Part shown: in pieces, positions 1-64,000 of the stretch | Layout: the number at the start of each line of letters is the position of its first letter | How positions within the stretch are numbered: position 1 is the first letter of the stretch | Assembly: GCA_903813345.2 (NCBI GenBank) | Contig: CAIIXF020000008.1 | Location: 26,088,822-26,152,821 of the forward strand | DNA: 64,000 nt | Direction of reading: 5' to 3' | From: Owenia fusiformis | Taxonomy: Eukaryota > Annelida > Polychaeta > Sabellida > Oweniidae | The notes under the pieces: generated by a model | What the model was told of the DNA's origin: nothing | Seen by the model: the letters and a program-made list of their open reading frames with translations, nothing else | Database searches by the model: none | Program-made: the position numbers and the translations under genes

Positions 1-526
1 TAGCATTGCCACCGTATCATATTACATATCATTTTGTGCCTTATGGAAAGTTACATAAGATTCCAAAGTTTCAGAATCCAGGGGTGTCACTGACAAAAGT
101 TATAATCTATCAAAGATTGTAGTTACCGGTCATTTAGACAGCAATTTCTGGTGATTTTGAGGACAATTTAAAGGACAAATTTAGTTTCCGTATTGCACAT
201 TTATTGTCACCATGGCAGAGCTCAGTCCACATATCAGTGGCAGTTATGCACAAAGAGGTATAGACAGGATTCATGGTGTGGTTTATAGGGAGTTCAGGGA
301 CCATGGGACCACCTTTATCGCTATAATTGGGTAGCAGACAAAGTGAACAGATCTCCAGACAGGCATAAAAATCCTTACAAAAGTGCTTATAAATGACCCC
401 TTACCCACATATTTTGTTGGATTGTATCTTTTTTCAGGGACACCTCTTGATTCTGAAACTTTTCAGTCCTAATTAACTTTTCATAAGGAACAAAATGATA
501 TATAACATAATAGGGTGGCAATGCTA
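1..526. mobile_element. Foldback/MITE element with about 95-bp terminal inverted repeats
   Basis: The left end, tagcattgccacc, and the following 90 or so bases are repeated in inverse at 430-526 (ending gggtggcaatgcta). Mismatches are scattered through the arms. The window starts at or within the left tip, so the target duplication cannot be read. No coding capacity. Confidence 0.75.
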
Positions 527-850
527 CATGTATGAGTTTAATGTATGAGGTGCATACATATGAAACACCCTGTATATGGTATATACAAACTTTTCTACTT
601 TACTGGTTATTTCGTCATTTATGTCTGCTGAGAGTCCTAGTCCTTTGAATGTGTCTGTATGATTCTCCACCTTTGCCATTGTTTTGAAAGGTGTTACTTT
701 GCCCCTCCGAACCATGGCACTTACAGTGTTACACCCAGTGAAAGTGTGAAGTGCTGGGAGGGCTTCACATATTTCGGTATGAAATGATGAGAAGAGGCTT
801 GGCAGCAACTTAACCAAAGGGAAAAATATAATGCTAAGAAAATGCAAGGC
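527..850 (-). pseudogene. Remnant of a transposon-type ORF
   Basis: On the minus strand, CEALPALHTFTGCNTVSAMV followed by RRGKVTPFKTM resembles the LPALHxxTGCDTTSAxxGxGK block found in uncharacterised transposon-associated proteins of marine invertebrates. The canonical Asp is Asn here. Only about 90 residues remain and nothing upstream matches, so it is probably a decayed fragment; the family name is uncertain. Confidence 0.4.
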
Positions 851-902
851 CAAGAAATGTACTGACTATGAGACACAAAATTATGTTGATGAGATTTATA
901 CC

Positions 903-1060
903 TAAGGCTGGCTAGCATAGCCCCCCCCCCCACACCCACCCATTCTATCCCCCCACTTCAAGACTTATATGTGTTTTCCAGAAATGCTTGATATGAATTA
1001 TGGTAGCGGATATACAGTATAATTGTATCTTATAAGTTAAACTCCATATTTAGAATTTAG
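903..1060 (+). repeat. Dispersed repeat, copy 1 (partner at 2203-2370)
   Basis: The stretch from taaggctgg through a poly-C tract, cttatatgtgttttccaga and ttgatatgaattatgg recurs 1.3 kb downstream with moderate divergence. Between the copies (1061-2202) I see no gene; the short open frames there have no recognisable product. Confidence 0.6.
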
Positions 1061-1724
1061 AATAGAAATGTCAGGGAAATTGATTTAATTTCCAGGTGCT
1101 GGAAAGGTCAGTGAATGTTAAAATTGGGTCAAAAAGAGTCAAAAATGTCCGGGAATTTTGAAACAGTAGATATGTCAGGGAATTTTGTATCAATGTTGAA
1201 ATATAATGTTCCAGCAAAATACATTTTAGGCTATGACAGGATATCAATGAAATCCAAATTCTAACATTCAGTTGTTTCCACAAAGCTGTCTGTTCCACAG
1301 TCTGGTCTTACATCAGTCTATTCATCTGCCCATCTGTCAGGGCAATAACTCAAATATCAGTTCACAGATTTTGTTCAAACTTTATGTACTGATGCTTTGG
1401 TCATATAGGGCCTCTGCTCAAAAAGACACTTTCACCATTTTTGGTTCAGATTAATTGTGCAGACTGGCACATGCTCTAGAAAAAAGGTTGTTGCTACTCA
1501 AAAAGTTGCTGTTTTCAGAAGAGGCATGATTCCTGATAATACAAATACCGATTATTTTATTTGGTATCATAGGACTATTCCGTATAGTGTCGCTACTAGA
1601 GAAGGAATTTCTAATATGGTGTCATGTCTTGGTGTGGATTTTCCCAAAGGGGTGAAGACAATAGTAATGCCAGGTTATTGTTATCATATAATGTTAACAA
1701 TGATCATGCAGTAGTTGACAAATT

Positions 1725-1860
1725 ACAGTTTGAAATGCTTAGAATGCACCATTTACAATGTAAATTTTTAAAAATTTCGGGAGGTGAACCGCAGTATTCC
1801 CTTTTGGGTTTCGCTTCACTCATAGTGATGCAAACCCAAATAATTTCACCCCCTTAACAT
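1725..1860 (+). repeat. Dispersed repeat related to 57365-57475
   Basis: Shares gcttagaatgcacca, acaatgtaaattttt, tttcgg and gtgatgcaaaccc in order with 57365-57475. Probably one end of an interspersed element; its full extent is not clear. Confidence 0.5.
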
Positions 1861-2202
1861 TTACTGGGTACTCCCTGTACAAGTATGTTTACCTTTAGCC
1901 TTATATGCAATGTAAAATCTGTAAAATTAAAAATGTAATCTATCAGGAATAAATTGGTGAATAAGATGGCCTTTAGAAGTAATTTTAAGTTATCGGTATG
2001 AGAAAATGGTACTAAATGAGAACCCCAAAATGTTTCATAAAAGTCTTGTCTTAAATAATACAGTTGTTTGAGACTTTTTAGTGGGCTGGGCAAGACTTTC
2101 CTTTTTGCCTGGAAATGTCAGGGATTTTCATTTTAAAAAGGTGTATGGACCCTGTTATAATGAAGGCAAACCCCACTTTTAAACTAAAACTTTATATGAG
2201 TT

Positions 2203-2370
2203 TTATATAAGGCTGGTTACCTCTACCCCCCCCCCCCCCATATACTCCCCCCCCATCCCTAGTATGATGTAATACCTACAACACTTATATGTATCTTCCA
2301 GAATTGCTTGATATAGATTATGGTAAGAGAATTGTATCTCAAGTCAACTTAAAATCTGTATTTATAGGGA
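2203..2370 (+). repeat. Dispersed repeat, copy 2 (partner at 903-1060)
   Basis: Same order of motifs as copy 1: taaggctgg, a long poly-C run, cttatatgtatcttccaga, ttgatatagattatgg. Both copies have expanded C tracts. Confidence 0.6.
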
Positions 2371-3538
2371 ATCGTAATCACCTACTATTATAAGGGCGAC
2401 GCCCACTTTTGATCACCTATGTAATTGTATGGTCTGTGACACTTACCAATCATGTGAATAACAATATCCATTATATTTAAACAAACATCTGAACTGTCCT
2501 GATAACTTTTAGAGTACTAACATGTTCTGATATCTGTTGAGTTGAAAAATAATGCCTATTCTATATGATGTAGAGGTAAAGGTTTTACCAAAATTATGGA
2601 CTTTTTCAACAAAGATCATGGTTTCCATGACAACCATTAATGACAGATCATTGAAACTATGCATACTAGTTAAGAATGATATTAACAACTTCCAGTAAAG
2701 TTATTGTGATGATTAAGGATCAACTGAAAAAGTTATTCAAGGATAATAAAGTACCCCCTGTTATTTTCTATATTAGGGTCAAAAACCCCACTTTGGCAAC
2801 TTTCGCCCCGGATACGGCGCGTCAGACAAAAATATTCTGGAGTATCACATAAAAATACATAAGAAACGAGTAATTTCAATTTGTTCACTGGTAAAACATT
2901 TTTGTGTCCTAGCTTACTACCTATTTGGCCATAGCCTACTTCCAAAACACCTTATGAATATCATCAAGTGTTTGTTTTCTTGAATTTCCCAGTAAAACAT
3001 ACATCCCAATGCTACTGATTATTTGTAATTGCAATTCATCATCGTTTGCTGATTTTGCAGCCATTTCCACAAAAATAAAATTAACGCTGCCTTTCACAAA
3101 GTCCAATGTTATCAACCAATATAGGACACTATGATACCATATGAGTGATTTTATGAATCAAAGAAATTTCAACTATGATGTCAACATATGACATCTTATT
3201 GTTGACGTGGCAACATTGGCTAGTTTTGTATTTTCAAGGATACTTTAAAGTATGTTAAAGTTACCTCTAACCCATATTTTTTATCTAAATTTTTCTTTTT
3301 TTCAATGCTGCTCCGACTACCCCCGACTTGTGTTACTCTAGCAATCATAACTTTTTTTTCTTCAAGGACATATCCATTATTATTCAAGATTCAAATGTAT
3401 GAATAGTGTAGGTATACTGAGGGAAAATTTCAGCCAGATTGATTGAGAAACAAAAAAAAATTAGAGTACTTTTGCAAGAACTTTATGAACGCCCTGTATA
3501 TAATTCAAAAATGTAAATTCATTGGTGCTACAAACCAC
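2371..3538. other. No gene seen
   Basis: A+T-rich sequence, probably unc79 intron. The minus-strand frame near 2733-2945 has no recognisable features, no splice-site support and no similarity I know. Confidence 0.5.
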
Positions 3539-3540
3539 TA

Positions 3541-3616
3541 CCCTGCGTGCAGAGTCTAGTTAAGCTACGAAGATGAAGCTCTCTTTTAAGAAGTGAAGTC
3601 GAACGAATGCAAAGGG
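3541..3616 (+). mobile_element. 76-bp deletion derivative of a TA-flanked MITE (full copy at 23807)
   Basis: Starts CCCTGCGTGCAGAGTCTAG and ends CGAATGCAAAGGG with TA on both sides (3539-3540, 3617-3618). Both ends match, in reverse orientation, the two ends of the 370-bp element at 23807-24176. The middle of the long copy is missing. Confidence 0.8.
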
Positions 3617-3618
3617 TA

Positions 3619-5260
3619 ACAAACCACTGTTTCAAACATTGAACATTTTACTTATTCAGGAAAATTTTAGAAGATGCAACATCAATGGTCCTTTTTCCAT
3701 ATACATGTAGCTTAAAGTCTCGTTTTTAATGAGATTTTAGGAGATCTGCATTTTTAACCACTAAAGACTAAAATTTTCTTCCATTTGATGGCATATTTGA
3801 ATTTCCTGTGTAATTTTCTATCAAAACAACTCTGATTTGCACTGTTCTTTGCCTTAATTCAAATTCTAATGATTTTCCAGTTGTCCAAAAAAGGTCAGGC
3901 TAAATCCCCATTGACACAATGCTGGAAAACCTTTAAAAGTCCATTTACTCTAACAAGGATCACAATTTTAATGTGAAATCACAATCCACATGTCAATAGG
4001 ATCATATAGTTATATTCCAATGGTGTTTAAAGTTGATCCAAATGAAATTACTTCTTAAATCAAGAAATTAAGTGACTCTGGTAATACATTTACAATTTAC
4101 ATGTATTCTAGCCCTACCATAGCCCTACCAATACCCATGATGCCATCTATTTTCCATTTATATGGAAAAAGATCAAAGAGAAGGTTATTCTAAAATGAAA
4201 GGACTAGCTTATTTCGGGTCATCATACAAAAAAAGATTTTTGATTGCTTTATAATATGAAATCAAACTGGCATTGTATGGTTATATGATATGTAAAATAT
4301 AAAATAATTTGGTTTCAAACCATCATAACATTTATACAGATAAGGTGAATGACATCCTAGAGGGATGATGATGAATATGAACGTGACAAATAAATAGAAA
4401 TGTATACATAATATATCCCCCACCTTGCACTCCCACCTCCCCCACAAGTCATAAATAATATATCCCCTACCTTGCACTCCCACCTCCCCCCACACATCAT
4501 TATGGTCAAAACAATAATATGTAAACTGTGTAGCCAGTTTATGTCTCTGAGCAAAATATACAGATTAGATAAAATGCCTAGAAAATAAATATATATGTTT
4601 CCCTAAGAAGATAATAATTATGACTAATCTACATTAATTAATCTACCTTACTACTTTAAAGTACATTAACAAGGTGTAGAGCTTTATTAAGGTATGCCAG
4701 AAGATTGAGCCTTGAGTATTGTGACACCCGAATCACATTTTGTCATTAAACTAACTTAAAATATCTGGGTCTCAATTTCATTTAAAGTAACACACCAACA
4801 TTGAATCTATGATTTAAAACCCCAAAAAGTAATAAATATGACTATATGTTATAATCCTTAATTTCAACCTCTAAAGTCCAGGAAAGTATGTATGTGTATA
4901 CTTTGATTAAATTACTTCAAATGTTAGATGTATAATCTCACTAACTTCTAATTATATATAACTAATGATGATTGACATTATTGACTGTAGACATAAACAT
5001 TGATTCAAATACATGTAACAATAGTTTGTTCCATTTGCTGTACAATGAGCTGTCACAAATACATTGGCATTTTACAAATACAGCACATCCCAAAAAAACT
5101 CAAAAAGCAAAAACATTGTAAAACCACAAAACAAGTGATGATTATGCCAATTTGATTTGGCTAACCATTAAGCCACTTATCTCCTCTTTCAGATTGTATG
5201 TTATTTATTCATATATAACCACAGACCACTGAATAATCATTGCTTTTACACAACAGGCCA
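3619..5260. other. No gene seen; one short tandem duplication
   Basis: A+T-rich probable intron. At 4405-4495 a 50-odd-bp segment containing ccttgcactcccacctcccc is present twice in tandem. No exon with a supportable splice frame. Confidence 0.5.
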
Positions 5261-5888
5261 AAATCTGCTCCGGGCCAAGTTTTAGACGTGCAACAGTTAA
5301 CAGAGAATCACCAATGAGGCTGCTGCTCTCCGCCATGACCCACAGATGATTCAAAGAGGTATTCATGACATGCAGAGTAGAGCCAATCTCTGTGTGTAGA
5401 GAAATGGTGGCAATATGAAGGGGCGTTGAATGTAATCTTTCATGAGTAATCTTTCAGAAGATGACAGACAATGATAAAGTGATTTAACTGATTATGCCAC
5501 TTCTTTTTCCATCTGTAATAAGTAACATTGACTTAACCATCAAGGATAATAATGGACACTTAGTTAAATCGTGTTTTTTTGTAAATCTAAATCTAAAACT
5601 GATGTTATGTAAGTCTTATGACCAGAATTCAATCTCCAGCCCCAATTACATAATGATTTAACTGACTGCATGAACGCACAATAAGGATCAGTTGATTGAG
5701 AATATTTCATAACTTGGTACAAAGGTCTTTTCACTCAAAACAATGATTATTCAGTGGTCCATGATCACATATGAACAAATGACAAACATCATTGGAAACA
5801 TGGTTTCATGGTACCGTAAACTAAATGGAATTGATGTTATCATCACTGGTTTTGTGGTTTTACTATGTTTTTGCCAGTTTTTTTGGAT

Positions 5889-6030
5889 GCACTGTACGAT
5901 GACTTATCACAAATACAATAGGTCTTACAAATATAATGCAATGAGTTGTCACAAATACAATGACTTTACAAATATAATGGCTTATCACAAATACAATGAC
6001 TGGTGTCACAATATGATGAGTGGCCCACAA
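5889..6030 (+). repeat. Short degenerate tandem repeat
   Basis: Units like cttatcacaaatacaatg and cttacaaatataatg alternate about seven times. The 145-residue open frame across it is a by-product of the repeat. Confidence 0.6.
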
Positions 6031-7170
6031 TATTTCAAGACACACATTCAACATACTGTACATGTACTGTACTGTATAAAAGGCACTACTCCATCTTGGT
6101 TGGAGGATGAAGGGGTGGGAATAGGGAAACTGACTTTTATGACAATAGTGACACACTATATTTTAGCATACAAACACTAAGGGAGTTGGCAGATAGAAGT
6201 TAAGATATGTTCACTCATTGATATCTGCTAAACATGTAAAGAGACAGATAATATTGAAGCAATAGTAGTTATGACATATGAATATGCTATTCATAAAATG
6301 ATGGTTAACAGAATGATTCCAGGCAGTATAGAGAGGTTAAGTTACACGCATTTAACAAAACTTGAACGTGAACTTCAATGAGTACAGAAAAAATGACGTC
6401 AGATTTGTTTATTGTCTGTGGGTCAGCGTGAAAATTAGTTTTTTACATGTACCGTATATTACAGGTTTTTTGTTTAGAAAATTAAATATATATCACTTAT
6501 TACTTGAATGATTTTAGCTATGTTGTAGCAGCCTATATTTATATTACATTGACTATATTCATACTGTTGTACTGTAAAGCAACTGTAATGTTTCAATGAT
6601 GATCCTTACTGGTGGAAACATACCATGCTACATGTTGCTAACCTTTTGCATTTGCTATTCACATTGGTGCAATTAACAGATGTATATTCAACAAATCATG
6701 AATGTGAACTACAATGCACGTGCAGAAAAATGACTCAAATTAGTCTACTTTCTACAGGTAAGCATGGTTATATGTCAAGGAGCTATTACACATGGCTCAT
6801 TGCGTGATATGTAAAGAAGCTATTACACGTGGCTCATTGTGTGATTGATTTTAGCTATGTTCTAGGGTGCCCCAGTAGCCCATATTTGATACAGATACTC
6901 TTATTAGGAAATAAGAATACATTTTAATTGGTAAATGACAACTTTAAATGTGATCGTTTTGTTTCATCTTGTGTAATATAAATAGGCAGGGCTAGTTTAA
7001 TACCCGGGGTTTAGTGCAGTCAAAAATGAAATGACAACCAGAACTTACTACCTTTGAAATTCGAACAAGGCATTTTCTGGGTATAACGTTCGTTGATAAG
7101 AGCAAAAAGTGATACTAAAGTAATTGTGGTTGAATATGAAATAAAGCAAAAATAAAAAACAAAAATGTAT
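6031..7170. other. No gene seen
   Basis: A+T-rich probable intron. cattacacatggctcattg-like words occur twice close together (6785-6840). Nothing coding is supported. Confidence 0.45.
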
Positions 7171-7171
7171 T

Positions 7172-7245
7172 CAACTGACTGGATTTGAACCTGGATCTAA
7201 CAGACACAAGTCCTAAATGCTAACCATTAAACCATAGAGCCATGG
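7172..7245 (-). pseudogene. tRNA-like sequence: tRNA pseudogene or SINE head
   Basis: The minus strand has an A-box TGGTTTAATGG and a B-box GGTTCAAATCC at tRNA spacing, beginning GGCTCTATGG. By position the anticodon would be TGT (Thr). The anticodon and T stems are imperfect (several mismatches), so it is not a working tRNA. No SINE body or A-tail is obvious. Confidence 0.55.
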
Positions 7246-7489
7246 ACCATATTCAGATTTGCCACATACATATAGCTCTACATTTACTGACATGGTATCA
7301 GATGTGTAACTGAATTGAAAAATGCGTACTTGAGCGTAAACTTATGCGTTCAGGTTCACAGTTTGCATTTAAACATGTAACTTAACCTCTCGTATATCGA
7401 ATGACGGAAGACAGAATGATTTGAGACAAATATGGCAATGTGTTGATAGAATGAAGAGAGAATGATGATATAAAAATACAATGTTGACA

Positions 7490-8340
7490 CAGGAAGTGGT
7501 TCAATGATGATACAGGGTGAAAGTTCAATGATGACAGGTTGATAGTTCAAAAATGATGATACAGGGTGATGGTTCAACAATGATGACACAGGGTGATGGT
7601 TCAACAATGATGATACAGAAGGATGGTTCATGATGACACATGGTGATGGTTCAACAATGATGACACAAGGTGATGGTTAATGATGAAGCAGGGTGATGGT
7701 TCAACAATGATGATACAGGTGGATGGTTCATGATGTCACAGATGGATGGTTCAATGATGATACAGGTTGATGGTTCATGATGACACATGGTGATGGTTCA
7801 ACAATGATGACACAAGGTGATGGTTAATGATGAAGCAGGGTGATGGTTCAACAATGATGATACAGGTGGATGGTTCATGATGTCACAGATGGATGGTTCA
7901 ATGATGATACAGGTTGATGGTTCATGATGACACATGGTGATGGTTCAACAATGATGACACAAGGTGATGGTTAATGATGAAGCAGGGTGATGGTTCAACA
8001 ATGATGATACAGGGGGATGGTTCATGATGACACAGATGGATGGTTCAATGATGATACAGGTTGATGGTTCAATGATGATACAGGTTGATGGTTCAATGAT
8101 GACACAGGGTGATGGTTCAATTATGACACAAGTAAATGGTTAAATGATGACACAGGGTGATGGGTCAGTGATGATACAGGTTGATTATTCAATGAAGACA
8201 CGGGTTGATGGTTCAATGATGACACAGGGTGATGGTTCAATGATGGCACATGTGAATGGTTCAATGATGCTACAGGTGGTTGGTTCAATGATGACACGGT
8301 GTCAATATAATGATGACACAGGGATATGACACAATGATGA
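7490..8340. repeat. 24-bp minisatellite with a 147-bp higher-order period
   Basis: Units of the form ggttcaatgatgacacagggtgat. Between 7627 and 8060 a six-unit block recurs exactly 147 bases apart (ttcatgatgacacatgg at 7627, 7774 and 7921). The open frames on both strands here are repeat read-through. Confidence 0.9.
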
Positions 8341-9307
8341 CACACAGAAGTAGTACAATGATGACCAAGAGTATATTCATAAGATAATTGTGGTGCATCA
8401 CACTAGAAACACATTGGACAATATTAGTCATGAAAGCACAGTGGAAGCAAACACCTCTGGATGACACACATGGACACAACAAAATCTAAGATCAAAAACT
8501 GTCCAATATAACTCCTCAATCTCAAATGCCACTAATGAACATTTCATCCAACAAAGTTTGATTTATTGGACAGTTTCTACTTTGAAATTTCACAATTTCC
8601 TGGTTACCATTTAGACAGTGCACTTATGACACCAATAACGTGCCCCCATGAGTGTCGTTGTCTGTAACAAATATGCATGACGCATCAATGACAACATGTA
8701 GTCTACAATATGATAGGAACAACATCAAATTCAAACTTTTACAAAAGAACCATCATTTTACAATCTTTGCATATTAGCCTTTTATATAAAGGAAGCCCTG
8801 AACCAAACCCTTGTACATTAATTCAAAATACCGAAGAAAAGCATGAAACAATTTCCTTCAAATGTAATTTTCAAAAATGAAATTTGAAATGATTTGGTTC
8901 CTTTATAAAAGCATGAATAATGTGAGTGGCTCAGAGTAAGCCTGGACGCACTTAATTCTACATGACTATATATGGTGTTAATTGTAAAGACACGCCACCT
9001 ATACACTTATTAGATTAGTACAAAATCAAATTTTCATCTTTACAAATATAAATCATTGATGAACAATATTCTAATATTAACTATATATAATCCATGCAAA
9101 CTATAATTTCTTGATCATTATGTGACTCTCTTGTATTATGGCTCTACCCCCAACACCCACCTTCATCTGCCTAGGCTTACCCTAATATTACCAAAGATCA
9201 CCACATAAAGCAATCAAATTTAATGATATCCAGCCCCTGATAATTCAGGTATCCCAATGTGTTAACTAACACATCAGATACAAATATTCGACTATGATGG
9301 CACTAAC
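8341..9307. other. No gene seen (intron after unc79 E27, if it continues)
   Basis: Ordinary A+T-rich sequence; no exon in the required incoming phase 2 could be supported. Confidence 0.5.
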
Positions 9308-9470
9308 CTTTGTGATTTGTCGTCAGATTTCTCACCGCCATCATTCAACTCTGGAATCATTTTCTGCAATTCAACATTTGTAAGTCCAGTTTTTCTTGCT
9401 TTCCGATGTCGCACATTGATGCGGTGAGGTTTGGGTGCACCCTCTTGGTCAGATAAATCATCACGGTCAC
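9308..9470 (-). CDS. unc79: unc79 exon E27 (last in window)
   Basis: Acceptor gttaatttacag, donor AAAG|GTTAGT, phase 1 to 2. HRINVRHRKARKTGLTNVEL followed by QKMIPELNDGGEKSDDK resembles vertebrate FKIQIVPRQRKQRKIAVSAI, the start of the next conserved block. The following exon needs an incoming phase of 2; it is either beyond the left edge or not recognised. Confidence 0.88.
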
Positions 9471-12400
9471 CTGTAAATTAACAGATCAATGTACAACTAA
9501 CAGTCTTATTAGGTAGCTTGATACAAATATAAAACCAAGGACATGACAACAATTTAGAAGGAGGAAATTTCATAATACTATTGTATTTGTGTTCATTGAG
9601 ATTAGCATGTAATGATATGAAACTTTTAGTCACTTCTAGTAGCAGATTGATTGAATACATTGGAAAATACAAATTACTTTTGAAAATAGTATCACTAAAA
9701 CTGAAAAATATTTCAGTAATGATTGTAAAGCTAGGCTGCACTGGGTAGATGGAAGGGAGGAATGGTTTGGGGAAGTTACATGAAAGGATACCATGCTATG
9801 TACATGTGTTCTTAAAATAGAAAGAGACAGATACTGTACATATAATACACAAATTTTCTAAAAATATTTCTTCTTTAAGAAAATTATTCAACACTAATAC
9901 TCTACTAATACACTAATAATAAAGTAGAGTATTGTCAGGGTCTCACAGGCCTATTGTAATTCTTCTGCTACGTAATAGTACAGAAAAAGATGCAATGTAC
10001 AATGGACATTATATTGAGGCCAAAATTGTGATTAATGATAGTGATGATAGTAGCGAAACAAGTGCTTACTTTCACTGAGTGTCTGGCTGCCTGGGTGGAG
10101 TGTATCACCAGTTGACATTGTTGACGGCAGACTCATGGTGCCATCTAGTGGAGGCTTATCAGTACTAGATGATTTGCGTGACTCCTGAGATTCAAACTCT
10201 TGGATCTGTTCCACCATCTTTTTCTCCACCTGAAGTCAATTGCTTTGTAACTAATATGTATTTTATTTCTTCATTACATGGTCTAACTAATTTGGATAAA
10301 AACATGATACAGGTATATGCATATGATGAAATTAGTTTTACATACGACTATAATTAAAATATGTCACTGTAAAGACTGTAGCAACTAACCTGTGCACTCG
10401 GGGTAGTAGATGGGGTAGTGGCTCCACTTTGGATGGAAGGGGTGGGAGCCCCCTGGGTAGAGGGAGTGAGCGGAGCTTGTGGGGATGGAGTGAGAGCTTG
10501 ATCATCTTCTCCCTTAGCCATAGCCATAATGTGTTCCTCAAAGCTCTTTTCAAGTGTCCTCTGAAATAAGTATATATAGGCTTATAGAGTTATATCAAGA
10601 TTTGATTAGAATGTGACAGGAGATCTGTTGTTGTGATGAAAATAATAAAGTATATTTACCGAAACATGCAACTTTCATCATAAGTTATGAAATCATCAAT
10701 TAATTCATGTATGATTCATTGTCATTCAAACATGAGTACATTGCATCATTTTAATGGAAAAACTAGATAACGGCAACTCCGCGGAGTAGCAAATCCCAAC
10801 GAACAAAATATCAATTACCGAATTCCAATCAATTATACTCATTACTTTGGTTGAAAATGAAAAAATTAGATTTTAGAATTGCGAATTCCTGCAAAGCAGC
10901 CATTTTGAATTTTCTGAGGTAAAAATCTGAAAAATAATACCATAATTGTGATCTACTCCAAAATTCCTTCAATTTGAGTATAATATAGCCATACTTTGAA
11001 GGGATCAAAAAATTATTGCGAAATCGTACATTAGACGGCCATTTTGAATTTTACGAGGCTCGAATCAGAAAAAAGATACAATATTTGCAATCTACTCTTA
11101 ATTGCCTTTCATTTGAGTATAATAAAGCTATACTTCAGAAAGATCTAAAAATTAGCGAAAATTTCTGTTTTCCTGTCCCCCCATACATGGCCCCTGGGGG
11201 TCAGGATGAAAACACGGAATATATGTGAAATAGATAAATGTTGTGAATACACTACCAAAATTTCAAACAATAATATTAATTACTTTGGTTTAGAATGAAA
11301 AATTTATGATTTTTACGAAAAAGTCCCGTCATTTTTAAAGCGGCGGCCATATTGAAAAATTTTTTTTTTGCGTAAAACTATTTACCAATATACATCTTTC
11401 CACTAAATATGAAGAAAATCTGTCAACTAGTATTTGAGTTATCTTCTGGACAGACGGACGGACTGACTGACGGACTTAGGGACAGACGGACGGACGGAGG
11501 GCTTCACTATATCCCTAACGAACTTCGTTCGTTGGGATAATAAAAAATGTCACAAATAAATGTACAAATCTGAATTCATTCTTGCTTTGTGGATATATGT
11601 TTAAGGGGCTCAGTTCCTATTTCTCATCCTATAGTAAACAACATCTTTTTAAATCAGAATAACCTATCATTAGCACATCATCAAGAGACTTACTCTACAC
11701 ATATTAGAGCATAAAAATAGTGAATTAATTGCCTTTTAGAAATAAAACAATATGTCCCCCTACATTGTTTTTCGCTTGGTTAGCAATAGTCTAGCTACAA
11801 GCCCTTGTGACCCCCCCTCCCTCCCACTACAACAAGTGTGAGCAGGTGTGTTGTCAAGTATAGGAGGGGAGTGGGGGACACAGAGGCTTGTAGCTAGACT
11901 AGGTGAGCCATTTTTTCAAGCTCTGATATTTCAAGAGAGTCTTTGTTTTTGAATCTGTTGATGGTGCAAATTTAGTAGGGTGTAATAGGGTATGTAAAAT
12001 AAAAAACCAAATAATTCAACATTAAATAAACCATACAAAGTGAATATATAAAGTGTATCCTATGATTTATGACCAATATGATTTTTATCCATGAATGGCT
12101 TTAACAATATCCAGTGTTGAATCATATCATGAGTAAATTATAGGATATTCTTTTTATTCCATAGTGATTAAATGATTCAAATGACTGATTGGCCCTTATT
12201 ACTGTCAGCATCATTTTCAGTCAAGTAGCGAAAAATCAGTTAACCATCACATATGGCTCTGTATCATGGTTTAAAAGCCATATTCAATAGTTTCGTGAAA
12301 ATACGTCAAAAATATATTTTTCTACTACATTTTAACTTGATATCCTATGAACAGGAACTATGGAATAAACCAGTACACCATTTTAAAGAAAAATGCACAT

Positions 12401-15400
12401 AAACATGTGTACAATATTTTCTACAAGATTTTGAAATTTAAGAAATATTTTGTCATGTTCTACAAGATTTTAAAGAATGCATATGCAAGATCATATGCAA
12501 GATCATAACATACATACAAACAACATCAATGAACTAAATACCAAACAAAGGAGGAATGGTTAATAGTTATGCACTTTCTATTATGGTTGAACATTCACTG
12601 GCTTAGTTGGGTTAGCAAATAAGATGGAAGGGAGAGAGTGGAGATTGAAACTCCTTTGTGAGAATTTGACTTTCAAATAGGAATATTGAATTCCTCAAGA
12701 ACTGATCATATTGTTAAGTTACATTTCCCAAGTTAGTACTGAATTCCCCCTATAAAATAAGATAAATGCCATATGCTATTGGGAAAACAATGTGTTAGAA
12801 ATAGTCCCAATTGCCACATGCTTTCAGGAAAACAATGTGTTAGAAATAGTCCCAATTGCTGTTAATTTATTGGAACTTATTGTCCACACCTCTCCCAATT
12901 GCTGTTAATTTATTGGAACTTATTGTCCACACCTCTATGTTCCATACTTTTTTGCTCAATGGGAACAAACATGAAAAAACAATGAAATACGTTAGTTGTC
13001 AAACATAGAAACAAACCTCATCTAATTGACTCTCCTCCTGTGCTGACTAGAATAGGATATGTCACATAATGTCACCTTATAATATGTCATGTTATACCAT
13101 GTCATGTTATGCTACATCACTCTTATTTTGTTATGCAGTATTATTAATACTATATGTTAGATCTCATTATATGCTACTACCACACTGTTATGTCACACCA
13201 TGATATATTACACTTGTTATACTCAATAGGACAAACTTATGTCACACTTGTTTCAGATGAAAGACATTCAAGGAAATGTGCATTACTGTTTAATTGAAGT
13301 GTCACACTTTTCTGCAGTATTAGTATTGGAAAAATCAAGATTGTATTAATTACCGATATTTAGAGTGCCAAATTATAAGTCATTTAGAAAATCAAAGTTC
13401 ACATGATTATGCTATGACTGAGTCATGTATACGATCTTGAAACAGAACTCAAGAAGTGTGAGCTTCACTAAAGCTACAAGCTTGACGAAATGTTTCTTTT
13501 TATATGCAGGACTTTTCAAGAGAGCGATAAAAATGTCTTGATTACCTTGTTATCAAACTTCATAACAGTGGATGTTGTCACTGGCTTTGGAGTTGATGTA
13601 CCACGAGATAACAGCGGAGAACCACCAGCTTCCTCCTTGTGCCACTGTGGAACTATGGGTAAATTTCTCATCTCCTTTACTGGAGAGCTCGGTGATGCAG
13701 GATTGTGAATGCCATTGGTGTGTGAGTGTGAGACACCACTACTCACAAGCCTGTAGGAAGAAGGATTTGAAAGATTAATCTCCCTCAGTTTCTGAGACTA
13801 ACATTTTTTAAAAAAATCTCCAAAATATTTTTCTACCATAAGAAACCGTACTTCAAATTCAAACTTAGCATGGGGCCCTTTAAGTTTTACCTATTATCAT
13901 GATCAGAACCATCAAAGCTGTAATCTGGGAGTCGTCTCGGGGGACGTGTGACACGTCTCTTGGGGGACACACCACGCTCATGGCCTGCAGATGATGATGT
14001 TGTGTCAGTGTCATCTGTCACTGATGTTGTCAATGTAGCAGTATTTGATGTCACTGGTGTGCCATCTGATGTCAGCTTCTGGTACAGTACCGTGCCTAAA
14101 ATATCCGATTTCATTATGAACTAATTGCAACACTATGAAGTAGCAAATCCCAACAAACAAGAAGATAGCTCCCACATCATTATGGGCTAAAGTAGTTCCA
14201 ATATAAATCATGCGTTTTTTATAATAGGAATAAATGTCAAAGACAATATCATATTTAAGATAATAACTGAACAATTTTCATTTAATATCACCTCTAAAAT
14301 AAATGATATAGCACACATCAAATGCACATAAAAGAAACAATTTAAACACTCTAGAATTCTGGAGCAATGACTCAACTATGAAAAATGGGGTTTTGACCAT
14401 TTCTTGGAATTTTGGATTTGTTTCCTACTTATCCTCCTCCTGAGCAGGTATCAAGAATCTGTACCTCCTTCTTCCCCCTGCTATAACCAATTTGGAAGCG
14501 CCCGATTAAACTGAATCACGTGATCTAATTATGCGCAATGACTTATACATGATTTCTGCAGCAGTATTGCGACAGTCAATCAGATTGTGAGTTCTTAATC
14601 GGGGAAATGCTAACTGCTTATCGCAGGGGGTAAAAAGAAAGAATATATTCTGGATTTTGAAGCCCTGTGATCGGAGGATGCCTACTCATCATCTGTCCTT
14701 TTCAACATTCTGATACTCATAGCATCTTTCTGTTTCACCTGAAACATCTCAGGGCTGAGAAGAAATGAAATGTCATGGTTTATCATGATGCCTTTTCAAT
14801 GCTCTATTTTCTACCTGTGTTTTTATGTTTTTGGTGCTTTCATCTTGGCACTCCTGTAAATGTACCAAATTAGAACGAGGACACTTGAGATACTTTTAGA
14901 TGAAGGGCTGATGCTGATTGTTACATTGGGTTCCCCATAATTAGAATGAGGACACATGATTTACCTTTAGATGAAGGGCTGATGCTACTGATTACATTGA
15001 GTTCCTCATAATTAGACTGAGGACACTTGAGTTACCTTTAGGCGAAGGGCTGATGCTGATTGTTACATTGGGTTCCTCATAATTAAAATGAGGACACTTG
15101 AGTTACCTTTAGGTGAAGGGCTGATGCCGATTGTTACATTGGGTTCCTCATACTGTAGAAGAAGAAAATATAACGAGGAAAATATTATAGCGAAAAATAG
15201 CGCCAGGCTTCGACCGTTATAATTAATTCCGCGAAAGTTTATTCAAAAAAATTAAAACTTACCGAAATCATGAAACACCAGAATGTTAAGTCGAAGTTTT
15301 ATTGCTACATTAGATTTACGAACGGTATTTTAATTACCTTTGCTACTAGAAAAAGAACGAACACAAAAACACATAATGTAAAACTACAAACATTGTTTCA

Positions 15401-18400
15401 AACTAAACAAAACAGAAACAATATAAACACAGTTTAGCATCTTATCAGAGCACCATTCCTGAAGAAAATATTTAGATACAGGGATAAGCTGTTTGTTTTC
15501 CCGCTGGCATTAAACATTATATTAGGCGATTATAAAGAAAGTCTTGTGTCACTGGTTTACTTGATTGTTATAATCCGTTAATTAGAATTAAAACTTACCT
15601 GGAAAGTACAATAAGTAAGCCAATAATTAATGGGTAATTACTGAGTGTATGTCTGTATACATTTATTGAAAAACAAAAGGCGAACTTGTTGTTGCTAATT
15701 TTATTCGTTCGTAAATTAAAAACGTCATGGCAAAATAGGTCGGGTTTTCTTTTGAATCAATACTGATTACGTACCAGGGAAACCAAATATGATGACTGTA
15801 TGAGTAATCAAACAATCAAGGAAGCATAATTAGTATTACAATGAGTATTCGAAAGTATATGAACCATGAGGAGCTTTCATTTAAACACAGTAAGTTCAAG
15901 TGAATTAGTAACTCTATTATCACTCACACAGCGGTAAGACCAACAATTTCGGGAATCAAGCATAAAAACCTCGGCTAGAACAATGGGCTTTCTAGACCTA
16001 GTTTGACATGAAATTATTGGGCTCTTGAACCGTTATAATTTCTTCTCGCGTTTTTTGATTTTGGCAGCATTTCGTTATAATTTGTTCCCGCTATAATTTC
16101 TTCTTCTACAGTAATTAGAATGAGGACACTTGAGTTGCCTTTAGACGAAGGGCTGATGCTGATTGTTACATTGGGTTCCCCATAATTAGAATGAGGACAC
16201 TTGAGTTACCTTTAGATGAAGGGCTGATGCTGATTGTTACATTGGGTTCCCCATAATTAGAATGAGGACATTTGAGTTACCTTTAGATGAAGGGCTGATG
16301 CTGATTGTTACATTGGGTTCCCCATAATTAGAATGAGGACACTTGAGTTACCTTTAGATGAAGGGCTGATGCTGATTGTTACATTGGGTTCCCCATAATT
16401 AGAATGAGGACATTTGAGTTACCTTTAGATGAAGGGCTGATGCTGATTGTTACAATGGGTTCCCCTTGATTAGAATGAGGACACTTGAGTTACCTTTAGA
16501 CGAAGGGCTTATGCTGATGGTTACATTTGGTTCCTCATAATTAGAATGAGGACACTTGAGTTACATTTAGATGAAGGGCTGATGCCGATTGTTACATTTG
16601 GTTCCTCATAATTAGAATGGAACACTTGAGTTACCTTTAGATGAAGGGCTGATGCTGATGGTTACATTGGGTTCATCCACAGGAGAATTGAGGGGGCTCT
16701 GGGGAGGTGTCTCTGTTTCAAGAATATTTTCCAAATCTCCAGCCGAAATATTACTAGCATCTGAAATATAAGTGAAAGCTGAATGCCAGAATCACACTTT
16801 AATTACTACCTCCATAGCAAGAACCTTAAACAGGCAAGACAATTAGGCATTTAAACAGTACTGTTTAATTTGAAAAAATATTTTTCAGTTACCATGAAAT
16901 TATGAACTGTTAATTATAATATCTTAAAATCCTCCACATTTTATCGCCACCAATTAACCACAATATTTACAATGAATAGGCATTGTCATCAATTTGAATG
17001 AATCTTGTACAATTAAATAGGCAGAAAGCACGTCATCACTTAATGGAAGAACCCTGGATAATTTCAATTATACTATAAAGGATGAATGACCTCTGATTTT
17101 TCTGTTCATTGTTAAAAGACTGAAATGACAGAACAATTGAAATCTTTGAATCTGGCAGAATAAAATCTATGGTCATATACTTGCTCTAAATCATGGAATT
17201 GAGGCCTTTATATATACCGGTATAGAAAACACCTATTTTAAAAGCAAATTTAGAGGTCATTGCTCAACATTTAGATTGTTTTTAAACTGTGCGTAGTAAT
17301 TAGTGTGTGGTAATGAGAGAGTAATTGGCCCAATTAGCATCTTAATAACAATTAGTCATGTCATAAAATCATGAGAAAACAATAATATAATTTCTAGAAA
17401 TATGAATAAACAGTATTTTTTGATGGTTTTACACAAGGTCATTAGCATCTGTATATATTATAAATACATATTTTCAATAAAATTAAAATCGAATCAATTA
17501 AACCCAAATGAATTAAGCCGCCAGCCAAACTAAAAGCCTAGAAAATCTTTATTTAATGTGATTTCCACAAAGAAGTTAATGTCTAATAAGCATTTGATAA
17601 ATAAGCATTTGATCTAAAGAAACTTCTTATCAATCATTCTGTTAGTATATGAATAAAACATGATCAATTCATTGCATTTAGCTCTATAGCATTATCTATT
17701 GCAAATAAATAAATAAAACAAGGCACATGACATGAACGAGATCACACCATCAAAAACTTTAAAAATGGCCGCCAGATAAAAATGGCTCCCCAGAAGTTAA
17801 TCAGCACTAGAACTTGATATCCTCTATCATGTGTGCAATTTGGAGACAATCAGACAAGCAGTTTTCCTGAAATGGCAATGACATGATTTATCGGAAAACC
17901 TTCAAAATGGCCACCAGAAAACAAGATAGCCCACCAAAACTTAATCGATCAGCTCTAGAACTTGATATCCTCTATCATGTGTGTGAATTTGGAGACAATC
18001 CAACAAGCGGTTTTCCTGAAATGGCGATGACAAGAATTTCCGAAAAACCTTAAAAATAGGCATATCATGTACAGGAAATCCGATGAGCAGTTTTCCTGAA
18101 ATGGCAATGACAAGATTTTTCGAAAAACCTTAAAAATGGCCACCAGAAAACAAGATGGACGCCCAAAAGTTAATCAGCTCTAGTACTTGATATCCTCTAT
18201 CATCTGTGCGAATTTGAAGGAAATCCGATGAGCGGTTTTCCTAAATTGGCGATGACAAGATTTTTTCGAAAAAACTTCAAATGGCCACCAGAAAACAAGA
18301 TGGCTGCCACAAAGTTAATCAGCTCTAGTACTTGATATCCTCTACCATGTGTGTAAATTTGAAGGAAATCCGATGAGTGGTTTTCCTGAAACGGCGATGA

Positions 18401-21400
18401 CAAGATTTTTCAAAAAACCTTCAAAATGGCAAGATGGCCACCCAAAAGTTAATCAGCTTTAGTACTTGATATCCTCTATCATTTGTGTAAATTTGAAGGA
18501 AATCCGATGAGCGGTTTTCCTGAAATGGCGATGACAAGATTTTTCGAAAAACCTTCAAAATGGCAACCAGAAAACAAGATGGCCACCCAAAAGTTAATCA
18601 GCTCTAGTACTTGATATCCTCTATCATTTGTGTAAATTTGAAGGAAATCCAATGAGTGGTTTTCCTGAAATGGCGATGACAAGATTTTTCGAAAAACCTT
18701 CAAAATGGCCGCCAGAAAACAAGATGGCCACCCAAAAGTTAATCAGCTCTAGTACTTCATATGCTCTATCATCTCTGCAAATTTGGAGAAAATCTGATGA
18801 GCAGTTTTCCTTAAACGGCGATGACAAAAAGCAGGACGATCACGACCACGATCACGATCACGACCACGATCACGACCACGACCACGACCAGTATGACGAC
18901 TATATCCCAACGATGGTGTGATAAAAAACAGAAAATAGGATGGCCACTCAAAAGTTAATCAGCTCTGGAACTTGATATCCTCTATCATGTGTGCAAATTT
19001 GGAAAAAATATGATGAGCGGTTTTCCTGAAATGGTGATGACAAGATTTTTCTAAAAACCTTCAAAATGGCCACCAGAAAACAAGATGGCCACCCAAAAGC
19101 TAATCAGCTCTGGAACTTGATATCCTCTATCAGGAGTGCAAATTTGGAAAAAATCTGATGAACGGTTTTCCTGAAATTGCGATGACTATGACGACTATAT
19201 CCCACCGATGGTGTGATAAAAAATGTATATAAATTAGGCAAAAAAAAATTTCATATTTAACACAGTATATCTTGAAAACATATTATTATATAATTGTTAG
19301 TACATGTTAATAAGAACTAAACACCTACACGTTCCTTCTCTACATAATATAGGGAGACCTGTCGTATCAAAATTGGCAAACATCTGCTGAGAAATAATTT
19401 GATTTTTTCTATTTTCCCCTCAAATGTTATGTCCCACATATGCTCAAAATGAATAGTTTCAGAAAATAGTGAATTATTGTGTCTTTTAGTATTCACTCTA
19501 TACTTAGTGATTGCACCAATTTCGACAACAACGACTATGACAACTAAAGTTGACTTTGTCTGACCAGTTTAGCAGTAACAGCTAACATTTTTTCTGATAC
19601 ACTGAATTGCAATAAATATTGTGCCATATTGCACATACATGTAGACCTTTTAACTTGACAGAGGGTTGATGTAGTAGTGAAGCCTATATACAAGCAGATG
19701 ATTATCTATTGATACAGGAGTGATCCTACAGGCCCCCTACATAGCAGAGTATGTGATAGTTGACTTTGAAGCATTATTCGAAAATTAAAGCCAACAAAAT
19801 CTCACAATGCATAGAGTACCTTCCTATCTGCCTTGCAAATGACCCGAATGTCACAAATCATAGAAAGAGCACATGGCATTATTCCCCTTTCTGCCTTGAT
19901 ATTAATGGTAATTTGAGCTGGTGAGGCATGGACCAGGAACTTACATAGTTCAGGCAGAGTCCACACAAGACAAACTTGAGGACACACTGACCAGAATCAA
20001 GGCATGCATCATGTTTACAAAAGCAAAGACAAATTCTGTGTGATTCACACAAAAACTTATATCCCTCGGTACCACCTGAAGCCTCCTTAATCCACATATC
20101 ATGTCACTAGATTACCATTATACTGCACATGGCCTGTGATGCAATGAAGAAAAGTTAAAGTTCTAAGTTAAAGGTGAACATCTGTGCTCCTGGTCCATGC
20201 TCAAATCAATTCATGAATTGTTCCAACTGGCCCTTGTAAAGAATTACATGGTGGTTACAATAATTTATATACAATAGTTCATCATTATCACCACTCAGGA
20301 ACACTCCTGTCTCTTCAACACAGGTACAAATACTTTTTATATTAGGATGAATTAAATGCAAAATGAACAGATGATTATAGTTCTAATCCACATTGAATGG
20401 CAATTTAAAATTCTTTCTTTTGAAAACGATGCCTACACTTCAAAAGAAGAATTCAAAGCAGCTTTAGGGTTTCAAAAATCTGGCATTTAAGTTGACATAA
20501 AAAATGTGATTCTAAAAATGATTTTCACACTTTTACCAGCCATCCATCCATCCATCCACACACACTCCACCCACTCACAAAAGCAATTATTGTAAAAAAT
20601 GATAAAAATGATTTTCACACATTTTCTAGCCACCTACTCATACAAGCAATCAATCTACACATCCACCAACCCACTCACAATAGCAATTATGTGTAGAATG
20701 TGATAAAAATGATTTTCACATGTGTACCAGCCATCCATTCACGCATCCACCCACAATAGCAATTATGTGTAGAATTTGTGTAGAACCATGAAACAGAAAA
20801 TGAGTGACAAATAGATGTAAATAAAATCAATAACCACCATGAATTCTTTTCGAGGGGTTACATAATACATATGGAATAGTTCTGTGTTAGACTGTTTGAC
20901 AAGCATGCCTTATCTAGCTTGCCATGCAGCACTTACCTCGAGCCATAGGGACATCCTCAAGAGGATCATCTGATAGAAATACCAAGCTTTGCTTTACATT
21001 TAGTCAAGGTATATAGTAGTAATGAAATGTTCTGCACTGTTAACATTTCTCAATTTTTATTAAACTTAATAAATTTATGAACACCGGTGTAATCTGACAT
21101 GTGTAAGATGAACATCATTATTTTAAACACTAGACGAGTAGGGGTCGCCCCAAACCATCAGAGTTTATTGGTAATATTGAAGTCAGCGTTTTACACTTTA
21201 TATAATTTACTGCCACATTAATTTTCTGAACATTGTTTTGACGAATGGAATTCGGACCAATGGGATTCTGACGATTGGGATTCAGAGAATTTGGATTCGG
21301 ATGAATGGGATTTGGACAATTGGGATTCGGACCATTGGGATTCGAAACAAGTTGGATTCGAACGATTGGGATTCGCGATGAATGGGATTTGGACCAATTG

Positions 21401-24400
21401 GATTCGGACCATTAGAATTCGGACCAATGGTGTGTCCTCAATAACTCGCCCGGTGCTTGTTGAACAACATTGTATCATAAACACCTGTGAATACTGAACA
21501 CCTGCTAAATGTGAGATACTGATCTGAAAACTTGTTTGACTTGTTTTGAATGACTTATCCAGACTTACATGTAATTGGAGTGGTAGTAGAGTGCAATTGT
21601 ATAAACAAGTTAATGCTAATGTGCTGAATTATTAATATTAAGTCCATCTATTTTAAGGTGAGGATTTTTCTAAGAGTCAGGTGGTAGTCCATGTGAGGTG
21701 TCTACATGGGGAATCTTGTTTTGCACCAAAGCCACTTTTTAAATTCAAAGAGATATTGTATATTTAATTTAGTAGGGGTGTAATTTTAGAAATCATCATG
21801 TAGATAGTTTCACATGGGTTTTGGAAAAATCTCTTATTATTTAGTGTTTTTACTAAATGTTTAATGCTTCATAACATCGTAAAGCCTGTCTGACACATTC
21901 ATAACTGACAGGTTTGAAGTAAACATGTATGCATGAATAAAAAATATGGTAGTGGCAAAAAAATTCAAGTTTATGAATACATATATGAAATATTTGGACA
22001 TACATGTACATGGTTTGGTCAGAGAAATGCTCAAATGTGTCAGAAATACATAAATGAAAGCATCATTTAACATGAAAATCCACCATCTAAACCACCTTGA
22101 GAAATGAATGAGTCAAATGAAGATGGAATAGAATGAAAGAGAGGGAGCAGTGGCCATTCCTAGGTAAGGATATAGGAAAGACTAGTTGAATGGAGACAAG
22201 GGATATTGTTGTTGTTGCTACTTAATTGTTGGCTCACATGGATCACATAAACCAACCAACACATGAACCTCAGATTTATTAAAAGTTATTGTTTATTTTG
22301 CCTTGTGTATTGTTTTAATGAACAAAGTGCATGTATCACATTGTCTTCTTCACGGAAAACTAGTGCAACTTTCAACATGTAATAATGTGAAGATATTGTG
22401 CAAAGATTAATTTACAAAACACAGTTATACACTGACCTCTGTTTCGTGGGATTATGGGACTCGAAGGTCCATATCCGTCATCATGTTGCCGACAGCGATG
22501 ATGCTGCGCATCAATAGTGTTCAATGCAATCCGTACTAGTGTCTGAATAGAACTGCCAAAACGACTGGTCCCACCATATTGGTACTGGAAAAACAAAATA
22601 AGAGTGACTCATGTTTTATAAAATGCAGTCAAGAAAAACAAGTTATTTGGAATGAAGAGTAATTTCAATGTCCATGCATATAGCTTCTTTTATATGGATT
22701 TAATCTCAATATATAATGTAATAATGTTCATTCTAGCCAGAAGCCAATTAATCACATTTCAATTCTGAGACAAATATTTTAATACATTTTTTAAATGATG
22801 AAAAGAATTCCTAGATCAAAGTATTATTTTGATAAAAGACATTTCTAATTTTAGACAACATTAGATAGAACCAACAACGCAACACATCACATTTTCCATT
22901 TCTCTAAATTCAAATTTAACAGTCACACATCTGCACTAACGTGTTTTGACTTCTTCTGTACATGAACTGACCTTATAAAGTATAACAAGTAGTGTCTTCA
23001 GCCATGATTTCCTGGTGTGGGGCTCAAGATACCAGAGTGTATAGTTGGGGGGCTGGAAATCACTCGCGTAACGTTGGGGAGAGGGGCAGTACTGTAAGAG
23101 GTTCATAGAAACAGGAAGTAGGATGTTACCCAAGGGAAAGTTCATGTCTAGAACCTTACACACTCCAGAAAGGTAGGCATTAAACACTGCTGATGACCTA
23201 CAAATAATAGAATACAATATGTGTGTGTAAATTATGACAGCTAGTCATTTTAAGACACGATCATCAATGTCCCGCAAAATATCCTAACTATGAACAACTG
23301 ATTGTTGCATTTCTTTCATTTTGTATGGGACACTGAATTGCATATTCAAATAATTACCTCAGTTTGTATGGAGCCATTCCAAGTGCATATTCAAACAAGG
23401 CATTAACATGACAAAATGTCACCACCTAGTTGCTCACACTATTATGAGTTCAAATCTTAAGTCAGACTGGAGAACTTTGTCAATTTAAAGCAAGTTGAAA
23501 AATACCTTTTTACTTTTTTAACCTCGAGAAGGTCATTGAAGGTCAAATCTTATATCTAAAGTCAGATTTGAACTTCTAAGACTTGTAGATGGTTTTGAAA
23601 AAAAAAGAATTGAACACCTGTATATGCTAAACAACATTGTATCACATCATCACACCTGCTGAAAAAGAAATGTGAGATACAGAGATACAGAAAATCTGTT
23701 TTACTTGTTTTGTGTAATAACTCATCATGTCTTGAGGGGGGTGGTTATAATATACAAATTTACAAACAAGTCGTATGAGTCATTATGCTGAATATATCAT
23801 ATTATACCCTTTGCATTCGTTTGACTTCACTTCTTAAAAGAGAGCTTCGTCTTCACTCTTTCAAACTAAAATAAACCTGTGAACTCACCGCGCCAATCAG
23901 TGTTCGTCGGCCAAATTTGACCGACGTTCTTTATATGGTCATTCCTTCTGACGTCATCGTTGAGCCCGGAATTGACCAATGACATGCGCATATTTAATTA
24001 GAACACATTTGGCGCATGTTTCTTCAAGTTCGCTGATTGGTGGAAAGTCAGCGCGTAGGTCAAAAGTGATTTACCCAAACTGTCACCGGTACCCGTCGTG
24101 GGGGCGGGGCTACTAAACTGTAATATGGTCTCTGCTAGGCAGAGTGTAGTTTATTAACTAGACTCTGCACGCAGGGTAATCATATTAATGTTTCATGATT
24201 TACACAATAATTACGAAACATCTATGCAATATACACTATCACGAAGCAATTCCTCTTTTACCAACGATCTGTGTGGTCCTTTATCAATCATTACATTTTC
24301 AATGCTTTCTATAATTACATGTATCTTTAACAATTGGAGGTAAATGTTGAAAGTAAGAAAAGGCTAAATTGCAATTTGTGAATATACAGTGCACCACATT

Positions 24401-27400
24401 TTCCTCTATGGCTACGTAGGGCACCCTTTTCCATATGTCCAATGCTTCATAACATTGTCATTTGCATATTTAAATAGTTACCTCAGTTTTTAAATGAGAG
24501 GGAGGGGGGCACTCCATTACATATTCAAATAATTACCTTAGTTTGTATGGGGGAACACTAAATGCCTTCTCTGTTTGATTGTAGCCAAGTAGAACATTGA
24601 GGTGTCTCAGCACTATACTCTGTAAAAGAAAACATTCACTTAACATCAACTCATCCTATTGACTTTTCTTTTTCATAAACTAATAAACAAAACCAAATCC
24701 AATGTGCTACAGATTACAAACCATGTCATCTTCAATTGCTAATTCATATGGATCTTTTATTGTTATAGGGGGCACCATACACCTTTCAGTGATATCTCGC
24801 TCCCTTCATCATCTTTGTATTGTTGTATGCATATATATTTATTAATAAATTGAAATTGAATTGAAATTGAAGTCTAAATATTTCTAAAACAAACTCTGCC
24901 CATTCTTTGTAGTTTGTACAAGATAAGACACAATGCAAAATGGATGGAACTTAACCAGCTCTTTTGTATTGCTCATTTAACAACTTATGTCCAATTTCTT
25001 TCTATTCTTCAAAAAGTTTTTCCAAAATAACATTTCCTGACAATCAACAAATAGCATAATAATGTAGTTATGGTAACTATGGTAACCACTGTCACAGACT
25101 GCAGGGTCAAGATCTGGTGTCACTTTTGGACAGCAATTTGAGTGTTGAAGTTAGTCACAGATAACTGATAAGTTCTTGGATATGGTGCAGAAACACCCAT
25201 AGCAGCAAAATACAAATGGACAGATTCTACTTGAATTTTGTAAGATAGAAAAATCCACTTATAAGAGAAACTGTCACATCAAAGTAGGTAACCCTAATGC
25301 CTTGGCAATAAAGAATCTAGCTGTGAGCGTGGACAGTAACCTGGTGGAACCTGTACGTCAATATTGCTATTTGAGGACACTTCTTGATGAAGTAATTCTT
25401 ACAGTAATTGTGATTGTGATGCTAATTGTGATGATGGTAACGAAAAGGTGGTTGTCTGAGGGTAATATAGCAAGATAAGGTCAGATATTTGCTCCCTTTG
25501 GTAGAGTCATAAAAAAGTCATGAAGAATAGCAAGAGGACAAAAGTTACAGCATAATTAGCAAGACTTGTTGAACATGTCATAAAATACTGTAACATGAGA
25601 TATTTAAATGAAGCGTACCTGTGAATCCTTCTGTTCAACTTTTTGTTCTTCATTTTGGTCCTCAACTTCAACGTTCACCATGAACTACAACATACATGTA
25701 GAACTTCATGTTGTTATGCAATACAGGGAAGGGCAAGTTCAATTGTTTAATTCACTAAAGCACCAAAATGATTTTTTGATTTTTAAATTATTCACAAACA
25801 TTTTTATAACTGTGGCACATAGATCATATTAAAATCGAATGTGAAAACAAATATGCCATCATCCCCCTATACTTTCAGATTTTGTTTTTTGTTCATTGCA
25901 GTTTGCGTATGCGTAGTAAAAATTTCAGAAAAATAAAAATTAAATCGAAATTTTGACTGATATACACAGCCAATATAATTCGACACCGTTTCAGCATCGA
26001 ACAAATTCGGCACCGTTCCGGCACCGTTTCAACACCGTTTCGGCACCGAAACCTTTCGACACCAAAATTTGCTACCGGACTAGTCAGTCCATTTGGTGCC
26101 GAAACGGCACCGAAATTTGGCACCGAAACTGCGTCGAAAATCAGATTGCATTTTGGGGGTGTATAGGGGATTACGTGATTGCTGGGTTACAATCCCGAGC
26201 GATAGCAAAGAGGACAGTGATGGTGCAGGGTTTTCAGATTCATCATCATAGGACAGTGAACGGTGACGGTGTAAGTGAACTTGACAGCGATGATTATTAA
26301 AGGAATTTTATGCTGATTTTTGGAAATAAGACCTACCTTAAGTAGAAGAGTAACAAGATGGTGGACAGTCTCACGATCAACACCTTCCAAATCCATTGCT
26401 CGCTGCAGTAATGCTGCAAAGTTGCTCTCCTCATCTGTAAACTCCCGCAGATGCCCACCTGAAGGAAATTGTACATGTGTGGAGACCTTAACTTAAGCTA
26501 ACTTTTATAAATAAAATCTTATGAAAACATTTTGATTAAATGGTCAATTAACAAATCATTAAAGGATCTACAGTATAACTATGAAATAAGGATAAACGAT
26601 AAAAAATAGTAGACACATACATTTAAGGCTTTATTTCGAACATTGTATCACAATGTAAATATTTACAAACATTAGTGAAAAATAAAGAGCAAATACGATC
26701 ATGTACTTGTACTTGTATGTGCTCCAACCTGAAAATAAATACCAAGTTCCAACTTTCTTCAACACACACTTCCCATTTATTCCATTAAGTAAAGGTATAA
26801 TGGATAATTAAAAATAGTATCTCTAATTAATGTGATAATTCAATGTAAGGCCGTCCCAGGTAAATAATCTGACATCAACACGGGGGCTTTTTGCTCAGCA
26901 TAATTCATTGAAGTATGTATGAAAAGTATCAAAATTACAAAAAACAAAACATAAAATTGATGCATCAATGATTTAACATTAAAAAAGTTGTAAAGGCAAA
27001 GACTTATACAAAAACCAACCAAGATAATTGCATATGCCGCATGTACAAAGATTAGGTAAATATATTGCTGAAATACTTGGAACTACACTGTCGTTACTGA
27101 ATCTTTGTACTATTTGGCATAATTATCATTTAATAATAATAACAAAATCAGGCTTGCACCTCATGCCATTTTCATGTTTCCCATGCAAGGGATTATAATA
27201 ATTTTTTTGTTTGGCAATTCTACAGGAGTCTTCAAGTGCAAGAGAATGTAAAGGGGTCTTACATGGAAAACATTACAGTGTTGAGGTGCAAGAGAGGCTT
27301 TACATCTACAGAATATAATTTCATAGCATTAATCTTTACAATATTTCTGAACAGTATTCAAGCATTCATGTCTAGAATACACATGAACTACTGAACACTT

Positions 27401-30400
27401 TTTGTCTGAACCAAGCTCAGCATTTATTTGCAAGGCTATATATGTCAGTTCAAGAATATTCTTGTGAAACAATTCAGAAATCAACTGAATGAAAAGACCG
27501 AAGTTCATACTATGAACTTCATACTCTGTACCATCAGGAGCCAAGTCACTATGAAATTATAAGATGTATTAGGGTGCAAGTTGCCAAACTCACCTGGAAA
27601 AATGTAGTTACTGAACATGCTAGTGCCGCAACGTGCTGCACTTGGACGCCGCCAAACAGTGCTGCCTCCTATTGTAAATTGAGGAGCTGACTGTTGGCGC
27701 GTATACGGCTTCTCTGTAAGGAAGGGATGACAAATGCAGGTTAACTTACACAACTCAGTCTACAACTCAAACAGATTAGTGAAATGTAGGACAGTGTAAA
27801 AACATGTGAAGTGCATGGAATCACACATTTATTTCATGTTATAGTTTTACAATCTTCTTTAAAAGGAAGGTGATTTCCCATGTGCCCTGGTCAAACATGT
27901 GATGAAGGCGTGAAATAGAGCAAGAATGCCAAAAAACATATTCTCTTCATTGGGGCACTTGGGAAGCATACCTCATTTTAATTTTAGGGTCATTGATCGG
28001 TATCTTTGGAATTATTTTTTCTCTCATATATATACAATGCATATGTAACATTGTATTAACACAATTATGCTCTTCTTTATTGTACAACTATAACATCTGG
28101 ATGCATGTATGATTTCCTCAAATGATAATTTAACTCAATAGTTCTTAACATGCATTTCAATCAAAACTTGAAAAAAACTTCTTTATGTGGAAATAAAACA
28201 AAGCAATAAAACATTGCCCTAAAGCAAGTGAAACAAATAGAAAATGTTATTTCAACTAACAATGAAAAAAGAAGAAAAAAGTAACTACTGTAAGCATGCA
28301 CGACAACAAGAGCAATCACAATAAATACCAAAGAGATGATATCATAAATGTGTGAAAATTATAGTGGAAGCAGTTGTTGAGTGGGGATTAATCAGTGAAT
28401 CTATATGCATTTATCATATGTTGATATAGTAAATTCTGATGAAACTAATTATAATTCCATTTTCCCAAAGCACAAAGAGTCACAAAGATTTATCTGATAT
28501 TCAGACCTTCTCTGCATTTAGGTATAAGGTTGTTATTCGCCTGTTGAATCACTGCATTCCCTGAATGGAAAAAATTGATACCATCCTTATTCCCATGATA
28601 TCAAATATGCCTGAACAACTACTTTATTCACATCAACTCTATATGAACGGTTTTAACTCTGTGATATAACAGTCCTTAAGAGTAGCATTGCAAAAAAAGT
28701 TGCCAGGCCTCAACAAATTTTATATTAGCTTAGAACTTATTCCAAATGACTACAAATTCTAAATGTTGCCAACACCAGTTAAAGAACAGGTCGGAGCCTT
28801 TGAGAATTTTTTTGGTTGGTAACTTAAAAACGAAACAATTTTCAATAATGTTATGTTATTGTATATATTAATTAACATGTGATGCCTTGAAAAAGTAAAA
28901 AATAATAATATTAACTCACAAACACATATTTATTACCATGACCATCTCACAAACAAAACAAATAAGTTTCTGTTTTCAATTTAGAATGACAATATAGAGT
29001 GTCCAAAACATAAGCAACCCATCCATAGAACCTTTGATGATGTTGATAATTCTAAAAAAAATCATCCCATGGCGACAATAGTTCAGCATATTTAAGGAAA
29101 TATTAAAACATTCATTCATACATTCTCTACATTTTTATTTCATCTTCATCCACCACAAAGTGCATTATCCTAAAAAGCCATCATCACTTAATTTAACCAT
29201 CATTAATATCATCATTAATAATCAACATAAATAATCATCATAAATGCCATCATATCCTCATGCAGCCTGCCAAAGCTATATATGTAATATTTTTATAACC
29301 TAGTTATCAAACATGCAAATCCTTGTGTAACCATTGTGTTGCATATATGTAGGCATGATGCACCATTATAAAGAATATCCAAAGTTACATTAGACAATTT
29401 ATAAGTATGGAACTAATGCCTTGGTCACATTTGCTCCGATTTTCAATAGGGCGCCTGGCCGATTGAGTATTTTGTTCAAAATTGAATGCAATATTGAACA
29501 AAACACTCAATCGGCCAGTCGCCGGCCGATGGATCGGAACATATGTGACCACGGCATTAGGCTTGAAAAAGTTCAAGGCAATCAAAAGAATGGGTTTTGT
29601 CAAAAGCCAAGTAAATATTTGAAAGCTCTAAAAATTTGAAGTTATGGTAAACATAAGGTTAACATAATAGTGTCTTGTGTATGAGGATGTTGTGTCATTT
29701 TAAATGTACTGTACTTTTCTTTTGCACTTATGAATTTATGATGATAATACTTTGAGTATTTTTTGTTATTCCTGCATTCCTGCAACACAGACATGCAAAT
29801 AATTTATTCTAAGAAAAACCATTAAAAATGAATATAAGAGTTATGTTGTAGCATTTTAGACCAACAATTGTAAATTTTACAGTAAGGTTTCCCCCCCATC
29901 ATGATGTTTTCGAAGAGAAAATATTCAAAATTGAACAGGTCAGTTATACCCCATATGTATTCTGAAACACAATAATATTATACAATAACATTAGCCTACA
30001 TTAATTCCTTGTCAATGAAATTCTCAATTTCAATGTAACTTTGGATGAGCTTTACCATGGTACATGACACTTAAAAGTCTGAGACAACTATACATATGAC
30101 CTTACTAAGTAAGAGAGGCTTATATCATGGATCGGGCATCCTCTTCACCAAAGTACACATGCATTGTACTTTAATTTTTTGTAATTGTGTTAATAAATGC
30201 ATAAAAACCAAATGGAGATATTGAGGTTTCTTGGACCCTGGGTGTAAATATTGTGAATATGTTGTATATTGTTATAGCAACACATGAAAAAATACAAACA
30301 TATAGGAAATAATCACAATACATGTACTAATGATATAGTATTCTATTAGCATCATCTATTCTCAGGCAACCTTTACAGCAGCTTAAATATATGAAGGTCC

Positions 30401-33400
30401 ATAGTTTCATGTGTTGCTATAGGAACAATGAAGTACTATTATTATTAAAATACAATTTCTAATAATATAATACAGTAGACCTTGCTAAGTGGAACACCTT
30501 GCAAGTGAAACACATTTTCAAATTCCCGTTTAAAAACCCATTGACTTAATGTTAATTGAACCTCTGTAAGTGGAACACCTCCAAACTTGAACAGTGAACA
30601 TCCCATATTGAAAAAAAATTAACCTGCTAAGTGAAACAGTAAATTTTCCAGAAAGGACGAATCTCGGTTTGGAGAACAGTCTCCTGGGCTAATAATTTTT
30701 TTCATGAAAAATATAGAAATATTACCCAAATTAAACTATGAATATTCAAAAGAGGACATCTAAATCTACAAGATGTAAAAATAACAAATTGGCCTGAAGC
30801 AGGGATAAAGCTCAATTAGAGCGATTCAATAAAATACAAGTCTTGATTTGGGGAAAGAAGTTCATCAGTGTACTGCGCTAATATTTTTTTGCGAAAAATT
30901 TAGAAATATTACCCAAATTAAATTATGACTATTCAAAAGAAGACATTCAAATCTATATTATGTAAAAAAAATCAAATTTGACCGAAGCAGGGATAATGCT
31001 CATTTAGATCGATGAACTTCGTTCTCCAAATCGAGAATTGTCCTTTCAAAATGTATACTTATGTAAACAGAATTGACCTCCTACAGTGATATCTGGATAT
31101 GAAAACAGGTAATAAAATGATAATTGGCAAATTAGGATTTTTACAGATTACCATTCAGCAAATTGGATTAACCTCCTGTAGAGATTAACATGTGATGCTG
31201 CCACTAATTAATTTGATAATCAGCAAATTAGGATTTCATAAGATTATCATTCATCAAATTGGATGAACCTCCTGTAGAGATGGACATGTGATGCTACCCC
31301 TTGCTGTTTGTTTCAACCTTGATAAGTTAGATTAAGAATGTCAATTAAAAACAAATGAATTATTAGCAGGAGGAACAAGTCTTTAAAACTTAATTGCCAA
31401 ACCTTTTTGCTCGAGACTGGCAGAATGAGGAGGATTAAGAATGTCAGAAAACATTTTTGGCAGAATGAGGAGGATTAAGAATCCTCTGCAAGTGGAACAC
31501 CACCTAAGTGGAACGCTTTTTGGCAGAACAAAGGGTGTTCCACTTACACAGGTTCTACTGTATAAACACTTAACAACATATTCACAATATTTACACCCAG
31601 GGTCCAAAAAGCCTCAATATCTCCATTTGGTTTTCATGCCTTAATCGGTATATGTTTTCTGAAAATCTCATGACCCCATATGTAACAGGCACCCCTGTCT
31701 GCCCATAGGTTCACATAGTTTTCGTGCTTTTAAAAATCTCAGTGAGCAAAGAGTAAATCGAGCAATACAATTAAACACAAATGAGCCATCATCTTGTTAT
31801 AAAGAACACCTAAGACTATTGTTAACTACATAGCTGAAGTCAGAGTTCACTCATTTAGAAAAAGGACACACACACAATGTAATCAAAATAATAAATGAAT
31901 TTGCAAATAAGCATATGCGATCAATGAGTTTTTATTTCCTGGGCTCCATCCAGTGTTTAACATATTCCAAATGTTATATGAGGGACAGCAACATCGTAGA
32001 TCAATCAATATTTCATTGGTAGTCTCTGCATACAAATAGCCAGGTTTAATCCAGAACAGCAGAAGAACAAAAGTTCAAGTAAGAAATATGATTATAGTAA
32101 CCCCATAACCAAACAACAATCATAGCACTTAAGCAGCACACCATATAAAACTACATGTAGAACTTGTACATAAGATATTAGAAAGGTATGTCATGTTATT
32201 TTTATATTTTCTCCATATATTACACGTTTGTTGAAGTAGAACTTGTCCATTTGAGGAAAAGGAATGTGCCGTTGCTTTACCTTTATTGCTGCATGCACTC
32301 TCATCAAGGCTCGTTTAAAATATTTTTTTCAACTCACAGCTAAAAAAATGTGCTTTTCTGCATTGTAAGCCCAACGTGGAGTTCTCTGGACAAGCATTAC
32401 AAAAAAAATTAATAATTTTTTACAGACCAAGGGATCTGTTAGATTGGGCCATACGTCATACTTATATTATATATATTATACATTATATATATAGTCACCA
32501 AATTGCATAGAAACCGCAAGCTTGTTGAGCAAACAAATAAAAAACAACATATAATTATCATCATCATTATCATGATTAGTTTAGGAATCTTTCTTTCACC
32601 AATACATGTACATCCTTTGGAACACGGTTCAAAATCCCATGTTTGCTTAAGCTGCACCAAAGGATGCATTTTTACACATATAAATTAGTGGCCACATCCT
32701 TACCAAGGTCTAATGATGTCATGATTCAGTGATCAGAAATTGGGCATGTGGGGCCCAGTGAAAAGTCACACATGGCCTAAAAATGAATCACACACCATTT
32801 AAATTTTGCTTAACTAACAGATATTCCTTTTCGGAACCAAATTATTCGAACACACATTTTGAAAGATTTCAAATTGAGGGATATTCTTAAACATTTTTTT
32901 TGTGGGGAGGTTTCGGAAGTGTGAGTTGATTTTTACAGAATACATCTCAAGTATATAAAATATGGATTTTGAAGGCAGTGCCGCATTCACTTCATTTCAT
33001 TTCTAATTCCTCTGGAGAGACATACCACTCATAATATCTTATTTACAAATATTACAACACTGACTTAGTGAAATGCAAAAAAAGCTAACACATCACTACA
33101 GCAGAACACACTTTTACATCCAGAGTTCTCCGACTTAGAATCCTTTTTATTGCTATTCTCCGACTCTGATGTGCTGGCCTCCATGTTTGAATCACCATCC
33201 TCTGTAGCGTAAGACGACGCATTTGATGGACGCTGATCAGAAAGGTGACGTCGTAGCCACCAACGCGACAGGTACATTAGGGACTGCCATTTTGGAAACC
33301 TGTCAACCCCCTTCTCTAAGATACAACATAACAAAACTACAGTGAAACAAACTAAACATAAAGAAAAAAAACATAACACAAATGATAAACAAACATAATA

Positions 33401-36400
33401 AGCATTTTAAAAGCTACTATACAAAAATAAATTTAAAAAATATTCTTTTCCAATGAATAATGACTCTCTTGGTATATAATTGTTTTTCAGACAATCAAAC
33501 AACTACGAACTAAGTCTCATCAACATCAAGGTAAAATATTTTTGAAAAGCTGATTAATTTCAGCAACCTAGAAAGCTCACCATTTCCTAAATATATTATT
33601 TGAGGCCATATGATTGTAAAAGTTCTCACGGATGATTCTCTATTCAATGTGGTGAGAATCCTGATGGTGTTATTTGACATACTGTCATTTAAGTACCACC
33701 AGTTTAATAACAAGAGAGGGGCTTGTAAAAAGGAGTGCAGGAGAGCAGCTAAACATTCATTGGATTTACTAAATTCAGGCATCATTTTTAATTATAATAA
33801 CCTGAGTGCCAAACTACAATCAAAAGTAATTGAAATCTAACAGTGTACATATTTAGTGTGTTGGTGTTGGTGGCAATGTAAAAACATTGAGTGTTCTATT
33901 CCCAATATTAAATGTAATCAAAGATTGAAAAAATACTTCCTCAAACATGCTCTAAGAAATCAAGACAATTCTAACTATAGGGTACCCCTCCTATCCTGTC
34001 TGTCATGAATCACCTTACAAAACTTGTAATTATCAACAAACCTTTAGGTAGCGCAGTGCGGTTGATCAGATGCAACGGGACAGAGGCAGCTCTCCTGTAA
34101 GGAGGTTTGCCGTAGATACTGCCACAAACGGAGCGTACACTGTCTGTACGTGCCAAAGCAAACCTTGCCCTGTTAATCTTACGCAGGAAGTGTTCACTCT
34201 CTCTGTTACTGCTCTTCAAATCTGTTAAAATAAATGAACTCTATCAGTTTCATTCAAAACAAATCTTTCATTTCATGGGGTTTAGGGGTTTGTTTGCCTG
34301 TAGTGTACTGGATTCTGTGTGATGATCAAAGAGACAAGTGTCACAATCAGAGGGTGTTATAACTTAATTAATACAGTCATCTTTTGGCCTGTGTTAACTC
34401 AAGCCTGAACAAGAAAATCTTTAAATTATCTTTCAATGTTTCATTTATCTCTCACATAATACAAAAAATGATACAAACAAATTTTCCATGTTGGGGTTTT
34501 CCATACAAACACTAGAGATTCAACACTTCAATTCAAAGAGAGAAATGTCGAAAGGTGAAATGTTTTTCATTTGTTAATATTGAATTATGCAATATTTTAC
34601 CTGTGGGAAAGGCTATATCACCACTGCTCTCTAGATCAAGTTGTGCCTCAAGTGAGAGTGTATCAAAGCGGTTCAGGAAGAAATCCCATGTTAATATTGG
34701 CTGGTCCTTCAGTATGGTTGAAAATTGGTACATGCGTTGCAGAATCATAGTGCGGTCATCTATGACAGAGTCAAACTGGAACTCCAGACACTGGCATATG
34801 CACTGTAAATAAAAGACAACTTAAGACTACTAGAACATTCAATCCTGCAAGTTCTGTTCAAAGTGATTCTAGTTATACAATCAAAAATTGAGATATTTCT
34901 CAATTCTAACACACAGCTTCAAGAAATGGCTGAATAAAAGTGAATAATTCCTTTTTTACATTTACATGGACTTTGATGCAACATGTTCTTATGGCTTTTG
35001 GACTGATAAGTGGTAGTGATGATTTACCTTTACTGATGATGATTTAATGGTTTCTATGTAGAGTCTGGTCCGTGTGACAACTGATGGATTCATGTCATCC
35101 AATGAGGAGATAAGGTGACAGAAGGTGTGAGCCAAAGATGTCATTATCTGTTGATTGTTCTTGATAGTCTTCGCTTCAATCAGCCTCGCCAGCACAGTCA
35201 CCTTCTCCACTGTTGGGAAAAACATCAATTCAATTTACATAATGTGGATCTTAAATGCAAAGATTCATATCATAACTGAAGTACAGTAAGAATAAAATTT
35301 ATTATTTCATACATACACTTTTAATGTCTTAAATATAGAAAATGCCAGTGCAGTGTCCCATGCTATTACGCAAGGTCCATTTGCTACTTCAAATTGTCCA
35401 CAGGGACCATGCTATTACGCAAGGTCCATTTGCTACTTCAAATAGGCCACAAGGACCACACAAGGTCCATTTGCTATTCCAAATTGGCCACAGGGACCAT
35501 GCTATTACGCAAGGTCCATTTGCTACTTCAAATTGGCCACAGGGACCATGCTATTACACAAGGTCCATTTGCTTCTTCAAATTGGCCACAGGGACCATGC
35601 TATTACGCAAGGTCCATTTGCTACTTCAAATTGGCCACAGGGACCATGCTATTACGCAAGGTCCATTTGCGATTTCAAATTGGCCACAGGGACCATGCTA
35701 TTATGCAAGGTTCATTTGCTATTTCAAATTGGCCACAGGGACCATGCAATTACGCAAGGTCCATTTGCTACTTCAAATTGGTCACAGGGACCATGCTATT
35801 AAGCAAGGTCCATTTGCTACTTCAAATTGGCCACAGGGACCATGCTATTACGCAATGTCCATTTGCTAATTCAAATTGGCCACAGGGACCATGCTATTAT
35901 GCAAGGTCCATTTGCTATTTCAAATTGGCCACAGGGATCATGCAATTACGCAAGGTCCATTTGCTACTTCAAATTGATCACAGGGACCATGCTATTACGC
36001 AAGGTCCATTTGCTACTTCAAATTGACCACAGGGTCCATGCTATTACGCAAGATCTCTTTTCTACTTCAAATTGGCCACAGGGACCATGCAATTACGCAA
36101 GGTCCATTTGCTACTTCAAATTGGCCACAGGGACCATGCTATTACGCAAGGTTCATTTGCTATTTCAAATTTGCCACAGGGACCATGCTATTATGCAAGG
36201 TCCATTTGCTACTTCAAATTGGCAACAGGGTCCATGCTATTACGCAAGGTCTCTTTGCTACTTCAAATTGGCCACAGGGACCATGCTATTACGCAAGGTC
36301 TATTTGCTACTTCAAATTGGCCACAGGGTCCATGCTATTACGCAAGATCTCTTTTATACTTCAAATTGGCCACAGGGACCGTGCTATTACGCAAGGTCCA

Positions 36401-39400
36401 TTTGCTACTTCAAATTGGCCACAGGGTTCATGCTACTACGCAAGGTCCATTTGCAACTTCAAATTGGCCACAGGGACCATGCTATTATGCAAGGTCCATT
36501 TGCTATTTCAAATTGGCCACAGGGACCATGCTATTATGCAAGGTCCATTTGCTACTTCAAATTGGCCACAGGGACCACGCAAGATCCATTTGCTATTTCA
36601 AATTTGCCACAGGGACCATGCTATTACGCAAGGTCCATTTGCTATTTCAAATTGGCCACAGGGATCATGGTATTACGCAAGGTCCATTTGCTACTTCAAG
36701 TTGGCCACAGGGTCCATGCTATTATGCAAGGTCTCTTTGCTACTTTAAATTGGCCACAGGGACCATGCTATTACGCAAGGTCCATTTGCTACTTCAAATT
36801 GGCCACAGGGTCTATGCTATTACGCAAGGTCCATGCTATTACGCAAGGTCCATTTGCTACTTCAAATTGGCCACAGGGTCCATGCTATTACGCAAGATCT
36901 CTTTTCTACTTCAAATTGGCCACAGGGACCATGCAATTACGCAAGGTCCATTTGCTATTTCAAATTGGCCACAGGGACCACGTAAGGGCCATTTGCTATT
37001 TCAAATTTGCCACAGGTACCATGCTATTATGCAAGGTCCATTTGCTACTTCAAATTGGCCACAGGGACCACGCAAGGTTCATTTGCTATTTCAAATTTGC
37101 CACAGGGACCATGCTATTACGCAAGGTCCATTTGCTATTTAAAATTTGCCACAGGGACCATGCTATTATGCAAGGTCCATTTGCTACTTCAAATTGGCCA
37201 CAGGGTCCATGCTATTACGCAAGATCTCTTTTCTACTTCAAATTGGCCACAGGGACCATGCAATTACGCAAGGTCCATTTGCTACTTCAAATTGGCCACA
37301 GGGACCACGCAAGGTCCATTTGCTATTTCAAATTTGCCACAGGGACCATACTATTATGCAAGGTCCATTTGCTACTTCAAATTGGCCACAGGGACCATGC
37401 AATTACGCAAGGTCTTTTTGCTACTTCAAATTGGCCACAGGGTCCATGCTATTAAGCAAGGTCCATTTGCTACTTCAAATTGGCCACAAGGATCATGCTA
37501 TTACGCAAGGTCCATATACTATTTCAAATTGGCCACAGGGACCATGCCATGACATATGATAGTAAATCATTCAAAGACTAAACTTTTGACCAATCAAAGA
37601 ACAAGAGAAAATGAAAAATAAAGGACCCACAGTCCTGTGCTCCCACAGTGTTTTTTGCAGCCAATGATGATTGACTTTATCCTACTTTTGTCAAATTTTA
37701 TTGAGTAAACACCAAAAACTGTAATTTCAAGAGGTTTGAAATCTTCAGAGAACATAAGTTGCATATACAGCAACTGCTACAAGTTATTTGAAAGTTCTAC
37801 TTCAACAAAGTGTCTAGTATTTACAGAAAATTTGACTTTTTGACGTCAAAATCAGCAAATTCTCGAAAACCGGGCGAACTTTGGAAATGGCGATAATAGG
37901 TCAAATAGGCATTATGGATATGCATAAAATGATAGTGGATATGACTCAATCCGAATAGCAGTTTTAATTTGTGCGGCCAATGTTGACGGACGGAGGGACC
38001 AACGGACGGATGCCTGGTCGATCCCATAGGCTCACTGTGTGAGCCAAATATGTAGCACATAAAGTTAGCGTTAATAACCAACTGTGCTATAATTATCAAT
38101 TAACAACTACCATAATAATTAGCCATGTATAAAAATATTCAAATTTGTTTGTCCTATTAATAGTACAATACTCTTCTTCAACTATAATGTGCCAACTGTG
38201 AAGCACAGGTTTGCATCATGCACTTCTATATGACCATTATGGGGTGCTAATAAACAGAACTTTATGGATGACATGTCAGATAATGAAATGATTCAGTGCT
38301 GCAGTACATATAAAATTATAGGTGTAAACAATGTCAAGTGCATAATGCTATGTACAAATGGAATCATGTCAATTAAATCATATATATTATTATGTTCAAT
38401 ATCAATTGCATATTGTGAAGTACATATGGAATCATATATAATTATGTTCAGTGTCAATTGAAGTACAAATGGAATCAAATATATAATGTTCAATGTCAAT
38501 TGTATATTGCTGGAATACAAATGGAATCATATATAATTATGTTCAGTGCCAACTGAAGTACAAATGGAATCAAATATATTATGTTCAATGTCAATAGTAT
38601 ATTGCTGAACTACAAATGGAATCATATATAATTATGTTCAATGTCAATTGTATATTGCTGATCTACAAATGTAATCATATATAATTAGGTTCAATGTCAA
38701 TTGTATATTGCTGAAGTTCAAATGGAATCATATATAATTATGTTCAATGTCAATTGTATATTGCTGATCTACAAATATAATCATATATAATTAGATTCAA
38801 TGTCAATTGTATATTGCTGAAGTGCAAATGGAATCATATATAAGGTTCAATGTCAATTGTATATTGCTGAACTACAAATGGAATCATATATAAGGTTCAA
38901 TGTCAATTGTATATAGCTGAAGTACAAATGGAATCATATATAAGGTTCAATGTCAATTGTATATAGCTGAAGTACAAATGGAATCATATTTAATTATGTT
39001 CATTGTCAATTGTATATTGCTTAAGTACAAATGGAATCATATATAATTATGTTCAATGTCAATTGTATATTGCTGAACTACAAATGGAATCATATATATA
39101 ATGTTCAATTTTATATAGCTGAAGTACATTTAGAATCATAAGAATGTCAATGTCATATTTTTTGAAGAAGTCCCTTATATGAAAATGTAGATTAAAATAG
39201 GTGATTATAGATAAATGAGCCCTTACTTAGCATTGCCTCAGATTCTTTATGTGATCATAAGTAACATGTGATCCAAATAATACTCATGCCACTTCCCCAA
39301 CCTGAATGTGAACCCCACTCTGGCTCAAGCAATTTTCTTAAAACTCTTGGATCTCTCAAGGGTTATTTCTGTATGCTAGATCCTAATTATCATACCAATA

Positions 39401-42400
39401 CCCTAAATGGTGTAATAATTTAGTAAAGCATGATATAGGAGTGTCATGTGATAGAAAATGGATACTATCATATACCATGAGACCTTTTACTGACTCATCA
39501 CAGGCAAACCGTAATCCTCTAATACTCTTCAATCACAACAACAAAAACTGGCACATATGAATTATATGTTCTTGAAACCCTTACTCTTATAAAGTCAATA
39601 TCCAATGTTGACATACCTGCTGCAAATCTTGACCGCCAGTCTTCATCTGTAAAGTCTGTTTCGACCAAGTGCCACAAAATGTCGCTACCAGAGGGTAATG
39701 TGAGACAGTGGAGTAGTAAAGGGACGCAGACCAAAGCGATCTGTGAGTGCTCTGCTTGAAGTAACTTCCATAGGCTGAAAATTTATCACCGTTAAAATAT
39801 ATAAAAGAGTACAAGAAATATCAAAAAATATGGGGCTCATGGGCTGGCGTTATGTATCTACCATTGTTGTATAAGATACACCTTCCAGATATTCCAGACA
39901 ATCTGGAAAATACTGTCCAACGACAATACAACGACATTGACATGGTCCTGTTCTGTACTGTGCAGATATAGGCTAGTTACTGAGCACTTAGGACACTTTA
40001 ACATTTGAATTTATAGTAATACATTGAGGCATGTGTGTAAAACTTGTTGGTGACAAACCAATTGCACTCAGAAAATAACAAAAATGTTTCACATGTACAA
40101 TGATACTCACCTTGGTATTAGTGTCTTCTTCATACAGAATTTAACAAAGTCTTCATGTTCATTGAGAGAGTAGTTGAGCACCTCAGAGTGCAAGCAAAGG
40201 AACTTAATGCCCTTTAGCATGTTGTACAATGCCTCACTGTCTGTCTGTGTATCAAGTTCCTAATAATAATACAAAATACAGTAAAACTCAACCAAAGTAA
40301 AGGTCAATTCAATTCAACCCTGGTAAAAGTCAAAACCCTGTAAAACTCAACCCAAGTAAAACTCGTCATCAACCCCAGTAATTGTCAATCCAGTAGAATT
40401 CAAACCTGATAAAAGTCAACCCAGTTAGAGTCTACCCAAGAAATAAAACTCAACCCAAGTAAAACTCATGATCAACCCCAGTAAAAATTAACCCATTAAA
40501 ACTCAACTTCAGTACGATTTGACCCTATTCAATTCTGCAATATGTTTGAATTATTTAAAATGTTACTAGAAAATTTGTAAAATATGATTTGACAATCTGC
40601 AGTAAAATATAACTTTTTATTTATATGTATAACTGGAATTGTACATTAACTATTGAATTTAACAAAATAATATTCATGTATCAGATTTTGAGAGATTTTG
40701 AGTGTCAACCTTAAACACATAAATACGCAAGAACACAAATGTGTACAATATGTCCCCACCAATGGATGATCCTAATTACTTCACACCCTGAATGCCTTAC
40801 ACTAATCAGTTGAAAATACTAGATTTTAAGAGAAAATCCAATGCCGCTTTAAAATTTAGCTGGACTGGACTGTTTGAGGTTTTCTTACAAAGAATCATTC
40901 CTGAAAATTTGAAGATCTGTAAACTGGTTCACCAGGAAACATGTAGACAAGACTATATAGAAAAGATTTTAGACAAATAATCCAAAATGGGCACCTTAAA
41001 ATTTATGGAATGCGGAAAAACAGTTCCAAAATGTTCAAACTAAGAATCATCCCTGAAAATTTGAAATTGGTCCCTCAAAAGGTTAACCTGAAAACGCATA
41101 GACAATACTTGACAGACAAGATTTTAGGTCGGAAAATCCAAAATGGCTGTCTTAACATTTACCCATAATGTCAAAAAACTAATCAGTTCTAGATTTTCAT
41201 ATTATAAATCATTCTTGAAAACTTGAAATCGATCCATCCAATGGTTGTCCTGGAAATGAGTAAACATGACTTCACAAACATGATTTTAGGACAGAAAATC
41301 CAAAATGGCCAACTCAAAATTTACAAGCCCTGAAAATTTGAAATTGATCCTTCAAACAGTTACCCGAAGACGCATAGACAAGACTTTACAAACAAGATTT
41401 TAGGACCGAAAATCCAAAATGACTGCCTTGACATTTACCAAAATTGCAAAAAGACTAATCAGTTCTAGATTTTCTTTCTAAAAATCATCCCTGAAAATTT
41501 GAAATTGATCCGTCAAATTGTTATCGAGAAGATGAGTAAACAAGCCTTGACAGACATGATTTTAGGATGGAAAAGCCAAAATGGCTACCTTAAAATTTAA
41601 GCAGAATGCTGAAAAAGTAATGAGTTCTATATTTTCATACTAAAAATAATTCCTAAAAATTTGAAATTGATCCCTCAAACAGTTACCTGAAAATGCATAG
41701 ACAAGACTTTACACACATGATTTTAGGATTGAAAATCCAAAATGGCCACCTTATGGCCACCCAGAATGCCGAAAAAGGTATTGGTTCTAGATTTTCATAC
41801 TAAGAATCATCCCTGAAAATTTGAAATTGATCCCTAAAACAGTTGACCTGAAAACATGTAGACAAGACTTTACAGACAAATTTTTATGACACAAAATCCA
41901 AAATGGCTACTTTAACATTTACACAATTTGCTGACCACTTCTAGATTTTCTTTCTAAGAATCATCCCTGAAAATTTGAAATTGATCCCTAAAACAGTTGA
42001 CCTGAAAACATGTAGACAAGACTTTACAGACAAGATTTTATGACACAAAATCTAAAATGGCTACTTTAACATTAACCCAATTTGCTGACCACTTCTAGAT
42101 TTTCTTTCTAAGAATCATCCCTGAAAATTTGAAATCGATTGTTCAAATGGTTATCCTGAGAATGAGTGGACAAGCTTTATAGACACGATTTTAAGACGGA
42201 AAATCCAAAATGGCCATCTTAAAATTTACCCAGAATGCCAAAAAAGTAATTGAAATTGATCCCTCAAACAGTTAACCTGAAAACGAGTAGACAAGACTTT
42301 ACAGACAAGATTTTAGAATGAAAAATCCAAAATGGCTGCCTTGACATTTACCCAGAATGCCAAAAAACTAATCAACTCTAGATTTTCTTGCTTAATCATT

Positions 42401-45400
42401 CCTGAAAATTTGAAATTGATCTACTAGACAGTTCACCTGAAAACAAGTAGACAAGAGTTTTTGCTGATCTCTTTTTACAAAATTATCACATAAAACTACT
42501 GTTAACAATAACATAGGCTTGTACATCACAGGGCACCTGAAATTATTTATAAAGCTACTAAATACATGTAGTTTATGTATGAAAACTCAAAACCACCATT
42601 CTAATATGTGAGGATTATTATCGCTCGCTAACTTTTCTTAAGACATTCAAAATGGCTGCCATGATTGAGCTTACAGGCCCAAAACCTAATCAGATTTAGA
42701 ATGAAGTGAGCTGAACAGGTTCTTAAAGTTTTAAAAGCAACTGTGAAGCCGTTTTTTCTTTAAGTTTGCAGAAAAAAGATTTTAGCACGAGACATAAAAA
42801 CAAAAAACTTATTAGCGAGACTCCAAAATAAAATGAACGAATGAGGTTTCTTATTCAATGATAATAACCCCTTGCTGATTCTTGATTGTGTGATTGCAAG
42901 TAAGTGATATAAGATGAGTGCCTGGAACTAAAAAACTTTTTTATAATGACAAACATGCACAGTCCCCACCAAATTACTTTGTTAGTATCACAAGATTCTC
43001 ACTGGAGGAACCCCCTTCTACTTTACCAACATATCTGTTTTCTCAAACATAGAATGGATGTAAGACCTTGCTGTCCCAGAGGAGTGAAAATGTGATCCTA
43101 TAGATTTTTTCTGAATGCCCAGTTTAAGAGACAACATTTTAGAATGGAAAATCCAAAATGGTTACCTAGAAAGTGACCCATTATGACCAAAAATCAATCA
43201 AAATAGTGGACCTTTAAGAGCCTTTTAGATCAATCCATTCCACTCTTTGGAAGGAGTTGCTGTTTACCTTTAGGTACTCATGAAGTAGTTGCAAGTGAAC
43301 AGGGAGACTACTTATATCGAAGATTGGTTCAGGCTCTTCTTCTGTCTTCTTTTCCTCTACACCCTGTGATGTATCATCATTTCCAGGAGGTTCAGGACTG
43401 TTTTCATTCTCCTTTTTCACTGGAAATAAAAGAAAACCAAATAAGAAATTTCAACACCAATGTATTCAATTACTCAGATGCGAGTAGGTAGTTACCAGTT
43501 TTGCCACCAGGTGGCTGATTCGGGGGAAATAACATGGCAGGGTATTACAAATTTCCCTTAAACTTGAATATGCATCAGTTTTAGTGGTTCACTTTTCAAA
43601 TTACCCTTATGTAGGTATGTGATAGTTATAATTAATGGGGAATCTCCCCGACCTAGAAGTCACATTTTCAAAGAAAATTAAATTTTCAAAGTTGACAATC
43701 TCTTTTCAAAACCACATTTCTAGAACTATTTTTACTTGTAGATTCCAAATATGACACCACTTTGACTAAATTGTGAATTTTTAATGATGTACATCAAGAT
43801 TATTTCTACTCGCATCTAGGATATTACTGAACATTTATCATTTGTATTTGATGGCCAGCTTCGAATAGCTAAGGTGAGAGAGGTGTAGCTCTGGTACAAG
43901 TTGTTCTGAATTCATCCAGGTTTGATTCAAGGGTATGGGGGAAAGAGCTTTGGGCAATAGCTGTAAAAAGGTATTGGGTGTTAAAATAAAACATGTAATT
44001 ATATGTATATTGAGTTTTCTGAAAATACCATCAAATACGAATGTACTCTTTTATATATAGTAAAAGTGAAAGATTTTCAAGATTTATCAAGGTTAGTGAG
44101 GTGCAAGAGACTAATTTGAGAAATACATTTAATAACAAAAGAAATGAGGCGAACATCTTATATGGAATCATCTAATCTGGCAGATTTTTGTCACTGTAGT
44201 GTATTATTCTTTTACAATAAATTTTTCTGTAGCTTTCGTAAAAAGGTTAGTTGGCAGGTCTGATTTGAGGCTATCACTAAATGAAAAGACGAGCCTTCAA
44301 ACAACTTTTGTCATGTTTCAAACTTAGACATATTTGAAAATAAGAACTATGTACAGAGCTTTCCATCAGCAAAAAGTGTCCCTGACCTGCTTGTTTGATG
44401 ATACGAACCTCAAATAGCATAAAGAGGTTTTATATCTTATGCAAGTCTAGTCTAGTACATGTATGTATATGTAACATAATATTACAATAATAAGAATTAA
44501 TTGAGTGACAAAAATAAGCAGATCCCACATAACAAAACATATATTTTATCAAATCATATAATTTTTCATTGTATTGTCCTTTTTTGCAAAATCTACACAG
44601 GGTCATGACAAAACACCATATTAGAAATGTCTTCTCAGGTAGAGATCCTATGCCCATAAAACCAGCATTTGAGTTGTCATAAATTACAGTCATTTAAAAT
44701 TTGGAAGCCACCTTGAAAAGCAAACACAACTTCAAAACCAGAGGTATCATGAATATAAAATGTGATCCAAATCTGTCCACTGGTACTCATATTATCATAA
44801 GTTTACATTTGCTATATAAATTGATGGCCATTTTTGAATTATTGTAGAAACAATTTTAGGTGGAACCACAGATGTTCTTGTGATGTAAGCAATATTTGTA
44901 ACAAACTGTGCGATCAATATGTTATGCAACCCTCAATCATGGTCCAATAAGTGAGTCATCACAGAAATCAGTAACTGTAAATGTTATGATTGTATAACTT
45001 ATCACTTTGTAATTGTAAACTTATGAAAATGTACTCTTACAACACGAGAAAATATAGGAAAATACAATACAAAACATATAGGTTATTTACTGGGAGGATT
45101 GAATATGGGTTTTATTCCGAGGGACAATATGATATTGAACGAAGGGTTATATGATATTGACCGAGGGAGCGCAGCGACCGAGTGTCAATATGATATTGCC
45201 AAAGGTCAATATCATATTTTCTGAGGAATAAAACCCATATTCAATCCCGACCAGAAATAACCTATTTATTCCAGAATACATCCCTCTGAAATGTTACATT
45301 TGGATAATGCAAACATTATATTAATAAATGCCCATTGGTCGAAAAATAATAATAATAATAATACGCTCCAATACAATTTTTTCCCGGGGACAATATGATT

Positions 45401-48400
45401 TTTTTCATGTGATACACTCCAATACGATTTTTTCCCGGGGACAATACGATTTTTTATCTAATACATGAGGGTTATGTTATGGGAGGTTTTGGATATGGGG
45501 TATATCCCGAGGGAAATATTGATATCTTACCGAGGGCCTGGCATGTATTGTATTGTATTTTAACTTTTTAAACTAATGTTTAATGATTTTATTTGTTGTA
45601 TATGAAACATGTATCCAAATCTGACCATACATAACAGATGTATTTCATACCTACTGAGGTTCTAGGTACATCATACCACGGACTTTAGGTCTGTGATCAT
45701 ACCTTACTACGATCCAAAATTCCAAAACAAACTTAAGGTACTAGGCGGGTTTTGGTCTTAAAGTTTGCGAGATTTTCATAAAATTTAAAAAAAAGAATAA
45801 AATGTGAAAAATAATTTAAAAAATGTTTAAAATTTTTAAAAAAAAATTTACAAAAATTTGGAAAAAAATTTGAAAAAAAAATTTTGAAAAAAATTTTTGA
45901 AAAATATTTTCAAAAAAAATTTCAAAAAATTAATCAGGAGCGGGAGATATACAGCTGTTATGTACCTGAAACCTCACTTGTCATAGGATAAATAAATGTT
46001 ATGCACTGGGAGGTTTTGGATACAGGGAATATCCCGAGGGATATACAATATATCTTCCCGAGGGACGAAGGGACCAAGGGAAGATATATTGTATATCCCA
46101 AGGGATATTTCCTGTATCCAAACCGACCGTGCATAACTGTTGTATTCCATACCTGATGAGGTTTGAAATAATAAGCATGTATCCCATATGCTCTGGTGTG
46201 TTTACTTGCAAAATATGTTATCATTTTCAAAAATAATTCAATTTTTTCCAAATTTGTTTTCAATTTTTTCAAAAATGAAAAAAAAAAATTTTCCCCAGTT
46301 TTTTCCAAATTTTTTCAATTTTTTTTTCTCATTTTTTCCATAATATTTTTTTCAGAATTTTTTAACATAATTTTTTCCACAAATTTTTTTCAAATTTTTA
46401 TTTTCAATTTTTTTCCCGAATTTATTTTTAAAATTTTTTTGAGCGGGACATACGATTTATATGTCCCGGAGCTCCATTGGAGCGGGACATATGAAAAATA
46501 TTTGCCCGGATATGGAATATATTCCCGGTTGATACGTCCCTGAAACCTCATCAGGTATGGAATACAATTCATTATTCCATAATACTACTGTTTTCCCAGG
46601 GAAATATGAGGGAATAAAAATCCTATTGAATCGTATTACATGAAAAAATCATATTGTCCCCGGGAAAAAAATCGTATTAGAGCGTATTACATGAAAAAAT
46701 CGTATTGTCCCAGGGAAAAAATCGTATTGGAGCAAATCATCCTATTTTCGGTTTCCCGGTTATTTTTTCCAGTTTTTTTGCATTATCCAAATGTAGCATT
46801 TTAGAGGGGTGTATTAGCGGGAGATATACAGCGGGAGATATATATATGTCCCGCTCCTCCAAGATATCAATTTTATATCCCGCTGTTATGTACCTGAAAC
46901 CTCACTTGTCATAGGATAAATAGGGGTTATGCACTGGGAGGTTTTGGATACAGGGAATATCCCGAGGGATATACAATATATCTTTGGGTTATATGATATT
47001 GACACTCGGTCGCTGCGCTCCCTCGGTCAATATCATATTACCCTTCGGTCAATATCATATTGTCCCTCGGAATAAAACCCATATTCAATCCCTCTCAGTT
47101 AATAACCTATATTTATTCCATAATACTACTGTTTTCCCTGGGAAATAAAATCATATTATCCCTCTTAAAATCATATATACTCGAAAAATCATATTGTCCC
47201 TGGAAAAAAAATCATATATACTTGAAAAATCATATTGTCCCTATTTTTTAAAAAATTCAGTATAAATATTGGCAAACCCCCCACCGTCATCAATAGCCCT
47301 GTCTATAATAATGACGGTGGAGGTTGCAAAAAAAATTTGAGCAAACCCCCAACTGTCATCGTCAATAGCCCTCTGTGTTAAATAACAACAGTGGGGGGTT
47401 TGCTCTTATGAAAGAATGTTTTATGAAAGAAATAAAAATATTACCATAATTAAATATTCAAAAGATCACATTTCAATCTACACTATGTAAAAAAATCAAG
47501 ATTGTTGGCGACATTGATCAAGTTGAAATAAGCCGATGAACTTCATTCTCCAAACCGAGAATGGTTAAAACTCAAGCTGAAAAACAGGCTCAAGCTTTAA
47601 AAGTTTTTTTCCACTTCAATTGGGAGGCTCTGTTGCTAGATACCCTTCTCCTTTATAAAGTGAATGTGAATAATTTGTTCTTAACATAAATAGGATCTAG
47701 AAAGGGTATGGCAAGTAAAAATGGCAAGTTTTGACGACTACAATTCCTCTAACTGTATCTTCCTTTAACCATAGACACATGTATCTTATTATTTATGCTA
47801 AAAAACAACCCCATCACAGTTTACGAGCCTTATGTTAAACGTTGACTTAAAGAAAATGATTTGCTGTATAAATGTGAATGAAATAAAAATAAAATAAATC
47901 TTAGGTAGTCATTGTTTACATTGAGAATTTTTTGTGCAGGGGCAGGAATGTGTTACATGTACCTTTATTTGATCTGGCGATACCTTTTTGAACATTATTC
48001 TTTGCTGTTATTTCTTCAATGCTTGGCAGACCTTTCTGTGGGATTCTTACAGACAGTCTTGGACTTAGCATTTCGATCAACCTGAAATAAACCAGACTAA
48101 TGTTGGTTGCCCATCCTAGTAAAATTGTTGATTGACCATCCGCAACTGTTGATTGACTATCAACATGTGTTGATTGATTATTGAGAAATGTTGGTTGACA
48201 TTTCGCAACTGTTGATTGATGTTCAACATGTATTAATTGACCAACATGTGTTGATTGACCATGTAGTATGTGGATTCATTGTTCTACTTTCAGGGTTTCA
48301 TTTTACTTTATTTAAGGAATATAGATCGAATAGCAGGGGTAATATCGTCGAATACACCCCGCAGGGCTAGGCACAAACGTTTGCTGTAACCTGAATGACC

Positions 48401-51400
48401 GAAGGTAGTGAGGGGTTTGAAAGCTTTCGTGCCTAGCCCTAAGGGGTGTATTCGACAATATTACCCCTGCTCTGAGGTCTATATTACGATTTAAACATGA
48501 AAACTCACCAAAATGTTTCGAATATTCATTATGGTCCGCCAATACTACTGCCCGCTGTTATGACGTCACACATTACTCAAATCACCAGGGGTATGTTCGG
48601 GAATATACCCCGGGTGAAATGATGACTTTGTTTACAGTTTATAAAAGGCGTGAATACAGTCATGTTCGAATCAATTTTATGGTTAGCAGTTGTGAAAGAA
48701 TCAACAGATTGTGAGAAATGTTATACAGTTGGAACATATATTATACAAGGTAGGTACAATCATAAATGTATTAAGCTATATACATAATACTGTTCATGCT
48801 ATCATATATATTATAATATAATGCTATCAATGCTTTAATTCTTTACATCTATATTTGCACCTACTTCATACTAAGTTGATGCCAGAGAGCAATTGTTTCA
48901 CAGAAGTTGCAGCCCAAGTTGTTCTCCTCTTCTCCAAGATTGGGTATACCCTCTCCATTTGTATGTAAGCCCTGACCACAGGTATGGACGCCCTCCCAAG
49001 GAGCACGCAGCATCTCTGTCAGAGTTGAAAAAGCCTCTTTACAAGTCTCATTGTAGATCCCCATATGGATTTGCATTTTCTGGGTTTCAATCTGAAAATT
49101 ATTGCATACTTAGACATGGAAGAGATATACTCTCACCAGTAAGAGTGAAGATGTAATAGGGGATTCTTATGGCTACTTTTGCCATGTGTCATGCACTGGA
49201 TTTCAAGGGTACTATAATAGCTGTCATTATCATTTTAAATAAAACTTTTGCCATGTGTCATGCACTGGATTTCAAGGGAACTATAATAGCTGTCATTATC
49301 ATTTTAAATAACATTTAATCATTTTAATTCATAATTTTCACAATAAATTGACTCATGGATATTAATTTTTTTGCGTAACTTATAAAATTGAATTACAAAA
49401 CATAAGCAATGTAATATGGAGGTATTAAGTTATGAGTACACTGAACTCAATGGGGTCCTAAAATAGCTGTACTTTTTAAGACAACCTGGAGGTCAACCAA
49501 AGATTAAATCTGAAATTTGAGGTCAGATGTGAACTCCTTACAACTTGTAGATGATTTTTAACAAATGCAAAATTGAACCAAGTTGAAATTCGATCTTGAA
49601 AATATCGAATTTTAGGTATAAACCCTAGAGCCATTAACATGTTTTATTTACTTATATATAATGCCTATTAACTGATATATGCTTTTAAATGTGTTGTCAA
49701 ATGTCTGGAAGAACCTTGTACACTGTATTGTGTTCCGCTGTATTAACAGTGTTCCCAATATATAAAAAATAAAACCCAAACTATAAAACAAATAGGATAC
49801 AATAATAATGACAAAAATATATTTACATGGGCCTTTAATTATTCTACCTTTTACAAATGCATATACAGTATATTTCCCCAATATTTATTTATTTATCATG
49901 AGGCACAGAGTCATTTGGAAACATTTGGTTAATATAATGTTAAGGTGTTACTAAATTAAAATTAAAATTGTACATTTTGTGTTTTGTTGTAGTTTTATTT
50001 TGTAGTTACATAAATTGTGGTTTAGCTTGCTGAATCAGAAAATTTTACCATATGAAAATGAATAGAATTTTACCATATGAAAATAAATAAAATTTTACCA
50101 TATGAAAATAAATAAAATTTTACCATATGAAAATAAATAACATGGAAAGTTGTGAGCAAAAATATTGCAAAATTTTCAAGAAGATAACTGAATTAAACTG
50201 AGTCAATTGTCATTTGTTACTTATAGCTCTATTTTCTTTTTGAAAATGGCTACCAAATCAATCGTATCGTAAATTAAAAAATTGGGCCATGCTCTCCATG
50301 TAAAGTAAGCCATATCTGGTAAAATAACAACAGAATTCCTCCATTACAAATAGCAAAACAATTTGAAGCAGTGCATGTGTATATTTTATATGGATGTGCA
50401 CTTGTGACCCAGCAAGAGTGGAATGATCTGCTGCAAAAAGTCTAATGCAGGCATCATATTATGGCATTTTAAGAATATTGTCTTATTTTCTTTACTTTAT
50501 TACTAATATTTTTACTGTAATTGAAAATTGTAATTGTTGGAGGTATGATTGGCCCTAAAAGGGCATCAGTACTAATAAAATTCTATTACATATACATGTA
50601 CATGTATATATACAGAATATTACATCATTTTGAGTGATATCATTTTTATCGCCGAGTTGATATCAAATATCAACACGAGTGAGCGAAGCGAATGAGTGTT
50701 GATATTTGATATCTACAAGGCGATAAAATGATATCACGAGAAATTATGTGATATTGGGTTTATCCCATGATTACAATCACCTTGTGATGTTCTGATCCAA
50801 TTTCAAGGACATTGGCAGACAATATAAACTAGAAATTAGGATACCAATTGAACAAATTATGCACTACTTTCTGTACATGATATAGTTCGTCATAAATACC
50901 ATTTTTAATCGTTAGTGAGCAGCGTTCTAATCAAATTATATACACAATCGTAATTCAATACACCAATGAAACTTAAAAAGAATAAATTAACGGACCTATT
51001 TTCTCAAAAGAGAATAAATTATCTGACCTAATTTCCAACAATATTGTGGCGCGAAATGCAAATGCGATATCACACGGATATGCGTGAGATAAACGATATC
51101 ACACGCATATGAGTTTGATAAACGATTTTCTGGAAAATATCACACGGATTTCAATAATATCAGAAATATCAATAGCCGTTATTGTACATATAACACATTA
51201 ATCGTGGGATAAATATATATATTAACCATCTACTCTGTTGTGAATATTATGAAAGACAATTTAACAACAATTACTTGCATGAAATCATGACTCATCAAAT
51301 AAATACTGTATAATGAGTAAACAAATCAAATTGAAAATGAAAATTGATAATAAATAATCAACAATTTATGGAACATATATGATTCATTCGATATATATGG

Positions 51401-54400
51401 GTAATGAAGAGTAAACAAATCAATGTGAAACAAGTAATATGTAAGAAAATTAAAAACAAGGCACAGGGTGAACAATCGCAATTTTAGACAGTGATATCTT
51501 TGAGCTGGAGTAATTTCTCACAATAAATACAACATTTCTCATCAAAATAAAATGTTTCCTCTAAAAGTATCATTCAAGCTCTCTTAAAAACACCTAAGGA
51601 CCTTACATGTAAGAACACATTTTCCAAAATATCTAACTCTAAAAAGGATCCCATTTTTCTCACTTTTATTACATAAATAGATTAAACAATGAGAGTAGTC
51701 TTCAATAGTAGATTGGCATTGGAAGCCTAGTTTGGCAGAAATACTCAATTTAAGTGACCAAAGTTAGGTAGAAAATGGACAGAAGGAATTTTCACATGGG
51801 ATATTGCCCAAAAGACTAATCAGTTATAAAGTTCCATATGAAGAAACATCCATAAAGTTTCAGATCAATCTATCAAACTGTTGAGCTTATATATGCCTTT
51901 AAATTTACCCAGCATGCCCAAAATTAAATCAGTTCTGGATTTGTTTCACAAAGAGACATCCCTGAAAATCAGAAATTGATTCAACAGCTCTGCTGGAAAT
52001 GCATAGACAAGATTCATTAGAATGCCTGCCTGCCTGTACACCAACTTTTCCAACTGATCACAATATACATTCAAAGGTGCGATAATAAGCAATCAACAAT
52101 ACTTATAGTTATACAACATAGATGATTCATTCAAAGATTTAGCACTAACTTTACTTAATCCATTTTGGACAAAAGTATTCACCTGTTTTATCACAATATC
52201 AACCATCATGATACAACAGGTCAGATTCAGTTCACCCTCCTTTTGATGTTCTACGGAATCACGGAACATGGCACCCTGGTGGTTAGGTGTCAGTGGGGAT
52301 CCTGGAAAGAACTCTTCAAGTGGGGAGGTAGGAGAGAACTGTGGTTTGTGAATGAAAGAAGGTCCCTCATCATCATCATCGACTTCTGGTTGGTAGCTTG
52401 ATAGAGACTGAATTCCTGTCTTAAATATGCTCAATAGCAATTTCATTGGAATCACAATGTCAACAGATGACAAAATCTGGAAAACAACATATATGCATTA
52501 GAAGTAGAGTAACTAAGAAATCAAAACATTCAAAATGAGTTATGGATAACAAAGATCACCATAAGTATATTAGTACAGGCTGGGCCACAAAAATTAAAAA
52601 TATTCAAGATCACAAAGATGAACCATATGCAAAACAATAAAAATAAAATTGGCCTTTAATCCTTAATTATAATAGGATGTATTCATGGGTTACATATATA
52701 CATGTAATATCTTTAATATTGTAGAGGTTTTAACAATTTTAGATTATGCTGCCATTATTTACTGAATACAGAAGATTGCTCATAGGCAGTGAAGAAAAAT
52801 TATGAATGATTACTGAATTTAGACCACACCCTATTTGGACCCCAAGCCCACTATACATTCTGCAACATCCTTCTCATCAGGGTCCAATTTCCCAAGAAAC
52901 ATGAGTTTCAGTGTTTTAAAGCATAGATTTTTGAAAAGGAAATGGTGCTTAAAACAGCCCTCCACACCAAAACTGACATGTAGTTTAATATCTAAAATGG
53001 TATTTATCTTTTGAAGACTCCTCTTACTTGTAACCATTGCAGGGTTTGTTCTTGTACTGACGCAGGTGTATCTTCAAGGCGGTCCCTCGCAAAGTGATAG
53101 ATCTTTTCAGTCAGGAATGGAAGAGGGCCCATCTCAATGTCGAACAATTTGCTGGAAACAAATCATTGGAATTAATTAAATCGGAGAAGGATTTATTCAA
53201 TGGGACTAAAATATGCATATTATTTGGTTGAATATGGAAGAATGCATTTGAAAAACAGTGAAAAAGTGGAACATCTCAGTAAGTGTAATATAAGACAAGG
53301 CATTAACATGCAAACCAACACCATCTGCCATTCAATTGATTCCTGTATAGCTTGAACATTTGAATATTTGAATACAGGAAGACTTTTTGAGAACTTACCC
53401 TGGGTTAGTGAACAGTAAAGGTATGAATTTATCATAAATGACAATCACCTGGAGTGCAATCTTGGTTGTTATAACATTACATACCTCCCAACGAAACAAT
53501 TGCTCACCCAGGGGAGCTTAAAAAAAACATTTGTAAAAAAGACAAAAGATCATGAATCGTGATGTTGAATGAATATCCTGCAGATTGATGATTGGTATAT
53601 AATTCTCCTTCACAAAAAACAAGATGGCCGCCCAAAAGTTAATTAGCTCTAGTACTTGATATCCTCTATCATTTGTGTAAATTTGAAGGAAATCCAATGA
53701 GCGGTTTTCCTGAAATGGCGATGTCAAGATTTTTCGAAAAACCTTCAAAATGTCCGCCAGAAAACAAGATGGCCACCCAAAAGTTAATCAGCTCTAGTAC
53801 TTCATATGTTCTATCATCTCTGCGAATTTGGAGAAAATCTGATGAGCAGTTTTCCTTAAACGGCGATGACAAAAAGCGGGATGACCACGATCACGACCAC
53901 GATCACGACCACAATCACGACCACAATCACGACCACAATCACGACTTTGACGACTTACGTCAATGTAACAAAAGCGATGGTCTAAATAAATGAATTACAG
54001 CTTAATTTAAAATTCAAAACCAAGAGCCTTTCTAAAAGCTAGACTACATTGTCTCACTAAATGATAATCTACAACATGACTTATACATAACTTTAAATCG
54101 AGAAAACAAACAACTCATATCCAGGAAGTTCATCCATTTTGTTACATTGACGTTCCGTCAAAGTAACTAGTTGTGGTACAGTGAATAAGAGGACTTCCAT
54201 TTAAATTATTTGATTTAATCATCAAAACAGAATTATTAACAGAGACATGTTATTGTATAATCTTGGGTACATACAAATAAATTACATGAACATTTTCATC
54301 AAATCTTTATCATTCTTAAATCAACATGATTTAAATCAAAATGATATTCGAGTAATAAAGGATTCTTTAAGTTGTTAATCACAAGTATAGTAAAAACCTG

Positions 54401-57400
54401 AGAGTGACATCACAGAGCTATGAACCAATGACAATCATCATAATTCTTTGCATCATACTCATAACATTCTAACATTTATCGGTATAATTATCACCTTAAA
54501 AAGAATATAAATGCAATGTAATTGTTCTTTCTTTCACTCGCTAAACTAAACCTTCACTTGACATTCTACACTCTATTAGAACAACATGAAGCTGTATGAT
54601 GTAGCACTACTTGGCGCAGGAAATGTAGGAAAGACTGCTTTGCTGCACTACCTAAGAGAGGAAACATTTCTGGCCGAATACAGCCCAACGATTCAAGAAA
54701 ACTACAATACAATTGTAAACCTTGAAGGTAAATATCTTTACATTTTTTGTACCATTCAAATCGATTTTTAAATTATTCATAAATAGGAGTTAATACAAAA
54801 AAACATTCATGCAAGATCTTTCTGCAAGATTCACGCTTTTTACTTTAACATAATGTCTATAATCTTTTTCAAAACTATGCTATACAAAAAAATGCAAATT
54901 AGATAATCATTCTTTTCATTTTTGCAGACGGACAATCTCTTCTTGTGAATATTTTGGACACAGCAGGATTTTATGAGTTCCCAATGATGAGGGAGAGTAA
55001 CATACGATCAACAGAGGCATTCATGGTTGTTTTCGCCCTTGATGACCAAGAATCATTTGAACAAGCCATCTCTATAAAAAGGCTAATAGACAGCATTAAA
55101 GGTAGGCAAGCATTACACTTTTGTCAAATTCATGACAATGTCATTTGAAAATGTGAAAAAATTAACTCATAATCATAAATGATATTTCTAAGTATTGAAT
55201 TATACAACTATCAAGGTTTATAATGAATATAATAATATATATATATATATAAATATATCATAATTAATTTGATTTTTTCAACTTCAGGTGACACAAAATC
55301 TACTGTCTTGCTGGTTGGGAACAAGAATGAGGCATCGCAAAAACGAAGAATTCCTTCTGAAGTGATCTTAAAAGCAGCAGCTGTACACTTTAAGGGAAAT
55401 TACATAGAGACAAATGTTACAGATGGTTGTAACGTACTGAAGGCATTTCAGACAGTTTGCAGAGCATTAACACCAAGAAGCATGCGATCTCGTTCACAAT
55501 CTGAACCAAATAAATTGATGACATATTTGAGACAGAAACTGAACAAGAAAACATTTCAGAAAGGCTCTTTAGAGCTCATAAAAGACAATTCCTCTCAAGT
55601 TGTTAGTAATGAATATGAAGACATTTTAGGTATGAACATTAAACAAAATGCAACACCTAAAAAGCCACTGGTAGCGATGAAATCCTTCTCCTTTGATGGT
55701 CCATTAAATATCGCTCAATTGGGACTTAACAACACACCAGAAGACATGATCAACACTGACACAAATCAGGTTTCTGAAGAAAACAAAACAAAGGGAAAAC
55801 CGAAAACAAAAAATGTATTTTCAAAACTTGTACATAGAATCAGTAAGCAAAAGTTACTGAGAACAAAAAGTTTCATTTAAAGACTTTACAAATAAATAAC
55901 ATTGTGTAAAGATATTACTTGGGAGAGCAGATCTCCTACATTATTGTGCGTATACACCCAGATAATGTTTTGCATATGTAATATGCTGTTTTTTGGTTGG
56001 GTGTTTGCATGTTTAACAATGTCATATAACTATTTTATATTTTCATATTTTTTATTATTTTCCTATTCTGTATATACACTTTAACACACATATACACTAT
56101 ACTATAACTTTAAAAACTTAAATAATTTATGTACTCATCTTAAAGTTGAAAATAAAGAAACATAAACACTGTGTGAATAAAAACTTAATGTAAATAAAAT
56201 GAGTTATTTTCAATAAACAAAAATTTAAGCATAAAAATAATATATATGTTATTGTTTTACATACACAGAGAACATGTTAGCTTATAATAAAAAATCAAAC
56301 TCATACCTTCAGCAATATATTCTTTAGTACCCCAAATTTTGGGGTTTTCAAGTAAATTGATTCATTACTTTTAGACTTTATGGCAATGAGCGAGTCAGTT
56401 AATGGTTGTGACATTTATATCCAAATATTCCACACCAGCTTATTTCTTTGACAGATAAACAGGACTCATAATTAGCTCTTTAAATCAGCTTTTGTTTTAT
56501 TGTTTAACAACATAGATTAGATTTAGATTTATTAATTTTATTACACGCATATACCTATAATGAGTTAAGTATGTAGATACAAAGCAAAATTGAAAACAGT
56601 ATACTAACACCCACACAATATTTTATAGATCTGTGTCCATTCTATATATAGAGGATATCTTATGATTTATGAGTGATATGATTCTTATCCACGAATGGAT
56701 ATGATATCTGCAGATATCAATATCCATGAGTGGATTAAAATCATATCACGAGTAAATCATAGGATGTTCTTTTTATTCCATAGTAAAAGTCATCATCAGA
56801 ATCGCCGGAAATTAAAGTGATTTAAATCGAATTTTCCAAACGATCTGGCGATGTTGACACTTAGCCTTGTTTTGAGTCTGAAGTAGCAAAAATCCATAAT
56901 TCATAGCATACGGCGCTGTATGTCATGGCTTAAACACCGTATGCTATGGTTAAGTGAAAATGTGTAAAAAATATCATATTTTACCACTGATTACAAAAAT
57001 ACTGTTTTTAATTTGACATGTTATCCTATGAATATCATGCTAACTATGGAATAAGTAATATTTATTCCATAGTTAGCCCACACAATTGGCAATGTTTCAG
57101 GATACTAATAACATTTAATAAATGTGATAACACAATTTGATGAAAATATGAAATACAAATGTTTTTTTGTTATCCTATAAGAATTTACAATAGCATTTAT
57201 AAACAGGTTACATGAATGTGTGGATTTGCATGAGAATGTGAGGTTGTCTGCAATTCTGCAATTGTAATCCCCTGATGGGTGACATGGGTGTAGCCAAGGG
57301 GGATACATGATCACATCCCCCCAACAAAAAAGGAAAAGCAATTTTGTAAAATTTTGCAAATAATAGTTTGAATTGCTTAGAATGCACCATGTATACAATG

Positions 57401-60400
57401 TAAATTTTTTAATTTTTCGGGCTTGCTTCGCTCCCAGTGATGCAAACCCCGAAAATCATACCCCCTTGACGATTGCGTAACACCCCTGGGAGATGTACAT
57501 TTTTTAATACCCTATAATAAAAATTGATACCTCAAAAGGGTCTTGAGTTCTGGTAACTGGTCCTTGGTGATCTCAGTTCTAATGGACTCCAGCCAGTATG
57601 GAATAATGTAGTCCCATACCTCATAGGTAACAATGTCATATGGGATCAAGCAGACTAGCTTCTGAAGGCCTTCTTTAATCTGTGTCTTTCTGGTTGACAA
57701 TGTGTCCCTGAAACCAAATATCATTATTCAGCAAAAGCATGTTCATATTCCCTAGTACGCTACATTCATCTATATCTGCAGTTTGGACCATAAATAAATG
57801 AGTCATGGATAAGCTGAAGTAAAGATTTCCAATGTCAAGAATAAGAGAATTTTTAGTGGATGAGAGTATACAAAATGTAAAATATACAATTTTTTCAGGA
57901 TATGTATATCTAGACAATATTGGAAACTATTGGCTTTCAAACCACCATGGTTTGGGAATGGTAATAGAAAATCAACTCCTCGTTTATTTATGGTCCAAAC
58001 TGTAAAATCTGAAAATCGCTATTATCAAAACTATTGCTATTATCACTAAGAAATGGGATTAGCTAGTAATATGACTTCATGCCAAATATCACTATGATTC
58101 CCTACCAATAACTATGTCTTAACAAGATAAGTATTTATTCACTTATAAACAATGTTTTGTAAGTGATGGCTCTGTATATACAGGGTGGGCCAAAAAAACG
58201 CCACTTTTTTTTCAAGCCACTATAACTTTTTTATTTTCCAACCTACATACCCCAAATTTTGCAGTTGTATAGTGCCAAGGGTTCTTAGTAATAATATAAT
58301 GTAACAAGTCCTTCAACTGGGATTATATTTGATCTAAAAGAGGAGTTCAATTGGTCCACCACCCCATTTGATGATAGATTTTAGTTTTAGTCGCCTTGCT
58401 GATATAGCAGTATCAATGAAATGTTAGCTATATTTTTTTCAACGTGTCTTAATTGCCAGCTTTAGTTAAGCAATTTTTTAGATTGGGTGCCTTCATACCA
58501 TCTCCTGGAGACCTCCCCATACCAGTGTATGCCCTAAGGATTCCAGAGCTGCTGGTCAAAAAGGCATTACTGACCAGTTGCAATGTTATTTTCCTATACC
58601 TAGTGAAAAAATCAACTGGTCAGTATCAAAAGTAACCAGATAATGACCAGCAGTCCGACGCTTAAGGCGTGCCCTGCCCCATACCCTATAATCACTTGGG
58701 TTTGAATTAGGGCTTTTAGCTTGTGGTCATCAGGGCGCATCAGTTTAGGAACATTATGCAAATTATGCTTATTTCTCATGGCACACCACATGGTTAAGTG
58801 AGACGCTGGTGACATATTTTATTCAAGTAAAAGTGTATAATTCATGATCAATGACTAGATAACAACCTCAAGTTTTATTTGGTATGTAAATTATGATTTT
58901 GTATCAAAAATTAAAAAGTTATAGCATTTTGAAAAAAAAGTGGCGTTTTTTTTTTGGCCCACCTATAGGTTCTTAGTAATAATATAATATAACAAGTCCT
59001 TCAACTTGGATTATATTTGATTTAAAAGAGGAGTTCAATTGGTCTGCCACCCTATTTGATGATATATTTTAGTTTTAGTCACCTTGCTGATATAGCAGTA
59101 TCAATGAAATGTTAGCTAAGTTTTTTTCAACCTGTCTTTATTGCCAGCTTTAGTTGAGTAATTTTCTAGATTGGGTGCCTTCATACAATCTCCTGGATAC
59201 CTTCTGATACCCTATACTCACTGGGGTTTGCATCAGGGCTATAAGCTTGGTGATCATCAGGCCGTATCAGTTCAGGAACATTTTGCAAATTATGCTTATT
59301 TCTCATGGCACACCACATGTTTAAGTGAGACGCTGGTGACATATTTTATTCAAGTAAAAGTGTTCAATTCATGATCCATGACTAGATAACAACCTCAAGT
59401 TTCATTTGGTATGCTAATTATGATTTTGTATGAAAAATTAAAAAAGTAATAGCATTTTGAAAAAAAGTGGCGTTTTTTGGCCCACCCTGTATATTATAAA
59501 ATTTAAATAAAAACATAGGATGATTTCATTTCGTTGCTACTAGTTTCTTGTTCAAATCCTCAGGCAACAGAATCACAGAATGACGTTATTTTATACTTAT
59601 ATATAAGCACTAGTGCCAAAGGGAAAGGACCAAAAGTTGTAACTTAGCAAGAAAAAGCAAACTCTAAATACATACCAGTCAAGAAAAACAAACCCCATAT
59701 AGCCCAAAACCATGATCTAATGTGAAAAGAAACAATGTCTAATACCCCCTTTCCCCCCACCATTCAAGAACCAATATCACAATCCAAGACCAGAAGACCA
59801 AGGGACATTTTATTCATACTGAAATCATTGCAATACATGTTGAAGAAAAAATTAGAAATTGATAGCCAATACTCATAACCTCAAAAATAGTTGTAGATAC
59901 AAGTACTCGTACAAGATGGGCATTCAGTCTCAAAATAGATAGAGTTGCGCCACATCCCACGTGTGATGACATAAGTACACACACTTTATACATTACAAAC
60001 ATAAGGGATTTATAAACACGCTAAAAGTACTGTTGCGAAATATCTCTAATATCGCTATTATCTCTAATAATGGCAATGTTGATATAATCTTTATCAGTAT
60101 AAGCAATAACATCAATATTATGAAAATCTTATTGATAATTGATAAAAGTGATTTCCGCACCTTAATGCTTGTTTTAGGTATCAATTGCCATTTGCCAAGG
60201 GTACCTTTACTATTGTCAAGATTGGACTATAAGGCGCACTATTAATATTCTTCAGAATAATCCACAGAATGTTCCCTTTTCATGTCCATGTTTTTATCTC
60301 TACTCTTTCAGAAAGACAGATACAAACAATATACCAATGGCAGTGGCGTAGCCAGGATTTAGTGACCGGGGGTTCTATTTTTATGTTATTCACAAATCCC

Positions 60401-63400
60401 CCCCCCCCCTTCTTCATTATAGGGTTCCTCAAAAAAAGCAATTTGTACAATTACACCCCCTCCAAAAGTTTGGCAATCCTAACTATCCCATTGGAGTATT
60501 ATGTATTAAAGCATCTTTAAGTTTGAATTCTTATTTGTTTAAAGAAAAAACTATTTTGGGAGGGGAAATATAATTCATTTTATACCTTCATTAAGTTAAG
60601 TAGACAATTGAATTTGAATTTTATTTAATAAAAATGATGCCTTTATTTTCGTCAAGCAAAGTCTGAAAGGATATTAAGAAACCTCTCCCATTAAAATAAC
60701 ACAAGACGTCAAAATGATTTTCATAAATGACCTTGTAGCTTTGTAACTTTAATGTTCACAAGTAAAATAAACAGGCAACGTGCAAAAAAGTCAAACAACT
60801 TATAATTGATTTTCTGCATCAAAATATATTTCGGTGAATCTTTCACTGAATAAATGTCCTAAAATCAGATTTGCCCCAAATCCACCATTATTTCGTCTGA
60901 TTTCTAGAAGACCCTGGAGCATGATTTGTTTCCAAGGAATACCAACAACTATTTCGCACAATTTATTCTTTAACTTCAGCTACTTCATCTAGGACAAAAT
61001 AAATCACCTCCTGCGATGGCTTATCATTATTTTTCAGGAATTTTTTGGAAGCCAGTTCGGATCAAATTGGTTTGAACTTTACTTCCTTCCGACACATATC
61101 GAATGACTAGAATTATGGTGGGGGTTAAGAATACTTTATCTGTCAAAGGTTTGAACGTCTGAGAAAAGATGTGTGTGTGTTGACGAGTCTTGTAATTGAT
61201 TAATATTGGTTTTAAAACCCATGTAACAGAGGGTGGGCCAGATATTTATTCGTCAATGTTGTAAAGATCATTCGAATGACTAGAATTATGGTGGGGGTTA
61301 AGAATACTTTATCTGTCAAAGGTTTGAACGTCTGAGAAAAGATGTGTGTGTGTTGACGAGTCTTGTAATTGATTAATATTGGTTTTAAAACCCATGTAAC
61401 AGAGGGTGGGCCAGATATTTATTCGTCAATGTTGTAAAAATCATTCGGGGTATGGGACGTCTGCATTGTTTTCAATAACTTTCAATAACTTCGTATTGAA
61501 CCAGAAGTGGTTTAAAACAAAATTCCTACAAAGGACTGATTTAGCCATTGCCCAAGATGGGTTATTTTGTCCGAGAAAAGCAGCTTTTAAGTTAATTGTG
61601 CGAAATTATTGATATTTCTAAATGTAAAATCTCATGCTCTGGAGTCTTCCCAAAATTAAATCTCACCCCGTGCCTAAGGTTGCCAAACGTTTTGAGGGAA
61701 GTGTAACTTCACTATGACATGTTTTAACAAAATAAGGCTCTCGTGTTCACCATAACAAATATCAATTCATTTACTGCTCATATAATATACTTATGTAGTT
61801 TTCAAATAGCACAGTAATTTAATGTTTCTGGTTATATGCATTTTTTCACAAAATGATATTTTGGGAAATCATGACCGGGGGTTCGTTCGAACCCACCGAA
61901 CCCCCGCTGCCTACGGCTATGCAATGGGATAGCACAGATATATATGAAAATAAATCTATTGTATATAAGCTCATGCAATTTCGGTCTTTTAAAAATGAAC
62001 AGAATAAAATTTCAGTCATATATTACGTCATCAATCATAAAATCTCAATCTTTATTTTTTAAATATATCACCATTCTTAATATGAGAGAATAACTTACCA
62101 ATGCCCTCCAACCCAAGCATATTCCATTGGATAAGGTAGTAGACATGAGAGATAACTTACCAATGCCCTCCAACCCGAGCATATTTCATTGGATGAGGTA
62201 GTAGACATGAGAGACAACTTACCAATGCTCTCCAAACTGAGCATATTTTAATGGATGAGGTAGTAGACATGAGAGATAACTTACCAATGCCCTCCAACCC
62301 GAGCATATTCCAATGGATAAGGTAGTAGACATGAGAGAATAACTTACCAATGCCCTCCAACCCGAGCATATTCCAATGGATGAGGTAGTAGACATGAGAG
62401 ATAACTTACCAATGCCCTCCAACCCGAGCATATTCCAATGGATGAGGTAGTAGACATGAGAGATAACTTACCAATGCCCTCCAACCCGAGCATATTCCAT
62501 TGGATGAGGTAGTAGACATGAGAGATAACTTACCAATGCCCTCCAACCCGAGCATATTCCATCGGATGAGGTAGTAGACATGAGAGATAACTTACCAATG
62601 CCCTCCAACCCGAGCATATTCCATTGGATGAGGTAGTAGACATGAGAGATAACTTACCAATGCCCTCCAACCCGAGCATATTCCATTGGATGAGGTAGTA
62701 GACATGAGAGATAACTTACCAATGCCCTCCAACCCGAGCATATTTCATTGGATGAGGTAGTAGACATGAGAGACAACTTACCAATGCTCTCCAAACTGAG
62801 CATATTTTATTGGATGAGGGAGTAAACATGAGAGGATAACTTACCAATGCCCTCCAACCCGAGCATATTTCATTGGATGAGGTAGTAGACATGAGAGACA
62901 ACTTACCAATGCTCTCCAAACTGAGCATATTTTATTGGATGAGGTAGTAGACATGAGAGATAACTTACCAATGCCCTCCAACCCGAGCATATTCCAATGG
63001 ATAAGGTAGTAGACATGAGAGAATAACTTACCAATGCCCTCCAACCCGAGCATATTCCAATGGATGAGGTAGTAGACATGAGAGATAACTTACCAATGCC
63101 CTCCAACCCGAGCATATTCCAATGGATGAGGTAGTAGACATGAGAGATAACTTACCAATGCCCTCCAACCCGAGCATATTCCATTGGATGAGGTAGTAGA
63201 CATGAGAGATAACTTACCAATGCCCTCCAACCCAAGCATATTCCATTGGATGAGGTAGTAGACATGAGAGATAACTTACCAATGCCCTCCAACCCGAGCA
63301 TATTCCATTGGATGAGGTAGTAGACATGAGAGATAACTTACCAATGCCCTCCAACCCGAGCATATTCCATTGGATGAGGTAAGTAGACATGAGAGGATAA

Positions 63401-63968
63401 GTTACCAATGCCCTCCAACCTGAGCATATTCCATTGGATGAGGTAAGTAGACATGAGAGGATAACTTACCAATGCCCTCCAACCTGAGCATATTCCATTG
63501 GATGAGGTTAGTAGACATGAGAGGATAACTTACCAATGCCCTCCAACCCGAGCATATTCCATTGGATGAGGTAGCAGACATGAGAGGATAACTTCAAAGT
63601 GTGTCTTACTGATGTCTTGAAGCCAGGAATAGATGTACTAAAAAGGAAAAGGTTTTTAAAAAAAGTACAAATAATATAAATCAATTTTTAGGTTTAAAAG
63701 TTTTGATTAAAAATTTATGTTATTTTTCGTTATTATCTTAGCCATTTTGAAGTGGCATAAAATTGACATAATTTCCATCAATTATTATTTAATTATTTTC
63801 ATTATTATAATAAATTCATACACATACACTCAATTATATCAAGTGTAGAGAGGGGTCTAAGCTGAAAAAATCATTGAGATCTCTGATTTACATAATATAC
63901 TTAACAAAGGATGGGCTGCAGTGTCCTTACCTCTGACTTCAATTTCTCAAGTGTAGTACCAACATTAT
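9308..63968 (-). CDS. unc79: UNC79 orthologue, NALCN channel-complex subunit (partial gene, 27 exons in window)
   Basis: UNC79 is a very large HEAT/armadillo-like scaffold. It pairs with UNC80 and binds the NALCN sodium-leak channel at the plasma membrane, setting resting excitability. I recognised it by matching successive minus-strand exons, in the right order, to vertebrate UNC79: blocks equivalent to PMEFARVGGYW, LCLIPYNVINQSVWE, SVQEQALLWL, NRFETLSLEAQL and MWLKALLVILYK each have a close counterpart here. Reading phases join across every accepted junction (uncertain exon E14 aside), which is hard to get by chance. The N-terminal part lies beyond 64000 and the C-terminal part beyond the left edge. 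Conserved helical-repeat exons (E1-E20) are followed by Ser/Thr/Pro-rich, low-conservation linker exons (E21-E26) and then the start of the next conserved block (E27). Introns run from a few hundred bases to several kb and are full of repeats. A Ras-like gene sits antisense in the E3-E4 intron. The gene identity is near certain; exact ends of a few exons are less so. Confidence 0.95.
10070..10229 (-). CDS. unc79: unc79 exon E26
   Basis: Acceptor attgacttcag, donor GAAA|GTAAGC, phase 0 to 1. Begins VEKKMVEQIQEFESQESRKS (likely helical, charged) and ends in a Ser/Thr-rich stretch (SLPSTMSTGDTLHPGSQTLS). Confidence 0.82.
10390..10560 (-). CDS. unc79: unc79 exon E25
   Basis: Acceptor acttatttcag, donor CAG|GTTAGT, 57 codons, phase 0 to 0. 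Starts RTLEKSFEEHIMAMAKGEDD and continues as a threonine-proline-rich run (LTPSPQAPLTPSTQGAPTPS, GATTPSTTPSAQ). A disordered linker with repeated TPS motifs. Confidence 0.83.
10765..11540. mobile_element. Interspersed element bounded by atcccaacgaac / gttcgttgggat
   Basis: Left boundary ggagtagcaaatcccaacgaac, right boundary gaacttcgttcgttgggat, an imperfect inverted pair. Inside are repeated blocks around gccattttgaatttt with gaggctcga-like words and a tail of gacggacggac units (11450-11500). A fragment of the same left end (gtagcaaatcccaacaaac) sits at 14141. Non-coding. Confidence 0.6.
11788..11901. mobile_element. Small foldback element
   Basis: gtctagctacaagcc at the left is inverted as ggcttgtagctagac at the right, enclosing a C-rich then G-rich loop. 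A hairpin of about 114 bp. Confidence 0.6.
12044..12370. mobile_element. Interspersed element, family copy A (copy B at 56640-57060)
   Basis: Shares with 56640-57060, in order: cctatgatttatga, atatgatt.ttatcca.gaatgg, atcatatca.gagtaaat.atagg, ttctttttattccatagt, and an end like tatcctatgaa...actatggaataa. Both copies are built from partly inverted arms. Confidence 0.6.
12780..12940 (+). repeat. Two overlapping local tandem duplications
   Basis: ggaaaacaatgtgttagaaa and the following tagtcccaattgc appear twice (about 12781 and 12829). The neighbouring block gctgttaatttattggaact plus tattgtccacacctct also appears twice (about 12858 and 12901). Copies are nearly identical, so they are recent. 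Confidence 0.8.
13035..13215 (+). repeat. Degenerate atgtcat-type repeat
   Basis: Short words such as atgtcatgttat and atgtcacacc recur irregularly. Intronic. Confidence 0.4.
13546..13750 (-). CDS. unc79: unc79 exon E24
   Basis: Acceptor cttcttcctacag, donor AAG|GTAATC, phase 2 to 0. Low-complexity linker: SGVSHSHTNGIHNPASPSSP, PIVPQWHKEEAGGSPLLS, TSTPKPVTTSTVMKFDNK. Several SP/TP dipeptides. Supported by splice sites and the phase chain. Confidence 0.82.
13891..14095 (-). CDS. unc79: unc79 exon E23
   Basis: Acceptor cggatattttag, donor AG|GTAAAA, phase 1 to 2. A Thr/Ser-rich stretch (TTSVTDDTDTTSSSAGHERG) is followed by a basic segment (SPKRRVTRPPRRLPDYSFDG). No vertebrate similarity can be seen; it is supported by phase and splice sites. 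Confidence 0.82.
14473..14630. mobile_element. Possible small MITE
   Basis: CCCCCTGCTATAA at the left faces TTATCGCAGGGGG at the right, 158 bp apart, in a segment richer in G+C than its surroundings. No clear target duplication. Confidence 0.35.
14866..16700 (-). repeat. Minisatellite of 12 copies of the unc79 E22 exon tail plus its splice donor
   Basis: A 71-bp unit; minus-strand order is GAACCCAATGTAAC..ATC, AGCATCAGCCCTTCATCTAA, AG|GTAACTCAAGTGTCC, then TCATTCTAATTATGAG. About 43 bases are exon E22 coding tail and 28 are intron start. Four copies lie left of an inserted transposon (14866-15152) and eight right of it (16112-16700), the last being the true exon end. Copies are 90% or more alike by eye. 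Confidence 0.95.
15153..16111. mobile_element. 959-bp non-autonomous DNA transposon with TA target duplication
   Basis: Ends are CTGTAGAAGAAGAAA at the left and its inverse TTTCTTCTTCTACAG at the right; flanking TA is present on both sides (15151-15152, 16112-16113). Removing the element and one TA restores the minisatellite word cctcaTAattag. Subterminal copies of cgttataatt are present at both ends. No transposase frame is visible, so it is a MITE-like Tc1/mariner-type derivative. Confidence 0.85.
16635..16760 (-). CDS. unc79: unc79 exon E22, whose 3' end seeds a minisatellite
   Basis: Acceptor cttatatttcag, donor AAAG|GTAACT, phase 1 to 1. Encodes DASNISAGDLENILETETPP, then QSPLNSPVDEPNVTISISPS and SK. 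It is a Ser/Pro-rich linker with two SP sites. The last 40 or so bases plus the donor are the first copy of the 71-bp repeat array that fills the start of the next intron. Reading past this donor in frame reaches a stop after seven codons (GNSSVPF then TAA). Confidence 0.85.
16764..17735. other. Intron, nothing recognised
   Basis: Plain A+T-rich intron sequence between the E22 acceptor and the satellite array; no repeat, RNA or coding signal seen. Confidence 0.5.
17740..19225 (+). repeat. Satellite-like array, about 145-bp unit, about 10 copies
   Basis: Each unit contains gttaatcagctctagtactt, gatatcctctatcat, gaaatccgatgagcggtttt, cctgaaatggcgatgacaag and aaaaccttcaaaatggc. Between units a cacgaccacgatcacga tract occurs at 18836-18892, followed by gactatatcccaacgatggt. 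The same end recurs at about 19186. It lies between unc79 E21 and E22. The several open frames are repeat shadows. Confidence 0.9.
19800..20100 (-). other. Unassigned open segment, possible exon or decayed gene piece
   Basis: On the minus strand, GGTEGYKFLCESHRICLCFC and KHDACLDSGQCVLKFVLC form a Cys-rich stretch richer in G+C than the intron around it, followed by a consensus GTAAGT. A second frame stays open over the same bases. No known domain is recognised, and fit to the unc79 phase is not shown. It may be an optional exon or a transposon fragment. Confidence 0.25.
20515..20775 (+). repeat. Three-copy tandem repeat, about 90 bp
   Basis: gataaaaatgattttcacac, then accagccatccatcca-type words, then caatagcaattatgtgtaga recur three times with drift. 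Confidence 0.65.
20937..20969 (-). CDS. unc79: unc79 microexon E21, 33 bp
   Basis: Acceptor tatttctatcag, donor GAG|GTAAGT, phase 1 to 1. Encodes DDPLEDVPMAR. The size (a multiple of 3) and symmetric phase make it a natural optional microexon; it lies in the variable linker. Both splice sites are strong. Confidence 0.78.
21235..21432 (+). repeat. 15-bp tandem repeat, about 12 copies
   Basis: Units of the form gattgggattcggac with point variants. Because 15 is a multiple of three, both strands show open frames (DSDxWD-type repeats on plus, SESQ-type on minus). There is no start or splice context for a gene. Confidence 0.8.
21460..21650 (+). repeat. Dispersed repeat, copy 1 (partner at 23615-23800)
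   Basis: aacaacattgtatca, acacctgct, tgtgagatac, acttgtttt and acaaacaagt recur in the same order at 23615-23800. Both copies lie in unc79 introns either side of E19-E20. Confidence 0.6.
22437..22584 (-). CDS. unc79: unc79 exon E20
   Basis: Acceptor ttgtttttccag, donor AGAG|GTCAGT, phase 0 to 1. Reads SSIQTLVRIALNTIDAQHHR, matching vertebrate KTLLHLIHITVNTLNAQYH. Beyond it the protein becomes a variable linker. Confidence 0.93.
22972..23197 (-). CDS. unc79: unc79 exon E19
   Basis: Acceptor attatttgtag, donor AAG|GTCAGT, phase 2 to 0. Contains AVFNAYLSGVCKVLDMNFPL and HTRKSWLKTLLVILYK, matching vertebrate CFNAFIAGIAQVMDYNINL and HIRQMWLKALLVILYK. One of the clearest exons. Confidence 0.97.
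23335..23380 (-). repeat. Degenerate copy of the E18 exon tail plus splice donor
   Basis: gcatattcaaataattacct with cagtttgtatgg reproduces, on the minus strand, the last bases of exon E18, its donor GTAATT and the first intron bases. A weaker copy is at 24471-24505. Neither has the rest of the exon. Confidence 0.55.
23615..23800 (+). repeat. Dispersed repeat, copy 2 (partner at 21460-21650)
   Basis: Same motif order as copy 1; a MITE is inserted immediately after it at 23807. Confidence 0.6.
23807..24176 (+). mobile_element. 370-bp TA-flanked MITE carrying promoter-like boxes
   Basis: Ends CCCTTTGCATTCG and GACTCTGCACGCAGGG with TA duplication at 23805-23806 and 24177-24178. The interior is G+C-rich and CpG-rich compared with the window. 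It contains TGACGTCA (23949), CCAAT at 23893 and 23976, its inverse ATTGG at 24036, and GGGGCGGGG at 24101. A 76-bp internally deleted sister is at 3541. Confidence 0.8.
24537..24619 (-). CDS. unc79: unc79 exon E18, 83 bp
   Basis: Acceptor ttcttttacag, donor AAG|GTAATT, phase 0 to 2. Reads SIVLRHLNVLLGYNQTEKAF and SVPPYKL (vertebrate TVKRHLYVLLGYDQQEGCF). The last few bases of the exon plus its donor recur, degenerate, in the downstream intron near 24497 and 23360. Confidence 0.93.
24620..25618. other. Intron E17-E18, nothing recognised
   Basis: A+T-rich; tattaataaattgaaattg-like stretches only. No supported exon or repeat. Confidence 0.45.
25619..25684 (-). CDS. unc79: unc79 exon E17, 66 bp
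   Basis: Acceptor tatgttgtag, donor CAG|GTACGC, 22 codons, phase 0 to 0. FMVNVEVEDQNEEQ and the acidic/Gln-rich end correspond to vertebrate FMAKDESSAESD. Confidence 0.82.
25975..26130. repeat. Self-complementary cluster of cggcaccg words
   Basis: ggcaccgtttc and its inverse gaaacggtgcc-type words alternate (for example gtttcggcaccgaaac near 26036, and tgccgaaacggcaccgaa near 26097). A G+C-rich foldback-capable stretch in an A+T-rich intron. Confidence 0.6.
26337..26458 (-). CDS. unc79: unc79 exon E16
   Basis: Acceptor aatttccttcag, donor AAG|GTAGGT, phase 1 to 0. Reads GGHLREFTDEESNFAALLQR, then MDLEGVDRETVHHLVTLLLK, matching vertebrate EDAGIDHQTVHQLITVLMK. Confidence 0.93.
26460..27593. 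other. Intron E15-E16, nothing recognised
   Basis: No coding or repeat signal beyond short low-complexity runs. Confidence 0.45.
27594..27713 (-). CDS. unc79: unc79 exon E15
   Basis: Acceptor ttccttacag, donor CCAG|GTGAGT, 120 bp, phase 1 to 1. Reads KPYTRQQSAPQFTIGGSTVW, then RRPSAARCGTSMFSNYIFP. It has no clear vertebrate counterpart but has ideal splice sites, correct phase and a higher G+C content than the surrounding intron. It is a linker between two conserved helical blocks. Confidence 0.82.
27714..29412. other. Intron upstream of E15, nothing recognised
   Basis: A+T-rich; a catcattaatcatc-type microsatellite-like stretch lies near 29190-29250. No gene. Confidence 0.45.
29413..29560. 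mobile_element. 148-bp double-hairpin MITE
   Basis: Outer arms ctaatgccttggtcacat and atgtgaccacggcattag. Inner arms ggccgattgagtattttgtt and aacaaaacactcaatcggcc. The two nested stems together cover most of the element. Confidence 0.85.
30197..31638. mobile_element. Large inverted-repeat element with a Tigger-like element nested inside
   Basis: The outer arms (about 66 bp) are at 30197-30262 and 31571-31638; they contain ccaaatggagatattgaggt and gaccctgggtgtaaatattg on one side and the inverse on the other. Between them lies the TA-flanked element 30473-31560. No transposase frame. Confidence 0.7.
30473..31560. mobile_element. TA-flanked element with CAGTAGA-type ends (pogo/Tigger-like)
   Basis: Left end CAGTAGACCTTGCTAAGTGG, right end the inverse of CAGTAGAACCTGTGTAAGTG, TA on both sides. 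Internal repeats of aagtggaacacc; two related internal blocks at about 30690-30870 and 30880-31050 (tagaaatattacccaaatta). The second block is related to 47405-47570. Confidence 0.75.
31640..33000. other. Intron, nothing recognised
   Basis: No gene seen; an AT-alternating tract lies at 32462-32492. Short open frames on both strands are unsupported. Confidence 0.45.
33112..33315 (-). CDS. Possible unc79 cassette exon E14 (uncertain)
   Basis: An open segment behind a good acceptor (gtatcttag) and in the right incoming phase: KGVDRFPKWQSLMYLSRWWL, then a Ser/Glu-rich stretch (TEDGDSNMEASTSESENSN). I do not recognise a vertebrate counterpart. Two donors are possible. GTAAAA (exon end 33118) makes a TAG stop at the junction with E15. 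GTGTGT (exon end 33112, listed here) keeps the frame open. Skipping the exon joins E13 to E15 in frame with a Glu codon. It may be an optional exon, a poison exon, or not an exon. Confidence 0.45.
34042..34221 (-). CDS. unc79: unc79 exon E13
   Basis: Acceptor ttattttaacag, donor AAAG|GTTTGT (a weak donor), phase 1 to 1. Reads FLRKINRARFALARTDSVRS and RRAASVPLHLINRTALPK, matching vertebrate LWKIKRARFARNRQKSVRS and KRALSLPETL. The segment is basic with RAAS-type phosphosite candidates (inference). Confidence 0.92.
34601..34802 (-). CDS. unc79: unc79 exon E12
   Basis: Acceptor ttatttacag, donor CAG|GTAAAA, phase 0 to 1. Contains CLEFQFDSVIDDRTMIL and FFLNRFDTLSLEAQLDLES, among the best-conserved stretches of UNC79 (vertebrate CLDFQFDTVVKDRPTIL and FFVNRFETLSLEAQLHLD). 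Confidence 0.96.
35028..35209 (-). CDS. unc79: unc79 exon E11
   Basis: Acceptor ttcccaacag, donor AAG|GTAAAT, phase 1 to 0. Reads VEKVTVLARLIEAKTIKNN, then SLAHTFCHLISSLDDMNPSV and VTRTRLYIETIKSSSVK. Vertebrate UNC79 has SLAHAFCCFLTAVEDVNPAV and ATRAGLLLDTIK. A 49-bp minisatellite starts about 130 bp upstream of this exon's acceptor. Confidence 0.95.
35342..37559 (+). repeat. 49-bp minisatellite, about 45 copies
   Basis: Unit: catgctattacgcaaggtcc, atttgctacttcaaattggc, cacagggac. Some units lack 8 bases (tgctatta). A variant, aagatctcttttctacttc, recurs near 36050, 36350, 36895 and 37222, showing higher-order copying. Because 49 is one more than a multiple of three and the unit has no plus-strand stop in any frame, open frames of up to 542 codons arise without being genes. 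The array lies just upstream of the unc79 E11 acceptor. Confidence 0.93.
37825..38045. mobile_element. Tail of an interspersed element with ggacggagg motif
   Basis: gacgtcaaaatcagcaaatt, ggaaatggcgataata and gacggacggagggacc with ctcactgtgtgagcc resemble the tail of the element at 10765-11540. Boundaries are unclear. Confidence 0.4.
38290..39145 (+). repeat. Minisatellite, about 54-bp unit, about 15 copies
   Basis: Unit words: atgttcaatgtcaattgtat, attgctgaactacaaatgg, aatcatatataatt. Small indels between copies. Intron E10-E11. Confidence 0.85.
39617..39774 (-). CDS. unc79: unc79 exon E10
   Basis: Acceptor aaattttcag, donor CAG|GTATGT, phase 2 to 1. Contains ALVCVPLLLHCLTLPSGSDI and FTDEDWRSRFAA, matching vertebrate SLAVPLLLHALSLPHGADI and FNSKDWKMRFEA. 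Confidence 0.95.
40111..40259 (-). CDS. unc79: unc79 exon E9
   Basis: Acceptor attattattag, donor AG|GTGAGT, phase 0 to 2. Reads SEALYNMLKGIKFLCLHSEV and continues NYSLNEHEDFVKFCMKKTLI, matching vertebrate DILFNMLNCLKILCLHGE and the following HPQFLAYIQDHMLI. Confidence 0.93.
40270..40515 (+). repeat. Degenerate repeat of aaaactcaaccc words
   Basis: Words such as cccagtaaaa, aaactcaaccc and aagtaaaactc recur irregularly at roughly 20-30-bp spacing, just upstream of the E9 acceptor. Confidence 0.65.
40840..42460 (+). repeat. Satellite-like array, about 160-bp unit, about 10 copies
   Basis: Units contain gaaaatccaaaatggc, aatcagttctagattttc, aagaatcatccctgaaaatt, tgaaattgatccctcaaac and gtagacaagactttacagac, with lengths of about 110-165 bp. 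Single related fragments occur at 43140-43200 and 51780-52010. Similar in style to the 17740-19225 array but not the same sequence. Confidence 0.85.
43268..43419 (-). CDS. unc79: unc79 exon E8
   Basis: Acceptor ttatttccag, donor AAG|GTAAAC, phase 1 to 0. An acidic, hydrophilic linker (KKENENSPEPPGNDDTSQG, EEKKTEEEPEPIFD) is followed by SSLPVHLQLLHEYLK, which matches vertebrate QQLPVTLRLIYTIFQ. Confidence 0.9.
43478..43820. mobile_element. Possible MITE with agatgcgagtag ends
   Basis: agatgcgagtag at the left and ctactcgcatct at the right, about 340 bp apart. No clear target duplication. It lies just upstream of the E8 acceptor. Confidence 0.5.
43821..45075. other. Intron E7-E8, nothing recognised
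   Basis: A+T-rich, no coding or repeat signal I can support. Confidence 0.45.
45078..47125. mobile_element. Nest of foldback elements
   Basis: Hairpin 45079-45271 has arms with gaatatgggttttattccga and its inverse around a core gagggagcgcagcgaccgag. A second hairpin lies at 46005-46135 (ggttttggatacagggaata). A 90-bp block starting ctgaaacctcacttgtcata is directly repeated at 45967 and 46896. Blocks of aatacgattttttcccgggg at 45370-45450 are inverted at 46640-46735. Homopolymeric A and T arms (45780-45930, 46225-46440) complement each other. The left end ggttatttactggg pairs with ctcagttaataacc near 47106. Confidence 0.75.
47268..47405. repeat. Two adjacent small hairpins
   Basis: gcaaaccccccaccgtcat with atgacggtggaggttgc, then agcaaacccccaactgtcat with acagtggggggtttgct. 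The hairpins are diverged copies of each other. Confidence 0.7.
47405..47572 (+). mobile_element. Fragment of the 30473-31560 element family
   Basis: atattaccataattaaatat, tcaatctacactatgtaaaa and cgatgaacttcattctccaa parallel 30890-31040. No ends are present. Confidence 0.55.
47963..48081 (-). CDS. unc79: unc79 exon E7
   Basis: Acceptor gtttatttcag, donor AAAG|GTACAT, phase 2 to 1. Begins LIEMLSPRLSVRIPQKGLPS, continuing the conserved ELLERLAP motif of vertebrates, then runs into a low-conservation linker (IEEITAKNNVQKGIARSNK). Confidence 0.88.
48112..48275 (+). repeat. Degenerate repeat of gttgattgacc words
   Basis: caacatgtgttgattgacc-like units, 7 or 8 copies at 20-25-bp spacing, just upstream of the E7 acceptor. 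Confidence 0.65.
48309..48486. mobile_element. 178-bp foldback element
   Basis: Arms atatagatcgaatagcaggg, taatatcgtcgaataca and agggctaggcac face their inverses (gtgcctagccct, tgtattcgacaatattaccc, ctgctctgaggtctatat). Confidence 0.8.
48865..49091 (-). CDS. unc79: unc79 exon E6
   Basis: Acceptor ataattttcag, donor AA|GTAGGT, phase 0 to 2. Contains LTEMLRAPWEGVHTCGQG and NNLGCNFCETIALWHQLSMK, matching vertebrate NNVFQAPWGGSHTCQ and ECNLCQSSILCYQLACE. The CxxC pair (CNFC) is conserved. The donor was chosen because AA plus the G of the next exon keeps the Q-L-x-x-x-L-x-E-x-L-x-P pattern in frame. Confidence 0.92.
49173..49314 (+). repeat. 70-bp tandem duplication
   Basis: cttttgccatgtgtcatgca, ctggatttcaaggg and actataatagctgtcattat occur twice 70 bases apart with one or two differences; a recent event. 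Confidence 0.85.
49315..50038. other. Intron E5-E6, nothing recognised except a repeat fragment
   Basis: 49480-49600 (aggtcagatgtgaactcctt, acaacttgtagatg) is related to 23520-23600; otherwise plain A+T-rich intron. Confidence 0.45.
50038..50140 (+). repeat. 25-bp tandem repeat, 4 copies
   Basis: aattttaccatatgaaaata plus aataa, repeated four times. Confidence 0.85.
50625..51215. mobile_element. Foldback element with gcgaagcga core
   Basis: Hairpin 50628-50745: gatatcattttatcgcc arms and tcaaatatcaacac around gagtgagcgaagcgaatgag. A following segment is bounded by tttatcccatgattac (50760) and taatcgtgggataaat (51198-51213). Confidence 0.65.
52183..52476 (-). CDS. unc79: unc79 exon E5
   Basis: Acceptor tgttttccag, donor CAG|GTGAAT, 98 codons, phase 0 to 0. 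It opens with ILSSVDIVIPMKLLLSIFKT (vertebrate LSELDIMVPLQLLISMF). An acidic DDDDE stretch and a serine-proline-rich loop (FSPTSPLEEFFPGSPLTP) come next, the latter corresponding to the vertebrate SPF-repeat loop. The exon closes with ELNLTCCIMMVDIVIKQ (vertebrate EMNLNCFILMFDLLLKQ). The SP-rich loop is a plausible phosphorylation region; that is inference. Confidence 0.93.
53028..53151 (-). CDS. unc79: unc79 exon E4
   Basis: Acceptor tgtttccag, donor CAA|GTAAGA, phase 2 to 0. Reads SKLFDIEMGPLPFLTEKIYH and, at its end, TPASVQEQTLQWLQ, matching vertebrate SKMFDIELCPLPF and YPSSVQEQALLWL. The intron upstream of it (53152-57530) contains the antisense GTPase gene. Confidence 0.95.
53610..53995 (+). 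repeat. Second locus of the 17740-19225 satellite family
   Basis: Two and a half units (gttaattagctctagtactt, gaaatccaatgagcggtttt, tggcgatgtcaagatttttc) are followed by the same ending, a cgaccacgatcacgaccac tract at 53885-53945 and gacgacttacgtcaatgta. It lies between unc79 E4 and the GTPase gene. Confidence 0.9.
54586..55880 (+). CDS. Ras-superfamily small GTPase, divergent, nested antisense in an unc79 intron
   Basis: Three exons, 54586-54727, 54928-55101 and 55288-55880, joined in phases 1 and 1, give 302 residues. The P-loop GAGNVGKT lies at residues 10-17. Switch I keeps Tyr32, Pro34, Thr35 and Tyr40 in exact Ras numbering (EYSPTIQENY). G3 is DTAGF (58-62), so the catalytic Gln is Phe. 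G4 is NKNE (117-120), with Glu in place of Asp, and G5 is ETNV (146-149). The GTPase core ends near 165. A Lys/Ser-rich tail of about 135 residues follows, with a basic KGKPKTK patch, and it ends KLLRTKSFI without a CAAX box. DTAGFYEFPMMRE recalls the RASD (Dexras/Rhes) group, which also has an altered G3 and a long tail, but that placement is tentative. A TATA-like atataaat lies at about 54503 and AATAAA signals at 55891 and 56151. Introns exclude a recent retrocopy. Confidence 0.88.
55891..56156 (+). terminator. Candidate polyadenylation signals for the nested GTPase gene
   Basis: AATAAA occurs at 55891-55896, eleven bases after the stop codon, and again at 56151-56156 in an A-rich, T-rich tail. 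The second is the more likely working signal, as the first would leave almost no 3' untranslated region. Confidence 0.45.
56640..57060. mobile_element. Interspersed element, family copy B (copy A at 12044-12370)
   Basis: Contains an inner palindrome around atatgatatctgcagatatc, with tccacgaatggatatga facing atatccatgagtgga. It ends in ctatggaataa, directly followed by attccatagttag. Confidence 0.65.
57365..57475 (+). repeat. Dispersed repeat related to 1725-1860
   Basis: attgcttagaatgcacca, caatgtaaatttttt and cagtgatgcaaacccc are shared with the copy near the left end. Confidence 0.5.
57531..57707 (-). CDS. unc79: unc79 exon E3
   Basis: Acceptor ttggtttcag, donor AG|GTATCA (a weak donor), phase 2 to 2. 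The first G completes the Trp codon of E2. Reads DTLSTRKTQIKEGLQKLVC, then LIPYDIVTYEVWDYIIPYWL and ESIRTEITKDQLPELKTLL. Vertebrate UNC79 has QLKEGLNRILCLIPYNVINQ and EWLEAIRTEVPDNQLKEF in the same place. Confidence 0.95.
58181..59489. mobile_element. Dimeric MITE with CAGGGTGGGCCAAAAA ends, TA-flanked
   Basis: Left end CAGGGTGGGCCAAAAAAACG, right end the inverse, TA at 58179-58180 and 59490-59491. A third end (aagtggcg, poly-T, ggcccacct) sits in the middle near 58940-58963. The body 58279-58965 is repeated as 58968-59489 with about 90% identity by eye and an internal shortening. The second unit lacks its left end. Confidence 0.85.
60341..61926. mobile_element. Decayed interspersed element with tggcgtagccagg / ggctatgcaatgg ends
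   Basis: Starts cagtggcgtagccagg, ends ctgcctacggctatgcaatg; both ends are next to gaccgggggttc words (60364, 61873). Inside is a 173-bp near-perfect tandem duplication (61101-61273, 61274-61446). No transposase frame found. Confidence 0.6.
61101..61446 (+). repeat. 173-bp tandem duplication, nearly identical copies
   Basis: gaatgactagaattatggtg through cgtcaatgttgtaaa occurs twice, with essentially one difference near the end (gatcattc versus aatcattc). A very recent duplication. Confidence 0.9.
62082..63595 (-). repeat. Minisatellite of 24 copies of the unc79 E2 exon tail plus its splice donor
   Basis: A unit of 61-64 bp is repeated 24 times, the right-most copy lying inside exon E2. On the minus strand each unit reads AAGTTATC-TCTCATG..., then HPMEYARVGGHW coding sequence, then ...GGGCATTG|GTAAGTTATC. 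Each copy therefore carries the exon's last 40 or so coding bases and a consensus 5' splice site. One copy near 63392 has GTAACT instead of GTAAGT. A variant unit (gctctccaaactgagc) occurs at about 62226, 62786 and 62910. A block of four or five units at 62157-62430 recurs at 62841-63115, showing array-internal duplication. Confidence 0.95.
63534..63637 (-). CDS. unc79: unc79 exon E2, whose 3' end seeds a minisatellite
   Basis: Acceptor cctttttag, donor CATTG|GTAAGT, phase 0 to 2. It encodes YIYSWLQDISKTHFEVILSC followed by LLPHPMEYARVGGHW, closely matching vertebrate CLLPKPMEFARVGGYW. The last 60 or so bases are the first copy of the 62-bp repeat array that fills the start of the following intron. 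The authentic donor must be this first one: continuing in frame past it gives TGG TAA, a stop. Confidence 0.93.
63931..63968 (-). CDS. unc79: unc79 exon E1 (first in window), 38 bp
   Basis: A short exon between acceptor ...ataattgtag and donor GTAAGG. It enters in phase 1 and ends in phase 0. It reads DNVGTTLEKLKSE (first residue split), matching the vertebrate segment DDEVGSLVEKLKPQ. The preceding exon lies beyond the right edge of the window. Confidence 0.85.
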
Positions 63969-64000
63969 CTACAATTATAATAAATTTAAAAGACAATTGA

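Follow-up and report, generated by a model that had tools for sequence, protein, structure and literature searches.

The E2-E3 intron of the UNC79 gene, which lies on the minus strand of the 64-kb stretch of Owenia fusiformis DNA analysed here (the window), opens with a row of near-identical 5' splice sites, and the locus raises the question of how a splice donor came to be copied so many times and whether the copies do anything. The exons that frame the intron leave little doubt about which donor is the correct one. Joined in frame, E2 and E3 read ...HPMEYARVGGHWDTLSTRK..., and the junction product YIYSWLQDISKTHFEVILSCLLPHPMEYARVGGHWDTLSTRK... is a single open frame that matches the Pfam UNC-79 family (PF14776) with an E value of 7e-41 and solved unc-79 chains with an E value of 2e-28, in an alignment that spans the junction. 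The initial annotation of this DNA was therefore right that the tail of E2 codes for conserved sequence. Since the junction lies inside the conserved UNC-79 domain, within the motif ARVGG[H/Y]WD of the unc-79 chain alignment, the exon-proximal donor must be the authentic one. Read-through past E2 gives W-stop (TGG TAA) at once. The intron, earlier estimated at about 6 kb, measures 5,826 nt.

Two other features of the region were seen by eye. A small GTPase-like gene (LYDVALLGAGNVGKTALL..., ILDTAGFYEF...) occupies 54587-55880 on the plus strand, in opposite orientation inside the UNC79 region, and at 58190-59490, within the E2-E3 intron, two similar repeat copies adjoin one another, with ends matching 'ggcgtttttt...ggccca'; the pair is probably a nested or duplicated mobile element.

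Table 1. Features of the UNC79 locus and of the second exon-tail array in the 64-kb window.
Feature	Position	Strand	Basis or remark
UNC79 exon E2 (104 nt)	63534..63637	-	ends CAT TG, phase 2; UNC-79 domain
Authentic E2 donor GTAAGT	63528..63533	-	E2-E3 junction encodes conserved VGGHWD
UNC79 exon E3 (177 nt)	57531..57707	-	starts G GAC ACA
E2-E3 intron (5,826 nt)	57708..63533	-	array at its head
Minisatellite, 23 tandem copies of E2 tail + donor	62082..63593	-	in intron, overlapping exon tail; TRF and unit split
Sole mutated donor, GTAACT	63400..63405	-	unit split
Six-unit block U6-U11 (373 bp)	62845..63217	-	duplicated as U17-U22
Six-unit block U17-U22	62161..62533	-	copy of U6-U11
Interspersed repeat beyond distal array end	61411..61921	.	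at least 39 further copies at 90-95% identity (40 of 1,462 candidates scored)
Fragment of another interspersed repeat	62000..62068	.	~14 bp from distal array end; end approximate
Second exon-tail + donor minisatellite	16112..16674	-	unit 71 bp, 7.9 copies, donors mostly GTAACT
Displaced part of 71-bp family	14868..15160	-	4.1 copies
Probable exon ASNISAGDLENILETETPPQSPLNSPVDEPNVTISISPSSK, tail founding the 71-bp array	16635..16760	-	same strand as UNC79

TRF returns a single array at 62082-63594, with a period of 62, 24.2 copies and 95% matches, and its repeat unit is, as had been proposed, the last ~60 nt of E2 followed by the donor. The initial annotation had placed the minisatellite at 62082-63637, a range that contains the array and also takes in exon E2 itself. 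Splitting the minus strand at donors yields 24 donor-like sites, from 63533 down to 62098; the earlier count of 24 tandem 5' splice sites thus holds, except that one of them is the real donor, which leaves 23 decoys. Retention is even higher than the 20 or more copies first claimed, with GTAAGT at 23 of the 24 sites and GTAACT at the other. Most of the 23 units (17) are 62 bp long, three are 63 bp and three are 64 bp; the 64-bp units are those nearest the exon. The exon's CC is common to the exon-proximal units, as expected for an array edge that escapes homogenisation. Farther in, the two six-unit blocks show a single difference in 373 bp, as unequal exchange would leave, and on this evidence the duplication appears recent. 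Units differ from their consensus at 0-8 columns in the 23-unit alignment, and judged by its sequence the array as a whole is young. Some 14 bp separate its distal end from the neighbouring transposable-element fragment.

Could a row of this kind have been created in assembly? The array is known from one assembly, in which a search with its sequence finds it in a single place (40 of 336 candidates scored). Its units, however, carry ordered variants, length differences near the exon and a block duplication, and other genes have arrays of this kind as well, all of which makes an artefact extremely unlikely.

Three other descriptions of the array were considered and rejected. The stop-to-stop open frames inside it move in step with the 62-bp repeat and terminate in the donor's TAA, and were not counted as genes. 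The sites read TTG/GTAAGT and lack the juxtaposed AG/GT of recursive splice sites. Finally, the unit has no AG after a pyrimidine tract, as read from the alignment by eye, and so is not a tandemly duplicated exon.

One function put forward in the initial annotation is that of a U1 snRNP landing strip. In the form weighed here, U1 bound at the decoys would prevent premature polyadenylation or accelerate removal of the intron, and selection would maintain the sites. The density of sites is in keeping with this proposal: 23 GTAAGT fall within 1.5 kb, the remaining 4,374 nt of the intron have none in the sense orientation, and each of the 23 is predicted to be able to form a 7-bp duplex with U1 (-9.1 kcal/mol, compared with -14.0 for the full consensus). 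U1 telescripting is a known system, and donor-like sites at the head of the UNC79 intron could likewise bind U1, but they differ in having no extra conservation in a low-power test and no detected link to poly(A) signals. When the 23 units are aligned, one alternative state occurs in the six donor columns (1 of 138 cells) and 16 occur in the remaining columns (47 of 1,334 cells). If the unit is scanned in windows of six columns, 29 of the 59 windows hold no more alternative states than the donor hexamer. We thus detect no extra conservation of the donor hexamer across these units, in a test whose power is low (17 states in all) because the array is apparently young. Youth of this order, 23 units lying 0-8 columns off their consensus, would also mean that retention of GTAAGT needs no selection. 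Outside the array, poly(A)-signal hexamers likewise show no depletion in the sense orientation of the intron, with 17 on that strand and 13 on the antisense. Taken together, these observations make selection for U1 binding very unlikely. The copied codons, for their part, carry protein-altering changes such as M-E to I-K, R to Q and V to F in the unit alignment, and since such changes occur freely the copies are not kept as coding sequence.

UNC79 is not the only gene with an array of this type. We searched the genome (498 Mb in 525 contigs, of which C1-C12 are large) for three exact donors in tandem and, by motif search and reading, recognised at least 31 arrays in which an exon tail is repeated together with that exon's donor; for about half of them, databases support the exon. 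The 31 comprise 17 arrays found with AGGTAAGTT, eight with TGGTAAGTT, four from the set of arrays read first, the UNC79 array and a second array in the window. The last appears to have been split in two by inserted sequence (Table 1). A PDB search with its ASNISAGDLENILETETPPQSPLNSPVDEPNVTISISPSSK exon gave no match and so did not link it to UNC79. The window also holds a 49-bp minisatellite of ~45 copies by TRF (35358-37547), whose consensus unit has no GTAAG on either strand.

The AGGTAAGTT motif occurs in tandem in 126 matches, and the 100 listed represent the 17 distinct arrays (L009, L017 and L019-L033), with the patches at C3:33735188-33738583 counted as one. Their 5' edges were all read, two of them by way of the longer sequences L088 and L089, and every one of the 17 lies at the donor of a coding-looking exon behind an acceptor. 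Sixteen begin at the exon (L031 with an interruption of ~350 nt); in L030 the start of the array lies 87 nt past the donor, and the 28-bp unit there bears no more than a resemblance to the exon tail. Seven of the 17 exons have Pfam matches with E < 0.01, to UDP-glucose dehydrogenase, FANCI (below Pfam's own cut-off), TPR, methyltransferase, Cys-loop receptor, PP2A B56 and FAD-binding domains. One further exon matches neuronal calcium sensor 1 in the PDB, one each is weakly similar to ABCC5 (E 0.01) and tetraspanin (E 0.06), and the remaining seven were judged by eye.

With TGGTAAGTT, 188 matches were obtained. The 100 listed contain 14 arrays, of which eight begin in an exon tail and six do not, or not clearly; the eight include tails with an MBT repeat (E 1e-32), Ssl1 (E 3e-26), importin beta (E 8e-5) and, weakly, TSP_1 (0.03), the other four being assigned by eye. 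The UNC79 array also carries TGGTAAGTT, among the matches beyond those 100. Ten arrays had been read first. Two are L009 and L017; four of the other eight are exon tails, of Muted (E 6e-15), NIF phosphatase (E 4e-6), MRPL52 (E 6e-7) and, by eye, the exon of L011. Reading did not establish exon-tail status for L012, L013, L014 and L016. Gene names used for these other arrays beyond the stated Pfam and PDB matches are our presumption. For the array at C2:31803565 we considered a reiterated micro-exon that brought an acceptor along, a reading dismissed when a longer sequence (L079) revealed an ordinary exon tail.

Two of these loci have unusual sites. Behind the MRPL52-like exon (L018, C3:3278600-3280300), 59-bp units carry AG/GTAAGT donors; matches run from C3:3279807 to C3:3282705, ~2.9 kb or more, and about 50 donors are listed for this gene. 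Each site there has the AG/GT juxtaposition needed for recursive splicing, in contrast to UNC79. At L016 (C1:51116200-51118300), where no exon was recognised upstream of the array, the 58-bp unit has acceptor-like and donor-like sites six bases apart (CTCTCATAG/TCCTAG/GTAAGT).

The mirror-image arrangement is also found. All 71 tandem matches of TTTTGCAG were listed, and they form 20 arrays, in four of which (L034, L036, L039 and L049) the unit reads as an acceptor joined to the start, or head, of an exon, the genuine exon lying at the 3' edge; Pfam lends weak support to L034 (E 0.0015), and the other three were assigned by eye. Exon-head arrays thus stand beside exon-tail arrays, and both ends of exons are affected in one genome.

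We considered whether the decoys might regulate the genes that carry them. If some UNC79 molecules used a later donor, they would gain TGG TAA and be degraded, and copy number could tune the amount of UNC79 protein. The later donors match the true one and lead to an immediate stop in UNC79, and 23 of the 30 placed arrays likewise meet a stop before the second donor. Yet intronic stops are common by chance, and the UNC79 decoys show no sign of selection in the low-power conservation test. The initial annotation had held that every later donor would abort the protein; this is true of UNC79, where the stop forms at E2's own junction, but not of the class, since seven of the 30 arrays reach the second donor with no stop, and abortion is accordingly no class rule. 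In six of these (L009, L022, L023, L029, L078 and L079) the frame is kept and stays open as far as the second donor; L025 has a stop shortly after that donor. The distance to the next donor is a multiple of three in nine of 30 arrays, with 10 expected by chance, so the spacing ignores the reading frame. We therefore regard a regulatory role as improbable. In L079 (C2:31803000-31804400) and L009 (C1:441500-444400) the units are 54 bp, open and in frame, and later donors, if used, would add hydrophobic repeats to a membrane-like segment.

The recurrence of these arrays raises the further question of whether donors are mutational hotspots. Exon-intron junctions could be unusually prone to found minisatellites through a process tied to transcription or splicing, so that 5' splice sites would be preferred birthplaces in this genome, several times above comparable motifs, by way of microhomology between AAGT and the exon or of transcription- or splicing-linked breakage. 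At least 17 arrays at 5,498 AGGTAAGTT sites, compared with 20 at 32,164 TTTTGCAG sites, give an odds ratio of 5.0 (Fisher p 5e-6), and TGGTAAGTT has 188 matches against 41 for its reversed control. Judged by eye in both cases, exon ends account for each of the 17 listed AGGTAAGTT arrays and for 6-9 of 20 single AGGTAAGTT sites. The single sites are 20 of the first 21 non-array sites listed, C1:444581 being skipped as near an array. Sixteen of them gave peptides of a length suitable for Pfam, with two host exons and one reverse transcriptase recognised.

Other comparisons weaken the case. Against TTGAATGGA (11,737 sites), the ratio is 4.0 (p 5e-4) only when a single interspersed 32-bp family is excluded (9 arrays listed), and it falls to 1.3 (p 0.42) once the 19 listed loci of that family are counted (28 arrays). 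Exon status was assigned by eye and unblinded; by Pfam alone the contrast is 7 of 17 with 2 of 20 (p 0.05). The arrays come from 100 listed of 126 and 100 listed of 125 matches for the two motifs. GTAAGT in tandem gives 7,670 matches and its reversed motif 7,614, no excess, and the corresponding figures are 580 and 330 for AGGTAAGT, 126 and 125 for AGGTAAGTT, and 71 and 37 for TTTTGCAG. Because match counts depend on array length, distinct arrays were counted by eye. A donor hotspot is thus possible but doubtful. If it were real, large numbers of introns might start with dozens of near-identical donors, among which the splicing machinery must choose by position alone.

Tandem duplication of exon-adjoining sequence with splice signals has reportedly been described before as a source of new introns, arising around AG/GT proto-splice sites (work of Rogers, of Gao and Lynch, and of Zhuo et al.). 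The UNC79 case resembles this process in the kind of sequence duplicated, but differs in that an old intron was lengthened and no new one made, and its units, as read, show no acceptor that could be used. The intronic VNTRs with effects on splicing in human ABCA7 (PMC5954066) and TERT (VNTR6-1, PMC11830802) are also tandem repeats within introns, but the available parts of those papers do not describe units that copy an exon tail and donor.

Although the initial annotation knew of no system like this one, a closer precedent exists in amphioxus. The 'mirages' of that animal are, in the accessible portions of two papers (PMC3087553, PMC3902484), tandem minisatellite-like repeats that span exon-intron boundaries, with repeated splice signals, and seem not to disturb splicing; the genes named there are Adh3, the globins BflGb6 and BflGb9, troponin C and PGBD5, and length instability between alleles or in somatic cells is given as a trait. 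UNC79 units similarly span the boundary, carry coding sequence and repeat the splice signal (23 of 24 GTAAGT). On undisturbed splicing the intact UNC79 frame and conserved E2-E3 junction bear indirectly, as does the block duplication on length instability. Both 5' and 3' boundaries are hit, in amphioxus according to those portions and in the Owenia genome by reading. Variable unit length (10-72 bp in amphioxus Adh3) and block-wise homogenisation with less homogenised edges are further likenesses to what they describe. The differences are of scale and of evidence: those portions report few amphioxus genes, with BflGb6 haplotypes of 6 and 3 units, whereas here there are more copies (23 decoys in UNC79, about 50 donors in the MRPL52-like gene) and 31 arrays in one genome, known from sequence alone. 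A full-text literature search, judged on titles and the beginnings of abstracts and with thin coverage of subscription papers, brought up no similar report that we recognised outside amphioxus; one abalone paper concerns, in the part available, an ordinary intronic minisatellite.

We conclude, with a probability of about 0.8, that the UNC79 array is a minisatellite of the mirage type that is tolerated by splicing. A young, tolerated repeat would fit a donor no more conserved than the rest of its unit, codons that change freely and a recently duplicated block, and of the suggestions in the initial annotation, that of a neutral array tolerated because the exon-proximal site wins appears to fit best. 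By reading, 30 other sites in the genome count as recurrences. We suggest that the array was founded by tandem duplication of a segment running from within E2 to a point a few bases beyond the exon end, that this event was favoured by a short match, AAGTTATCC in the exon with AAGTTAT among the donor's own intronic bases, and that slippage and unequal exchange then expanded the array into the intron. The exon and its donor would stay intact because growth is on the intron side. The exon-proximal donor is expected to remain in use, and later sites to be ignored or their products destroyed because read-through meets a stop at once.

The proposed match has several counterparts. The AAGTTATC(C) that the initial annotation had noted in both exon and donor, and offered as a seed for slippage or unequal exchange, is real and plausible in that role. 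The exon and the distal intron tail both contain AAGTTAT[C/T]CTCTCAT. The exon has GAAGTTATCCTCTCATG where the intron behind the last donor reads GTAAGTTATTCTCTCATATTAAG, a match that could reflect the original microhomology or, alternatively, an incomplete final copy. Similar microhomologies are present at the tetraspanin-like array (TACATAATTA) and the CTDNEP1-like array (AAGTGTT); one was sought at L011 and was absent.

Founding by microhomology, use of the first donor and absence of function are what we infer, and some observations sit uneasily with a tolerated mirage. Microhomology fails at L011, and the conservation test is of low power. Plain random birth would not predict that AGGTAAGTT is found in arrays five times more often than TTTTGCAG. 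The 24 sites are near-identical, so site strength cannot explain why the first should win; position must. In this respect, cell-free tests by the Eperon group, in which strong competing donors nearer the acceptor can reportedly win, count against the reading.

The interest of these arrays lies less in UNC79 itself than in the recurrence of rows of near-identical donors at many genes. Each array sets up a natural competition among several to several dozen donors that share one sequence and almost the same context and differ mainly in their distance from the exon, and together they offer, across many genes, a ready test of how the first donor is chosen. Their number suggests that boundary-spanning minisatellites are a frequent route of intron growth in some animals. 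They might in addition supply material from which new introns evolve, and those whose unit stays open and in frame could give rise to longer proteins.
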